Positions 1 to 64,000 of a stretch of DNA of 64,000 nt are shown piece after piece. A model generated the notes under the pieces. The model was not told where the DNA came from. It did not search any database and saw only the letters and a list, made by a program, of their open reading frames with translations. Numbering within the stretch: the first letter of the stretch is position 1; each line of letters begins with the position of its first letter. A program made the translations under genes and the position numbers. The DNA is from Atriophallophorus winterbourni. Taxonomy: Eukaryota > Platyhelminthes > Trematoda > Plagiorchiida > Microphallidae. Location of the stretch: positions 1 through 64,000 of the forward strand of contig JACCGJ010008607.1 in assembly GCA_013407085.1 (NCBI GenBank). The letters run 5' to 3'.

Positions 1-1302
1 GTAGAGCTGTGATTTGGAGTGGAGTGTAAGAATGCAACTTCGATATTCGACCAAATAATATGAAACTCATTTTAGACACATGTTGCAGTTGCTGTGTTCG
101 TCTGGGAACTGGACAACGCACGAAAGCATGGTATAGTAGATTGCGTGCTTCGTTCATTCGAATTAAAGAATGTGAACGGATCTGTAGATGAGCTGGATGC
201 ATCCATCTTTTCTTCGAGAGTTGATCTCGTAGAGAGAAGCTCGGCTTCACTAAATTCTTGTGGTCTTCTCTCAAAACACAGCATAGTGCTTTCACTGTCG
301 TCACAGACTAAGCCAGTCAGGATATCTTCCATTGTCATTAGTAAAGTATCCTCATCATCTGTTAGGAATTCTCCATTTAAATAAAACGAGATGGTGGAGG
401 CTTTGGGATGGAAAGATCCGTGTTGGTAACATGGAATTGTGGACTCATCTGAAGACGGTGCTTTTCCAATTTATTGTTACTCTATTCGTTGGTTGCTTCA
501 AATTACGCCGACTAACTTAATCGATGAAATCTAGTCTGAATTGCATTAAATCAGCGTTGCATTATAAATGAAATCTCTTTGGGTAATTTGAATCCGCTCA
601 AAGAGGTTTAATTTATAACGCAACGCTGATTTAATGCAATTCATAATAGATTCCGTCGATCAAAATATTTGGTGTAATTTACAGCAACGAGCAAATAGAA
701 TAACAATAAATTGGAAAAGAACCAATTTTTCCCGCATTTTCAGGTATTTCACACGCATCGGAATGCAGCTAGAAACTCTAGTTGAAGCCTCGTTGTCATG
801 GATTTCTTCAGAAATGACAGACGAAACCTCGTCTTCAGATGAGTCCACAATTCTGTGTTGCCAAAACGGATCTTTCGATTCTGAAGCATTTACCATCCCG
901 ATTTATTTGGACGAAGAAATCCTAACAGATGATGTGGATACTTTACCAATGACCATGGAAAATATTCCGACTGGCTTAGTTAGTGAGGACAGTGAAAGCA
1001 CGATGCCGTGTTTCGAGAGAAAGTCACAAGATTTTAGTGAAGCTGAGCTTCTCTCTGCGAGATCAACTCTCGAAGAAAAGGTGGATGCATCCAGATTATC
1101 TACAGCTCCGCTCATATTCTCTCATTCGAATGAACAAAGCACGCAATCTACGATACCATGCGTGATGGAGGAACTGCTTTCTTGTGTCGACCAGTTCCCA
1201 GGCGAACACAGGATGTGCAACATGTGTCATAGATGAAACTCAGATTATGTGGTCGAATATCGAAGTTGCATTCTTACACTCTACTACAAATCACTGCTCT
1301 AC
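1..1302. repeat. Long imperfect inverted repeat (foldback) 1
   Basis: The sequence from 1 reads into the reverse complement of the sequence ending at 1302 (GTAGAGC at the left, GCTCTAC at the right). The arms meet at a near-perfect stem, 537-580 against 600-643, around a 19-base loop. The left arm lacks about 115 bp present in the right arm near 710-825. Both arms encode related peptides pointing away from the centre: the minus-strand left arm has FSEAELLSTRSTLEEKMDAS and the right arm has FSEAELLSARSTLEEKVDAS. Arm identity is well below 100 percent, so the inverted duplication is not recent. The left edge is the window edge, so a target duplication cannot be judged. It could be a foldback element or an inverted gene duplication. 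Confidence 0.85.
634..1236 (+). CDS. Hypothetical Ser/Glu-rich ORF in right arm of foldback 1
   Basis: This is a 200-codon open frame of unrecognised identity. It is rich in Ser, Glu, Asp and Thr, suggesting a disordered acidic protein, and ends with Cys-rich HRMCNMCHR. The left arm of the foldback retains the same frame on the minus strand (about 450 down to 72) with many conservative replacements, for example TMENIPTGLV against TMEDILTGLV. That suggests the ancestor was coding. An AG after a pyrimidine tract near 730-743 could be a splice acceptor, so the true exon may be shorter. The left copy has lost about 115 bp around that point. No domain is recognised and no function is proposed. Confidence 0.25.
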   Translation: MQFIIDSVDQNIWCNLQQRANRITINWKRTNFSRIFRYFTRIGMQLETLVEASLSWISSEMTDETSSSDESTILCCQNGSFDSEAFTIPIYLDEEILTDDVDTLPMTMENIPTGLVSEDSESTMPCFERKSQDFSEAELLSARSTLEEKVDASRLSTAPLIFSHSNEQSTQSTIPCVMEELLSCVDQFPGEHRMCNMCHR

Positions 1303-3070
1303 TATTAGCGATTTAGAATTTTTCTGAATTTATATTTGATTGTGATATATTATCAATGAATATATTTGGTGTGCAAAGGATTCCCTTAATTTGAAATGAC
1401 TATATTAAAAGATTCACATCAATTGAAGTGTGCCTACATAAGCTGGATGATTCTCTTTCGTTTATTTTGGCATCTGACGTTAAACCATATCAAATCCAGT
1501 CTCTTAAACCGCATTCTGAAAGTCGTCGAACAAGATCATGCAAATTTACTTTGACCAGATGCGTTTCAATTGTGATAATATTTGTTCTTTGTGTTAATAC
1601 TTGTTCACTTACATAACTTTTACTTTTTACCCAACGATGGGCCGCATAATACAAGAAAATACTTTCGAAATTCTCCCAGCTTTTTAGAAATGGCATATTG
1701 GTATCGGATGGTAGTAATATTATAGATTTACCAAACATTCTTTTTTGGGTGGCCACGAAATACTGGCAAATCAGGTCAGATTAATGAATGTATTTGATTG
1801 CCTCTGCAATGCTGTAGCCAAGATACCAGATAATATATGAATGAACTTCAAACAAAGGTGTCATACTACAGACAACCTCAAAATCAATAACTGAACTCAC
1901 GTTTTTCGCGCTGATGATACTACTTCGATGCAGTTCATGCACGAATGACAACCGACGAATTTCCGTTCATGTTGCTGTAATGACACAAGTGTTGGGGAGG
2001 TGCATAGAATACCAGAAAGCCTGAAACGATGGCTTCTCGTGTTCCAGGAGAGTAAAAACGGCGAATTAGTTTCACAATCAATTTGAGAAGATTATCTCTC
2101 GTCGGACAGTGACCAAATTCAGACGACGTTAAGCGACGAGTACGATTATCCTCTCTGGAAAACACGGTGAGCGGTTATGATCAAAATTTGCGTACAAATG
2201 GTTACCAAAAATTGAGAGAAAATCCATGTTCAATAAATCTGCGATGATATTCATGTGTCAACTCACAATAAGCTAATTGCAGAAAAGCAAGTACCGCCTT
2301 AATCTACAAACGTTAAATTAATTTCAGGGATTATTGAACCGTATAATTTCAACTAGGCGGCACGAAATGTTATTTATCACTCAACGTGGTCAATTCATTT
2401 TTGGTCAGCAGAGAGTGTGCGGCAGTTTGTTTTTTGTGAGTAGCAAGCTCTGCCGGTTGTTAGAATAGTCGGCGAGGTCTTATGTAGGCAAGAATGTGAG
2501 GAGCTCTCTGCACTCTCCTTGATCATCATTTTTAGTAATTTCGTTTAGGAAACACTGGCCTTCTCGTCAACTTGAGGAATTTAAGGTCATTATGAGAAAT
2601 ACTGTTATATCTGTGATGTGCTACTACTGGACCAGTTTTTAGTTGCGACAGAACGCGACCGTAACTGAACTCGTGTATTGAACGAATGAATGAATAACAC
2701 AATGTTTATACAGTGAACGGTAACCACATTATACACTTACGATCGATCTTGATTGATGATTGATCGATAGTTAATTCACTGTCTGTACTACAATTACGTA
2801 AAGAAAAGAGAGAGACATTTCACACTTTGCAATTTGTACTAAGTCCAGAAGAAAGAATGTCACGAAAGGAGTTCCATAATGCTGGTCCTAGGTGGACTCA
2901 TTTGAGTGGTTTAGGAAATATAAGACATCCGAGATACTCTATGGGCCTTTATTTCATGTAGATTGAGGTTTATACTGTACTTACTTGAAAGCAAATAGCA
3001 GGCTTCAGAAAAACACCTCAGTGGATGCATAAAATATATGGGGACATACAAATTTGAAATATACAAATGC
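1303..3070. other. No assignable gene; one unexplained minus-strand ORF
   Basis: I see no recognisable gene or element here. The only stretch that reads like protein is a minus-strand 88-codon frame at 1490-1756 (contains FLYYAAHRWVKSKSYVSEQV), which resembles no family I can name. It may be an isolated exon or a relic. The rest is AT-rich and broken in all frames. Confidence 0.3.
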
Positions 3071-3079
3071 TAATCTTGC

Positions 3080-3870
3080 AGTGTCACCCCTGGTAGAGGT
3101 TGAATGATATTAACACGTGTGTTATGTGTTGGCTTAGAGTGTTTTGTTTTTACTAAGAACAATCGGATTGCTGTTACGAGATTTTGTTGATGTTGTGCTG
3201 GGGGAATTAATTTCAGTAACACGATACGACATTGCGTCATATTAAAGTGCCTCGGCACCAATTAACATTTATCGCCTCATCCGTTGGGCAGATCAGCTGT
3301 GAAACTGGGAACCTGGAACGTCGTGTCCATTGTCCCTGGATTTCATGATGAAATTTCGAATATCAGAGACGTAAGAAAATCAGCTGTCATTAACGATAAG
3401 CTAAAAAGGCAGAAAATCGACGTGGTTGCCAGACACTGGTATGAAAAAGGAAGAAATTACACATTATTCTGGAAAGGAGAGGGTTTTGATGAGATTCGAC
3501 CGCATGGAGTTGGATTTGCTGTGCGAAACAACCAATTGAAAGCAGCAGAATCAAGCAGCAGCGAAAGCGAACTGATTTGGCCTGTAAATCTGGCGTATAT
3601 TAATGGTACGATTAAATTGATCAAAGTTTATGAGCCGACGTTCTCTGCGAGACCGGCTGAAATTGACGCGTTTAATCATAACTTCCCAACTGTCCTCAAA
3701 AACGTTCCCCAAAAACTGTGTAGTGGTATTGGGTTATTTCAATGACAAACTTGGTGCAGATTACGAGTCATGGCAAAACATTAGTGTGAGTCGCCTTATA
3801 TTATTCAAACGGACGTTACTCGGCAATTTCGAAACTGCAATCGAAGTTCACCAATGCTGATGCTCGCTCA
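3080..3870 (+). mobile_element. RTE-like non-LTR retrotransposon fragment: 5' region and endonuclease
   Basis: The frame from 3284 starts KLGTWNVVSIVPG, the beginning of an apurinic-type endonuclease (EEP fold) of LINE elements. HGVGFAVRNNQL and INGTIKLIKVYEPT follow in the family order. A frameshift near 3720 moves the next family block (LGYFNDKLGADYESW, usually GDFNARVGAD) to another frame. The catalytic Glu region is degraded: family QETR-like text is replaced by ARHWYEKG. The element stops after the endonuclease with no reverse transcriptase adjacent, so it is a dead fragment. Assignment to the RTE-like group is from resemblance only. Confidence 0.75.
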
Positions 3871-4424
3871 AGTTCACACCGAAACCACAACGCTATTCGG
3901 ATGGTTGTACGTGTGTGTATTATTCGAATACATCCAATCATGTTTACACCTTGTTTACAAGCGTCAGTTCCATTGCACGAGATCAAGACAAGCGACATGT
4001 GTATTGTCTCAGGTCGTCCAATGATAGGCGAACATTAGTTGACATATATATCCTATTCCACTTTCTCCAATTCAGTTACTTGCATGCGCGATAAACTCGC
4101 TGTCATGTTGCATTGGGTTGGTTCCCTTGATGTGCCTGCACTTTGGGACAATGCCCCGAAAGCGCAGCTTAACATCCCTTATATTCTATGTGGGCTGTGG
4201 CCATGGAGCACCATTTGGTCTGTGTCCAATTAATTCGATGCCTCTCCCAATCTGAATGTGTAATCGCTTCCCATTCTGTGTGGTTTTTGCCGCAACCTGG
4301 GAGAGCCTCACACCATGTACCGATCGCACAGGGTATGATCGTTAAAATCCCGATTGCCCGATGTTGCATCAATCGGTTCGATTGAATAGCAGCATCTATA
4401 TCAGTGTTTTCGTTTTTGTTCCAG

Positions 4425-4571
4425 GTGAACGATTTTTGGGGCAGAGTGATCTGTCCGATTTTACGATCACTGGTATGCCCAGTGTGTAATGCTACGGGCG
4501 ATAATGCCCATACGCGGAAATTTTGCCCGTATATTCCAAAGAAGCCCTCCTGGTTGTCCTGGCGATTTTTC

Positions 4572-4611
<40 letters not shown>

Positions 4612-4676
4612 CATTTGATTTTTTATTAATACAGCATTTGATTTATGCGAGTTGCTTCCACTGGAGCAGCGTATAA
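4425..4676 (+). CDS. Nanos-type zinc finger, terminal exon (partial gene)
   Basis: Nanos proteins bind RNA with Pumilio and repress translation in germ cells. The frame opened by an acceptor (pyrimidine tract then CAG ending at 4424) reads [20 protein letters not shown] and on through [15 protein letters not shown]. This gives the second Nanos CCHC finger, C-x2-C-x7-H-x4-C, preceded by the family GRVxCPxLRxxVCP block. After PKKPSW the frame runs into the TA microsatellite and stops at 4676, so the C-terminus beyond about 4565 is doubtful. The first CCHC finger is not visible upstream in this arm and would sit on another exon. This is the more intact of two copies in the inverted repeat. Confidence 0.7.
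4574..4610. repeat. TA dinucleotide microsatellite
   Basis: An uninterrupted run of TA repeats lies in the spacer between the two arms of foldback 2. Confidence 0.95.
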
Positions 4677-4725
4677 TAATGTGTGTGGAAAAATATATCA
4701 CAAAATTAAACATCGCCGGGTCACC

Positions 4726-4851
4726 TAGGATGGCTTCTTTGAATAATAAGGGCAATATTTGCGCGTGTAGGCATTATCGCCAGTGGCATCACACACTGCA
4801 TACCAGTGATAGTAAAACTGGACAAATCACTCTGCGCGAGAAATCCTTTAC
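4726..4851 (-). pseudogene. Frameshifted inverted copy of the nanos zinc-finger exon
   Basis: Read on the minus strand from 4851, just after a TTCCAG acceptor, this copy gives VKDFSRRVICPVLLSLVC. A two-base loss relative to the left arm, next to the first Cys pair, throws the rest out of frame. The other frame then gives DATGDNAYTRKYCPYYSKKP. The finger His is replaced by Tyr (NAYT for NAHT). The frameshift and the lost zinc ligand make this copy non-functional as read. Confidence 0.65.
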
Positions 4852-5299
4852 CTGGAACCAAAACAAAAACACTGATATAGATGCTGCGATTCATTCAAAC
4901 CGATTGATGCAACATCATACAATCGGGATTTGAACGAGCATACCCTGTGCGATCGGTACATGGTGTGGAACTCTCCCAGGTTGCGGCAAAAACCACACAG
5001 AATGGGAAGCGTTTACACATTCAGATTCGACAAAGCATCGAATTTATTTAAAACGGACCAAATGGAGTTCCTTGATTACAACCAACATGGAATTAATACG
5101 ATGTTAAGCTGCGCTTTCGGGGCATTACCCAAATGGCAGCCACGTCAAGAGAACAAACCCAATGATACATTACAGAGAGCTTAGCAAGCCTGCAAGCAAC
5201 CGAAATGGAGAACGTGGAATAGGATATATATGTCGACTCAAGTTCGCCTTTCATTGGTCGAACTGAGAAAATACACATGTCAGCAACTTAGTCCAGAAG

Positions 5300-5870
5300 A
5301 TCCTCAGGTGTAGAAATCCTGCCCACTGTTGTACATCTTTCAGGTGATTACACGGAAGTACATTATCCACTAGATGCTTGAATTGGTTTTCAAATCTTTC
5401 TTTAATAAGCTATTCTGTGAGCGCATTCCACAGGTTAACATCTCTTGTTGAGAGCGTGAATTATTGTGTTGGGCAAAGTGTCCTTTGCTTTGGAGGCGAC
5501 GATTTTAACGTATTCTGTGAGGATTTATATAGGCTGCAAGAGCTGAGTGTGAGCAATGACGTCATATGTAGTCTTCGATTACAAACTCTGAGTTTCGGAG
5601 GAGATAATGAAGACCGTTAGTTCTAGTAAGAAAGCATTGGGCACGCCGTACTTGTTTAATTTTGTCCAAATCTTTATTCTAACATCGCGTCTAATGATTT
5701 TCATAGACGTGATGTCTCTCAGCGATTAGCATTTGATCACACATGGGGTTGGCTTGTTTCTGCTTCTGCCGCAGTATTGTCTCGAAGGAATAATTCAGCT
5801 TGATACAACAGTTTGATAGCTATTGTTTCTCTATAATAGGGATTATTATAGCTTGCGAATTAGTGATATA
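5300..5870 (-). mobile_element. Relic of CR1-like reverse transcriptase C-terminus
   Basis: On the minus strand the block DVNLWNALTE followed by LIKERFENQFKHLVDN matches the end of CR1/Jockey-type polymerases, where a V-N-L-W-N-x-L-P segment is followed by F-K-x-x-L-D. Upstream sequence is full of stops and frame changes. This is a weak call from a short motif. Confidence 0.4.
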
Positions 5871-6147
5871 CTTAACAATACATACATTGTTTAAATGACG
5901 TAACAGCTGAATAAATTCATATTAGTAGAAACAACGAAACAATATTTTTGAAGATTTATAAAATCTTGTTGTGATCACATCATCTTGATGGTACCTCGGT
6001 TCAAGTTATTAAGCAGCGAAGCATTCTAATTCAAAAACAATGGGCCAATGACGCAAAATGGTTTTCAAATATCTTAAATAGAACATTTCTAATAGCTAAT
6101 TTTATAATTCAGTCACTTTTAGATAAATTGACTAAACGAATTTAGTA
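5871..6147. other. Nothing recognised before the tandem duplication
   Basis: AT-rich sequence with no open frame of note. The tandem duplication begins at about 6148. Confidence 0.3.
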
Positions 6148-6199
6148 ACGTTGCATGAAGTATGAAATGAAAAGTTACACTACAACTTACCCAAAAAGC

Positions 6200-6912
6200 C
6201 TAGATGCTCACCAATGTTGATCTGGACATATTCATTGTTTCCTCATGAGTTGGACATCCGATTTGTTGTCTTAATGCAGTCTAATCTGGCCCCTTCGATT
6301 GCAATACTCCAACGTTTTCTGTTTCACAGAGTTCAAAACCCCAGTCGTAAACACAAGTTTCCCAATGTTTCTCTCGTGAATATTCTGAACTTCGTTCGCC
6401 ATGAAGTTCAAACGTGTTCTGCGACTCACTTTCTCTACAAGAGCAACAACTCCACACTTCTGACATCTCTGTTGCATGTGTCTTCTGAAAAAACCAAAAT
6501 GTTACATTCACAATGTCAACATACACAGGGTTTGTTCTGTTGTATTCGGTTGCTCTGTAAATCTGAGCTGGTTTTACTGTTAGATGAATAGGCATTTACC
6601 TCTGAGATGGAAGCTAGAGTATCTTGTTACATGTACTCTGGATTCAGCAACATTTACGTTCTTTGTTCACTTTTTGTAATTTTGGTCGAGATTGGAGTTC
6701 AGCATTGATGAAACTTTTTCTCACATCTCATAATCGAGTGGATATTGTAACCCACAAGCAAATTCCCGATCTTTGAACGCGAAATTTTTAATATCTAAAA
6801 CATTGTTAGTCCACTCGTTGATAGGAGAGCACAGCTGCCGGCCCCGAATGGGTCTATTCGTTGAAAAAATGTCAGACAGTTTGATTAGTAAGCTGAACTC
6901 ACGCTGTGTCAA
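6200..6912 (-). other. Duplicated ORF-like relic of unknown origin
   Basis: Minus-strand frames carry coherent protein-like text, such as QQRCQKCGVVALVEKVSRR and EFSLLIKLSDIFSTNRPI, broken by stops. The second copy lies at about 15055-15775, with QQRCQSCGVVALVEKLGD. Text is retained in both copies despite clear divergence, which points to an old coding sequence or element ORF. I cannot name it. Confidence 0.3.
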
Positions 6913-7916
6913 CGAACATTATTGATTGATACTTGATTGATTATTGATTGACGTCCTTAGAAAAAAGAAAAAGGAGAGCTCCATTTGAAAATTTTCGAAA
7001 TTTCGGCTTTAGACTAGTGTTACAATAACGCACAATTATTACTGTGCAAATTACCCATAGAATAAATATATTCACAGAAATGTACACATGATATCAACTA
7101 GATAAATTTGACCTTAATTGTTCAATAAGCAATTATTTTGACAGAGATATCGTGAAGTAACTGGGTTAAATGTCCTCCTATCTGAAGACGTAAGATATGT
7201 TTTCAACGAGTCTTCGGGAAAGATTGGCTTTTAAGGGCATCCTCATACTTTGTTCGAATTATCACTGAGAATGGTATTTATGTGCCGATCGCAAGACGAA
7301 TATTGTTATTTCAGGAATTTTTCGATAATATGCTCATACGGAAGAGAGGTTGTGAGTAAAACGCTTCTGATGCAACGTTTGAGCAACACAAATCCTTTTC
7401 AAATAAATTCGGACGCATAGGTGGTGAACAGCACATAAAATGAGGTAATACGCAAGAGAAACTAAGGTGGGAAATTATTCAAGATTCAACGACGAAAGAA
7501 CGAAGACAAAATGCATAAAACGAAAGCTTACGTACTTTAGTAAGGTAGAATATTTATATGATGGATCCATGTTAGTTTGCCAGATATGGTGACGCCCAGA
7601 TATTTTATGTATTCCCCTCTAGTCAGGTCTGTAAATTTAAGTCTGGATAAAGTGAGGTTAATGTAAATTGCGTCACGACGTCACCACGCAGATTAGTGAA
7701 CACAAGTTCATTAAAATAATGTGTTGCTCACATCCCCCGCACTTACACACCACTACTGGTTTCTGGCTGTTTGACGTCGTCAGGTGGTGACAGTAAGATT
7801 AGGTTCAGTTCATTACATTTTTCAGGATTTAAAGATAGTCATTCTCTAGTAGTCTAGTACTAGTCAAAATGCTCCATTCACATATTTTCTAACACGCAGA
7901 ATGTGTGATTCCGTCA

Positions 7917-8570
7917 CTAAACAATAATTTTGCTTGAACCCGGGTTGAGGAGGATCTTGGTATCTGGATTATTAATAACCGGAAACCGAATATTTATTGC
8001 CACAAAGTCTTCAACAAGGCAAGCGGTATCTTGGGAATGCCGAGGGAAATATTTGCGTGGTTCTTTTTTAAAACGCTCCCCCGCATTACAAATACGTACA
8101 TCCATCTGACGACAGACTACATAGGCACCGTGGCTGCGTAAATACATTAGAGTGCTGGATAAATATTAATACCTAGCGACGAAGCAAATTGATGGGATGA
8201 AGAACATCCCATACCAAGAACGAATGGCCATGCTGGGATTGACCAAATTTACACCAAGGAGAGTAAGGAGCGACATGATCCTGACATATAAAATCACAGT
8301 CTTTGCGATTCGATGAAAGTCAGTTGCCCTAAGAATACACGGAGTCATTCAAGTTGTCTCGTTATACCAAAATCAAGACTCAATTGTGGACTTCATTTAT
8401 TCTCTGTGCGTATTTGCTTTCTGTGGAATTCATTATCACAGGATATTTGAAAGCTACCACGATCCCTTGTTTAAAATGGAGTCTGGATACTTATAGGAAA
8501 GAGCACTCCACTATAAGCCCTGTATATTGGCCACATATGTGAACCCACCAAAGCCGAACACCTCAATAAT
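7917..8570 (+). mobile_element. CR1-like reverse transcriptase C-terminal relic, copy 1
   Basis: Plus-strand frames read EEDLGIWI, then FNKASGILGMPREIFAWFF, then TLPRITNTYI. Further on they read RMAMLGLTKFTPRRVRSD and VRICFLWNSLSQDI. These follow the order of the thumb and tail of CR1-type polymerases. Stops and frameshifts occur every few tens of codons. A block near 7745-7785 containing GGTTTCTGGCTGTTTGACG just upstream is a recurrent repeat also seen inverted at 42160-42420. Confidence 0.65.
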
Positions 8571-9239
8571 ATTTTGATATTTAATATCCAAGTACTGATT
8601 TTGAAGAAGAAATTGGCGTTATTCATATAAACGAATTTTAAGCAGTTACAATAATTACACCATAGATTACATAATTCTCTTTGCCCTTGTATTCCCCCGC
8701 AAAATCTAGAATATTTACTAATCAGACAATGGATTACAAAACATATTTTTTCCACAGGATTTGAAGTCCTTTGGATTTTTCAATCTATACAACTTAATTT
8801 GAGGATTTTAATGGCATGGAAATGCATCAAAATTAATAATAACCATAAGATGGTAGAAAATTTAAAAAATATCCGTGTATAAAAACAAGATAAGCAATTA
8901 CATTAAACAGTATATAAGTATTCGGGAAACGAATAATTCAATCAAATTTTTTTTTAATTTCGTTTAAAAATCATTCAAGCTAGTGGAGTGAGCAACGGTA
9001 GTAAGTAAACTGTTCCAAGTGAAACAGAAATGGGCAGAATAAAAATACCTTCTACAGTTTAGGCTGGAAAAGAGGAGTGGTTCGTTGTGTCTTACGCCAT
9101 CGCAAACGTTAACAGTTTCTAATTAAAAGCGAAATACATTTTCTGACAAATATGAGAAAAAAATAGGAAACCTCTTGAACAATTTTGATAGCAATGCATG
9201 AAATATCGATGATATTTCTTTTTGAGTCTTGTTGTTGTT

Positions 9240-11650
9240 GGCCTCCTTCGTTCAATGTCGACCATGGATGTACATCACAATCGCATGAATGTTCATGTTA
9301 TACAGCTTTTGGAATGACTAAACAGTTTGATTCGAGAGGAACATTCTCTCCCGCAGCGCTGGCAACGAAAGTCAGAACTCGGTTGTATTGCATCAGTTGG
9401 ACGCCGTCGGCGTGATCTGCGTTCAGCATCCAAGAGCTGTATCTGTTCCTCCACAGCTTGCAGACGACGCTTCACACAATGCCTCCAATGTGAGCATTCA
9501 AGATCAAGTTCTTACCAACTCACCGGGTCAATGCCAAGAGCTTTCATATCTCCTATGCAAACGTCTTTGTACCGGAAGTGCGGTCTGCCCAATGGTCGAC
9601 TCCCTAATTGCAACTCACCATAGAGTAGATCTTTCGGAATACGACAATTTTCCATTCTGTAGGCGTTACCAAGTCACCGAAGGCGGCGCTGTCGCAATAG
9701 GGTGAACATGCTCTGTAGACCAGCTTCTGAAAGCACTTCAGCATAAGTCACCCTGTCCATCCACGATATGTTCAAGATACGACGGATGCTTCGTAGATGG
9801 AAAGCATTCAGCTTCCGTGCGTGTCTTGCGTGGGTGGTCCAGGTTTCACTGCCGTACAGTAAAGCATTTAGTACGCACGCGCTGTATACCATCATCTTTG
9901 TCTTTACAGTCAGCTTGCGGTTACCCCAAACACGAGAGTTTAATCGGGACAGAATGACAGCTGCACTGTCAATCCGCTTATCAATCTCCATGTCTAGCGA
10001 GAGGTTATCCGCAATGGTTGAACCAAGGTATGTGAACTGATGTACTCATTCAAGCTGACAGTTTCCAACAGTAATGATGTGAGGCGATACAGTCCTTTGA
10101 CCAAGTACTTCGGTCTTGCTCATGCTGATTGGTAGCCAAAAGTTTTTGCATGCCGACGAAAAACAGTCCATTAGCGAATTTAGGTGCTCTTGCGAGTGAG
10201 CAATAAATGCTGCAACTTCGGCAAACAGCAGTTCATGGATAAGCACATTTCGTGCGTTGGTTTGGGCTCTCAACCGGTTCAGGTTAAAAAGCTTGCCATC
10301 ACTTCGCATGCGTAGGTAAATGCCTTTTGTCCTCGTCCTGAAAGCGTGCTTCAGAAGCAGAGCAAAGAAAATTCCGAACAGCGTGGGAGCAAAAACACAA
10401 CCTTGTTTGACGACTCGGCGAATTTCAAAGGCTTCTGAGCTGACACCGTTAAAATGTACTCAGCCTTTCATGCCTGAGTGGAACGAAATAACGAGCTTTA
10501 TTAGTCTTGGAGGCGGGCAGCAAATCAGATCAATCATTTTCAAAAGACCCTCCCTGCTGACGTAGTCGAATGCCTTCGTTAAATCAATAAAAACAACTTA
10601 TAATGGCATACGCTGTTCCCAACACTTTTCTTAAAGTTCTCTCAGGCAGAAGATCATGTGAACCGTTGATTTTTCCTTGCGGAAGCCACATTGAGATTTG
10701 GAGTAAATTCTATCAGCTAAAACTTGCAGCCGGATCTGTAAGACTTTAGGAAACAATTCGCCTACAACATTCAGAAGGGAGATTCCTCTGCAAATGTTGC
10801 AGTCGCCTCTATCTCTTTATTCTTAAATATCGTGATGACCTTTGTGTCTCGCATCTCTTGTGGGACACACTTCTCCGGCCAGCACTGAAGAAACAAATGG
10901 TGAAGAGGCTGTAATAATGCTGCTCTACAGCATTTGATGAGCTCAGGTAGAATTCCGTCGTCACCAGGGGCCTTCCCATTCGCTAAGCGGTCGACTACCC
11001 TATTGAGCTCATCCAGAGTAGTGGGAGTATCTAGATATTCAATAGTCGGCAACCGCTCGATATTTTCAAGTACATGTGGTAAAACCGTACTGTCCCTAGA
11101 GTAGAGAGAGGAGAAGTGCTCTACTCATCTTTCCATCTGTTGAGATTTGTCGACAATCGGGTCAACAGATACAGACTTAATGGGAGCCGTTTTCAAGTTT
11201 GTTTGGACCAAAGGCTCTCTTGATCCCATCATACATACCGTGAAAATTTCCAGTATCCGCAGCTTTTTGGATACTAAGGCTAATTTCTGTCCAATAGTCA
11301 TTTGCAAATAGCCTTGCAGTCTGTTGGACCTTATTTCTAGCTGCTCTTAAAAGTCGTAAGTTTTCATCTGTTCGCATAGCTTTGAACCTCAAGAATGCTG
11401 AGCGTTTCTCATCCAACACAGCAGTCATCTCAGAAGCTTTTGCTTCGAATCAGTCGCTCGTTCTAGCTTTCTTCGGACCGAAAGTGGAAAGTGCGACTCA
11501 GCATATGCAGCTTTTTATCAATTCCCAGTTTTCTGAAACCGATTCGAGTGGGGTTGTGTTGCTGAACTCGGCTGTGAAGGCTTTTGCAAAGTGCGCAGCT
11601 AGATTAGGTTCGCGCATGCAGGTGACGTCTATCCTATGCTGACCAGACAT
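9240..11650 (-). mobile_element. RTE-like reverse transcriptase relic, copy 1a
   Basis: Read on the minus strand, the order is fingers (LDELNRVVDRLANGKAPGDD, ELIKCCRAALLQPLHHLFLQ), palm, then tail (YGSETWTTHARHARKLNAFH, RRILNISWMDRV) and a C-terminal zinc-knuckle CQRCGRECSSRIKLFSHSK ending in C. The catalytic F-A-D-D motif is changed to LFAEVAAF at about 10215, and the frame is broken in at least six places. It is a dead element of which unit 2 has a second copy. Confidence 0.8.
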
Positions 11651-11869
11651 TAGAGTCTTGTATCACTGGGATTTGTGATACAATTATTTTCAAATGCACA
11701 CATTTGCCAAAATTGTCTGTTCAAAATTGCAAATTAATTTAAGTATGTTGCACACGATAGCTTTATAGCCACAGAGTTTTATGCGTTCAGATTCACAAGT
11801 AAATACATTTTCCATAACTTTAAAAAAACTTTTAGTACACGATTGCTTAATATTGTTTGTCCGGTATCC

Positions 11870-12840
11870 ACTTGATTCCGTATGGTAGCTTACAGCTTTC
11901 ACTCTTGAAAACATAAATTCGATTATGTTGTTCTTGGCCTCTTCCGTTCGATGTCGACCATGAATGTATATCACAAGCGCATGATTTTTCATGTTCCACA
12001 GCTTTTTGAATGACTAAACAGTTTGATTCTGCAAGAACAATCTCTCCCAGATAGTTTGCGTCGATACACAGTACTCGGTCAAACTGAATCCGTTGCACGC
12101 CGGTGGCGCGATCTGAATTCATCAAGCAGAAGCTATATATGCTCCTCCACAACTTATAGACGACGCATTACACACTGCCTCCAAATAAAACGGTAAAAAA
12201 CAAGTTCTTTTCAACTCGAAGGGTAAATGGCAAAAGATTTCAGATCACTTTCGCAAACGAATGTGTACAAAACGCGTGGCGATAGATCAAATTCTTGATT
12301 TTAAATTAGATATTTTGAAATACGACCATTTTCCATTGATGTACAACCGACCTCGCAAACCTTGTCGGCGCTGTCGTAGTAGAGTGAACATGATCTCTAA
12401 ACTAGCTTTAGGAAGCACTTCAGCATTCGTTGTTCCGTCTATCCATGATATGTTCAACATACGATGGATGCGTTGCTGATGGAAAGCATTCAGCTTTCCT
12501 TCCTGGCTTCTGTGAATGGTCCAGGTTTCACTGCCGTACAATAAAGCATTTAATACGTACGCCCTTTATACCATCATCGTTGTATTTACAGTCAATTTGT
12601 GGTTATCCCATACACGAGAGTTCATTCGAGGCAAAATGACAGCTGCTCTGCCAATCCGTCTATCAATCTCCGTGTCTAGCGAGAGGCTATACCCGATGGT
12701 TGAACCAAGATAAATGAAATGATCTACTGGTTAAAGCTAACGGTGTTTTAACAGTAATGTTTGGTGGCGATACAATTCCATCACCTAGGATTTTGATCTT
12801 GTTCATGCTGATTGTCAGTGCAAACTCTCTGCATAATTAA
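11870..12840 (-). mobile_element. RTE-like reverse transcriptase C-terminal relic, copy 1b
   Basis: This is a second, more decayed C-terminal half of the same LINE family, lying upstream on the same strand. It reads YGSETWTIHRSQEGKLNAFH, RMLNISWIDGTTNAEVL and MFTLLRQRR. A degraded tail at 11860-12060 has SCACDIHSWSTSNGRGQ, the same three-prime text found at the end of copies elsewhere in the window. Confidence 0.7.
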
Positions 12841-13514
12841 ATCGGATATACGCACAATATTCATACCACGCGTTAGGAAAATTTAGTACAAATGTTGCAT
12901 AATTTGATGCCTTTGTTCGAATCTCCATTGTGACATTCTCTCACTGAACAACAATGATTTCTGCTCTCCGCTAAGGAAAGCCAATTTTTTAAACAGGTTT
13001 ATCTCAGAGTACAGCAACTAGGATGTTCGTCTTTCATGCAGCGACTTTGAAAACGAGTCCAAATTATTGCCAGCAATTCTGAAAGTTGACCTCATGGATG
13101 AATCGGAAGGCCATTGACAATTTTTTTGTGTGAGAAGCGGAGGGTGTTGTGGTTACTGTTGTATCCAGTGCCACTGGAGCCTCTGTGACCAGGACATAAG
13201 GTTATCTTTTTATCGCCACGTTCATACACTAGAACAAGGCATACTACAAACCATACACATGGGTGGACAACCGATAATCATAAATGTTTTAATGTAGATT
13301 CGCACTGTTTAGTCATTCTAAATGCTACGGAGCATGAAACCTTCATGCGCTTGTGATGTATCTTCCTGGTTGAAATCGAGTGAAGGAGGACAACAACAGG
13401 TGTAGAAAGACTTGCCAAATGTTTAACACAGTTTAACTAAACAATCAATAATTGTGACGCGATTTAATTACCGACATGAATAGCCAACGAGAAACGGAAT
13501 AATATTATCAAAAT

Positions 13515-13895
13515 TTTATTTAGCATTTTTTAGCAAAATATTTGAATAATTCGGACCGATCGGGAGTCCATAATAATGAAAAATAAGAGTTTGCAAGGAA
13601 CGGTGATAGTAAGTTTTTGGTATGGTAACGTTTCGCTTTGAACACAGAAGCTTCGCTCAAGACCAAGGGTGTCGATACGAAACATGTTGAGGTTCTAATT
13701 GGCATTCCTTGACCATTCCTGATTTCTTAAGCTAGACAGGGGAAGCTCAAGATAATTGATCAACACCTCCAATTGCTGTGTTCATCCCTATTATTTCTAT
13801 TAATTCACAGGTCAGCGTTGGCTGACATGCCTTACGTAACATGTGCGTATTAGGTGTGTATGTTCGTTAATTTCCTTATCCGCGGCTTTTTTTAA
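13515..13895. repeat. Sequence present only in unit 1, with interspersed-repeat text
   Basis: About 375 bp absent from unit 2. It contains GTTTCGCTTTGAACAC and GACCAAGGGTGTC, text shared in reduced form with the inverted-repeat element near 39525-39575. It is probably an interspersed repeat that either inserted in unit 1 or was lost from unit 2. Confidence 0.35.
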
Positions 13896-13902
13896 ATTTT
13901 CT

Positions 13903-14145
13903 TCACCAGATTAAATTGAAAAACTCCCAGGCGGCACGTTTTAAAATCATAGGACTCCCAACTCGGATTCTCTTTCTCACAACTTTATGGAAAACGTCAA
14001 TGAGCTTGTAGAAATTGCGATTTTGGCGAACGTTGTCCATGTACACCACGAACATGTTGATCTGTTCTGTATGCTCTACGTTGTCTGTATTCCACAATAC
14101 GAGTGCATATTCCTCATGGCGTCCAGTCAGTCTGCGTGACCAAAA
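13903..14145 (-). pseudogene. Duplicated, frameshifted last exon of the GH27 gene
   Basis: From the TTTTCAG acceptor (exon start 14145) it reads FWSRRLTGRHEEYALVLWN exactly as the functional-looking copy at 22300. After KVVRKRIRV a missing T in GTTTGG shifts the frame, so the beta-strand end TVPLGGVAIYLV is lost and a different tail ends at 13903. There is no matching exon 2 nearby. As placed, it could only act as a distant alternative last exon of the gene at 21971-25914, which I think unlikely. Confidence 0.7.
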
Positions 14146-14300
14146 CTGAAAATGGTAAGATGAAACGTTTAGGAAGATTATTGAAGAATGTTTACTGAAA
14201 ATATCCATTTAAATGTCTTGTAGATGTAACACAATGTTTGAAATCTTTGTGAGTATTGTAGCTTTGTTGTAACCCTTAGCATTACTGTTATTTTCAATAA

Positions 14301-14618
14301 TTGTTCTGCATTTGTTTGCCATATTGTTGTATTTTTAGGATTAAATTAACGAAGCATTTACATGAGATCATAACACATACGGTCTTTAAGAATGGGAACA
14401 AATGGATGTTTGGATTTTCAGCGGATTTTCAGCAAACCGATTATTTATCGATAAAGATTTACGAAAAATTTATTAGACCGATGGTTGCCGAATATTGGTA
14501 TCAGGCTAAATCTAAAACATCCTACAACATTGAAAAATATGTGAAAAAAGTTAATACTAACCACGTTGATTTCAAATCTGATTTTAGATCTTTTCTTGTT
14601 CCTAATCGGAAGGTTTAG
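14301..14618 (+). other. Unidentified 105-codon ORF in identical block, copy 1
   Basis: An open plus-strand frame after a plausible acceptor (TATTTTTAG before 14339) reads KHLHEIITHTVFKNGNKWMF and FSADFQQTDYLSIKIYEKFI. The composition is protein-like. Because this block is identical in both duplication units, conservation cannot be used to test coding. No family is recognised. Confidence 0.25.
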
Positions 14619-15049
14619 AAATTCCGTTTCTATTGTAATACTTTTTATGCTAAACCACAGTCGTTTCAAATATATTATTATTCACGGAAAACGTTACAGT
14701 CGTATATGCGACTTGAGTACACAAACCGTAGAGCTAACCGCTAGTAACAGATGTGCAATTTTGTATCGCCTAATTCCAGATCGACCTACTGTTTCATATA
14801 AAAACAGACTCTTTATACTGGATATCAAACCTCAAGGCAAATTCATTCAAATAGGGTAAATTTATCAAAATAAAATGTCATAGTGAACATTCGAATGTGA
14901 GAAAATTAAAGCAGATTAAACCAGAAAGAAATTTTATCTGTTAAATAACAATTGATGGATTTTAAGTAAGCAAATGATTTTGATTCGGTAGATAATTAAA
15001 AGGACGTAGCATAAAGTATGAAAGGAAAAGTTACACTACAACTTACCCA

Positions 15050-15775
15050 AAAAGCCTAGATGTTCACCAATGTTGATCTGGACATATTCATTGTTTCTTC
15101 ATGAGTTAGACATCCGAATTGTTGTCCGTGCTGCAGTCTAATCAGGCTCCTTCGATTGCAATGCTTGAGTGTTTCCTTTGTGTCACAGAGTTCGAACCGT
15201 CAGTCGTAATCCCAAGATTTCAAATGTTTCTCCCGTGGGTTATTCTGAACTCCGTTCGCTATGAATTTCGTAAGTGTTCTGTCACCCAATTTCTCTACAA
15301 GAGCAACAACTCCACAGCTCTGACATCTCTGTTGCATGTGTCTTCAGAAAGAACCAAAATTTTACATTCACAATGTCAAAATACACCGAGTTTGTTCTGT
15401 TGTATTCGGTTGTTTTTTTCTAAATCTGAGCTGGTTTCAGTGCTAGATTAATGGGCATTTACCTCTAAGATGGAAGCCAGAGTATCTTGTTCCATGTACT
15501 CTGGATTCAGCAACATTTACGTTCTTCGTTCACTTTTTGTAATTTTGGTCGAGATTGGAGTTCAGCATTGATGAAACTTTTTCTCACATCTCATAATCGA
15601 GTGAATATTGTAACCCAAAAGCAAATTCCCGATCTTTGAACGCGAAATTTTTAATATCTGAAACATTGCTAGCCCACTCGTGGGTAAGAGAGGACAGCTG
15701 CCGACCCCGAACTTGTCTATTTGTTGAATGAATGTCAGACAGTTTGATCAGTAAGCTGAACTCACACTGTGTCAA
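15050..15775 (-). other. Duplicated ORF-like relic, copy 2
   Basis: Second copy of the unnamed relic at 6200-6912. On the minus strand it retains QQRCQSCGVVALVEKLGD and PREKHLKSWDYD, with stops. Confidence 0.3.
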
Positions 15776-16739
15776 TGAACATTATTGATTGATATTTGAT
15801 TGATTATTGATTGACGTGCTTAGAAAAAAGAAAAAGGAGAGCTCCATTTGAAAATTTTCGAAATTTCGGCTTCAGACTAGTGTTACAATAACGCACAATG
15901 AATACTGTGCAAATTACCCATAGAAGAAATATATTCACAGAAAATGTACACATGATATCAACTAGATACATTTGACCTTAATTGTTCAATAAGCAATTAT
16001 TTTGACAGAGATATCGTGAAGCAACTGGGTTAAATGTGCTCCGATATGAAGACGTTCTAGGAGGCTGTATGATATGTTTTCAACGAGTCTTCGGGAAAGA
16101 TTAGCTTTTAAGGGCATTCTCATACTTTGTTCGAATTATCACTGAGAATGGTATTTATGTGCCGATTGATAGAGGAATATTGTTATTTCAGCTATTTTTT
16201 GATAATATGCTCATAAGGAATAGAGGTTGTGTGTAAAACGCTTCTAATGCAAAGTTTGAGCAACGCAAATTGTTTTCAAAGAAGTGCGGACACATAGCAG
16301 GTGAACAGCACAGAAGTGGGAAATTATTCGAGACTCAACGACTTGATAACGAAAACAAAATGCATATAAAGAAAGCCTACGTACTTTAATAGGGTAGATT
16401 ATTTATATGATGGATCCAAGTTTGTAGGATATGGTGACGCCCAGATATTTTATGTATTCCTCTCTAGTCAGGTCTGTAAATTTAATTCTAGATAAAGTGA
16501 GGTTCACCAAGCAGATTAGTGAACACAAGTTCATTAAAATAATGTGTTGCTCACATCCCCCGCACTTACACACCACTACCGGTTTCTGGCTGTTTGACGT
16601 CGTCAGGTAGAGACAGTAAGATCAGGTTCAGTTGATTACATTTTTCAGGATTTAAAGATAGGCATTCTCTAGTAGTCTAGTACTAGTTGAAATGCTCCAT
16701 TCACATATTTTCTAACACGCAGAATGTGTGAGCCCGTCA

Positions 16740-17400
16740 CTAAACAATAAATTTGCTTGAACCCGGGTTGAGAAGGATCTTGGTATTTGGATTATTAATA
16801 ATCTGAAACCGAATATTTATTGCCACAAAGACTTCAACAAGGCAAGTGGTATCTTGGGAATACCGAGGAAAATATTTGCGTGGTTCTTTTTTAAAACGCT
16901 CCTCCGCATTACAAATACGTACATCCATCTAACGACAGATTACATGGGCACCGTGGCTGCGTAAATACATCAGAGTGCTGGATAAATATTAATACCCAAC
17001 GACGAAGCGAATTGATGATGGGATGAAGATCATCGCATACCAAGAACGAATGGCCATGCTGGGATTGACCAAATTTACACCAAGTAGAGTTAGGAGCGAC
17101 ATGATCCTAACATATAAAATCACACTCTTTGCGATTTGATAGAATTCAGTTGCCCTAAGAATACACGGAGTCATTCGAGTTGTCTCGTTATACCAAAATC
17201 AAGACTCAATTGTAGACTTCATTTATTCTCTGTGCGTATTTGCTTTCTGTGGAATTCATTATCACAGGATATTGTGAACGCTACCACGATCCCTTGTTTA
17301 AAATGGAGTCTGGATACTTATAGGAAAGAGCACTGTATATTGGCCACATATGTGAACCCACCCAAGCCAAACACCTCAATGATATTTTGATATTTTTTAT
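16740..17400 (+). mobile_element. CR1-like reverse transcriptase C-terminal relic, copy 2
   Basis: Same order of motifs as the copy at 7917. Here the end of the polymerase is better kept (LFSVRICFLWNSLSQDIVNA, then PCLKWSLD). Many stops remain upstream. Confidence 0.65.
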
Positions 17401-18059
17401 ATCCAAGTACTGAGTTTGAAGAAGAAATTGGCGTTATTCATATAAACGAATTTTAAGCAGTTACAATAATTACACCATAGATTACATAATTCTCTTTGCC
17501 CTTGTATTGCCTTGAGAACTCTAGAATATTTAATAATCAGACAATGGATTACAAAACATATTTTTTCCACAGGATTTGAAGTCCTTTGGATTTTTCAATC
17601 TATACAAGTTAATTCGAGGATTTTGATAGCATGGAAATGCATCAAAATTAATAATAACCATAAGATGGTAGAAAATTTAAAAAATATCCGTGTATAAAAA
17701 CAAGATAAGCAATTACATTAAACAGTATATAAGTATTCGGGAAACGAATAATTCAATCAAATTTTTTTTTAATTTCGTTTAAAGATCATTCAAGCTAGTG
17801 GAGTGAGCAACGGTAAAAGGTTAACTGTTCCAAGTGAAACAGAAACGACCAGAATAAAAATACCTTCTACAGTTTAGGCTGGAAAGTAGGAGTGGTTCGT
17901 TGTGTCTTACTTGATCGCAAACGTTAACAGTTTCTAATTAAAAGCGAAATACATTTTCTGACAAATATGAGAAAAAATAGGAAAACTCTTGAACAATTTT
18001 GATAGCAATGCATGAAATATCGATGATATTTCTTTTTTGAGTCTTGTTGTTTTTGGCCT

Positions 18060-20150
18060 CCTTCGTTCAATGTCGACCATGGATGTACATCACAATCGCA
18101 TGAATGTTCATGTTCTACAGCTTTTTGAAGGACTAAATAGTCTGATTCGGGAGGAACAATTTCTTCCGCAGCACTGGCAACGAAAGTCAGAACTCGGTTG
18201 TATTGCATCAGTTGGACGCCGGCGGCGTGATCTGCGTTCAGCATCCAAGAGCTTTATATGCTCCTCCACAGTTTGCGGACGACGCTTTACACAATGCCTC
18301 CAATGTGAGCGGTCTAGATCAAGTTCTTCCCAACTCACCGGGTCAATGCCAAGAGCTTTCATATCTCTTTTGCAAACGCCTTTGTACCGCAAGTGCGATC
18401 TGCCCAATGGTTGGCTTCCTAGTTGCAACTCACCATAGAGTAGATCTTTCTGAATACGACCATTTTCCATTCTGTAGACATGACCAAGCCACCGCAGGTG
18501 GCGCTGTCGCAATAGGGTGAACATGCTCTGTAGACCAGCTTTTGAAAGCACTTCAGCATTAGTCACCCTGTTCATCCACGAAATGTTCAAGATACGACGG
18601 ATGCTTCGTAGATGGAAAGCATTCAGCTTCCGTTCGTTTCTCGCGTGGGTGGTCCAGGTTTCACTGCGGTACAGTATAGAATTTAGTTCGCACGCGCTGT
18701 ATACAATCATCTTTGTCTTTATAGTCAGCTTGCAGTTACCCCAAACACGAGAGGTCAAACGGGACAGAATGACAGCTGCTGTAGCAAGCCGCTTATCAAT
18801 CTCCGTGACTAGCGAGAGGTTATCCGCAATAGTTGAACCAAGGTATGTGAACTGAGGTACTGATTCAAGCTGACAGTTTCCAACAGTGATGATGGGATGC
18901 GATAAAGTCCCTTGACCAAGGACTTTGGTCTTGCTCATGCTGATTGTTAGACCAAAGTCTTTGCATGCCGACGTAGAACAGTCCATTAGCGACTGGAAGT
19001 GCTCTCGGGAGTGAGCAATAAATTCTACAGCAGTTCATGGATTAGCACATTTTGTGCCTTGGTTTGGGCTCTCAACCGGTTCAGGTTGAAAAGCTTTCCA
19101 TCACTTTGCATTTGCGTATGTAAATGCCTTCTGTCCTCGTCCCGAAAGCGTGCTTCAGAAGCAGAGTAAAGAAAATGCCGAACAGCGTGGGAGCAAGAAC
19201 ACAACCTTGCTTGACGACTCGGCGAATTTCAAAGGCTTCTGAGCTGAAACCGTTAAAATGAACTAAGCCCTTCATGCCTGAGTGGAACGAAATAAGGAGC
19301 TTGAGCAGTCTTGGGGGGCAGTCTATCAAATCAAGCATTTTGAAAAGACCCTCCATGCTGACGTAGTCGAATGCCTTCGTTAAATCAATAAAAACAGCGT
19401 ATAATGACATACGCTGTTTCCGACACTTTTCTTGAAGTTGTCTCAGGGAGAAAATCATGTCAACGGTTGATCTTCCCTTGCGGAAGCCACATTAAGATTC
19501 GGAGTAAATTCTATCAGCTAAAACTTGTAGCCGGATCTGTAAGACTTTGGGAAACAATTTGCCTACAACATTCAGAAGGGAGATTCCTCTGCAATTGTTG
19601 CAGTCGCCTCTATCTCTTTATTTCTAAATAGCGTGATGAACTTTGTGTCTCGTATCTCTTGTGGGACACACTCCTCCTGCCAGCACTGGAGAAGCAAATG
19701 GTGAAGAGGTTGTAATAATGCTGCTCTACAGCATTTGATGAGCTCAGGTAGAATTCCGTCGTCACCAGGGGTCTTTCCATTCGCCAATCGGTCCATTGCC
19801 CTATTGAGCTCATCAAGATTAGTGGGAGTATCTAGATATTCAATAGTCGGCAACCGCTCGACATTTTCAAGTACATGTGGTAAAACCGTACTGTCCATAG
19901 AGTAGAGAGAGGAGAAGTGCTTTACCCATCTTTCCATGTGCTGAGTTTTGTCCACAATCGGGTCACGAGATACAGACTTAATTGGAGCCGTTTTAAGTTT
20001 GTTTGGACCAAAGGCTCTCTTGATCCCATCATACATACGAGTGGGGTTGTCTTGCTGAACTCGGCTGTGAAGGCTTTTGCAAAGTGCGCAGCTAGATTAG
20101 ATTCGCGCATGCAGGTGACGTTTATCCTAGGCTTACCAGACATTTGAGTC
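18060..20150 (-). mobile_element. RTE-like reverse transcriptase relic, copy 2a (best preserved)
   Basis: Three large minus-strand frames keep the family order. 19572-20036 holds the fingers (LANGKTPGDDGILPELIKCC). 19081-19458 holds motif A FIDLTKAFD and motif B VKQGCVLAPTLFGIFF. 18108-18986 is a 292-codon open frame with FTYLGSTIADNLSL, RSETWTTHARNERKLNAFH, RWLGHVYRMENGRIQKDLLY and a C-terminal knuckle CQCCGRNCSSRI. The stretch that should carry motif C (F-A-D-D) is deleted near 19022, and frames do not join, so it is inactive. About 310 bp between fingers and upstream text, present in copy 1a, is missing at about 20037. Confidence 0.85.
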
Positions 20151-20399
20151 TTGTATCATTGGGATTTGTGATACAATTTATTTTCACATGCACATATTTG
20201 CCAAAATTGTCTGTTCAAAATTGCCAATTAATTTAAGTATGTTGCACACGATAGCTTTATGACCACATATTTTTATGCGGTTAGATTAACAAGTAAATAC
20301 ATTTCCCATAACTTTAAATAAACTTTTAGTACACGATTGCTTAATATTGTGTGTCAGGTCTCCACTTGATTCCGTATGGTAGCTTACAGCTTTCACTCT

Positions 20400-21340
20400 T
20401 GAAAACATGAATTCGGATATGTTGTTGTTGGCCTCTTTCGCTCGATGTCGACCATGAATGTATATCACAAGCGCATGATTTTTCATGTTTCACAGCTTTT
20501 TGAATGACTAAACAGTTTGATTCTGCAAGAACAATCTCTCCCAGAGAGTTCGCATCGATACGCAGTACTCGGTCAAACTGAATCCGTTGCACGCCGGTGG
20601 CGCGATCTGAATTCATCAAGCAGTAGCTGTATATGCTACTCCACAGGTTATAGACGACGCATTACACACTGTCTCCAAATAAAACCGTAAAAAACAAGTT
20701 CTTTCCAACTCGAAGGGTAAATGGCAAAAGATTTCAGATCACTTTCGCAATCGAATGTGTACCAAACGCGTGGCGATAGATCAAATTCTTGATTTTAAAG
20801 TAGATATTTTGGAATACAACCATGTTCCATTGATGTACAACCGACCTCGCAAACCTTGTCGGCGCTGTCGTAGTAGAGTGAACATGCTCTGTAAACTAGC
20901 ATTAGAAAGCACTTCAGCATTCGTTGTTTTGCCTATCCATGATATGTTCAAGATACGATGGATGCGTTGCAGATGAAAAGCATTCGGCTTCCGTTTCTGG
21001 CTTGCGTGAATGGTCCAGGTTTCAATGCCGTACAGTAAAGCATTTAATACGCACGTCCTTTATACCATCATCGTTGTATTTACAGTCAATTTGTGGTTAT
21101 CCCATACACGAGAGTTTAATCGAGGCAAAATGACAGCTGCTCTGCCAATCCGTCTATCAATCTCCGTGTCTAGCGAGAGGTTATGCCCGATGGTTGAACC
21201 AAGATAAATGAAATGATCTACTGGTTAAAGCTAACGGTGTTTTAACAGTGATGTTTGGTGGTGATACAATTCCATCACCAAGGATTTTGATCTTGTTCAT
21301 GCTGATTGTCAGTGCAAACTCTCTGCATGATTAAATCGGA
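20400..21340 (-). mobile_element. RTE-like reverse transcriptase C-terminal relic, copy 2b
   Basis: Duplicate of the relic at 11870-12840. Minus-strand text includes SCACDIHSWSTSSERGQQQ at the three-prime end and the decayed YGIETWTIHASQKRKPNAFH block near 20985-21040. Confidence 0.7.
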
Positions 21341-21970
21341 TATACGCACAATATTCATACCACGCGTTAGGAAAATTTAGTACAAATGTTGTATAATCGG
21401 ATGCCTTTGTTCAAATCTCCATTGTGACATTACCTCACTGAACAACATTGATTTCTGCTCTCCGTTAAGGAAAGCCAATTTTTTAAACAGGTTTATCTCA
21501 GAGTACAGCAACTAGGATGTTCGTCTTTCAAGCAACGACTTTGAAAACGAGTCCAAATGATTGCCAGCAATTCTGAAAGTTGACCTCATGGATGAATCCG
21601 AAGGCCATTGACAATTTTTTTTATGAAAAGCGGAGGGTGTTGTGGTTAATGTTGTATCCAGTGCCACTGGAGGCTCTGTGACCAGCGTACTAGGACATGA
21701 CATAAGGGTATCTTTTTATCACCACATTCATACACTAGAACATGGCATACTACAAACCATACACATGGGTGGACAACCGATAATCATAAATGTTTTAATG
21801 TAGATTTGCACTGTTCAATCATTCTAAATGCTACGGAGCATGAAACCTTCATGCGCTTGTGATGATATCTTCCTGGTTGAAATCGAGTGAAGGAGGACAA
21901 CAACAGGTGTAGAAACACTCGCCAAATGTTTTGTACAGTTTAACTAAACAATCAATAATTGTGACGCGAT

Positions 21971-22300
21971 TCAATTACTGATATGAATAGCCAACGAGAA
22001 ACGAAATAATATTATCAAAATTTTATTTAGCATTTTTTTAAATTTGTTTTTCACCAGATAAATTGCAACTCCTCCAAGCGGCACGGTTAAACTCATAGAG
22101 TCCCAAACTCGGATTCTCACAACTCTCTTTCTCACAACTTTATGGAAAACGTCAATGAGCTTGTAGAAATTGCGATTTTGGCGAACGTTGTCCATGTACA
22201 CCACGAACATGTTGATCTGTTCTGTATGCTCTACGTTGTCTGTATTCCACAATACGAGTGCATATTCCTCATGGCGTCCAGTCAGTCTGCGTGACCAAAA
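21971..22300 (-). CDS. GH27 alpha-galactosidase-like protein, exon 3 (last)
   Basis: The exon follows a TTTTCAG acceptor at 22301-22303, and its frame joins exon 2 in phase 0. It begins FWSRRLTGRHEEYALVLWN, matching the GH27 block that starts the C-terminal beta domain (V-W-E-R-P-L-S-G in human enzymes). It ends with beta-strand text RIRVWDSMSLTVPLGGVAIY and a stop at 21971. A local tandem duplication (TCTCACAAC text, 22114-22138) adds residues VVRKRVVR that the other copy lacks. With the join, the spacing from the INQD motif to WSRRLTG is 17 residues, the same as in the human family members, which supports the splice model. The exon lies in the duplicated segment and has a broken sister at 13903-14145. 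Confidence 0.75.
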   Translation of the reverse strand, partial: FWSRRLTGRHEEYALVLWNTDNVEHTEQINMFVVYMDNVRQNRNFYKLIDVFHKVVRKRVVRIRVWDSMSLTVPLGGVAIYLVKNKFKKMLNKILIILFRFSLAIHISN

Positions 22301-22455
22301 CTGAAAATGGTAAGATGAAACGTTTAGGAAGATTATTGAAGAATGTTTACTGAAAATATCCATTTAAATGTCTTGTAGATGTAACACAATGTTTGAAATC
22401 TTTGTGAGTATTGTAGCTTTGTTGTAACCCTTAGCATTACTGTTATTTTCAATAA

Positions 22456-22773
22456 TTGTTCTGCATTTGTTTGCCATATTGTTGTATTTTTAGGATTAAA
22501 TTAACGAAGCATTTACATGAGATCATAACACATACGGTCTTTAAGAATGGGAACAAATGGATGTTTGGATTTTCAGCGGATTTTCAGCAAACCGATTATT
22601 TATCGATAAAGATTTACGAAAAATTTATTAGACCGATGGTTGCCGAATATTGGTATCAGGCTAAATCTAAAACATCCTACAACATTGAAAAATATGTGAA
22701 AAAAGTTAATACTAACCACGTTGATTTCAAATCTGATTTTAGATCTTTTCTTGTTCCTAATCGGAAGGTTTAG
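22456..22773 (+). other. Unidentified 105-codon ORF in identical block, copy 2
   Basis: Exact repeat of the frame at 14301-14618. It lies inside the GH27 intron between exons 2 and 3, on the opposite strand. A second, overlapping plus-strand frame of 97 codons follows at 22721-23014. Neither resembles a family I know. Confidence 0.25.
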
Positions 22774-23870
22774 AAATTCCGTTTCTATTGTAATACTTTT
22801 TATGCTAAACCACAGTCGTTTCAAATATATTATTATTCACGGAAAACGTTACAGTCGTATATGCGACTTGAGTACACAAACCGTAGAGCTAACCGCTAGT
22901 AACAGATGTGCAATTTTGTATCGCCTAATTCCAGATCGACCTACTGTTTCATATAAAAACAGACTCTTTATACTGGATATCAAACCTCAAGGCAAATTCA
23001 TTCAAATAGGGTAAATTTATCAAAATAAAATGTCATAGTGAACATTCGAATGTGAGAAAATTAAAGCAGATTAAACCAGAAAGAAATTTTATCTGTTAAA
23101 TAACAATTGATGGATTTTAAGTAAGCAAATGATTTTGATTCGGTAGATAATTAAAAGCAATGAATTTAGGTATCGGTCGTGAACACCGGAGAAACCAGAG
23201 AAATTTTTCTAATTTTGAATTCAAACTTGGACATTATTTGTGAAAGCAAACATGTTTAATCTCATGTTCACGAACGAAGTATGTGAATGCGTTTGAACGT
23301 ACGGGGTTGAAACATCCATTTTGCGGCTTACAAGGGCTTGACCACCTGTCGTCTATTAAGAAGAAGAAGAAGAATTCCGTTTCAAGATTTGTTTTATATA
23401 TACATACTACTTAGTGAGCAACCAAGTAACTAACTAACTTGAATTTTGTTACATCGTTTTTTTCATCGATTGATCAGAATTATTTACATGCAATTGCATC
23501 GTACATCGCACGACCGGTTTCGTGCTTTTTACAAGTATCAGGTAAGGACAGTACGACCACTATCTGCATGGCTTGATGTAAGTTACAGATGGCAAGTCGA
23601 ACTTGCAATAGGACAGTCCAGTTTCAAAATAACATTTGCATGCATCTTTATGATAACATGCATAATCTAGAACTCAACCATATTCAGATATAAAATACGT
23701 AGAAACAATAGTTTAGCACTTATACTAAGTACGTGAGCACCTAATCACTAAAACGCAATCTTTCTACACACTGTGCGAAGAGTAGTAAAGATATCCACTA
23801 TCCCTAATCGCTACAGTGGCCGGACATAAGAATAGCAATGAAAGATGAACGAAAGTGACAAGTAACGTAC

Positions 23871-24503
23871 TGTCACTGCATGATTGTTACAGATAGCTAT
23901 CGGCATCAACCCGCTAATATCTTGATTGATCCGAATACAAATCGACAAATCGATTTCTTCTGGGTCCAGTTGCTCCAGGTCACCAGTTAACATCACTGGC
24001 GAGGCAAGCATGCTTCGCATCACTAATTCCATTGTGATGTGTTGTAGTTGGTTTGTCTCCGTCATTATTTTAATCGGTCCAAGATCAAACCAGAAACCTT
24101 TGCCACCGTTTGATCTCAGCAAGTTGGCTCGATTTATCCAATCACCCATCTCTTCAGATGAGAACAAATTTTCAAGTGTTGAGTGCAATCGCCAGGAATC
24201 ACAACCTTTCAGCAAATCCTCAGGATCAGCATCGTTCCAACCTATATTATTTAAAACATTTTTTCCGCTCACATCATAGGCGATCTGTATCTTTAGGTCT
24301 AGCTGATCCAATAAATTTCGCGTGCGAGAGAAACCATGAATACGTTTGAGATCGTCTTTAAAACAACCGGAAATCTTGACAAGATCCAACTTCATGACAT
24401 TCAACTCCGCATTCAATTGTGCTTCGTTGTAACACATGTTGTCGAAACGCATACCAAGTTTAAAACCACGTTCATGTGGATAGTCACTGAGATCCGCCAT
24501 TCC
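23871..24503 (-). CDS. GH27 alpha-galactosidase-like protein, exon 2 (barrel)
   Basis: The exon has 211 codons between a TTTTTTAG acceptor and a GTACGT donor. GH27 enzymes remove terminal alpha-galactose or alpha-GalNAc in lysosomes or outside cells. Family blocks in order are HERGFKLGMRFDN (KGLKLGIY), LDLVKISGCF (DLLKFDGCY), MELVMRSMLASPVMLTGDL (MALWAIMAAPLFMSNDL) and IRINQDISG (IAINQDPLG). The catalytic nucleophile Asp is Ser here (KISGC for KFDGC, near 24370-24390). The usual A-D-I-D-D-S-W segment with the acid/base Asp aligns to HSTLENLF. The Y-S-C-E-W segment is IAYDVSG. The fold is recognisable but the chemistry should be gone, so it is a probable pseudoenzyme. It could also be a decaying gene. 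Confidence 0.8.
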
Positions 24504-25570
24504 CTAAAAAATATATTTGGATAATTTGTGGATAAATGAATTTTTGAAACTTTCCGATTTAACTGATGGTAGAATGAAGCTTAGCTGATGATGTCATACA
24601 GCGTGATTACGAAACAACATTAAAAAATCAACATTAGCTCGGCGAACACCATTTTAGCAACAGAAACACCTGTTCGACTGATGAAGGGTCAGACTAATTG
24701 CGATTATATTTCTTCTGCAATTTTGTGTTTGAATAAAAGTCAAAATAAACATGACAATAGGTTTCCTGAAATCCGTGTGAGGTATTTTGATAGCAGAATA
24801 AGAAAATGAATAGAAATCATTCCGCGTATTGTTAGGAGAATTTACGTCCATTTGGAATCATGACTTGGCAAATGTGTTTTGTGTGATTCTTAGCCAGGGA
24901 TAATGTGTTGATTTTAACGAATATCTGCCTTTCAAAACTGTGAAATCAATATCCAGTAAAAACATTTCAACGACGCGCAATGTTGTCCATCTTAAACTTT
25001 GTTAAGAGTTATATTGAAGGGAGCAGTTTAGAATTTAAATTATCTTGTATCTGTGATTTCTCTGAAACGCCTTACCATCAGAAATTTTGGAACCACTTAT
25101 TGTTGACCATAATCTACTGAAAAATAACAGTGCTTCCTTTGTACACGCGCGTGTGGAAAGCAATTTAACCACAATACAATTTCGACTTAAATTCCCTTGG
25201 GGATGTGAGACCACATTTCACGGGGTGTGAGATGCTTTTTCAGTTTTTGTCTTGCCTTAAGTGTTGTTATTCTCTGCTGATTCATTGTCGATTTTTAGCG
25301 TATTCTTTGTTCGTTGAGTAATCATTTCTATTACGTATTTCCATAAAAAGCGCACAAGAGCATATCCAACTATTTCAGGGATGCCGGCATTTAAAAATTT
25401 GGAAACCGCTGCTCTACGGCATTGTCAAGCTAACTGCTCATTTACCACAAGGTTACAATCTAAAATCTGGTGTACGCTGCGTAATCGAACATTAAATCAC
25501 CATTTGTCACAACGCACACAAACGCACCAGAGCACATAAATATTAAAATCACTACCCGAAATAAACTTAC
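24504..25570 (-). other. GH27 intron 1
   Basis: GTAAG donor at 25570 and TTTTTTAG acceptor at 24504. A stretch at 25090-25200 resembles 28560-28690 upstream of the gene, suggesting an older local duplication. No other feature seen. Confidence 0.5.
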
Positions 25571-25914
25571 CGATGGGAAACTCGGCATTTGATAAGTCAT
25601 TGTATCCCCAATTATCATATGATTTCGTAAGATTCCAACACACGTTGATAATTATCATTCGATACCCAGCATCACGCAGCTTGCTAGAGATTAGCTTTGC
25701 TGCAATATTTTAATATTTCCTTCGCTAACACATCTGTGTGGGCAGCGGGTGCAGTCGAACCGGCAAGTTGATTCGCTCTCGGTGACGTAACCCATCACGG
25801 GTCTTGGAGCTTCTTGTTGCTGATCGACCTGAGTACAATCGAGCAAGTATAAGCGATTGAGCACGAAAATAGCTAGGAAGTACGCGCAGTTAACCGTGTT
25901 TCGAAACATGAATT
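25571..25914 (-). CDS. GH27 alpha-galactosidase-like protein, exon 1 with signal peptide and frame break
   Basis: The ATG at 25909 lies 5 bases after a TTTTCTGTTACAG acceptor, so an upstream exon or a trans-spliced leader is likely. The first 24 residues form a signal peptide (hydrophobic core AYFLAIFVL). Next comes RPVMGYVTESESTC, then FDCTRCPHRCVSEG, aligned with the family TMGW and disulfide region. The frame stops after residue 72. One base further over, the family-like text continues as KLISSKLRDAGYRMIIINVC and W, ending at a GTAAG donor at 25570. The break is in the AT run at 25700-25716, and a compensating extra base would be needed at the exon 2 junction. This is either sequence error or a true lesion. 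The I-D-D-C-W substrate-binding motif reads INVCW, losing both Asp. Confidence 0.65.
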
Positions 25915-26119
25915 CTGTAACAGAAAATCAAGTAATTAATTGAAATATGTTTGGGACCGATCATGTATTCATAATCAGAAGACATTTGTATGCAAACGGT
26001 TGGAGCAGTTTTTGGGTAACGATTCATTTGTGACGCAGAAGCTGCGTCAGACTGTGGGTGTTAAAGGCACCTCATAAACGACCAATAGCATCTTAAATCA
26101 GGTTTTCATATTTATGACG

Positions 26120-26470
26120 TTAACAAAGGGATAACTATCCGTTCGACCATGGGACATTTTAAGGGTAAGACATCTTTATCAAGCACCACGAATATCGTCT
26201 ACAAAATCCAATGTAAATGTTTTCATGGTGTTCACATCGGACAAACTTCCGGAAAACTGCAGAGCGAGGAATCAAGGAATATCGTAAGTGTATTAAAAGG
26301 CAGCCCCGAGAAGCACTGGAATAGCAAGTCCTCAATCACCATTGAGAGAACATAAAGTAGATATCGATCACAATGTTAATTCGGAAAAATGTTGAAGTGT
26401 TGAAACACGGTATCAAACAGTAAAGCGAGCATTCGCATGGTGATGCTGTCGAAATTACTGAAGCCCGTCG
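26120..26470 (+). mobile_element. Penelope-like element GIY-YIG endonuclease fragment
   Basis: The frame 26149-26355 reads NIVYKIQCKCFHGVHIGQTS followed by GKL. This fits the Penelope endonuclease start V-Y-K-I-x-C-x-C ... Y-I-G-Q-T-G-R, with the second Tyr of the GIY-YIG pair replaced by His. Frame changes after 26275 move later family text (REALE, then EHKVDIDHNVNSEKC) to other frames. Dead fragment. Confidence 0.65.
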
Positions 26471-26479
26471 GTTTGTTGT

Positions 26480-28150
26480 CATTATGGTGGATGGAGTAGA
26501 GATCTCTTAAATCTGGCGCTCAGCTCTGATGTAACGCAAGTAGCTTAAATTCTAGTTATACTCAATATTTCATAAGGTTTTTGTTATTTTCAAAATATAG
26601 TTTCACCGTAACCCCATTAGTTCTGCACCTTTACAGATGCGAGTCAGTGTCAACCGACCTTGAACGGGTTCACTTTTATCAGCTGGATGAGAATACTCAC
26701 TGTTCTTGACAAATCGATCACTGATCCTGGTCATGCTTTCGTGACCTTACCCATTATAGGTTTATTATAGGTTGCTCACTCGGTTAAACCAAAACAGAGG
26801 GCGTGGCTGGAATACTATTAAGCTATGTTCCCCGTCTTGGCTATCACCTTTGTTCTGGTGAAGTTTCTATGTCAGAAGTGAAACGTTACCAAAAATCAGC
26901 TCTAATCAATCGCATACAAATTTCTTTCGATTAAAAAAATTAAGTCACATCCCCGAGAAAATGTGCTTTAATAGAACGGAGAACACTCAACAATTCGAGA
27001 TTAAAGTTGGATGTTATTGATTTATTGCACCTAGATCAGTGGTTTTCAGTTGAGAACCGATAACTGAGCACTTCAAGAGCTCCCGCATACCGAAATTGTT
27101 GAGCGCTGTTTCAGCTTGGTCATAATTGTTTGTCATTTAACACACACAAGTGAAATGCATTACTTTGGTAAGAATTATCGCAGACTAATTGATTGGGAAC
27201 TGAAAGCTTTGTAAGAAGCTCTGTGTGAAACGTTCATTGGGCTTCTTTGAGTAGTACAAAAATGAAGAGCATTATTCCCAACCAGGTTGTGTAGGTACAA
27301 TGCAGCTAATTATTAAATATCTGTCGATGAACCTTCTAACTGTTGTCATCAGCAGTACTACAGATGATGAGGTCTAGATTCTTGTAACAACTTCATACAC
27401 GGAATAGCCTAGCGTGCAATTGGGAAGAGCATTCACGAAGTGTGTTAATCACTAGCATTCCTACTATATGCAAAACACTACCCACCGGCACAAAACAACA
27501 ACAGGAATTACCCAAACAAGCGACGACAACATTCGCGCACTTCTGATAATTTGCGTTGCGAAAGGATAGCGTCAGAACGGTTTGGTCGATGACAGCCCGA
27601 TACGATGAGAAGATGAACAACGTCAGCCGCTATCTAACCCTATGAAGGATAGTCAACCGAGTGCAAACTGGTGAGGGCTTGAATGGAACAGGTTGGCAGG
27701 TAAAGGACTATCAACAAAAAACATGTCGAGGCCAGTGACGTGATTACAAGATTTGTCTTTATAAGATAGGTCAGCGTTTTGCTCTTTGGCACGTTGGTGA
27801 TAAACGCGTTTAATCAGGATTTTAGCGACAGGTTTACCCTAGAATTCGGTTGGGTGGTAATCCATAGGAAGGTAAGAAACGCCGGGCTGTCGTGGTTAAT
27901 GCTCGGTAGAGTGTCCCCTACCACGCGTAAAACAACGTTATAACAGGCAAGGTGATTACGCCTCAATAGATCTGTTGTAATTCCTCATCATAGTTGCACC
28001 ATGTGCTTCAGGTTTGATGAATAATATCACTCACCACGAAAACACGAGAATCTTGGTAACGAGACTCCGAAATTTTACTTAAAGACGACTGTGTCTCTGA
28101 CATGTTGTAAACGAGATTATCTTGAACGATGAAATTGGATGACATTAGTA
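26480..28150. other. No gene recognised
   Basis: Non-coding in all frames beyond short chance ORFs. I see no RNA gene and no clear repeat boundary. Confidence 0.3.
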
Positions 28151-28153
28151 CAC

Positions 28154-28440
28154 CTACTGAGATGGTAACATGTACACATACCCTTCATCGATACGTACCA
28201 AGCTGACGGTCAGCTTTAATTTCGCGTTAGATTTGGAATTATCTAAGTCTAAATGTGTTTTTGAAAGTCCATGAATGAGCACATTTGAGCGCAAGCTCAT
28301 CCGAGGTGAACTAATTATGACATTCCGAGTAATCCATTCGGCAGCAAACCGTCTCGGATACCTTTTCAAAATTGGATCTAATCTTCTCACACGCAGACAT
28401 AATCTCACACTTGAAATCTCGCGTTTTCACTTAAAGTGAC
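28154..28440 (-). pseudogene. Possible decayed paralogue of GH27 exon 2
   Basis: The minus-strand frame has RRLDPILKRYPRRFAAEW and, 43 residues on without a gap, LIHGLSKT. GH27 exon 2 has RFDNMCYNEAQLNAEL and, at the same spacing, RIHGFSRT. A possible GTACGT donor ends the frame. Flanking sequence at 28560-28690 resembles GH27 intron 1. Identity is low (about 8 of 43), so this may be chance. Confidence 0.25.
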
Positions 28441-28699
28441 GTCGAACATATTTTTTCGCGCATGCTTTCCCTGGAACTGTTTACCTATAGAAATTGTTCC
28501 TCCCAGAATAGAATTACTTCAAAAGAAAGAAAAGTTCCAAACTTTTATGTTGAATAATACTGAGTTGGCAACAGTTTACTGAAAACTATCATTACTTCCG
28601 TTATACGCACGTTCGAAAAAACAAAGTTATCCAATATACATTTCTGCCCGAAAATTCCCCACTTCCAGTCAAATTTAGAAATATTTTCACTCATAGTTA

Positions 28700-30110
28700 T
28701 AACCACAAGAATCGAAACATGATAACACGATTCATTTGATTTTAAAATATATCCTGTGGGATTGTACAGCTACTCGCTTTTTATCAACATAATTCTTGAA
28801 TCTCTGTTAAAAAGTCTTAAATTTCCAGCTCAATCTTTTAATACCCCATTCTCATTTATTTATGTTTACACTGTTTACAACACCCCAGATTACAGTATTA
28901 AAGGAAATGTAAGAAATGAACGTATATACCAAGTAGACTATGTCAAATGTAGGGCTAACGAATGTTGTTGTTCTTACTTTAAACATCGCCATGTAAGGCA
29001 AGTCCACCATAACTGATGTAGGCAGTTCCAAAATTATATATCACACACGGCTAGAAAATGGCACCCACATTCAATCGGTGAACTTGGTATTTAGTCGGAT
29101 AGGGTATGCCCGCGTCTCACTTACTCAACACACTCTTAAAACAAGAGTCTTAGTCGATGTGTTTCGGTAGACACAATTTTGAAAATGTAAATAATATCGC
29201 GCCTGCTTTCGGTAAAGTCGCATATACCCATAGCTCACAATCTTCCGGTGTACGGAACATCGTAAAGACTCATCATCAACTTGTTCGTATTGAAATAAAC
29301 ATTTATCGAAGAATTGGGAGATAAAAATCCTAACTTCTTAAACATTCGAATTTAATTTCATCAACAAAACGCTCACGATTACACATTGACACTTAACATG
29401 AGGATTTAAATAATTGGTAATGTAAAAATATATTTGATATGGTTCCGATGCACAAATGTATACAAAATGAGATTTGAATACCTATAACACCTGGATATCA
29501 ACACGTATATGTACTCCCGTTCAATAAAAAATCAAATATGCATTCGTTTAATATTAGACAGAAGTCACTCACAAACTCACAGTGTGTTTTCGTTCAAATG
29601 AAGCACTGGAGAATTTCTATCAATCTGGCAAAAAATCTTAGCAATTCGTGGCTCCTCTCATAAACCATACTCACCGTTCAATAGATTTGTGAATGCGAAA
29701 AGTAACATATCCGGTTGAGCAGTTGATCACGTGTTTGCACATACATTCTTTTGTTCTATCTCGATTAGAAAACAAAGGATGGATTCACCGAATCTCCCAT
29801 TCAAAAACGTTCGCCTTCGAGTGAATTTAATACACGTTGCTTGTGCAAAGATAGATTTCGTTCTTTGATTCTACAACTGTTTCACTAACAGACGTGAGCT
29901 ACAGTTTAATCTAAACAAAGAGTTGTCTCAATGAAATTGAGAAATAAATTCAACGGGCACATTTATTACGATAAATATCTCCTATTCAATAAAATTGAAT
30001 GACCTCCCGAAGATACATGTGCAGATTCTACTCTCATAAGGAAATCGAATGTCGTGACATTTAAACGACATCGTTTCAGATAACGTAACAGACCAACTTA
30101 ACAGGAAGAT
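28700..30110. other. No gene recognised
   Basis: AT-rich sequence. One 86-codon plus-strand frame at 28756-29016 has no recognisable motif. Nothing else seen. Confidence 0.3.
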
Positions 30111-30119
30111 TTACTCCCG

Positions 30120-30420
30120 CAGAGCTTACGGCGCTATGCAGTACTCAGCTGAAGATTGACAGTCACGCTGATGGGATAATTTACGTTCAGCAAATAAAAG
30201 CAAACTCTGTTTCTCGCTAACTTGCAGATAATGCGTTGCACTGCACATCCAACGCGAGTTTTCAAGACCAATTTCTTTTAAAATTGTTCGATTTTCATGT
30301 CTTTTTTGTGAACGTATTTGTACCACAATTGTGGTTTGCTCAGTGGTCAAATTTCCGACTTCAACTCGAGATCTTTGAAGGACAAATGTACTTCATTCTG
30401 TAACGATGACAAAAAGAGGT
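30120..30420 (-). mobile_element. RTE-like reverse transcriptase tail, decayed
   Basis: A minus-strand reading frame around KPQLWYKYVHKKDMKIEQF aligns with the family tail block (HLRYKGVCKRDMKALGI in the copy at 18108). No zinc-knuckle is left. Confidence 0.5.
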
Positions 30421-30424
30421 TTAC

Positions 30425-31905
30425 CACAATTCTCGTTACATGTTAGGGAACAGGTTAGTCGCAACAGTCTTCTTAAACTGTTTCTTCGAAGTAAAACTCT
30501 TGTTTTCAATTTCTTTGCTCCTTTTTGTTACCCGTATCGTGATCGCACCGTCCCTAAGTGATGGGCGCCAACAGAACAAAAACGGTCGTGAGGTGTTTTT
30601 CGAGAGAGTGCAGGCAAATGAGCATTTTCGACGTTATTTTTCATTAAAATTTAATCATATATTAGACATTTTGCACAACATGAGTTGCAGTAATATAAAT
30701 CAGATGTCAAAATTTTCGTCATCATTCAGCAATATTTTTTCCTGCGCGCGAGTGTTTCGCTTTAGGATGACCTTACCGGAACTATTGTTACCGTCGAAAC
30801 ATTTATTCGAAATCTGGACACGTATTTGTTGTGTAACGAGTTGACTAGTGAGTATTCAACTGGACTATAAGAGATATCAGCTGACTGTGTTATTTCTTTT
30901 TCATGAATGAAAATGTACGATGCTACGGTGCTATTTGTCACCGTAAATATTTGAATCTTGAATTTATTCGTCTCAGTTTTGGACGTTTGGAATTTTTTAT
31001 CGCAATTGCAGCGTCGTATAAAGAATACGGGCGAGGAAATCCTTCTGCAATGTAGGACATTTTCTTGATTTTCAAACGAACCGATATCCGGTGCCAATGT
31101 GGCAAGATAACACATACGACACCTATGAGTGGTGTCTCTAGCTGAGGATACATATGACAAATAGCGGTTGTCTGTCGGAAAACGTCGCACCCTGAGGAAC
31201 AAGCATTGAATAAAACAAAGTTTACTGCATTCCAGTGTGCTTCCAAGTGAACATGTTTTTCAAATGTCACGTGACCATTGTTTAAGAGGTGAATTATCGA
31301 TCCCAAGGTTGTTACAGCCATGAGGGTTTTGCTAAGGATAGATGGAAATTGTCAGCTACTCGCAATCCATATATGAGAAGGAAAACCGTGAATAATTAAA
31401 ACCTCACTGAATTGCAGGTTACCCTTTTGCGGTAAATGCTTCGGGAGAAAACCCCGAGGAAACATCTGAAGCGAAGTCCCGTAGACGAATATCTGGCGCA
31501 CAGTGCTTTTTATCTGTCAACACCATTGTATCTAATATGTTGCACTTGGTTGTGCAAAATTAAAGGAGGTTTACTCTAGCCAACACCAAGTGGTGCTGGC
31601 ATATCACTTGCAAACTGGTCACTAAAACGTCATGAATGTCATAAAATTACTCTCAACACTCTGCTACGGCGTTCCCGAGACGCGACCTTGGTTCTCACAG
31701 CACATAGGGTACTTGTAAGCAAGCTGTGGCTATACATAATGGTAAAGATTTTTATATACGACGCGGAATGTGAGGACACTGCTAGATATTGGTAGTCAAG
31801 CCATCACGATGTGCTGTATACTAGATTACCGGGTAGATGTTGCTTGTTTCTTTGAGGTTCGCTCAAGTAACCGCGGATCCAAACCGATTAAGGTCGAATG
31901 TGCAA
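30425..31905. other. No gene recognised
   Basis: A 134-codon plus-strand frame (30440-30844) overlaps 127- and 146-codon minus-strand frames (30762-31321). None shows a domain or splice context I trust. Confidence 0.25.
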
Positions 31906-31909
31906 GTTA

Positions 31910-32170
31910 TTTTTGACCTCATTCGTTCGATGTAGGCCATGGATGTACAACATAACTGCATGATTTTGCAAGCTGCACAGCTTTTGTAATGACTAAACGG
32001 TCCGATTCAGGAGGAACAATCTCTCCTGAAGCACTTGCAGCGATAATCATTACTCGGTAGATCGGCGGCAGTTGCAAGGCGACTGTGCGATATGCGTTTG
32101 TTAGACAAGAGCTGTATCTGCTCCTCCTCACCTCAAAGAAGACTCTTTACACAATGACCCCAATGAATCC
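31910..32170 (-). mobile_element. RTE-like element three-prime end fragment
   Basis: Minus-strand sequence carries the tail text shared with copies at 9240 and 18060, including the CCATGGATGTACA block and decayed zinc-knuckle region. Only the last part of the ORF and the three-prime end are present. Confidence 0.55.
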
Positions 32171-32229
32171 CAATGTGTGGGGCAAAATCAGGAGACCAAC
32201 ATCAACACACCAGCATTCAACATCTAAAC

Positions 32230-32890
32230 GTCCATAGGTGACGCATCGAGTATTTTCCAGTCTTCAAATACCTCGGTTTAAGTAGGGTGCCTAATCGTCA
32301 AGCGAACGATGAAGTGAAATTAACGGTTAATCGTGAGCGCAATGCTTTTTTGCAGTTGAAAGGCACCCCTTGGTGAAGGCCCCGTATCAGCCTCAAATGA
32401 AGTTACGTGTTATCAAGCAGCGATCCTCCGTTTACTGGTTTATGGATGCGAGACTTGACGGCAAAGGTCACAGAATGTAGTTTCTTTAGATATGTTCTAC
32501 CATTGACGCCTTACGGTAATTTTGAGCATCCGATTTACCGACCGAGTATCTGACGCTGCAGTTCGAGAGCAACGCAACGGATTACCTCCGCTTTCCGTTC
32601 AAATTCAACGGCGATGAATACAATGGTTTGGACACGTACTCCAAATGACAGAATCCGCGGTCAGGAAACTCGTCATTGTCTCCCAACCAGTTCGTAACTA
32701 GCTGTTGATTGTGATGGAGGACGTATAAATCCTGGGACTACGTACCGTCTCGGGCGTTTGCAGGCAAGAACAAGACTGGATTAAGATCTACAACGATTTC
32801 ACTTTCGATCGACGCACGTGGACCGGCCCAATTGGAGACCTCGATGAAGCCGAATAGTCAACTTTTGGAGACAGCCGCTCAAAAGTAAAG
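32230..32890 (+). mobile_element. LINE polymerase C-terminus, a second family, decayed
   Basis: Plus-strand frames read FTDRVSDAAVREQRNGLPPL, QWFGHVLQMTESAVRKLV, and RRTWTGPIGDLDEAE before a stop. The order (W-x-D-R-V, G-H-V-x-R-M, then a Trp-rich tail) is that of LINE C-termini but differs in text from the RTE-like copies. At least four frame breaks. Confidence 0.5.
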
Positions 32891-32899
32891 TAAAAGTAT

Positions 32900-34200
32900 G
32901 GTGAACTAGTCCGTTTAAAATTAAGTAATAATTCTATGGGGAATCAGCGAGTGCATGACTAGGTGCTGGGTGACTGGAAAGTATCAGGTAGCATACCAAC
33001 GATCGTGTCCAGATAAGTTAAGAAAATTGCTGTTCATTGAAAAGACTGCACGATCCATACACCATTTTGATTACCTTTTAACTCCGGAAGAGAGTGTTTC
33101 TAATTTGGCATGGGAGTCCAAACATGTGTGAAGATATGCGTCTGGTATTTGACAAAAGCTTTTTGAAATATGTCTAATAATAATATACGGTATTGCAAGC
33201 CAGTCTTAGGGTCTCGGGAATCCAGGCATCAATTAGTAACTCCCATTTAGTCCATTCGAAAATTCAACTACCAAGTGAATAGTAAAATCTGATGGGTGTT
33301 TTTGAGCCCACAGGCCAATGATGTAGTTTATTAAATTATACCCGACCAAGTTGGCATATCTCGTGAGAGCTGATTAACATTTAAAGTTGTTAATCGTCAT
33401 CAAAATCATTTAATCTTCTGCCAACAGAAATCCACCAACACTTTTCCTATTTCAGGAACATTATGAAACTGGCTACTAGGCAATTTGGCATTCCGTTCGT
33501 AGCCTTGATAACACAATAATTAAAGCTGTCGATCCTTCGTTTGTCATGCAATCAGAGATGATAAGATCATCAGGATATATCTGATTTGACATGTGCACGA
33601 ATCTTCCCTATGCAATGAAGTTGAAGCGAAACAGATCCTATCGGTTATGCGCTCAAAACCAAAACATTTAAACATTGATTTCAATAACAAATTTTCAACG
33701 TGTAGCAGTTTACTGGTCAGATTTTATTGGCTCTTCACGCTAACTTCGTAAAATCTTGGTCGCCGTGGTAAGGTAGATTCCTGCAGTAAACGACCAAATT
33801 ATTTGCACAAGGATAATTACTTCTGTAAAGCCTGTGCGGACATGATATGCTTGATGCAACGTTGTTGCAGATTCCAGACATTGCTTCTTGTGAGAGTTTG
33901 CTTTGACAAACCTCATCGCGACAGTGTGTGTAATAATGGACAACCACAATATTTGAAAAATGTTGCAACAGTCGATTTTACATTCAGTTGGTTACATTAT
34001 ACGCTTCAGTTACAATACATTCTGATGATCTCTGCATTAGGCACCGGCCCTATGAGCTTCTAAAACATAAAGATTTCATGCGTTTGATTGCCTCGATTTT
34101 CAACAAACAACAAAAAAGAAGTTGTAGTTATCATACTTTGTGGCTCATCTGCCGTGAAACTTGCGCACCATATTAAAGTTTATTTTTCTATTAAAGTTTA
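32900..34200. other. No gene recognised
   Basis: Overlapping short frames on both strands at 33735-34063 lack motifs. Nothing else seen. Confidence 0.3.
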
Positions 34201-34204
34201 GGTC

Positions 34205-34435
34205 AGTTTAATCATGTGGTTGTTGGTCTACGTCCATCGATAACTGCCATAGATGTAAATCGCAAGCGCATAAGTGAATCATACAACAAACTATCTTTAA
34301 TGAGTATGTAGTTCTATCCAGGTTTACCATTTCTCTGCACCAATGATCAAAACGATTAGCTCTCATTAGTTGATCAGCGGTGTTCTCTAAGTGTTGGCGA
34401 GCTCTCAGGTCAGCAGTTGAAAACAACACCTAATG
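34205..34435 (-). mobile_element. RTE-like element three-prime end fragment
   Basis: The minus-strand frame ends CACDLHLWQLSMDVDQQP, the decayed equivalent of SCACDIHSWSTSNGRGQ at the end of the other copies. Confidence 0.5.
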
Positions 34436-34439
34436 TTCC

Positions 34440-34985
34440 GCAGTTAAATATGACACCACGTTTCAAAATAAATATTTACAATATGTAGAAATGAAACACT
34501 TTCTCTAAAAATTAAAAAAATGGAACACGTGAAATTTAAACACCAATCTTTTGAAATCCTTCCATTCTTATTGGAGCGATTCTTTTGGTTAACGGAATCA
34601 GCCAATCACATTTTGTGAATGGGGATTAATTTATGGTGTTGGGTCATTCTCTCATCATTTACACACCACTTTATTTTTATTGAGCAAGCGTGAAGTAAGT
34701 TTCGTGTAATAAACAAGTTTATACATCAGTACAGTGGTTAGATATAGTCATTTGCGTGATAATTTTGATCCAAGTCAAATTCATACTATCGTGTAATTGC
34801 TCTTTTGTATGCAGAAGTCAACGTCCCAAGCGGATGAGCACACATTGGAACCTTAGGAATTAAGTTGTTAATAAAAATATTTCTCTCCTTTAAATTTTTT
34901 TACATTCTCCATGTTCAATTTTTGGTCGAAAAGTATTATACTTAATAATATAACCACAGTTTAAAATATGGATATAAAATATATA
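34440..34985. other. No gene recognised
   Basis: AT-rich, no open frame, no repeat boundary seen. Confidence 0.3.
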
Positions 34986-34989
34986 CTTA

Positions 34990-35430
34990 TAAAGCAAGTC
35001 TACAGTGCATGTTCACCAAACCACGACAGCGCCACTTACGCTGCCTGGGCCGTGTTCAGAATCGAAAATGGTCGTATTCCCAAAGATCTATTCTAAGGTT
35101 AGTGGAAATCATGAAGTCCACATTTGGGTGGTATAAAGACGTTTGCAAACGAGATAAGAAAGCTGACGATATTCGTATTGCCAATTGCTAAGTACTTGCT
35201 CGTGATCGCACACATTTGGGGCGCTGTGTAAAGCGTCACGTGCAAGAAGGTGCAGAGTATGTACAGCTCTTGGCTTTTGAACGTAATAACGCCGCTTGTT
35301 TGTAACAGCCTATCGCAGCGGGAGAGATTGTCACTCCCAAATAGGACTGTTTTGTCATTCAAAAATCTCTACAGCTTGAAACAATAAAACAAATGTGATG
35401 TATATCCATGATCGATATCAACCGAATATA
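34990..35430 (+). mobile_element. RTE-like polymerase tail, plus strand
   Basis: Frames read MFTKPRQRHLRCLGRV, IENGRIPKDLF, and a knuckle relic AYRSGRDCHSQIGLFCHSK. This copy is opposite in strand to the other RTE-like relics between 9 kb and 36 kb. Frame breaks throughout. Confidence 0.6.
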
Positions 35431-35439
35431 TTTTAAATC

Positions 35440-35915
35440 GGTCCTCATGGATAGGCTATGCAAGAGAAATGATCTATCTTTTGTGTCAATATAAGGGTTA
35501 GCTTCCAACTAATCGTTAAATTGCGATTTGAATACATATAATTCTGTGGTTTTTTATCAAATTGGCAATTCGCAATTTTCGAATGTAAGAAGCACGCACT
35601 GAATGGGAATACGTTCGCCATTTCTATATGGAGTGTGGAATATGCAAAATGCAGCCATCACCACAGATGTTGCCTGCAGTTAGGACTCGTTTATCATATT
35701 TTAGATAACAGTCGACTAGCTTAGACTCGCTATGGAATAGATATTTCAGAAGTATACTCTCTATTTGAATCGTGCATTGCATTCATTTCGTTCAAAAAAC
35801 GAACATCAATGCTGTTTATTCTCATTCATATATTTGTCATCCAAGAACAGGTTTTCTTCGCATATATATTGGATTCGAAACTGAACGATTATAAGCGAAC
35901 TAATCCTGGCATTAG
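35440..35915. other. No gene recognised
   Basis: Nothing seen beyond AT-rich sequence. Confidence 0.3.
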
Positions 35916-35919
35916 CTCT

Positions 35920-36275
35920 TGTTGTTGGTCTCCTTCGGTCGATGTCGACCATGGATGTACATCACAATCGCGTTATTGTTCAAGTTTTGCAGCTTTTGGA
36001 ATGACTAAACAGTCCGATTCGTTAGGAACAATCTCTCCCGCAGCGCTGGCAACGAAAGTCAGAACTCGGTTGTATTGCGTGAGTTGCATACCAGCGGCGG
36101 GATCTGCGTTCAGCAGCCAAGAGCTGTATCTGCTCCTCCCCAGCTTGCAGATGACGCTTTACACAGTGCCTCCAATGTGAGCGGTCAAGAGCAAGTTCTT
36201 CTCACCTCGCCGGGTCAATGCGAAGAGCTTTCATATCTCTTTTGCAAACGTCTTTGTACCGCATTACCTCTGCAT
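35920..36275 (-). mobile_element. RTE-like polymerase tail and zinc-knuckle
   Basis: Sequence closely follows 9230-9580 and 18050-18390, including the tail that encodes the knuckle and the K-R-D-M-K-A-L block. Cut off upstream at about 36275. Confidence 0.65.
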
Positions 36276-36763
36276 TCAAATAAAACATGACACTTCCTCA
36301 CACCATTCATGATGACTAATTCGTTATATTTATCCTTACGATTTTCAAACCTATTTCCACCCTCTTTTTAACATAACATCGATAGCTTCATTAAAAATCA
36401 AATTTGTGTTCTACGGGAAATCTTTTATGCAGCAGACTATATAAGCTATTGCGATTTTGAATAAAAACACCATATTTGTCGAATGAGTTTCTGGTTGTAT
36501 ACGTCTGAAAGTATAGTGGTCTCATCAAAGCCTTATAGCGCAAATTCCAGTTCTCCGGTTATTTTACTCAAGATATTAGCGTCACTGACTGTGCTTGAAC
36601 GAGCGATTATCATTTATATCGAAACACGAACTACAACTAATGTTGCAAATTTATCTTGTGCCAACCTGAATACTCATCGAATTGTTAGAAAGTTGCTGAT
36701 TAGTAGCCGAAAATTTATTAGCTTAAAACGTGAAAATGTCATTAAGAATTTCAGTATGATAAT

Positions 36764-37345
36764 TTAAAAAGCACTCGCAATACAAGAGATCACATGTCCG
36801 GATATACACGCAACAAGTGGAATTATAACCTTAATATGTTTTTCACATCCCCCGTACATACAGTGGCCTTCAATGGGTGCCTTGAGTGCTTGACCAGGAA
36901 TCACTATTAAACAAATTCTTACCGAGAAAAAATTACGACGAATATCCACATTATAAAGCGGAATGCTTGGAGCCAGTGAATGCTTGGGTGTTTGAACAAG
37001 ATCCTTGAGTTTTCGACAATGTTTGATGGAGTGATTTTCGCTGTGTATAATTTTAAATGCCAACATTAGATCTGTATTCGCCGTTGGGTAAAAACGTGTA
37101 ATTTTATTTGTTGACGTTCGCTCTTTGAAAGGCGAAATTTCGTAACAAGAGAACGGCTTGGTCGCATCGTGATTAATCCTGTACAATAGTTCGATATCCT
37201 TCCTCAGCCATAGTGCCCATGCTTGGAATAAATATTCCTCAACAGGACGTACATACGTATTATTTAACCGGGGTAAGGTTTCGGGCGTGAAAATCCTGAA
37301 TATCCTTCCGCGAAGACTCAATATACGGCAGGCTTTATTGTACAC
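36764..37345 (-). mobile_element. CR1-like reverse transcriptase C-terminal fragment
   Basis: A 193-codon open frame reads MYNKACRILSLRGRIFRIF, NNTYVRPVEEYLFQAWALWL and DLMLAFKIIHSENHS, the standard thumb region of CR1-type polymerases. The family block between (R-R-A-T-K-L-V-P-G) is decayed to HDATKPFSCYEIS. The three-prime end from about 36900 down carries the interspersed text CCTTGAGTGCTTGACCA, also found at 42240. Confidence 0.75.
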
Positions 37346-37379
37346 TGTCCGCTAATGATGTCCATTTAATTAGAGATAA

Positions 37380-37452
37380 CCGGTAGTAGCTTAGCTGGTA
37401 TATAGTTTGCTGTCTGAACGACTACCACCTTTATACAGGAGTAATCATCCCT
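37380..37452 (+). repeat. tRNA-like Pol III promoter boxes (decayed SINE head or tRNA relic)
   Basis: TAGCTTAGCTGG at 37387-37398 fits the tRNA A box consensus exactly. About 40 bases on, GAGTAATCATCCC at 37439-37451 looks like a mutated B box. Acceptor ends do not pair, so it is not a working tRNA. A tRNA-derived SINE is the likely source. Confidence 0.4.
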
Positions 37453-37769
37453 GCTTTCTAATGCTTTGATATTTTTCCTTCATGTAGGTTGAGATTAATT
37501 AGGCGCGTCAGAGGAGCAGTCACATAAATGCGACACCTGCCAAGCAAGAGGGTGTAATTTTGTCTGCGCCCGGGGACTACTTTTCGTTTAGATTTTAAAG
37601 TTTCCGAAGAGCCATGTATTTATTGGCTGTCATTTGGAAAAGTTGGTAAAACGTGATAATAGTTACAACGCTAAGTATTGATAACAAGTGAGTAAAATGT
37701 TGCTAAAGAAGCTAAATGTTGTTGGGAAGCTCATATTAAGTCACCCTCTGGTAACCAGATTGACGAAAA

Positions 37770-38020
37770 AGCACTGTTTTACTGCATGTACGTGAAAATG
37801 TTGAGCGTGTATTAACCCATGAAACCTTAGATCGTCTCCATACTCGTGATGAGTTCAACAGATTAATCGACCGCCTAGCGAGTGGGAAGGAAGCTGGTTC
37901 TACTCATTTTATCAAATACTGTAGAACATCTTTAATACAGCCACTACCTTGATTGGTTCTACGGTGCTAGATGGAGGAGTGTGTCCACAAGAAACGCCCA
38001 AATTTACCCTTTTTAGAATG
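37770..38020 (+). mobile_element. RTE-like reverse transcriptase fingers fragment
   Basis: Plus-strand text HVENVERVLTHETLDRL, then DEFNRLIDRLASGKEAG, then CRTSLIQPLP aligns with the fingers block of the copies at 11.0 and 19.8 kb (LDELNRVVDRLANGKAPG). Isolated fragment. Confidence 0.65.
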
Positions 38021-38024
38021 AATT

Positions 38025-39235
38025 TCCCATTAAACAATAGAGTATAGTATGATCTTATTGATACTCTTTATATTATTTCCTCTTACTAGATCTTACAAAT
38101 CTATATACCGCTGTTTGGAAAAGGTATGTAGATAATAAATTACGTATATTCTGTAACGAATATTGTATATTCTTCTAGTAATAAATCTCGCTCGAGAATC
38201 TTGCGATTGTGCATTTGAATTTTCAGGAAGTCTTCGATATACAAAGCCTATCCAACAGTTTAAATTCTGCTCCATGTGACTCTGGACTTTAGCGAAATTC
38301 CAAATAAAATTTTCCAATACAACTTTTACTTTCTGATTCCCATGGGATTAATAAAAAATAGGGAAAACATATGCTCGCCCCCAAGTTATATGTGGTGAAA
38401 AATATGTCACTTTTCATTAATAAGTCGACGTGTAAAGCAATTTTCCAGCAAGGATGGCGGATGAATGTGGATTAGACACGTGTTTCCTCATTAAAATTTA
38501 TCATCAGTTCGCAACCTCATTTCATAAACGGACATTGTATAATCCTCTCCGTAAATATTCTGTATAACAATTCAAAACTCCAATTCATCAGAACAATAAA
38601 CGCGCGGAAAGATCATGTTTTATTTAGCCGTACGTTTTGAATCTCAAATGCTGATTTTGAATCTAGAGGCCCTGTGGTCAGGCGCAACATTAATTCCAAA
38701 TTGACTATTAACATCACATTGAACTTGCGCATTTTTGGCTAAATTTTTAAAAGTTAGACCAAAAATAGCCGATTAAATGAGCGATAAACTTATAACCCCC
38801 GATCAGAACACAAACATCCGGACACCACTTGTGAATTTTATCGATTGAGAACAACTCCGTCCATACATCCGGTCGATACCACGCACGCACTTTGACCAAT
38901 TAGAAACGAGTAAAATGAGACCGATCGATCACCGCACCATGAACCCTAGGTGCGTGGATGAGAATGCGCACATTCGCTGTTCCACAGCAGAATAGCAATT
39001 TTACAGCCGTGTGCCGATAGAAAGGCCATCAGTAACGGGACGTGTAATAACGTGTAGCTCTATGAATATACCTTAATTCCAAATAAGCCCAGGGTACCTC
39101 CTTTCAACTCAGCTATCACTATAAAAGTGCAGCTCCCTAAAAAGAAGATTGAACCCCTGCATTCTGGAAATGGAGGGACACAGCGGCTACGGCGATTAAC
39201 GACAACAGGTATTCTTTCCTTCGTTACAAGATGTG
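38025..39235. other. No gene recognised upstream of the receptor gene
   Basis: No supported exon, although the first exon of the receptor gene must lie upstream of 39852 and could be here. Confidence 0.3.
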
Positions 39236-39254
39236 GGTGTTAAGAGCATAATTT

Positions 39255-39575
39255 ATTGGTAACATTTCGCTTCAAACTGTTATGATGGATGAATCGTCGA
39301 GGTTGCCCTCCTAACGCTAAAACAAGTGCTTCGTCAGTTCAAGGGTGTCAGTATGAACAGAGATCAGGTCAACAGATGTCGATCATGCCTCCACACAATC
39401 CAACGTTTAATATGTTACACAGCATGCGTGGGGTGTGTGCTTCAAGCGATGTTATTCTGGTCTGTCAAACACCACCACCTCCTGTTCAGTTCGTTCCCCC
39501 CCTTAGGACTGGCTTCGTGAATGCCATTTGCGTACTGACACCCTTGGTCTGACGTGTTAGAAGCGAAACGATGAA
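39255..39575. repeat. Short element with inverted ends (MITE- or SINE-like)
   Basis: The left end has ATTTCGCTTC and further in AAGGGTGTCAGTA. The right end has TACTGACACCCTT and then GAAGCGAAA, the inverted counterparts. Related text occurs at 13615-13690. Non-coding. Confidence 0.4.
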
Positions 39576-39876
39576 AATAAATTATGATCTAAACGAATAA
39601 TTACAATCTTTGATTTTCGGGCATATGGTTCCTCAATGGGTCACAAACATTTTTACTCCATGGTCTGATACTCGCTTCTAGAGAACAACCAAAATGTGCG
39701 ATACTTTCGGAACCAATTGAACAATTTCTTTCCATTTGTTAGTTGCACATTATATGAAACCAGTGTTGCGCGGATGTTTGCAAACCAAAACGAGGCAGTG
39801 TGTTTCCCTACCGATTTCACAGTGCTAACCTATTATGTTTTCCTGTTTCAGACTGTGGAACGAACGTGGTTGGAAA

Positions 39877-41106
39877 ATGTTGCTAAACGTTTCGCTTGTA
39901 CAGAACGATGAGCTTTCGCGTGTGTTGCCACGCTGGACGGAACTGCTGCACGCTGTTTACGGTCATCCAATTTTTGGAACGCATCGCTTGCTTGGCGTTC
40001 GTGTGTTGTTCACCATGGTCTACGCGATTTTATCGATACTTGGAACGTTGTGCAACATATTTGTGGTCTGCATACTCGTATTCATGCGACATCGAACATT
40101 GAACAATATTACAAACCTGTTTGTGCTCACGTTGGCAATTTCGGACATTCTATTGTGCGGGTTCAACATGCCAATGCAAGCGTATTTCGAGTTGTACGAG
40201 ATGGCGTTCTCGGGCGTCACTTGCAAAATACTGACCAGCATTTTCACTCTCCCTATGCACGTGTCTTGCTTGACAATGCTCCTGATTGCATTCGATCGTT
40301 ACTTGATCATTATTTATCCACATCGCTCGAGAATGTCTCGAAAAGCTGCGATTGTTTTAATACTTCTCGTGACCTTGTTTAGCGTGTTGGCTAGTATACC
40401 GATAATCATGTACACGCAATCCAGTACCCCTATTTGGCCAATCATCGCATCGGATAGGAATTCGAAACCCTCTAGTGTGAGAGATTATTCATACTGCATC
40501 GAGCAATGGCCCAATCCAAACACGCGGCTGACGTATTCATTCCTCACGTTTCTATTGCAATTTTTCTTCCCATTGGTTTTGACCTTGAGCTTGTATGGAC
40601 ATATTTTTGTTCGCTTAAATGTGCGCCCACTCAAGCAAAATGCGCTCGAACGAACAAAACGCACGAACCACATTCTCATACAGATCGTTGCTTGCTTTGT
40701 GATGTGCTGGACACCGTGGACGTGTTTCTCATTATGGTTGGAAACCCAAGCGTATCACACACATCACTGGATATCGACAGGTCCGGTGGAAAAGACTGGA
40801 ACGAATGTGCACATGTTGATATTCGAGCTGATTTCGGCAGTGAATTCCAGTCACACTGTGCACGCGCAACAAAACCAGGCAAATGAAAGCGTGTTAGCGG
40901 ATGACACGAGTCTCCCAAAATTCGGTGTGCCATCAGCGGAGAATATGACCAAACTAATCGATATATTTCTCAAGTTGCTCGCAATGAGTTCGGGGTGTAT
41001 TAACCCGTGGCTTTATGGATGGTTGAATAAATGTTTTTGCTCTTCGAAAGGCAGGCAGTGGAGAAGATTGTTTGCACCAACCTTTGCGCGGCATCATGAC
41101 AAGTGA
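39877..41106 (+). CDS. Class A GPCR, neuropeptide Y/F receptor type
   Basis: A rhodopsin-family receptor for a peptide ligand at the cell surface, coupled to G proteins. Numbering here is from an in-frame ATG at 39835, but that ATG lies in a polypyrimidine tract ending TTTCAG at 39851. A splice acceptor there makes 39877 (residue 15) the better start, or the exon continues a frame from upstream. Seen: TM1 with N74, TM2 LAISD (D104), C130, TM3 ending DRY 154-156, TM4 170-193, TM5 235-258, TM6 CWTP 291-294, TM7 NPWLY 390-394, and Cys 400/402 for palmitoylation. YCIEQWP at 220-226 is the second-loop signature of NPY/NPF receptors. N-glycosylation sites lie near the N-terminus (NVS) and in loop 3. 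The third extracellular loop, about 304-370, is far longer than usual. Confidence 0.85.
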   Translation: MLLNVSLVQNDELSRVLPRWTELLHAVYGHPIFGTHRLLGVRVLFTMVYAILSILGTLCNIFVVCILVFMRHRTLNNITNLFVLTLAISDILLCGFNMPMQAYFELYEMAFSGVTCKILTSIFTLPMHVSCLTMLLIAFDRYLIIIYPHRSRMSRKAAIVLILLVTLFSVLASIPIIMYTQSSTPIWPIIASDRNSKPSSVRDYSYCIEQWPNPNTRLTYSFLTFLLQFFFPLVLTLSLYGHIFVRLNVRPLKQNALERTKRTNHILIQIVACFVMCWTPWTCFSLWLETQAYHTHHWISTGPVEKTGTNVHMLIFELISAVNSSHTVHAQQNQANESVLADDTSLPKFGVPSAENMTKLIDIFLKLLAMSSGCINPWLYGWLNKCFCSSKGRQWRRLFAPTFARHHDK

Positions 41107-41109
41107 TCG

Positions 41110-42050
41110 CCGCTTCAAATTACGCCGACGTTTCTAGCTGCACCGACAAAGCGATTTGATGAAATGAAACATTTGGTGCCACCGGTGAACAAGTCAAAGA
41201 TGAAATCTTTCATGCTCAGTGGAAAATGATTGTAATTACGAACAAACAAAGGTTATATTAACGAATTGTGTTCCGCGTTACCATGCATTCATAATGGCCC
41301 AGTTATCCATAACCAACACGTCATCAACAGTACATAAACAAACACGGGTTGCAAAATATCACGACCAAAAATTATATTAATTACACAAAGGAGTTTGATC
41401 ACAAAACGCAAATGTGACCTTCACTAAGTAAGTCTATTGGCGGAAATAAGGAATGCGGATATCGTGGAACGGTGAGAGGGTCTACAATCAACCCGGAACA
41501 AAATCTTCACTTGTTAACAGAAGAGATACTAGGTTATTTCAACTTTTATTTGATCACGTCAGAGCAATAATATTCACATCGAATAATGAAAGTTTAAGCT
41601 TTGCTTGAGAATTGTGGATTTCTTGGTTCATTACTGCTTGCGAATATAACAAAATACCGCAGCTTGAAAGTGTTCTATCTTTGAGACAACTGTGCTATTC
41701 GTCCATGCTAATTGCCGTGAGGTCAGATGATACTCTTCGAGATTTTATTTGTAAACATAGTTCTTTGCGCCATAGATTCAACAACAAAACAGATCAAAGT
41801 GAAAACCGGGACAGATATGTTCCTAATCAGAGTTCTGGATACTTCATTTGAGTATCAAAGATAGGCGATGGCATTCTTCCTTGTGCGTAGTAAACGCATT
41901 TCACCAGTCGGCTTTCTCTTGTGTTGTGGTATTCGTTTGTGTACGCGATTAGTTTGGAATGGTTGCTCTCAATGATGAATGGGGACACAGTCCACAAGTG
42001 GGATTAATAATGAAGCGAGTGACCTGAAGCCTGTTTAAACAATGTATTCA
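41110..42050. other. Downstream flank of receptor gene; nothing recognised
   Basis: Probably 3' untranslated and intergenic sequence. No clear polyadenylation signal close to the stop at 41106. Confidence 0.3.
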
Positions 42051-42054
42051 ACGT

Positions 42055-42470
42055 TGGAAAAGGGACCGTGGCTTGACTGGATAAATGGTAAACAAGGTTA
42101 TACTTGAATGACACTGTTTCAAGTCCCACTAAACCTAATATTACTGCATCCACCTGATGACGGCAAACAGCCAGAAACCGGTAGTGGAGTGTATTTTTGG
42201 GGGATGTAAGCAACACATCACTTTGGTCATCCATAATCGCCTTGAGTGCTTGACCACGAATCACTATATTATTCTGTGTTTGAACATCGTGGTTTGTTGT
42301 GCGAACCCTGTGCAACATTGGCATTCAAGTATAACCTTGTTTACCATTTACCCACTGTTTCAAGGCTCACTGAAACTAATATTAATCCCTCCACCTGATG
42401 ACGGCAAGCATCCAGAAACCGGTAGTGGAGGGTAATTTCGGGGGCTGTGAACAACACAACAATTTATTTA
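42055..42470. repeat. SINE-like composite repeat with internal inverted and direct copies
   Basis: GTGGCTTGACTGGATAAATGG and, about 40 bases on, TGTTTCAAGTCCC resemble tRNA A and B boxes. The block CCACCTGATGACGGCAA ... GAAACCGGTAGTGGAG occurs twice in direct order (42152-42190, 42390-42430). CATTCAAGTATAACCTTG at 42322 is the inverse of CAAGGTTATACTTGAATG at 42094. The same block is found inverted at 7745 and 16570, tied to CR1 relics. Confidence 0.55.
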
Positions 42471-42659
42471 AAAAAAACAGTAAAACCCTACTACATTAGA
42501 ATGCGAACTATACCACCCAAGCGCATATTACAATGTTAAACGTTCATATTACAGATATGAGGCTTGATTTAAGAGTTCTGTACATAAAATAGTGTATGTG
42601 TATAAAATATCAGTCACTCTTTATTAATATTTCGAAGTGGAGTAAAAATAAAATCATTA

Positions 42660-43605
42660 ATCACTAAAAATACGATCAAGTTCATCTATACCAACGAGAT
42701 CAGCCTTATCAAGAAATGAATCGAACTGTCCGATATTTGTAATGAAACGATGCCGGATAAAGTCGCCATGACTGAAACGTGGTTCCACGCCTCATTGTCT
42801 GACAAAGAACTCGCATTGCCCAGCCTTAATCTATTTTAGCGTGACGGTTTAGGTTATGGAGGATGAGTAACTCCTTACCTCAAGCAGTCGTTTATCTGTT
42901 GAGTTATGAACGACCAGACCCTTGATATACCTGACACACTTTGGTGTTCTGTGACTCTTACTTCAGGATACGAATGCATTGTTGGAGTGATCTATCGTTC
43001 TCCAACAGCAACTGCCGACCAAAACAATAAACTGAACGATTTTTGCTCTATGTGACAACTCGGTACGATACTTAAATATTGTTAATGGGGGATTTTAACT
43101 TTCCGCAGATCTACAGCCGGGATGATCATCTATCAGAGACACTCAACTATCAACGTTGATCCGTCTTGCCTTATAACCACTTTACGGGTTTTACCGTATG
43201 AGCGGATCAGACCGACCGCCTAGATTTTACTTAATACTTACATCAGATCCTACCGCTTTAGAGAATATTGTCTATAAACCACAAATCGGTCGAAGTGATC
43301 AAGTTGTCAAAGAATTCGAGTACGTTTGTAGCGTTAGGCGCAACAGTGACGGAACAAAATTCGTCAGTAGTGTGAACTACCTGGCTATGTTTGCTGAGAT
43401 ACAATGGATTTGTTTTGCAAAACTAGTTTCCACCGATTCGGAATGTCATTGGCTATCTCTCTTACCTGAATACACGTGCTGACTTTTCATATGTATAAAA
43501 CATTTGTGTTGTTTTTTATGAATTCCCTATATTTTTAATCTGTGGTTACTGCAAAGTATTTGCTTTTTGGACCATTAAAACTTTGAATTACTTTGAATTA
43601 CAACA
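42660..43605 (+). mobile_element. CR1-like endonuclease fragment with three-prime tail
   Basis: Plus-strand text TETWFHASLSDKELALP, SGYECIVGVIYRSPTATADQ and NGGF (family GDFN) follows the CR1 endonuclease. Stops are frequent. At 43570-43600 two copies of CTTTGAATTA after ACCATTAAAA match the end of the CR1 insert at 60616, so this is a CR1 three-prime tail with the polymerase missing. Confidence 0.7.
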
Positions 43606-43639
43606 CCTAGAATTTACAATGGACGAACATTCAATGTTC

Positions 43640-44065
43640 GTTCTGAAAAAAATCTTTTGAAAATAATAAATTTATTCTACGAAGCAGGATAAAAATGGAT
43701 GAAATAAAGTGCAAGAGCATGGCAGTTTTATTAAGCAACAAACAGCCCATCCATGGGCACAATTCCCACGACTGATAAACAAAGTTATACGGTTGATTAC
43801 AAATGATAAGCAAGCTTCTCAATCGCATTTGATTTATCAGATGCACCACAATTCAAAGCTCTTATATCGACTCGTAAATGATGGAACGAATACTAAAAAA
43901 GGAGGTTTTGCCTTGAAAATTTCTGCTGATTTCACTGAATCCGTTCAACAGACCAGTGATTTATTAGCAAACTTTTATGCCGGAGGTTTCGCGCCAAAAT
44001 CCACTGAGCTCGTTGAGGAATCCAACACTTAACTCGACCCAAAGTCTTTGAGTGAAGTATTGATT
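43640..44065 (+). mobile_element. CR1-like fragment between endonuclease and polymerase
   Basis: The frame 43709-44032 reads PRLINKVIRLITNDKQAS, SKLLYRLVNDGTNTKKGG and TSDLLANFYAGGF, the connector before the CR1 polymerase (usually A-x-L-L-x-D-F-F-A-S-V-F). It is cut off where the 5S array begins. Confidence 0.65.
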
Positions 44066-44273
44066 ACAACAACGTGCCCTACACAACCGTTCACAATCCG
44101 ACCCGAAATCAATTGCATCGCCTAACACACTAGCTAGCATGGTATAAGAGAAAACGCGTACCACACATTGAACCAGTGTCACACACACTCGGCATCGCCA
44201 ACTTCTACATCAACTAACCGCGTGGGACAAAGCATACGCGAACTTAGCATCGCTTCATTTCAACGCCCAGTAC

Positions 44274-44626
44274 TCTTGAGTAACTAATGACGCTCTGGGA
44301 TCTTTGCCTCCACACTCCATTCAAGTTCAATGGAAAATTGTATGAGCAGATCAAAGGAATTCCAATGGGGTTGCCTATCTCTGGACTGATAGTGGAAGGT
44401 GTAATGTAGAGATTGGAACGCATTACCATTCCTCTAATAGAACCGAAACTTAGGGTACGCTACGTGGACGACACCTTCGTCAAAATCAAGAGATTGCAAG
44501 TCGAATACCCTCATAGACCACTGAATTGTGTCTTCACGGGAATAAAGTTCACGAAAGAAACAGAAATCAACAGGTGCCTACCGTTCTTGGATGTCCTCGT
44601 CACTAGAAGCGACACAGGATTCCTCC
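44274..44626 (+). mobile_element. Penelope-like RT fragment in 5S spacer, insert 1
   Basis: 353 bp between direct repeats 44225-44273 and 44627-44675. It encodes Penelope RT motifs KFNGKLYEQIKGIPMGLPIS, RVRYVDDTF (active-site YVDD) and PFLDVLVTR. Start text is LWDLCLHTPF. One TAG stop after VEGVM. Confidence 0.85.
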
Positions 44627-45227
44627 GGACAAAGCATACGCGAACTTAGCATCGCTTCATTGCAAAGTCCAGTACGCCTGACCTCAACGCGCAAGCCACA
44701 CCCTTCTAACCAATTCCACCCGACTGACGGCCCGTCTACTTCCCCGCCGATGCCCGATCCGGCCATTATTGGGTACAATGGCTGACCGCCTACACACCAC
44801 CATGCCGCCGGAGTGCGTGCGTAGAATGAGCGAAGTGTATTATTAACGCAACGCTCGTGTTTCGCGGTCAAAGCGACGGGTTTGCGAAGTCGCTCGTTGC
44901 GTGTGGTCGTATAGTCGTACGTGCGAGTGATAATTCGATTTTGCGCTTGTGGGTTGCTGTGCCGTGGACTGTGTGCGGAACTCGGCGAGGCTGGCTCGCG
45001 AGAGTGGGAACGAACCGTGCGTGGTTGCGAAAGTAGTGTTCACATGTTTCGCTTTTTCCTATAAACGATCTACTTATTAGTAGTGATGTTTGAAAACAAA
45101 ACGAGGGCGCTTTGTTTGCAAGCGCATTCAGCGACCGTAGGCAGCGTCGCGGGTGGTACGCAAGCATACACACGTTTGCCGAACAATGGGTGCAAAACGT
45201 AGTGAAAATTCGGAGAATTCACTTGCG

Positions 45228-45231
45228 AAAA
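45228..45231 (-). terminator. Pol III T-run after 5S copy 1
   Basis: TTTT directly after the 5S three-prime end on the minus strand. Present after all copies except copy 4, where it is broken to GTGTTC. Confidence 0.8.
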
Positions 45232-45350
45232 CGGCCGCGACACCCGGTATTCCCAGCCGGTCACCCATGCAAGTACTAACCGGGCCCAACGTTGCTTAAC
45301 TTCGGTGATCGGACGAGAACCGGTGTTTCCAACGTGGTATGGTCGCGGCC
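45232..45350 (-). rRNA. 5S rRNA copy 1 (consensus)
   Basis: 5S rRNA of the large ribosomal subunit, about 119 nt. On the minus strand it opens GGCCGCGACCATACCACG and closes GGGTGTCGCGGCC, giving a perfect 9-bp helix I. The internal Pol III control region is present (AAGTTAAGCAACGTTGGGCC, then GGTTAGTACTTGCATGGG). A TTTT terminator follows. Confidence 0.97.
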
Positions 45351-45370
45351 GAACGAGTGCGCACCACAGG

Positions 45371-45380
45371 CCTATATCAA
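45371..45380 (-). promoter_or_regulatory. TATA-like element upstream of 5S
   Basis: TTGATATAGG on the minus strand at positions -21 to -30 of copy 1. It is kept at the same place before essentially every copy, in both spacer classes, which supports a role in Pol III start selection as in other invertebrate 5S genes. Confidence 0.6.
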
Positions 45381-45644
45381 ACCAAACCGACAATAACTAC
45401 GCACCACACACGTACACAACACCTAAACCGCTGCCCGCACAACAACGTGCCCTACACAACCGTTCACAATCCGACCCGAAATCAATTGCATCGCCTAACA
45501 CACTAGCTAGCATGGTATAAGAGAAAACGCGTACCACACATTGAACCAGTGTCACACACTCGGCATCGCCAACTTCTACATCAACTAACCGCGTGGGACA
45601 AAGCATACGCGAACTTAGCATCGCTTCATTTCAACGTCCAGTAC

Positions 45645-45997
45645 TCTTGAGTAACTAATGACGCTCTTGGATCTTTGCTTCCACACTCAATTCAAGTTCA
45701 ATGGAAAATTGTATGAGCAGATCAAAGGAATTCCAATGGGGTTGCCTATCTCTGGACTGATAGTGGAAGGTGTAATGTAGAGATTGGAACGCATTACCAT
45801 TCCTCTAATAGAACCGAAACTTAGGGTACGCTACGTGGACGACACCTTCGTCAAAATCAAGAGATTGCAAGTCGAATACCCTCATAGACCACTGAATTGT
45901 GTCTTCACGGGAATAAAGTTCACGAAAGAAACAGAAATCAACAGGTGCCTACCGTTCTTGGATGTCCTCGTCACTAGAAGCGACACAGGATTCCTCC
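45645..45997 (+). mobile_element. Penelope-like RT fragment in 5S spacer, insert 2
   Basis: Repeats at 45596-45644 and 45998-46046. Haplotype LDLCFHTQF, same TAG stop as insert 1. Confidence 0.85.
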
Positions 45998-46602
45998 GGA
46001 CAAAGCATACGCGAACTTAGCATCGCTTCATTGCAAAGTCCAGTACGCCTGACCTCAACGCGCAAGCCACACCCTTCTAACCAATTCCACCCGACTGACG
46101 GCCCGTCTACTTCCCCGCCGATGCCCGATCCGGCCATTGTTGGGTACAATGGCTGACCGCCTACACACCACCATGCCGCCGGAGTGCGTGCGTAGAATGA
46201 GCGAAGTGTATTATTAACGCAACGCTCGTGTTTCGCGGTCAAAGCGACGGGTTTGCGAAGTCGCTCGTTGCGTGTGGTCGTATAGTCGTACGTGTGAGTG
46301 ATAATTCGATTTTGCGCTTGTGGGTTGCTGTGCCGTGGACTGTGTGCGGAACTCGGCGAGGCTGGCTCGCGAGAGTGGGAACGAACCGTGCGTGGTTGCG
46401 AAAGTAGTGTTCACATGTTTCGCTTTTTCCTATAAACGATCTACTTATTAGTAGTGATGTTTGAAAACAAAACGAGGGCGCTTTGTTTGCAAGCGCATTC
46501 AGCGACCGTAGGCAGCGTCGCGGGTGGTACGCAAGCATACACACGTTTGCCGAACAATGGGTGCAAAACGTAGTGAAAATTCGGAGAATTCACTTGCGAA
46601 AA

Positions 46603-46721
46603 CGGCCGCGACACCCGGTATTCCCAGCCGGTCACCCATGCAAGTACTAACCGGGCCCAACGTTGCTTAACTTCGGTGATCGGACGAGAACCGGTGTTTC
46701 CAACGTGGTATGGTCGCGGCC
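46603..46721 (-). rRNA. 5S rRNA copy 2 (consensus)
   Basis: Identical to copy 1 over the gene. Unit spacing 1371 bp. Confidence 0.97.
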
Positions 46722-47015
46722 GAACGAGTGCGCACCACAGGCCTATATCAAACCAAACCGACAATAACTACGCACCACACACGTACACAACACCTAAACC
46801 GCTGCCCGCACAACAACGTGCCCTACACAACCGTTCACAATCCGCCCCGAAATCAATTGCATCGCCTAACACACTAGCTAGCATGGTATAAGAGAAAACG
46901 CGTACCACACATTGAACCAGTGTCACACACTCGGCATCGCCAACTTCTACATCAACTAACCGCGTGGGACAAAGCATACGCGAACTTAGCATCGCTTCAT
47001 TTCAACGTCCAGTAC

Positions 47016-47364
47016 TCTTGAGTAACTAATGACGCTCTTGGATCTTTGCTTCCACACTCAATTCAAGTTCAATGGAAAATTGTATGAGCAGATCAAAGGA
47101 ATTCCAATGGGGTTGCCTATCTCTGGACTGATAGTGGAAGGTGTAATGTAGAGATTGGAACGCATTACCATTCCTCTAATAGAACCGAAACTTAGGGTAC
47201 GCTACGTGGACGACACCTTCGTCAAAATCAAGAGATTGCAAGTCGAATACCCTCATAGACCACTGAATTGTGTCTCACGGAATAAAAATTCCGAGAGAAA
47301 CATAAATCAACAGGTGCCTACCTTCTGGATGTCCCGTCACTAGAAGCGACACAGGATTGCCTCC
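47016..47364 (+). mobile_element. Penelope-like RT fragment in 5S spacer, insert 3
   Basis: LDLCFHTQF haplotype. The last third (after 47275) has several small indels, and the right repeat at 47365 is damaged. The downstream spacer is type B, so this insert sits at an A/B junction. Confidence 0.8.
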
Positions 47365-47951
47365 GACAAAGCATACGCGACACTTAGCATCGCTTCCTTG
47401 CAAAGTCCAGTACGCCTGACTCAACACGCAAGCCACACCCTGCTAACCCATTCCACCCGACTGACGGCCCGTCTACTTGCCCGCCGATGCCCGATCCGGC
47501 CATTGTTGAGTACAATGGCTGCCCGCCTACACACGACCATGCAGCCGGAGTGCGTGCGTAGAATGAGCGAACTGTATTGTTAACGCAACGCTGGTGTTTC
47601 GCGGTCAATGCGACGGGTTTGCGAAGTCGCTGGTGGCGTGTGCTCGTATAGTCAGTCGTACGTGTGAGTGATATTTGGATTTTGCGCTTGTCGGTTGCTG
47701 TGCGCTGGACTGTATGCCGAACTGGGCGAGTCTGGCTCGCGTGGGTGGTAAAGTAGTGTTCAGACGTTCCGCTTCTTTCCTATAAACGCTCTACTAATTA
47801 GTAGTGATGTTTGAAACAAAACGATGGCGCTTTGTTTGCAAGCTCATTCAGCGACGGTAGACAGCGCCGCGGGTGGTACGCAAGCATACACCCGTTTGTC
47901 GAGCAATGGGCGCAAAACGTAGTGAAAATTCCGGGGATTCACTTGCGAAAA

Positions 47952-48070
47952 CGGCCGCGACACCCGGTATTCCCAGCCGGTCACCCATGCAAGTACTAAC
48001 CGGGCCCAACGTTGCTTAACTTCGGTGATCGGACGAGAACCGGTGTTTCCAACGTGGTATGGTCGCGGCC
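47952..48070 (-). rRNA. 5S rRNA copy 3 (consensus, type B spacer)
   Basis: Same gene sequence as copy 1, but the adjoining spacer is type B with a 24-bp deletion shared only with copy 6. Confidence 0.97.
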
Positions 48071-48314
48071 GAACGAGTGCGCACCACAGGCCTATATCAA
48101 ACCAAACCCACAATAACTACGCACCGCACGCGTACACAACACCTAAACCGCTGCCCGCAAAACTACGTGCCGTACACAACCGTTCACATTCCGCGCGCAA
48201 ACAATTGCATCGCCTAACAGACTAGCTAGCGTGGTATAAGAGAAAACGCGTACCACAAATCGAACCTGTGTCACACACCCAGCATCTACAACTTCTACAT
48301 CAACTAACCGCGTG

Positions 48315-48363
48315 GGACAAAGCATACGCGAACTTAGCATCGCTTCATTGCAACGCCCAGTAC
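48315..48363. repeat. Single-copy 49-bp site without Penelope insert (spacer 3-4)
   Basis: GGACAAAGCATACGCG through CCAGTAC occurs once and continues directly into spacer. Other insert-free sites are at 49290-49338, 50265-50313 and 51216-51264. The last has the base pattern of right-hand repeats (GCAAAGTCC), while 49290 and 50265 have the left-hand pattern (TTCAACGTCC). Confidence 0.85.
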
Positions 48364-48926
48364 GCCTGACCTCAACACGCAAGCCACACCCTGGTAACCC
48401 ATTCCACCCGACTGACGGCCCGTCTACTTGCCCGCCGATGCCCGATCCGGCCATTGTTGAGTACAATGGCTGACCGCCTACACACGACCATGCAGCCGGA
48501 GTGCGTGCGTAGAATGAGCGAACTGTATTGTTAACGCAACGCTGGTGGGTTTTCGCGGTCAATGCGACGGGTTTGCGAAGTCGCTGGTGGCGTGTGCTCG
48601 TATAGTCCGTCGTACGTGTGAGTGATATTTGGATTTTGCGCTTGTCGGTTGCTGTGCCCTGGACTGTATGCCGAACTAGGCGAGTCTGGCTCGCGAGAGT
48701 GGGAACGAAGCGGGCGTGGGTGGGAAAGTAGTGTTCAGACGTTCCGCTTCTTTCCTATAAACGCTCTACTAATTAGTAGTGATGTTTGAAACAAAACGAT
48801 GGCGCTTTGTTTGCAAGCTCATTCCGCGACGGTAGACAGCGCCGCGGGTGGTACGCAAGCATACACCCGTTTGCCGAGCAATGGGCGCAAAACGTAGTGA
48901 AAATTCGGATAATTCACTTGCGAACA

Positions 48927-49045
48927 CGGCAGCGACACCCGGTATTCCCAGCCGGTCACCCATGCAAGTACTAACCGGGCCCAACGTTGCTTAACTTCGG
49001 TGATCGGACGAGAACCGGTGTTTCCAACGTGGTATGGTCGCGGCC
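48927..49045 (-). rRNA. 5S rRNA copy 4 (variant, lost terminator)
   Basis: RNA position 115 is U instead of G, giving a C-U mismatch in helix I. The T4 terminator reads GTGTTC. It may be non-functional or read through. Confidence 0.9.
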
Positions 49046-49901
49046 GAACGAGTGCGCACCACAGGCCTATATCAAACCAAACCGACAATAACTACGCACC
49101 ACACGCGTACACAACACCTACACCGCTGCCCGCACAACTACGTGCCGTACACAACCGTTCACATTCCGCCCGCAAACAATTGCATCGCCTAACACACTAG
49201 CTAGCATGGTATAAGAGAAAACGCGTACCACAAATTCAATCAGTGTCACACACCCAGCACCTACAACTTCTACATCAACTAACCGCGTGGGACAAAGCAT
49301 ACGCGAACTTAGCATCGCTTCATTTCAACGTCCAGTACGCCTGACCTCAACACGCAAGCCACACCCTGCTAACCCATTCCACCCGACTGACGGCCCATCT
49401 ACTTGCCCGCCGATGCCCGATCCGGCCATTGTTGAGTACAATGGCTGACCGCCTACACACGACCATGCAGACGGAGTGCGTGCGTAGAATGAGCGAACTG
49501 TATTGTTTACGCAACGCTGTTGGGTTTTCGCGGTCAATGCGACGGGTTTGCGAAGTCGCTGGTGGCGTGTGCTCGTATAGTCCGTCGTACGTGTGAGTGA
49601 TATTTGGATTTTGCGCTTGTCGGTTGCTGTGCCCTGGACTGTATGCCGAACTGGGCGAGTCTGGCTCGCGAGAGTGGGAACGAAGCGGGCGTGGGTGGGA
49701 AAGTAGTGTTCAGACGTTCCGCTTCTTTCCTATAAACGCTCTACTAATTAGTAGTGATGTTTGAAACAAAACGATGGCGCTTTGTTTGCAAGCTCATTCC
49801 GCGACGGTAGACAGCGCCGCGGGTGGTACGCCCGCATACACCCGTTTGCCGAGCAATGGGCGCAAAACGTAGTGAAAATTCGGATAATTCACTTGCGAAA
49901 A

Positions 49902-50020
49902 CGGCCGCGACACCCGGTATTCCCAGCCGGTCACCCATGCAAGTACTAACCGGGCCCAACGTTGCTTAACTTCGGTGATCGGACGAGAACCGGTGTTTCC
50001 AACGTGGTATGGTCGCGGCC
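49902..50020 (-). rRNA. 5S rRNA copy 5 (consensus)
   Basis: Consensus gene in a short type B unit, 975 bp from copy 4. Confidence 0.97.
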
Positions 50021-50852
50021 GAACGAGTGCGCACCACAGGCCTATATCAAACCAAAGCGACAATAACTACGCACCACACGCGTACACAACACCTAAACCG
50101 CTGCCCGCACAACTACCTGCCGTACACAACCGTTCACATTCCGCCCGCAAACAATTGCATCGCCTAACACACTAGCTAGCATGGTATTAGAGAAAACGCG
50201 TACCACAAATTCAACCAGTGTCACACACCCAGCATCTACAACTTCTACATCAACTAACCGCGTGGGACAAAGCATACGCGAACTTAGCATCGCTTCATTT
50301 CAACGTCCAGTACGCCTGACCTCAACACGCAAGCCACACCCTGCTAACCCATTCCACCCGACTGACGGCCCGTCTACTTGCCCGCCGATGCCCGATCCGG
50401 CCATTGTTGAGTACAATGGCTGACCGCCTACACACGACCATGCAGCCGGAGTGCGTGCGTAGAATGAGCGAACTGTATTGTTAACGCAACGCTGGTGTTT
50501 CGCGGTCAATGCGACGGGTTTGCGAAGTCGCTGGTGGCGTGTGCTCGTATAGTCAGTCGTACGTGTGAGTGATATTTGGATTTTGCGCTTGTCGGTTGCT
50601 GTGCGCTGGACTGTATGCCGAACTGGGCGAGTCTGGCTCGCGTGGGTGGTAAAGTAGTGTTCAGACGTTCCGCTTCTTTCCTATAAACGCTCTACTAATT
50701 AGTAGTGATGTTTGAAACAAAACGATGGCGCTTTGTTTGCAAGCTCATTCAGCGACGGTAGACAGCGCCGCGGGTGGTACGCAAGCATACACCCGTTTGT
50801 CGAGCAATGGGCGCAAAACGTAGTGAAAATTCCGGGGATTCACTTGCGAAAA

Positions 50853-50971
50853 CGGCCGCGACACCCGGTATTCCCAGCCGGTCACCCATGCAAGTACTAA
50901 CCGGGCCCAACGTTGCTTAACTTCGGTGAGCGGACGAGAACCGGTGTTTCCAACGTGGTATGGTCGCGGCC
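50853..50971 (-). rRNA. 5S rRNA copy 6 (one variant)
   Basis: A to C at RNA position 42 (50930). The surrounding unit is almost the same as that of copy 3. Confidence 0.95.
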
Positions 50972-51820
50972 GAACGAGTGCGCACCACAGGCCTATATCA
51001 AACCAAACCGACAATAACTACGCACCACACGCGTACACAACACCTAAACCGCTGCCCGCACAACTACGTGCCGTACACAACCGTTCACATTCCGCCCGCA
51101 AACAATTGCATCGCCCAACACACCAGCTAGCATGGTATCAGAGAAACGCGTACCACAATTCAACCAAGTGTCACCACCCATCCATCTACAACTCTCTACA
51201 CAACTACGCAGCGTGGGACAAAGCATACGCGAACTTAGCATCGCTTCATTGCAAAGTCCAATACGCCTGACCTCAACGCGCAAGCCACACCCTTCTAACC
51301 AATTCCACCCGACTGACGGCCCGTCTACTTCCCCGCCGATGCCCGATCCGGCCATTATTGGGTACAATGGCTGACCGCCTACACACCACCATGCCGCCGG
51401 AGGGCGTGCGTAGAATGAGCGAAGTGTATTATTAACGCAACGCTCGTGTTTCGCGGTCAAAGCGACGGGTTTGCGAAGTCGCTCGTTGCGTGTGGTCGTA
51501 TAGTCGTACGTGCGAGTGATAATTCGATTTTGCGCTTGTGGGTTGCTGTGCCGTGGAGTGTGTGCGGAACTCGGCGAGGCTGGCTCGCGAGAGTGGGAAC
51601 GAACCGTGCGTGGTTGCGAAAGTAGTGTTCACATGTTTCGCTTTTTCCTATAAACGATCTACCTATTAGTAGTGATGTTTGAAAACAAAACGAGGGCGCT
51701 TTGTTTGCAAGCGCATTCAGCGACCGTAGGCAGCGTCGCGGGTGGTACGCAAGCATACCCACGTTTGCCGAACAATGGGTGCAAAACGTAGTGAAAATTC
51801 GGAGAATTCACTTGCGAAAA

Positions 51821-51939
51821 CGGCCGCGACACCCGGTATTCCCAGCCGGTCACCCATGCAAGTACTAACCGGGCCCAACGTTGCTTAACTCCGGTGATCG
51901 GACGAGAACCGGTGTTTCCAACGTGGTATGGTCGCGGCC
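51821..51939 (-). rRNA. 5S rRNA copy 7 (one variant)
   Basis: A to G at RNA position 49 (51891), at the start of the internal A-box area. Spacer returns to type A. Confidence 0.95.
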
Positions 51940-52235
51940 GAACGAGTGCGCACCACAGGCCTATATCAAACCAAACCGACAATAACTACGCACCACACAC
52001 GTACACAACACCTAAACCGCTGCCCGCACAACAACGTGCCCTACACAACCGTTCAAAATCCGACCCGAAATCAATTGCATCGCCTAACACACTAGCTAGC
52101 ATGGTATAAGAGAAAACGCGTACCACACATTGAACCAGTGTCACACACACTCGGCATCGCCAACTTCTATATCAACTAACCGCGTGGGACAAAGCATACG
52201 CGAACTTAGCATCGCTTCATTTCAACGCCCAGTAC

Positions 52236-52585
52236 TCTTGAGTAACTAATGACGCTCTGGGATCTGTGCCTCCACACTCCATTCAAGTTCAATGGAAAAT
52301 TGTATGAGCAGATCAAAGGAATTCCAATGGGGTTGCCTATCTCTGGACTGATAGTGGAAGGTGTAATGTAGAGATTGGAACGCATTACCATTCCTCTAAT
52401 AGAACCGAAACTAGGGTACGCTACGTGGACGACACTCGTCAAAATCAAGAGATTGCAAGTCGAATACCCTCATAGACCACTGAACTCTGTCTTCACGGGA
52501 ATAAAGTTCACGAAAGAAACAGAAATCAACAGGTGCCTACCGTTCTTGGATGTCCTCGTCACTAGAAGCGACACAGGATTCCTCC
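52236..52585 (+). mobile_element. Penelope-like RT fragment in 5S spacer, insert 4
   Basis: Left repeat 52187-52235. Start text LWDLCLHTPF. Indels near 52412-52437 break the YVDD region. First insert after the four empty spacers. Confidence 0.8.
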
Positions 52586-53201
52586 GGACAAAAGCATACG
52601 CGAACTTAGCACCTTCATTGCAAAAGTCCAGTACGCTGACCTAACGCGCAATCCAACACCCTTCTACCCAATTCCACCCGACGACGGCCCGTCATACCGT
52701 CCCCGCCGATGCCCGATCCGGCCATTATTGGGTACAATGCTGACCGACCTACACACCACCATGCCGCCTGGAGTGGCGGTGCGTAGAATGAAGCGAAGTG
52801 TTTATTACCGCAACGCTACGTGTTTTCGCGGTCAAAGCGACGGGTTTTGCGAAGCTCGCTCGTTGCGTGTGGTTTCGTATGTCCGTACGTGGCGAGTGAT
52901 ATTCGATGTTGCGCTTGTTGGGTTGCTTGTCCGTGGACTGTGTTGCGGAACTCGGTCGCAGGCTGGCTCCGAGAGTGGGAACGAACCGTGCGTGGTTGCG
53001 AAAGTAGTGTTCACGTGTTTCGCTTTTCCTATAAACGATCTACTTATTAGTAGTGATGTTTGAAAACAAAACGAGGGCGCTTTGTTTGCAAGCGCATTCA
53101 GCGACCGTAGGCAGCGTCGCGGGTGGTACGCAAGCATACACACGTTTGTCGAACAATGGGTGCAAAACGTAGTGAAAATTCGGAGAATTCACTTGCGAAA
53201 A

Positions 53202-53320
53202 CGGCCGCGACACCCGGTATTCCCAGCCGGTCACCCATGCAAGTACTAACCGGGCCCAACGTTGCTTAACTTCGGTGATCGGACGAGAACCGGTGTTTCC
53301 AACGTGGTATGGTCGCGGCC
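53202..53320 (-). rRNA. 5S rRNA copy 8 (consensus)
   Basis: Consensus gene. The spacer on its lower-coordinate side contains the indel-rich patch 52400-53000. Confidence 0.96.
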
Positions 53321-53616
53321 GAACGCGTGCGCACCACAGGCCTATATCAAACCAAACCGACAATAACTACGCACCACACACGTACACAACACCGAAACCG
53401 CTGCCCGCACAACAACGTGCCCTACACAACCGTTCACAATCCGACCCGAAATCAATTGCATCGCCTAACACACTAGCTAGCATGGTATAAGAGAAAACGC
53501 GTACCACACATTGAACCAGTGTCACACACACTCGGCATCGCCAACTTCTACATCAACTAACTGCGTGGGACAAAGCATACGCGAACTTAGCATCGCTTCA
53601 TTTCAACGCCCAGTAC

Positions 53617-53969
53617 TCTTGAGTAACTAATGACGCTCTGGGATCTTTGCCTCCACACTCCATTCAAGTTCAATGGAAAATTGTATGAGCAGATCAAAAG
53701 AATTCCAATGGGGTTGCCTATCTCTGGACCGATAGTGGAAGGTGTAATGTAGAGATTGGAACGCATTACCATTCCTCTAATAGAACCGAAACTTAGGGTA
53801 CGCTACGTGGACGACACCTTCGTCAAAATCAAGAGATTGCAAGTCGAATACCCTCATAGACCACTGAATTGTGTCTTCACGGGAATAAAGTTCACGAAAG
53901 AAACAGAAATCAACAGGTGCCTACCGTTCTTGGATGTCCTCGTCACTAGAAGCGACACAGGATTCCTCC
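53617..53969 (+). mobile_element. Penelope-like RT fragment in 5S spacer, insert 5
   Basis: Repeats start at 53568 and 53970. LWDLCLHTPF haplotype with the TAG stop; YVDD kept. Confidence 0.85.
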
Positions 53970-54574
53970 GGACAAAGCATACGCGAACTTAGCATCGCTT
54001 CATTGCAAAGTCCAGTACGCCTGACCTCAACGCGCAAGCCACACCCTTCTAACCAATTCCACCCGACTGACGGCCCGTCTACTTCCCCGCCGATGCCCGA
54101 TCCGGCCATTGTTGGGTACAATGGCTGACCGCCTACACACCACCATGCCGCCGGAGTGCGTGCGTAGAATGAGCGAACTGTATCATGAACGCAACGCTCG
54201 TGTTTCGCGGTCAAAGCGACGGGTTTGCGAAGACGCTCGTTGCGTGTGGTCGTATAGTCGTACGTGTGAGTGATAATTCGATTTTGCGCTTGTGGGTTGC
54301 TGTTCCCTGGACTGTGTGCGGAACTCGGCGAGGCTGGCTCGCGAGAGTGGGAACGAACCGTGCGTGGTTGCGAAAGTAGTGTTCACATGTTTCGCTTTTT
54401 CCTATAAACGATCTACTTATTAGTAGTGATGTTTGAAAACAAAACGAGGGCGCTTTGTTTGCAAGCGCATTCAGCGACCGTAGGCAGCGTCGCGGGTGGT
54501 ACGCAAGCATACACACGTTTGCCGAACAATGGGTGCAAAACGTAGTGAAAATTCGGAGAATTCACTTGCGAAAA

Positions 54575-54693
54575 CGGCCGCGACATCCGGTATTCCCAGC
54601 CGGTCACCCATGCAAGTACTAACCGGGCCCAACGTTGCTTAACTTCGGTGATCGGACGAGAACCGGTGTTTCCAACGTGGTATGGTCGCGGCC
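54575..54693 (-). rRNA. 5S rRNA copy 9 (one variant)
   Basis: G to A at RNA position 108 (54586), just before helix I. Confidence 0.95.
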
Positions 54694-54987
54694 GAACGAG
54701 TGCGCACCACAGGCCTATATCAAACCAAACCGACAATCACTACGCACCACACACGTACACAACACCTACACCGCTGCCCGCACAACAACGTGCCCTACAC
54801 AACCGTTCACAATCCGACCCGAAATCAATTGCATCGCCTAACACACTAGCTAGCATGGTATAAGAGAAAACGCGTACCGCACATTGAACCAGTGTCACAC
54901 ACTCGGCATCGTCAACTTCTACATCAACTAACCGCGTGGGACAAAGCATACGCGAACTTAGCATCGCTTCATTTCAACGTCCAGTAC

Positions 54988-55363
54988 TATTGAGTAACTA
55001 ATGACGCTCTTCGATCTTTGCCTCCACACTCAATTCAAGTTCAATGGAAAATTGTATGAGCAGATCGAAGGAATTCCAATGGGGTTGCCTATCTCTGGAC
55101 TGATAGTGGAAGGTGTAACGTGGAGGTTGGAACGCATTACCATTCCGCTAATAGAACCGAAACTTAGGGTACGCTACGTGGACGACACCTTCGTCAAAAT
55201 CAAGAGATTGCAAGTCGAATACCCTCATAGACCACTGAATTGTGTCTTCACGGAAATAAAGTTCACGAAAGAAACAGAAATCAACAGGTGCATACCGTTC
55301 TTGGATGTCCTCGTCACTAGAAGCGACACAGGATTCCTCCGGACAAAGCATACGCGAACTTAG
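54988..55363 (+). mobile_element. Penelope-like RT fragment in 5S spacer, insert 6 (uninterrupted ORF)
   Basis: The only copy in which the reading frame is open across the insert (ORF 55001-55363, 120 codons). The usual TAG is TGG (VEGVTWRLERI). Start text is LFDLCLHTQF. The ORF ends in RTKHTRT, read partly from the right 49-bp repeat at 55341. Too short to be an active enzyme. Confidence 0.85.
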
Positions 55364-55945
55364 CATCGCTTCATTGCAAAGTCCAGTACGCCTGACCTCA
55401 ACGCGCAAGCCACACCCTTCTAACCAATTCCACCCGATTGACGGCCCGTCTACTTCCCCGCCGATGCCCGATCCGGCCATTATTGGGTACAATGGCTGAC
55501 CGCCTACACCCCACCATGCCGCCGGAGTGCGTGCGTAGAATGAGCGAAGTGTATTATTAACGCAACGCTCGTGTTTCGCGGTCAAAGCGACGGGTTTGCG
55601 AAGTCGCTCGTTGCGTGTGGTCGTATAGTCGTACGTGCGAGTGATAATTCGATTTTGCGCTTGTGGGTTGCTGTGCCGTGGACTGTGTGCGGAACTCGGC
55701 GAGGCTGGCTCGCGAGAGTGGGAACGAACCGTGCGTGGTTGCGAAAGTAGTGTTCACGTGTTTCGCTTTTTCCTATAAACGATCTACTTATTAGTAGTGA
55801 TGTTTGAAAACAAAACGAGGGCGCTTTGTTTGCAAGCGCATTCAGCGACCGTAGGCAGCGTCGCGGGTGGTACGCAAGCATACACACGTTTGTCGAACAA
55901 TGGGTGCAAAACGTAGTGAAAATTCGGAGAATTAACTTGCGAAAA

Positions 55946-56064
55946 CGGCCGCGACACCCGGTATTCCCAGCCGGTCACCCATGCAAGTACTAACCGGGCC
56001 CAACGTTGCTTAACTTCGGTGATCGGACGAGAACCGGTGTTTCCGACGTGGTATGGTCGCGGCC
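55946..56064 (-). rRNA. 5S rRNA copy 10 (one variant)
   Basis: U to C at RNA position 20 (56045). Confidence 0.95.
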
Positions 56065-56360
56065 GAACGAGTGCGCACCACAGGCCTATATCAAACCAAA
56101 CCGACAATAACTACGCACCACACACGTACACAACACCTAAACCGCTGCCCGCACAACAACGTGCCCTACACAACCGTTCACAATCCGACCCGAAATCAAT
56201 TCCATCGCCTAACACACTAGCTAGCATGGTATAAGAGAAAACGCGTACCACACATTGAACCAGTGTCACACACACTCGGCATCGCCAACTTCGACATCAA
56301 CTAACCGCGTGGGACAAAGCATACGCGAACTTAGCATCGCTTCATTTCAACGCCCAGTAC

Positions 56361-56713
56361 TCTTGAGTAACTAATGACGCTCTGGGATCTTTGCCTCCAC
56401 ACTCCATTCAAGTTCAATGGAAAATTGTATGAGCAGATCAAAGGAATTCCAATGGGGTTGCCTATCTCTGGACTGAGAGTGGAAGGTGTAATGTAGAGAT
56501 TGGAACGCATTACCATTCCTCTAATAGAACCGAAACTTAGGGTACGCTACGTGGACGACACCTTCGTCAAAATCAAGAGATTGCAAGTCGAATACCCTTA
56601 TAGACCACTGAATTGTGTCTTCACGGGAATAAAGTTCACGAAAGAAACATAAATCAACAGGTGCCTACCGTTCTTGGATGTCCTCGTCACTAGAAGCGAC
56701 ACAGGATTCCTCC
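56361..56713 (+). mobile_element. Penelope-like RT fragment in 5S spacer, insert 7
   Basis: LWDLCLHTPF haplotype. It carries the TAG stop plus a TAA after FTKET. Confidence 0.85.
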
Positions 56714-57318
56714 GGACAAAGCATACGCGAACTTAGCATCGCTTCCTTGCAAAGTCCAGTACGCCTGACCTCAACGCGCAAGCCACACCCTTCTAACCAA
56801 TTCCACCCGACTGACGGCCCGTCTACTTCCCCGCCGATGCCCGATCGGGCCATTGTTGGGTACAATGGCTGACCGCCTACACCCCACCATGCCGCCGGAG
56901 TGCGTGCGTAGAATGAGCGAAGTGTATTATTAACGCAACGCTCGTGTTTCGCGGTCAAAGCGACGGGTTTGCGAAGTCGCTCGTTGCGTGTGGTCGTATA
57001 GTCGTACGTGCGAGTGATAATTCGATTTTGCGCTTGTGGGTTGCTGTGCCGTGGACTGTGTGCGGAACTCGGCGAGGCTGGCTCGCGAGAGTGGGAACGA
57101 ACCGTGCGTGGTTGCGAAAGTAGTGTTCACGTGTTTCGTTTTTTCCTATAAACGATCTACTTATTAGTAGTGATGTTTGAAAACAAAACGAGGGCGCTTT
57201 GTTTGCAAGCGCATTCAGCGACCGTAGGCAGCGTCGTGGGTGGTACGCAAGCATACACACGTTTGCCGAACAATGGGTGCAAAACGTAGTGAAAATTCGG
57301 AGAATTCACTTGCGAAAA

Positions 57319-57437
57319 CGGCCGCGACACCCGGTATTCCCAGCCGGTCACCCATGCAAGTACTAACCGGGCCCAACGTTGCTTAACTTCGGTGATCGGA
57401 CGAGAACCGGTGTTTCCAACGTGGTATGGTCGCGGCC
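57319..57437 (-). rRNA. 5S rRNA copy 11 (consensus)
   Basis: Consensus gene. Its upstream flank carries GACCTG where other copies have GGCCTG beside the TATA-like element. Confidence 0.96.
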
Positions 57438-57717
57438 GAACGAGTGCGCACCACAGGTCTATATCAAACCAAACCGACAATAACTACGCACCACACACGT
57501 ACACAACACCTAAACCGCTGCCCGCACAACAACGTGCCCTACACAACCGTTCACAATCCGACCCGAAATCAATTGCATTGCCTAACACACTAGCTAGCAT
57601 GGTATAAGACATTGAACCAGTGTCACACGCACTCGGCATCGCCAACTTCTACATCAACTAACCGCGTGGGACAAAGCATACGCGAACTTAGCATCGCTTC
57701 ATTTCAACGCCCAGTAC

Positions 57718-58070
57718 TCTTGAGTAACTAATGACGCTCTGGGATCTTTGCCTCCACACTCCATTCAAGTTCAATGGAAAATTGTATGAGCAGATCAAAA
57801 GAATTCCAATGGGGTTGCCTATCTCTGGACTGATAGTGGAAGGTGTAATGTAGAGATTGGAACGCATTACCATTCCTCTAATAGAACCGAAACTTAGGGT
57901 ACGCTACGTGGACGACACCTTCGTCAAAATCAAGAGATTGCAAGTCGAATACCCTTATAGACCACTGAACTGTGTCTTCACGGGAATAAAGTTCACGAAA
58001 GAAACATAAATCAACAGGTGCCTACCGTTCTTGGATGTCCTCGTCACTAGAAGCGACACAGGATTCCTCC
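57718..58070 (+). mobile_element. Penelope-like RT fragment in 5S spacer, insert 8
   Basis: Shares the extra TAA stop and a His to Tyr change (EYPYRP) with insert 7, so the two are sister units. Confidence 0.85.
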
Positions 58071-58672
58071 GGACAAAGCATACGCGAACTTAGCATCGCT
58101 TCATTGCAAGTCCGTACGCCTGACCTCAACGCGCAAGCCCACCCTTTCTACCAATTCCCCCCGACTGACGGCCCCGTCTCCTTTCCCCCCGATGCCTCGA
58201 TCCGGCCATTATTGGGTGCCAATGGCTGACCGCCTCAACACCACCATGCCGCCGAGGTGCGTGCGTATAATGAGCGAAGTTAATTATAACGCAAACGCTC
58301 ACACGTGTTCGCGGTCAAAGCGACGGGTTTTGCGAGTCGCTCGTTGCGTGTGGTCGTATAGTCGTACGTGCGATGATAATTTCGATTTGCGCTGTGGTTG
58401 CTGGCCGTGGACTGGGTGCGGAACTTCGCGAGGCCTGTCTCGCGAGAGTGTGACGAACCGTGGCGGGGTTTGCGAACGTAGGTTCACATGTTTCGCTTTT
58501 TCCTATACGTCTACTTATAGTAGTATTTTTGAAAACAAAACGAGGGCGCTTTGTTTTGCAAGCGCAATTCAGGCGACCGTAGGCGCTGCGCGGGTGGTAC
58601 GCAAGGCACCACACGTTTGCCGGAACAATGGGTGCAAAACGTAGTGAAAATTCGAGAATTCACTTGCGAAAA

Positions 58673-58799
58673 CGGCCCGCGAACACCCTTATTCCCAGCC
58701 GGTCACCCATGCAATTACTAACCGGGCCCAAACGTTTGCTTAACTTCGGTGATTGGGACGGACGAGAACGCGGTGTTTCCACGTGGTATGGTCGCGGCC
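58673..58799 (-). pseudogene. 5S rRNA copy 12, indel-damaged
   Basis: The gene is about 127 nt with several one- to five-base indels (for example GGCCCGCG, CCAAACGTTTGC, GATTGGGACGGACGAG). The whole stretch 58080-58980 is similarly damaged in coding, gene and spacer alike. That looks more like uncorrected consensus than natural decay. Confidence 0.8.
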
Positions 58800-59088
58800 A
58801 AGCGAGTGCGCACCACAGGCCTATATCAAACCAACGACAATAACTACCACCACACACGTACCACACCTAAATACCGCTTGTCCCGCCCAACAACGTGCCT
58901 ACACACCTTCACAATCGACCCGCAAATCATTCCTCGCTCTAAACACTAGCTAGCTGGTATAAGAGAAAACCGTACCACGTCGCATTGAACCAGTGTCACA
59001 CACTCGGCATCGCCAACTTCTACATCAACTAACCGCGTGGGACAAAGCATACGCGAACTTAGCATCGCTTCATTTCAACGTCCAGTAC

Positions 59089-59441
59089 TCTTGAGTAACT
59101 AATGACGCTCTTGGATCTTTGCTTCCACACTCAATTCAAGTTCAATGGAAAATTGTATGAGCAGATCAAAGGAATTCCAATGGGGTTGCCTATCTCTGGA
59201 CTGATAGTGGAAGGTGTAATGTAGAGATTGGAACGCATTACCATTCCTCTAATAGAACCGAAACTTAGGGTACGCTACGTGGACGACACCTTCGTCAAAA
59301 TCAAGAGATTGCAAGTCGAATACCCTCATAGACCACTGAATTGTGTCTTCACGGGAATAAAGTTCACGAAAGAAACAGAAATCAACAGGTGCCTACCGTT
59401 CTTGGATGTCCTCGTCACTAGAAGCGACACAGGATTCCTCC
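59089..59441 (+). mobile_element. Penelope-like RT fragment in 5S spacer, insert 9
   Basis: LDLCFHTQF haplotype like inserts 2 and 3. The spacer just after it lacks about 30 bp at 59578. Confidence 0.85.
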
Positions 59442-60019
59442 GGACAAAGCATACGCGAACTTAGCATCGCTTCATTGCAAAGTCCAGTACGCCTGACCTC
59501 AACGCGCAAGCCACACCCTTCTAACCAATTCCACCCGACTGACGGCCCGTCTACTTCCCCGCCGATGCCCGATCCGGTAACACACCACCATGCCGCCGGA
59601 GTGCGTGCGTAGAATGAGCGAAGTGTATTATTCACGCAACGCTCGTGTTTCGCGGTCAAAGCGACGGGTTTGCGAAGTCGCTCGTTGCGTGTGGTCGTAT
59701 AGTCGTACGTGTGAGTGATAATTCGATTTTGCGCTTGTGGGTTGCTGTGCCGTGGAGTGTGTGCGGAACTCGGCGAGGCTGGCTCGCGAGAGTGGGAACG
59801 AACCGTGCGTGGTTGCGAAAGTAGTGTTCACATGTTTCGCTTTTTCCTATAAACGATCTACTTATTAGGAGTGATGTTTGAAAACAAAACGAGGGCGCTT
59901 TGTTTGCAAGCGCATTCAGCGACCGTAGGCAGCGTCGCGGGTGGTACGCAAGCATACCCACGTTTGCCGAACAATGGGTGCAAAACGTAGTGAAAATTCG
60001 GAGAATTCACTTGCGAAAA

Positions 60020-60138
60020 CGGCCGCGACACCCGGTATTCCCAGCCGGTCACCCATGCAAGTACTAACCGGGCCCAACGTTGCTTAACTTCGGTGATCGG
60101 ACGAGAACCAGTGTTTCCAACGTGGTATGGTCGCGGCC
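60020..60138 (-). rRNA. 5S rRNA copy 13 (one variant)
   Basis: C to U at RNA position 29 (60110). Confidence 0.95.
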
Positions 60139-60432
60139 GAACGAGTGCGCACCACAGGCCTATATCAAACCAAACCGACAATAACTACGCACCACACACG
60201 TACACAACACCTAAACCGCTGCCCGCACAACAACGTGCCCTACACAACCGTTCACAATCCGCCCCGAAATCAATTGCATCGCCTAACACACTAGCTAGCA
60301 TGGTATAAGAGAACACGCGTACCACACATTGAACCAGTGTCACACACTCGGCATCGCCAACTTCTGCATCAACTAACCACGTGGGACAAAGCATACGCGA
60401 ACTTAGCATCGCTTCATTTCAACGTCCAGTAC

Positions 60433-61341
60433 TCTTGAGTAACTAATGACGCTCTGGGATCTTTGCCTCCACACTCCATTCAAGTTCAATGGAAAATTGT
60501 ATGAGCAGATCAAAGGAATTCCAATGGGGTTGCCTATCTCTGGACTGATAGTGGAAGGTGTAATGTAGAGATTGGAACGCATTACCATTCCTCTAATAGA
60601 ACCGAAACTTAGGGTGATCAAAGTATTCAAAGTTTAATGGTACTAAAAAGCATTTAGCTTAACATACCATAGGATGGCGTTATGAGGTATATACAATAAA
60701 AAGAAGAACAGGAAAACTCAATGTCATGTAATCGTATCAAGTTTTGGGTTGTCTCTCAAGTGTTTGTCCAAATTAGCTTTAAAAATATCCAGGTTGGCTG
60801 AGTGTGTAACAGTGGATGGGAGGGTGTTCCATGTGAAACTTACACGTACAGCATACGAATATCTTCGACAGTTCAGTCTTGAAGTGGGAATAAGCACTGA
60901 AAGTTCATGTTTCCGACTGGCACGGGTTGGCGAGCGTGTGAAAAGTTTGGACAAGGGATGGTTAGGGACGTGCATAATATTGTACATCAGTATGAGGTCA
61001 CCTCTTAGTCGACGACAGTGAAAGTCGAAAAGATTGAGACTCCTCAAACGTTCTTCATATGGTTTAGCAGCTAGTCCGGGTACAAGCTTTGTGGTTCGAT
61101 GGTAAATACGCTGCGAAGCATTGATGTCTTCTGAATCCAGGGTGACCACGCCTGAACATCGTAACGCCATCGCTACGCGTGGACGACACCTTCGTCAAAA
61201 TCAAGAGATTGCAAGTCGAATACCCTCATAGACCACTGAATTGTGTCTACACGGGAATAAAGTTCACGAAAGAAACAGAAATCAACAGGTGCCTACCGTT
61301 CTTGGATGTCCTCGTCACCAGAAGCGACGCAGGATTCCTCC
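60433..61341 (+). mobile_element. Penelope-like RT fragment in 5S spacer, insert 10, split by CR1
   Basis: The 353-bp fragment is interrupted at about 60616-61171. Penelope text before (GIPMGLPIS) and after (VDDTFVKIKRL) the interruption is otherwise normal. Confidence 0.85.
60616..61171 (-). mobile_element. 5'-truncated CR1-like LINE insertion inside a Penelope fragment
   Basis: About 556 bp found only in this unit. On the minus strand it encodes the CR1 polymerase end: RTTKLVPGLAAKPYEERL, RRLRGDLILMYNIMH, VRVSFTWNTLPSTV, FKANLDKHL and a stop. The three-prime end at the left closes ACCATTAAACTTTGAATACTTTGATC-like with a short tandem ACTTTGAAT tail. About 6 bp of target (ACGCTA) seem missing, and no target duplication is evident. 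Confidence 0.85.
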
Positions 61342-61946
61342 GGACAAAGCATACGCGAACTTAGCATCGCTTCATTGCAAAGTCCAGTACGCCTGACCTC
61401 AACGCGCAAGCCACACCCTTCTAACCAATTCCACCCGACTGACGGCCCGTCTACTTCCTCGCCGATGCCCGATCCGGCCATTATTGGGTACAATGGCTGA
61501 CCGCCTACACACCACCATGCCGCCGGAGTGCGTGCGTAGAATGAGCGAAGTGTATTATTAACGCAACGCTCGTGTTTCGCGGTCAAAGCGACGGGTTTGC
61601 GAAGTCGCTCGTTGCGTGTGGTCGTATAGTCGTACGTGCGAGTGATCATTCGATTTTGCGCTTGTGGGTTGCTGTGCCGTGGACTGTGTGCGGAACTCGG
61701 CGAGGCTGGCTCGCGAGAGGGGGAACGAACCGTGCGTGGTTGCGAAAGTAGTGTTCACATGTTTCGCTTTTTCCTATAAACGATCTACTTATTAGTAGTG
61801 ATGTTTGAAAACAAAACGAGGGCGCTTTGTTTGCAAGCGCATTCAGCGACCGTAGGCAGCGTCGCGGGTGGTACGCAAGCATACACACGTTTGCCGAACA
61901 ATGGGTGCAAAACGTAGTGAAAAATCGGAGAATTCACTTGCGAAAA

Positions 61947-62065
61947 CGGCCGCGACACCCGGTATTCCCAGCCGGTCACCCATGCAAGTACTAACCGGGC
62001 CCAACGTTGCTTAACTTCGGTGATCGGACGAGAACCGGTGTTTCCAACGTGGTATGGTCGCGGCC
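61947..62065 (-). rRNA. 5S rRNA copy 14 (consensus, last)
   Basis: Consensus gene. It is 1927 bp from copy 13 because of the CR1 insertion in the preceding spacer. Confidence 0.97.
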
Positions 62066-62351
62066 GAACGAGTGCGCACCACAGGCCTATATCAAACCAA
62101 ACCGACAATAACTACGCACCACACACGTACACAACACCGAAACCGCTGCCCGCACAACAACGTGCCCTACACAACCGTTCACAATCCGACCCGAAATCAA
62201 TTGCATCGCCTAACACACTAGCTAGCATGGTATAAGAGAAAACGCGTACCACACATTGAACCATTGTCCACACTCCGGCATCGCCAACTTCTACATCAAC
62301 TAAACCGCGGGGACAAAGCATACGCGAACTTGCATCGCTTTCATTTCATGT

Positions 62352-62445
62352 AAGGCGATAAAGTCTCTTGTCGAAAGAATTCGGTTTTGCTCATGCTGAT
62401 TGTTAGAGCAAAGTCTCTGCATGCCAACGAAGAACGAAAGATTCG
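62352..62445 (-). mobile_element. RTE-like scrap at right edge of 5S array
   Basis: GCGATAAAGTCTCTTG to TGCTCATGCTGATTG to TCTGCATGCCAACGAAGAAC matches 18898-18982 of the RTE-like copy. It begins at the point where the 5S spacer breaks off. Confidence 0.6.
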
Positions 62446-62449
62446 ATTT

Positions 62450-63625
62450 CATGTGTGTTTCCTGGACAATACGCATTTCAAGCATAAATGCCACAGGAAT
62501 TTTCATTCAGTTCGTGTATATTTTGTTTAGAATTCTTTTCATAAAGATGAGAGTAAGCCCCACGAGTTTGTTTTACTCTAAATGGTAACCTGAAGATTAT
62601 ACGTGAATTAATCGTGATACTGCTTCAAATAATAACAAAACTTTGCTGGACCTCACCCAAAAGAACCTTTCAATCATAAATCATGTGTCTTTTTAGTGAC
62701 ACTATTGAGAATTTGTCTAGTCTGATGCAAGTTGCTGTTCCCGTTGAACAAATAATGACAAGAAATTCCAGGTAGTCTAAAATTGCTTCGCGTTCTCGCG
62801 ATGTGCTCTTAGCGAAAACTAAGAATCTGGTCATGCACATCCTCAACATTGGCCCGGATAACAATCAGCTTTGTAGATTTGAAATTCCAATAGGTGTTTT
62901 CGTAAAGAAATAATTTATATACTTTGCCCCGTCGATGTAAAAAAGTTTGGCAACGAAATTACCCGTGAAATCTATTGTCGGTTACGGAACATTTATTGTT
63001 TCTAATTAACAATCAACTATTTTGTAGTATATTATCCAAATTTACAAAATCAGTCTTTCGTGAATTTGAACCTATTACTCTGGAACAAGAATTCTACATT
63101 CGTTCACTCTATTCATACTCGAACAGCCTAGAATAGTTTTCTAATTGCAATGGCTGTTAAGTTTTCATGTTCGCAATGGCCATCTAAGTTCACGCAGCAC
63201 GAAACCGATTCACAAAAAAATCAGTCGAAAGAGATCGACTGGATTTAAGCTAATTTTGATCTATTCTTTTTAACCGTAATCAAGCAGGTCACTGTCATTT
63301 CCCACGTTTGAAGTTCGATTGCACAAACAAATTGGTCCTTAAGTGGTATCATTAATATGAGGTCACGTGCTTAGACAAACCTTGAACAATTCAATTCTTG
63401 ATGGGAACCCCCCACGAACTCAGCCCAAACTCCCGATTCAGTTTGACATGTGGTTGATTCAGGACAGCGGATATGGCAGGTGTAGAGAGAACTGAACAAT
63501 TCCTGCTGTGTTCGCATTAAGTTAATGTAACCAAAACTGATCATAGCATGGGGTAAATTGGAATGTGACCAGTAAGAATAAAAATTGTCAAAAACAAGAT
63601 AAACGAAAAATAAATAATTACTATA
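62450..63625. other. No gene recognised
   Basis: AT-rich sequence without supported coding or RNA genes. Confidence 0.3.
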
Positions 63626-63629
63626 ATTG

Positions 63630-63671
63630 CTATCTATCTATCTATCTATCTATCTAGCCTATCTATCTATC

Positions 63672-63736
<65 letters not shown>

Positions 63737-63738
63737 GC

Positions 63739-63834
<96 letters not shown>

Positions 63835-63849
63835 ACTATCTATCTATTA

Positions 63850-63902
<53 letters not shown>

Positions 63903-63904
63903 AC

Positions 63905-64000
<96 letters not shown>
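63630..64000. repeat. TATC tetranucleotide microsatellite
   Basis: About 370 bp of CTAT repeats with a few one- to three-base interruptions (63656, 63671, 63737, 63834, 63848, 63902). It continues past the window end. Confidence 0.97.

What the first reader, a model, noticed from the sequence alone, without database searches (positions are those of the whole stretch)
44070..62350. A Penelope RT fragment co-amplified with 5S rRNA genes
Ten of 14 spacers carry the same 353-bp Penelope RT piece (motifs GIPMGLPIS, YVDD, PFLDVL) at one site, flanked by 49-bp direct copies of the spacer. Four spacers have one 49-bp copy and no insert. The fragment now spreads by rDNA homogenisation and not by transposition. 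The direct repeat could be a long target duplication or a product of recombination at the GGACAAAG match between element and spacer.
Basis: partly seen in the sequence, partly recalled or inferred. Interest (0 to 1): 0.85.

Follow-up and report, generated by a model that had tools for sequence, protein, structure and literature searches.

The report
Dead Penelope fragment in 5S spacers
In an array of 5S ribosomal RNA genes, probably from a flatworm, most spacers carry the same dead 353-base scrap of a Penelope retrotransposon, which seems to have landed once and then been copied along with the genes: a neat but not fundamentally new example of parasitic DNA hitchhiking on a repeated gene.

Summary
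Fourteen 5S genes lie on the minus strand (45232-62065). Ten of 14 spacers carry one insert with the same ends: 353 bp in 7, 348 and 350 bp in two, split by a secondary insertion of about 555 bp in one. Two 49-bp copies of the spacer flank it; four spacers have one copy and no insert. The insert is an internal piece of a Penelope-like reverse transcriptase, cut at both ends, without sign of coding constraint, and differs between copies about as much as the spacer. One founding insertion, then spread with the 5S unit, explains this best. How the 49-bp duplication arose stays open; the right junction lies on a match of 5 to 8 bases between element and spacer. Three empty spacers belong to a separate spacer lineage (6-10% diverged) and may be ancestral; the fourth is a recombinant between the lineages at the repeat. 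Both lineage switches and the right array edge lie at the repeat, but also in or beside error-rich sequence, so they may be assembly joins. Retrotransposons in 5S arrays and amplification of dead elements by rDNA turnover are known; this is a new example.

The parts
45232..62065 (-). array of 14 5S rRNA genes (lower ends 45232, 46603, 47952, 48927, 49902, 50853, 51821, 53202, 54575, 55946, 57319, 58674, 60020, 61947)
   Evidence: Rfam RF00001
44225..44675 (+). S0: left 49-bp copy 44225-44273, Penelope RT insert 44274-44626, right copy 44627-44675
45596..46046 (+). S1: left copy 45596-45644, insert 45645-45997, right copy 45998-46046
46967..47413 (+). S2: left copy 46967-47015, insert 47016-47363 (348 bp, error-rich 3' part), right copy 47364-47413; spacer changes from lineage A to B at the end of the right copy or just after it
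48315..48363 (+). S3: single 49-bp copy, no insert, lineage B spacer
49290..49338 (+). S4: single 49-bp copy, no insert, lineage B spacer
50265..50313 (+). S5: single 49-bp copy, no insert, lineage B spacer
51216..51264 (+). S6: single 49-bp copy with the markers of the right copy; B spacer on its left, A spacer on its right
52187..52634 (+). S7: left copy, insert 52236-52585 (350 bp), right copy 52586-52634
53568..54018 (+). S8: left copy, insert 53617-53969, right copy 53970-54018
54939..55389 (+). S9: left copy, insert 54988-55340 (variant without the internal TAG), right copy 55341-55389
56312..56762 (+). S10: left copy, insert 56361-56713, right copy 56714-56762
57669..58117 (+). S11: left copy, insert 57718-58070, right copy 58071-58117
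59040..59490 (+). S12: left copy, insert 59089-59441, right copy 59442-59490
60384..61390 (+). S13: left copy 60384-60432, insert 60433-61341 split by a secondary insertion at about 60616-61170, right copy 61342-61390
62066..62349 (+). S14: last, truncated spacer; the array ends inside the 49-bp copy
   Evidence: read

Best explanation
A piece of a Penelope-like element's reverse transcriptase gene entered one 5S spacer once, about 295 bp upstream of a 5S start and antisense to the gene. The right edge formed on a match of 5 to 8 bases (GGACA, perhaps GGACAAAG) between element and spacer, and 49 bp of spacer ended up on both sides. The carrying unit then multiplied by unequal crossing-over and gene conversion inside the tandem array. 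The insert is dead: it lacks both ends and the endonuclease, carries stop codons and drifts with the spacer. Single origin and spread with the unit are shown by the sequence as far as one assembly can show them; the turnover process itself is inferred from established knowledge of tandem arrays. The route of the founding insertion is inferred. I rank microhomology-guided copying (target-primed reverse transcription primed inside the element RNA, or template switching during repair) somewhat ahead of an ordinary insertion later trimmed by recombination at the same match.
For: Same ends. Shared in-frame TAG in 9 of 10 and TAA in 10 of 10. Differences between insert copies (mean 2.5% over the 6 clean units of 10) are like those of the spacer arms (2.2% left, 1.4% right). 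Variants run across the insert edge: T at left-copy position 42 goes with T and A at two insert sites in S1, S2, S9 and S12. No sign of coding constraint: codon variants 3 synonymous, 13 non-synonymous, 2 involving stops in 7 of 10 copies, against 236:759:58 for all single changes. Relatives read on past the right edge with a V-Y-R-K-like motif where the insert passes into spacer. The 5S gene served by the spacer (to its left) scores 109.6 bits or more for 8 of the 9 insert-bearing spacers that have such a gene in the array. S4 and S5 match the left copy over exactly 49 bp.
Against: S9's insert has nine private differences, far more than its spacer arms, so part of it could have another history. 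With the four error-rich units included the means become 4.2% (left), 2.8% (insert) and 7.0% (right), so the agreement rests on the clean set. Parts of the array are error-rich, so unit order and counts could change in a better assembly. No Penelope element of the same genome, no reads and no related species could be examined.
Confidence: 0.82

Rival explanations
1. Internally primed target-primed reverse transcription: the minus strand was nicked just left of GGACAAAG, its 3' end annealed to GGACAAAG inside the element RNA, synthesis ran leftwards and stopped early, and the other strand was cut 49 bp away, giving a 49-bp target duplication.
For: The right copy begins exactly at the element/spacer match, as this predicts. 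Thr stands at that codon in 77 of 81 relatives and Lys follows in 27 of 81. The chance of a junction overlap of at least 5 is 0.005 and of at least 8 is 0.0001 by a simple formula.
Against: The duplications named in the passages that I saw on rotifer Penelope are 8, 9 and 10 bp (PMC3846280). The three fluke proteins seen (P0001, P0049, P0109) have Cys, not Lys, at the last codon. The element's own bases past the junction are unknown.
Confidence: 0.3
2. A longer Penelope copy inserted first and then lost its 3' part by recombination between its GGACAAAG and the GGACAAAG of a neighbouring empty unit or of a long target duplication; the 49 bp is then only the distance from insertion point to match.
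For: Explains the loss of the endonuclease half and 3' end and needs no 49-bp stagger. A rotifer Penelope copy is described with an internal microhomology-mediated deletion (passage of PMC3846280).
Against: Needs a second event on at most 8 bp of identity; no longer form was seen among the 10 inserts.
Confidence: 0.3
3. Template switching or patch repair: a break or stalled fork in the spacer was mended with a copy of Penelope DNA or RNA from elsewhere, and 49 bp of spacer were copied again on return.
For: A mid-element piece with both ends missing and a microhomology at one edge fits repair patches such as class 2 templated insertions (abstract of PMC5110952).
Against: The left edge shows no match that could be checked without the source element.
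Confidence: 0.25
4. The empty spacers are secondary losses by recombination between the two 49-bp copies and not ancestral empty sites.
For: S6 has right-copy markers with B spacer on the left (9 of 10 columns) and A spacer on the right (41 of 41), the mark of an exchange at the repeat. S4 and S5 are also compatible with an exchange near the 3' end of the repeat.
Against: S3-S5 are lineage B at all 10 left and all 41 right columns (columns chosen for this) and 6.1-9.0% (left) and 8.1-10.1% (right) from clean A units, so three of the four would need to have lost the insert in a lineage that is never seen with it on both sides.
Confidence: 0.25
5. The mixed order of A and B units is an assembly artefact that joins two haplotypes or loci.
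For: Both A/B switches (S2, S6) lie at the repeat and in or beside error-rich stretches 47238-47410 and 51148-51252; the right array edge also lies in the repeat, with irregular bases just before it (by eye).
Against: Error-rich stretches also occur without a switch (52632-52977, 58115-58970). S3 and S4 have no error-rich bin and S5 only a short deletion that S2 shares.
Confidence: 0.4

Closest known systems
Degenerate and truncated R2 elements multiplied by 28S rDNA turnover in Bacillus rossius (PMC4370867; abstract and passages seen)
   Same: dead retroelement copies present many times in rDNA, explained by unequal recombination and not by retrotransposition
   Different: R2 inserts specifically in the 28S gene and disrupts it; here a Penelope scrap lies in a 5S spacer
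Jockey-like elements in 5S arrays of Tribolium freemani (PMC11202950; passages seen)
   Same: retrotransposons regularly placed in 5S arrays
   Different: elements of about 5 kb beside satellite DNA; here a 353-bp internal piece at one site of the spacer
Non-LTR element associated with 5S rDNA in the fish Erythrinus erythrinus (PMC2944182; search listing only; that the element is Rex3 is recalled)
   Same: transposable element and 5S rDNA spread together
   Different: spread over chromosomes by cytogenetics; not a single-site fragment
Mutsu elements that target 5S genes in zebrafish (named in a passage of PMC11202950)
   Same: retroelement in 5S rDNA
   Different: about 5.5 kb and target-specific; here no sign of targeting

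Membership tests
Penelope-like element | reverse transcriptase of Penelope type | tested here: met
   6 of 95 candidates at E <= 0.001, best 53% to Dicrocoelium dendriticum; one relative has a GIY-YIG domain. Against: Pfam RVT_1 reaches only E 0.036, under its cut-off, on the fragment itself.
Penelope-like element | GIY-YIG endonuclease | tested here: not met
   the insert ends within the RT region and what follows is spacer: a fragment, not a complete element
Penelope-like element | pseudo-LTRs | not tested
   no element ends are present in the insert
rDNA-targeting retrotransposon (R2, Mutsu type) | repeated independent insertion at one target | tested here: not met
   in this array shared stops, variants and both internal ends point to one event; other arrays not seen
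unit of a concertedly evolving 5S array | insert shared by many units and diverging like the spacer | tested here: met
   insert 2.5%, left arm 2.2%, right arm 1.4% mean difference among 6 clean units of 10; with all 10 units 2.8%, 4.2%, 7.0%
retrotransposition product with target duplication | flanking duplication made at insertion | tested here: inconclusive
   49-bp copies flank the insert, but recombination at GGACAAAG would give the same picture

The most novel reading that the evidence does not exclude
A Penelope reverse transcriptase primed inside its own RNA on an 8-base match in a 5S spacer and left a 49-bp target duplication; that duplication now serves as the exchange point at which insert-bearing and insert-free 5S lineages recombine (S2, S6, array edge), so one aberrant insertion has become a recombination site that shapes the array.
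Probability: 0.12. Interest if true: 0.5.

Novelty: new member of a known kind. Interest (0 to 1): 0.33.

Why it matters
It is a natural marker for 5S rDNA homogenisation: one insertion, two spacer lineages and filled and empty units in one array make exchange between units directly visible. It also warns that fragments of a retrotransposon can reach high copy number without transposition, which repeat surveys could misread as activity.

Tried and rejected
Independent insertions at one preferred site: rejected because the 10 copies share both internal ends (with the exceptions told above), stop codons and linked variants. A still coding RT: rejected. A repeat of 55 bp instead of 49: considered, since the 6 bases after it agree at 4, but S4 and S5 match the left copy for exactly 49 bp. 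Chance similarity to RT: rejected by E = 2e-26.

Led nowhere: the exact 24-base start of the repeat in viral contigs gave 0 matches; the insert protein gave no confirmed relative in viral contigs (0 of 4 pattern stretches) or genome contigs (0 of 47); one spacer unit against plasmids gave no match.

Literature: ten searches. Those aimed at Penelope with 5S listed 7 of 7 papers, 20 of 27 and 2 of 2; by titles, starts of abstracts and the passages that I saw of PMC12274263 and PMC12294053 none is about a Penelope piece in 5S spacers. The library holds open-licence papers only. Also seen and not used: passages of PMC12910113 and abstract of PMC2671141.

Limits of the counts: one search scanned 139 fetched proteins with a pattern that 81 matched; 16 of the 139 are receptor proteins, and among the named Penelope proteins most are from Spirometra and Sparganum, so residue frequencies lean to those. 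One search found 882 proteins at E <= 1e-8 among 7984 scored candidates (a capped set) and listed 120. The clean set (S0, S1, S8, S9, S10, S13) leaves out S2, S7, S11 and S12. One search used 7 of 10 inserts (S2, S7 and S13 dropped for indels or interruption). The A and B core sets were chosen by eye, so that the core units are uniform at the diagnostic columns by construction; only S2, S6, S7, S9, S11 and S12 are tested there. The 60-column bins behind the error-rich stretches were called at 6 or more differences.

Full report
What is there. The window holds 14 5S rRNA genes, all on the minus strand, between 45232 and 62065. I number the spacers S0 (left of the first gene, partial on its far side) to S13, with a truncated S14 on the right. 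Ten of the 14 spacers S0-S13 carry the insert (S0, S1, S2, S7-S13) and four do not (S3-S6). Distances between gene starts are 1346-1381 bp with the insert, 951-975 bp without, and 1927 bp for the unit with the secondary insertion. The insert is 353 bp in 7 of 10. In S1 it begins 295 bp from the 5' end of the 5S gene (gene ends at 45350, insert begins at 45645).

What the insert is. In frame on the plus strand, so antisense to the 5S genes, it encodes a stretch of reverse transcriptase with GIPMGLPIS, YVDD and PFLDVL. Searched as part of a longer frame it gave 6 homologues of 95 candidates: Dicrocoelium dendriticum (53% identity), an unnamed jgi protein with a GIY-YIG domain, three from Spirometra and one from Hetaerina americana (GIY-YIG confirmed). 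A profile search found 882 proteins at E <= 1e-8 among 7984 scored candidates; of the 120 listed most named ones are from Spirometra or Sparganum, with one each from Clonorchis sinensis and Opisthorchis viverrini. The relatives continue past the right edge with a V-Y-R-K-like motif and the rest of the protein, whereas the insert passes into spacer. So this is an internal piece of a Penelope-like element with neither end. Pfam's RVT_1 model alone reaches only E 0.036 on it. The host is probably a flatworm, perhaps a fluke: among named hits the receptor gene at 39829-41106 is closest to Heterobilharzia americana (48%), then Schmidtea and several flukes. The species was not established.

The 49-bp copies. 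Left and right copies differ at 2 to 4 of 49 positions in the 8 units that can be compared without gaps; positions 36 and 40 differ in all 8. The left copy of the S1 type is identical to the single copy of S4 and S5 over exactly 49 bp, and right after it the filled units have TCTTGA (S9 TATTGA) where the empty ones have GCCTGA. The right copy starts at GGACAAAG. In 81 proteins with a matching pattern (of 139 scanned), Thr stands at the corresponding codon in 77 and Lys follows in 27, so GGACA is very probably element sequence and AAG may be. The three fluke proteins seen read Cys instead of Lys, which weakens the 8-base version. An overlap of 5 or more arises by chance at 0.005, of 8 or more at 0.0001 (formula).

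How it spread. The copies share their ends, the TAG (9 of 10) and the TAA (10 of 10). Insert copies differ by 2.5% on average among six clean units, against 2.2% and 1.4% for the left and right spacer arms; with the four error-rich units included the figures are 2.8%, 4.2% and 7.0%. There is no sign of coding constraint. Variants in the left copy and in the insert go together (S1, S2, S9, S12), while S13 carries one type on the left and the other in the insert, which suggests exchange inside the unit. One event plus array turnover explains this. S9 is the main irregularity, with nine private insert differences.

Filled and empty lineages. Outside insert and repeat, units fall into lineage A (filled) and lineage B (S3-S5). 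Clean A units other than S0 differ from B units by 6.1-9.0% in the left arm and 8.1-10.1% in the right arm. Ten diagnostic columns lie in the left arm and 41 from position 40 of the right copy onward. S2 is A at all 10 left columns and at the first right one, and B at 38 of the other 40 (two are neither). S6 is B in 9 of 10 left columns and A in all 41 right ones, with right-copy markers in its single 49-bp copy. S6 is therefore a recombinant, real or assembled, and not an ancestral empty site; S3-S5 may be ancestral. The right array edge also falls inside the repeat. Both switches coincide with error-rich sequence and the array edge has irregular bases just before it (by eye), so I would not call the repeat a recombination hotspot without reads.

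Mechanism. The founding event gave a piece cut at both ends, a match at the right edge and a 49-bp duplication. Internally primed target-primed reverse transcription, trimming of a longer insertion by recombination at the match, and template switching or patch repair all produce this. The passages that I saw on rotifer Penelope give duplications of 8, 9 and 10 bp and one insertion without a duplication that formed its 5' junction through microhomology (PMC3846280); 49 bp would be long by that measure. I give the three routes similar weight.

Comparison. Dead elements spread by rDNA turnover are described for R2 in a stick insect (PMC4370867). Retrotransposons in 5S arrays are described for Jockey-like elements in Tribolium freemani, and Mutsu in zebrafish is named there (PMC11202950). 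The present case is a new member of that kind, with a Penelope piece in the spacer. The searches listed no earlier report of it in the open-licence library.

Noticed in passing
60616-61170: A secondary insertion of about 555 bp splits the S13 insert. Its minus strand has an open frame (60724-61194) that looks like the C-terminal end of a non-LTR element by recall; Pfam gave no match. Weak matches of 76% and 69% lie at 17826-17884 and 8963-9069. No clear target duplication by eye.
   Followed up: partly
47238-47410, 51148-51252, 52632-52977, 58115-58970: Stretches rich in substitutions and short indels against sister units, as from poorly polished long reads (origin inferred); the last covers the weak 5S gene 58674-58799. 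The end of S14 near 62349 looks similar by eye.
   Followed up: partly
54988-55340: The S9 insert has nine private changes, including TAG to TGG, that its neighbours lack.
   Followed up: partly
62355-62435: DNA just right of the array matches 18899-18979 at 86%, inside a reverse-transcriptase-like frame, and 10077-10164 at 80%: the array abuts a LINE-like piece.
   Followed up: partly
45351-45395 and equivalents: A TATAT stretch begins 23 bp upstream of all 14 5S genes, and a run of four T follows within 15 bp of the 3' end in 13 of 14, as expected for Pol III units by recall.
   Followed up: partly
39829-41106: Open frame for a rhodopsin-type receptor related to neuropeptide F receptors of flatworms.
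   Followed up: partly
23811-24503: Minus-strand frame with an alpha-galactosidase A match (E 4e-9, above the cut-off).
   Followed up: no
63630-64000: CTAT microsatellite of about 92 copies that reaches the end of the window.
   Followed up: no
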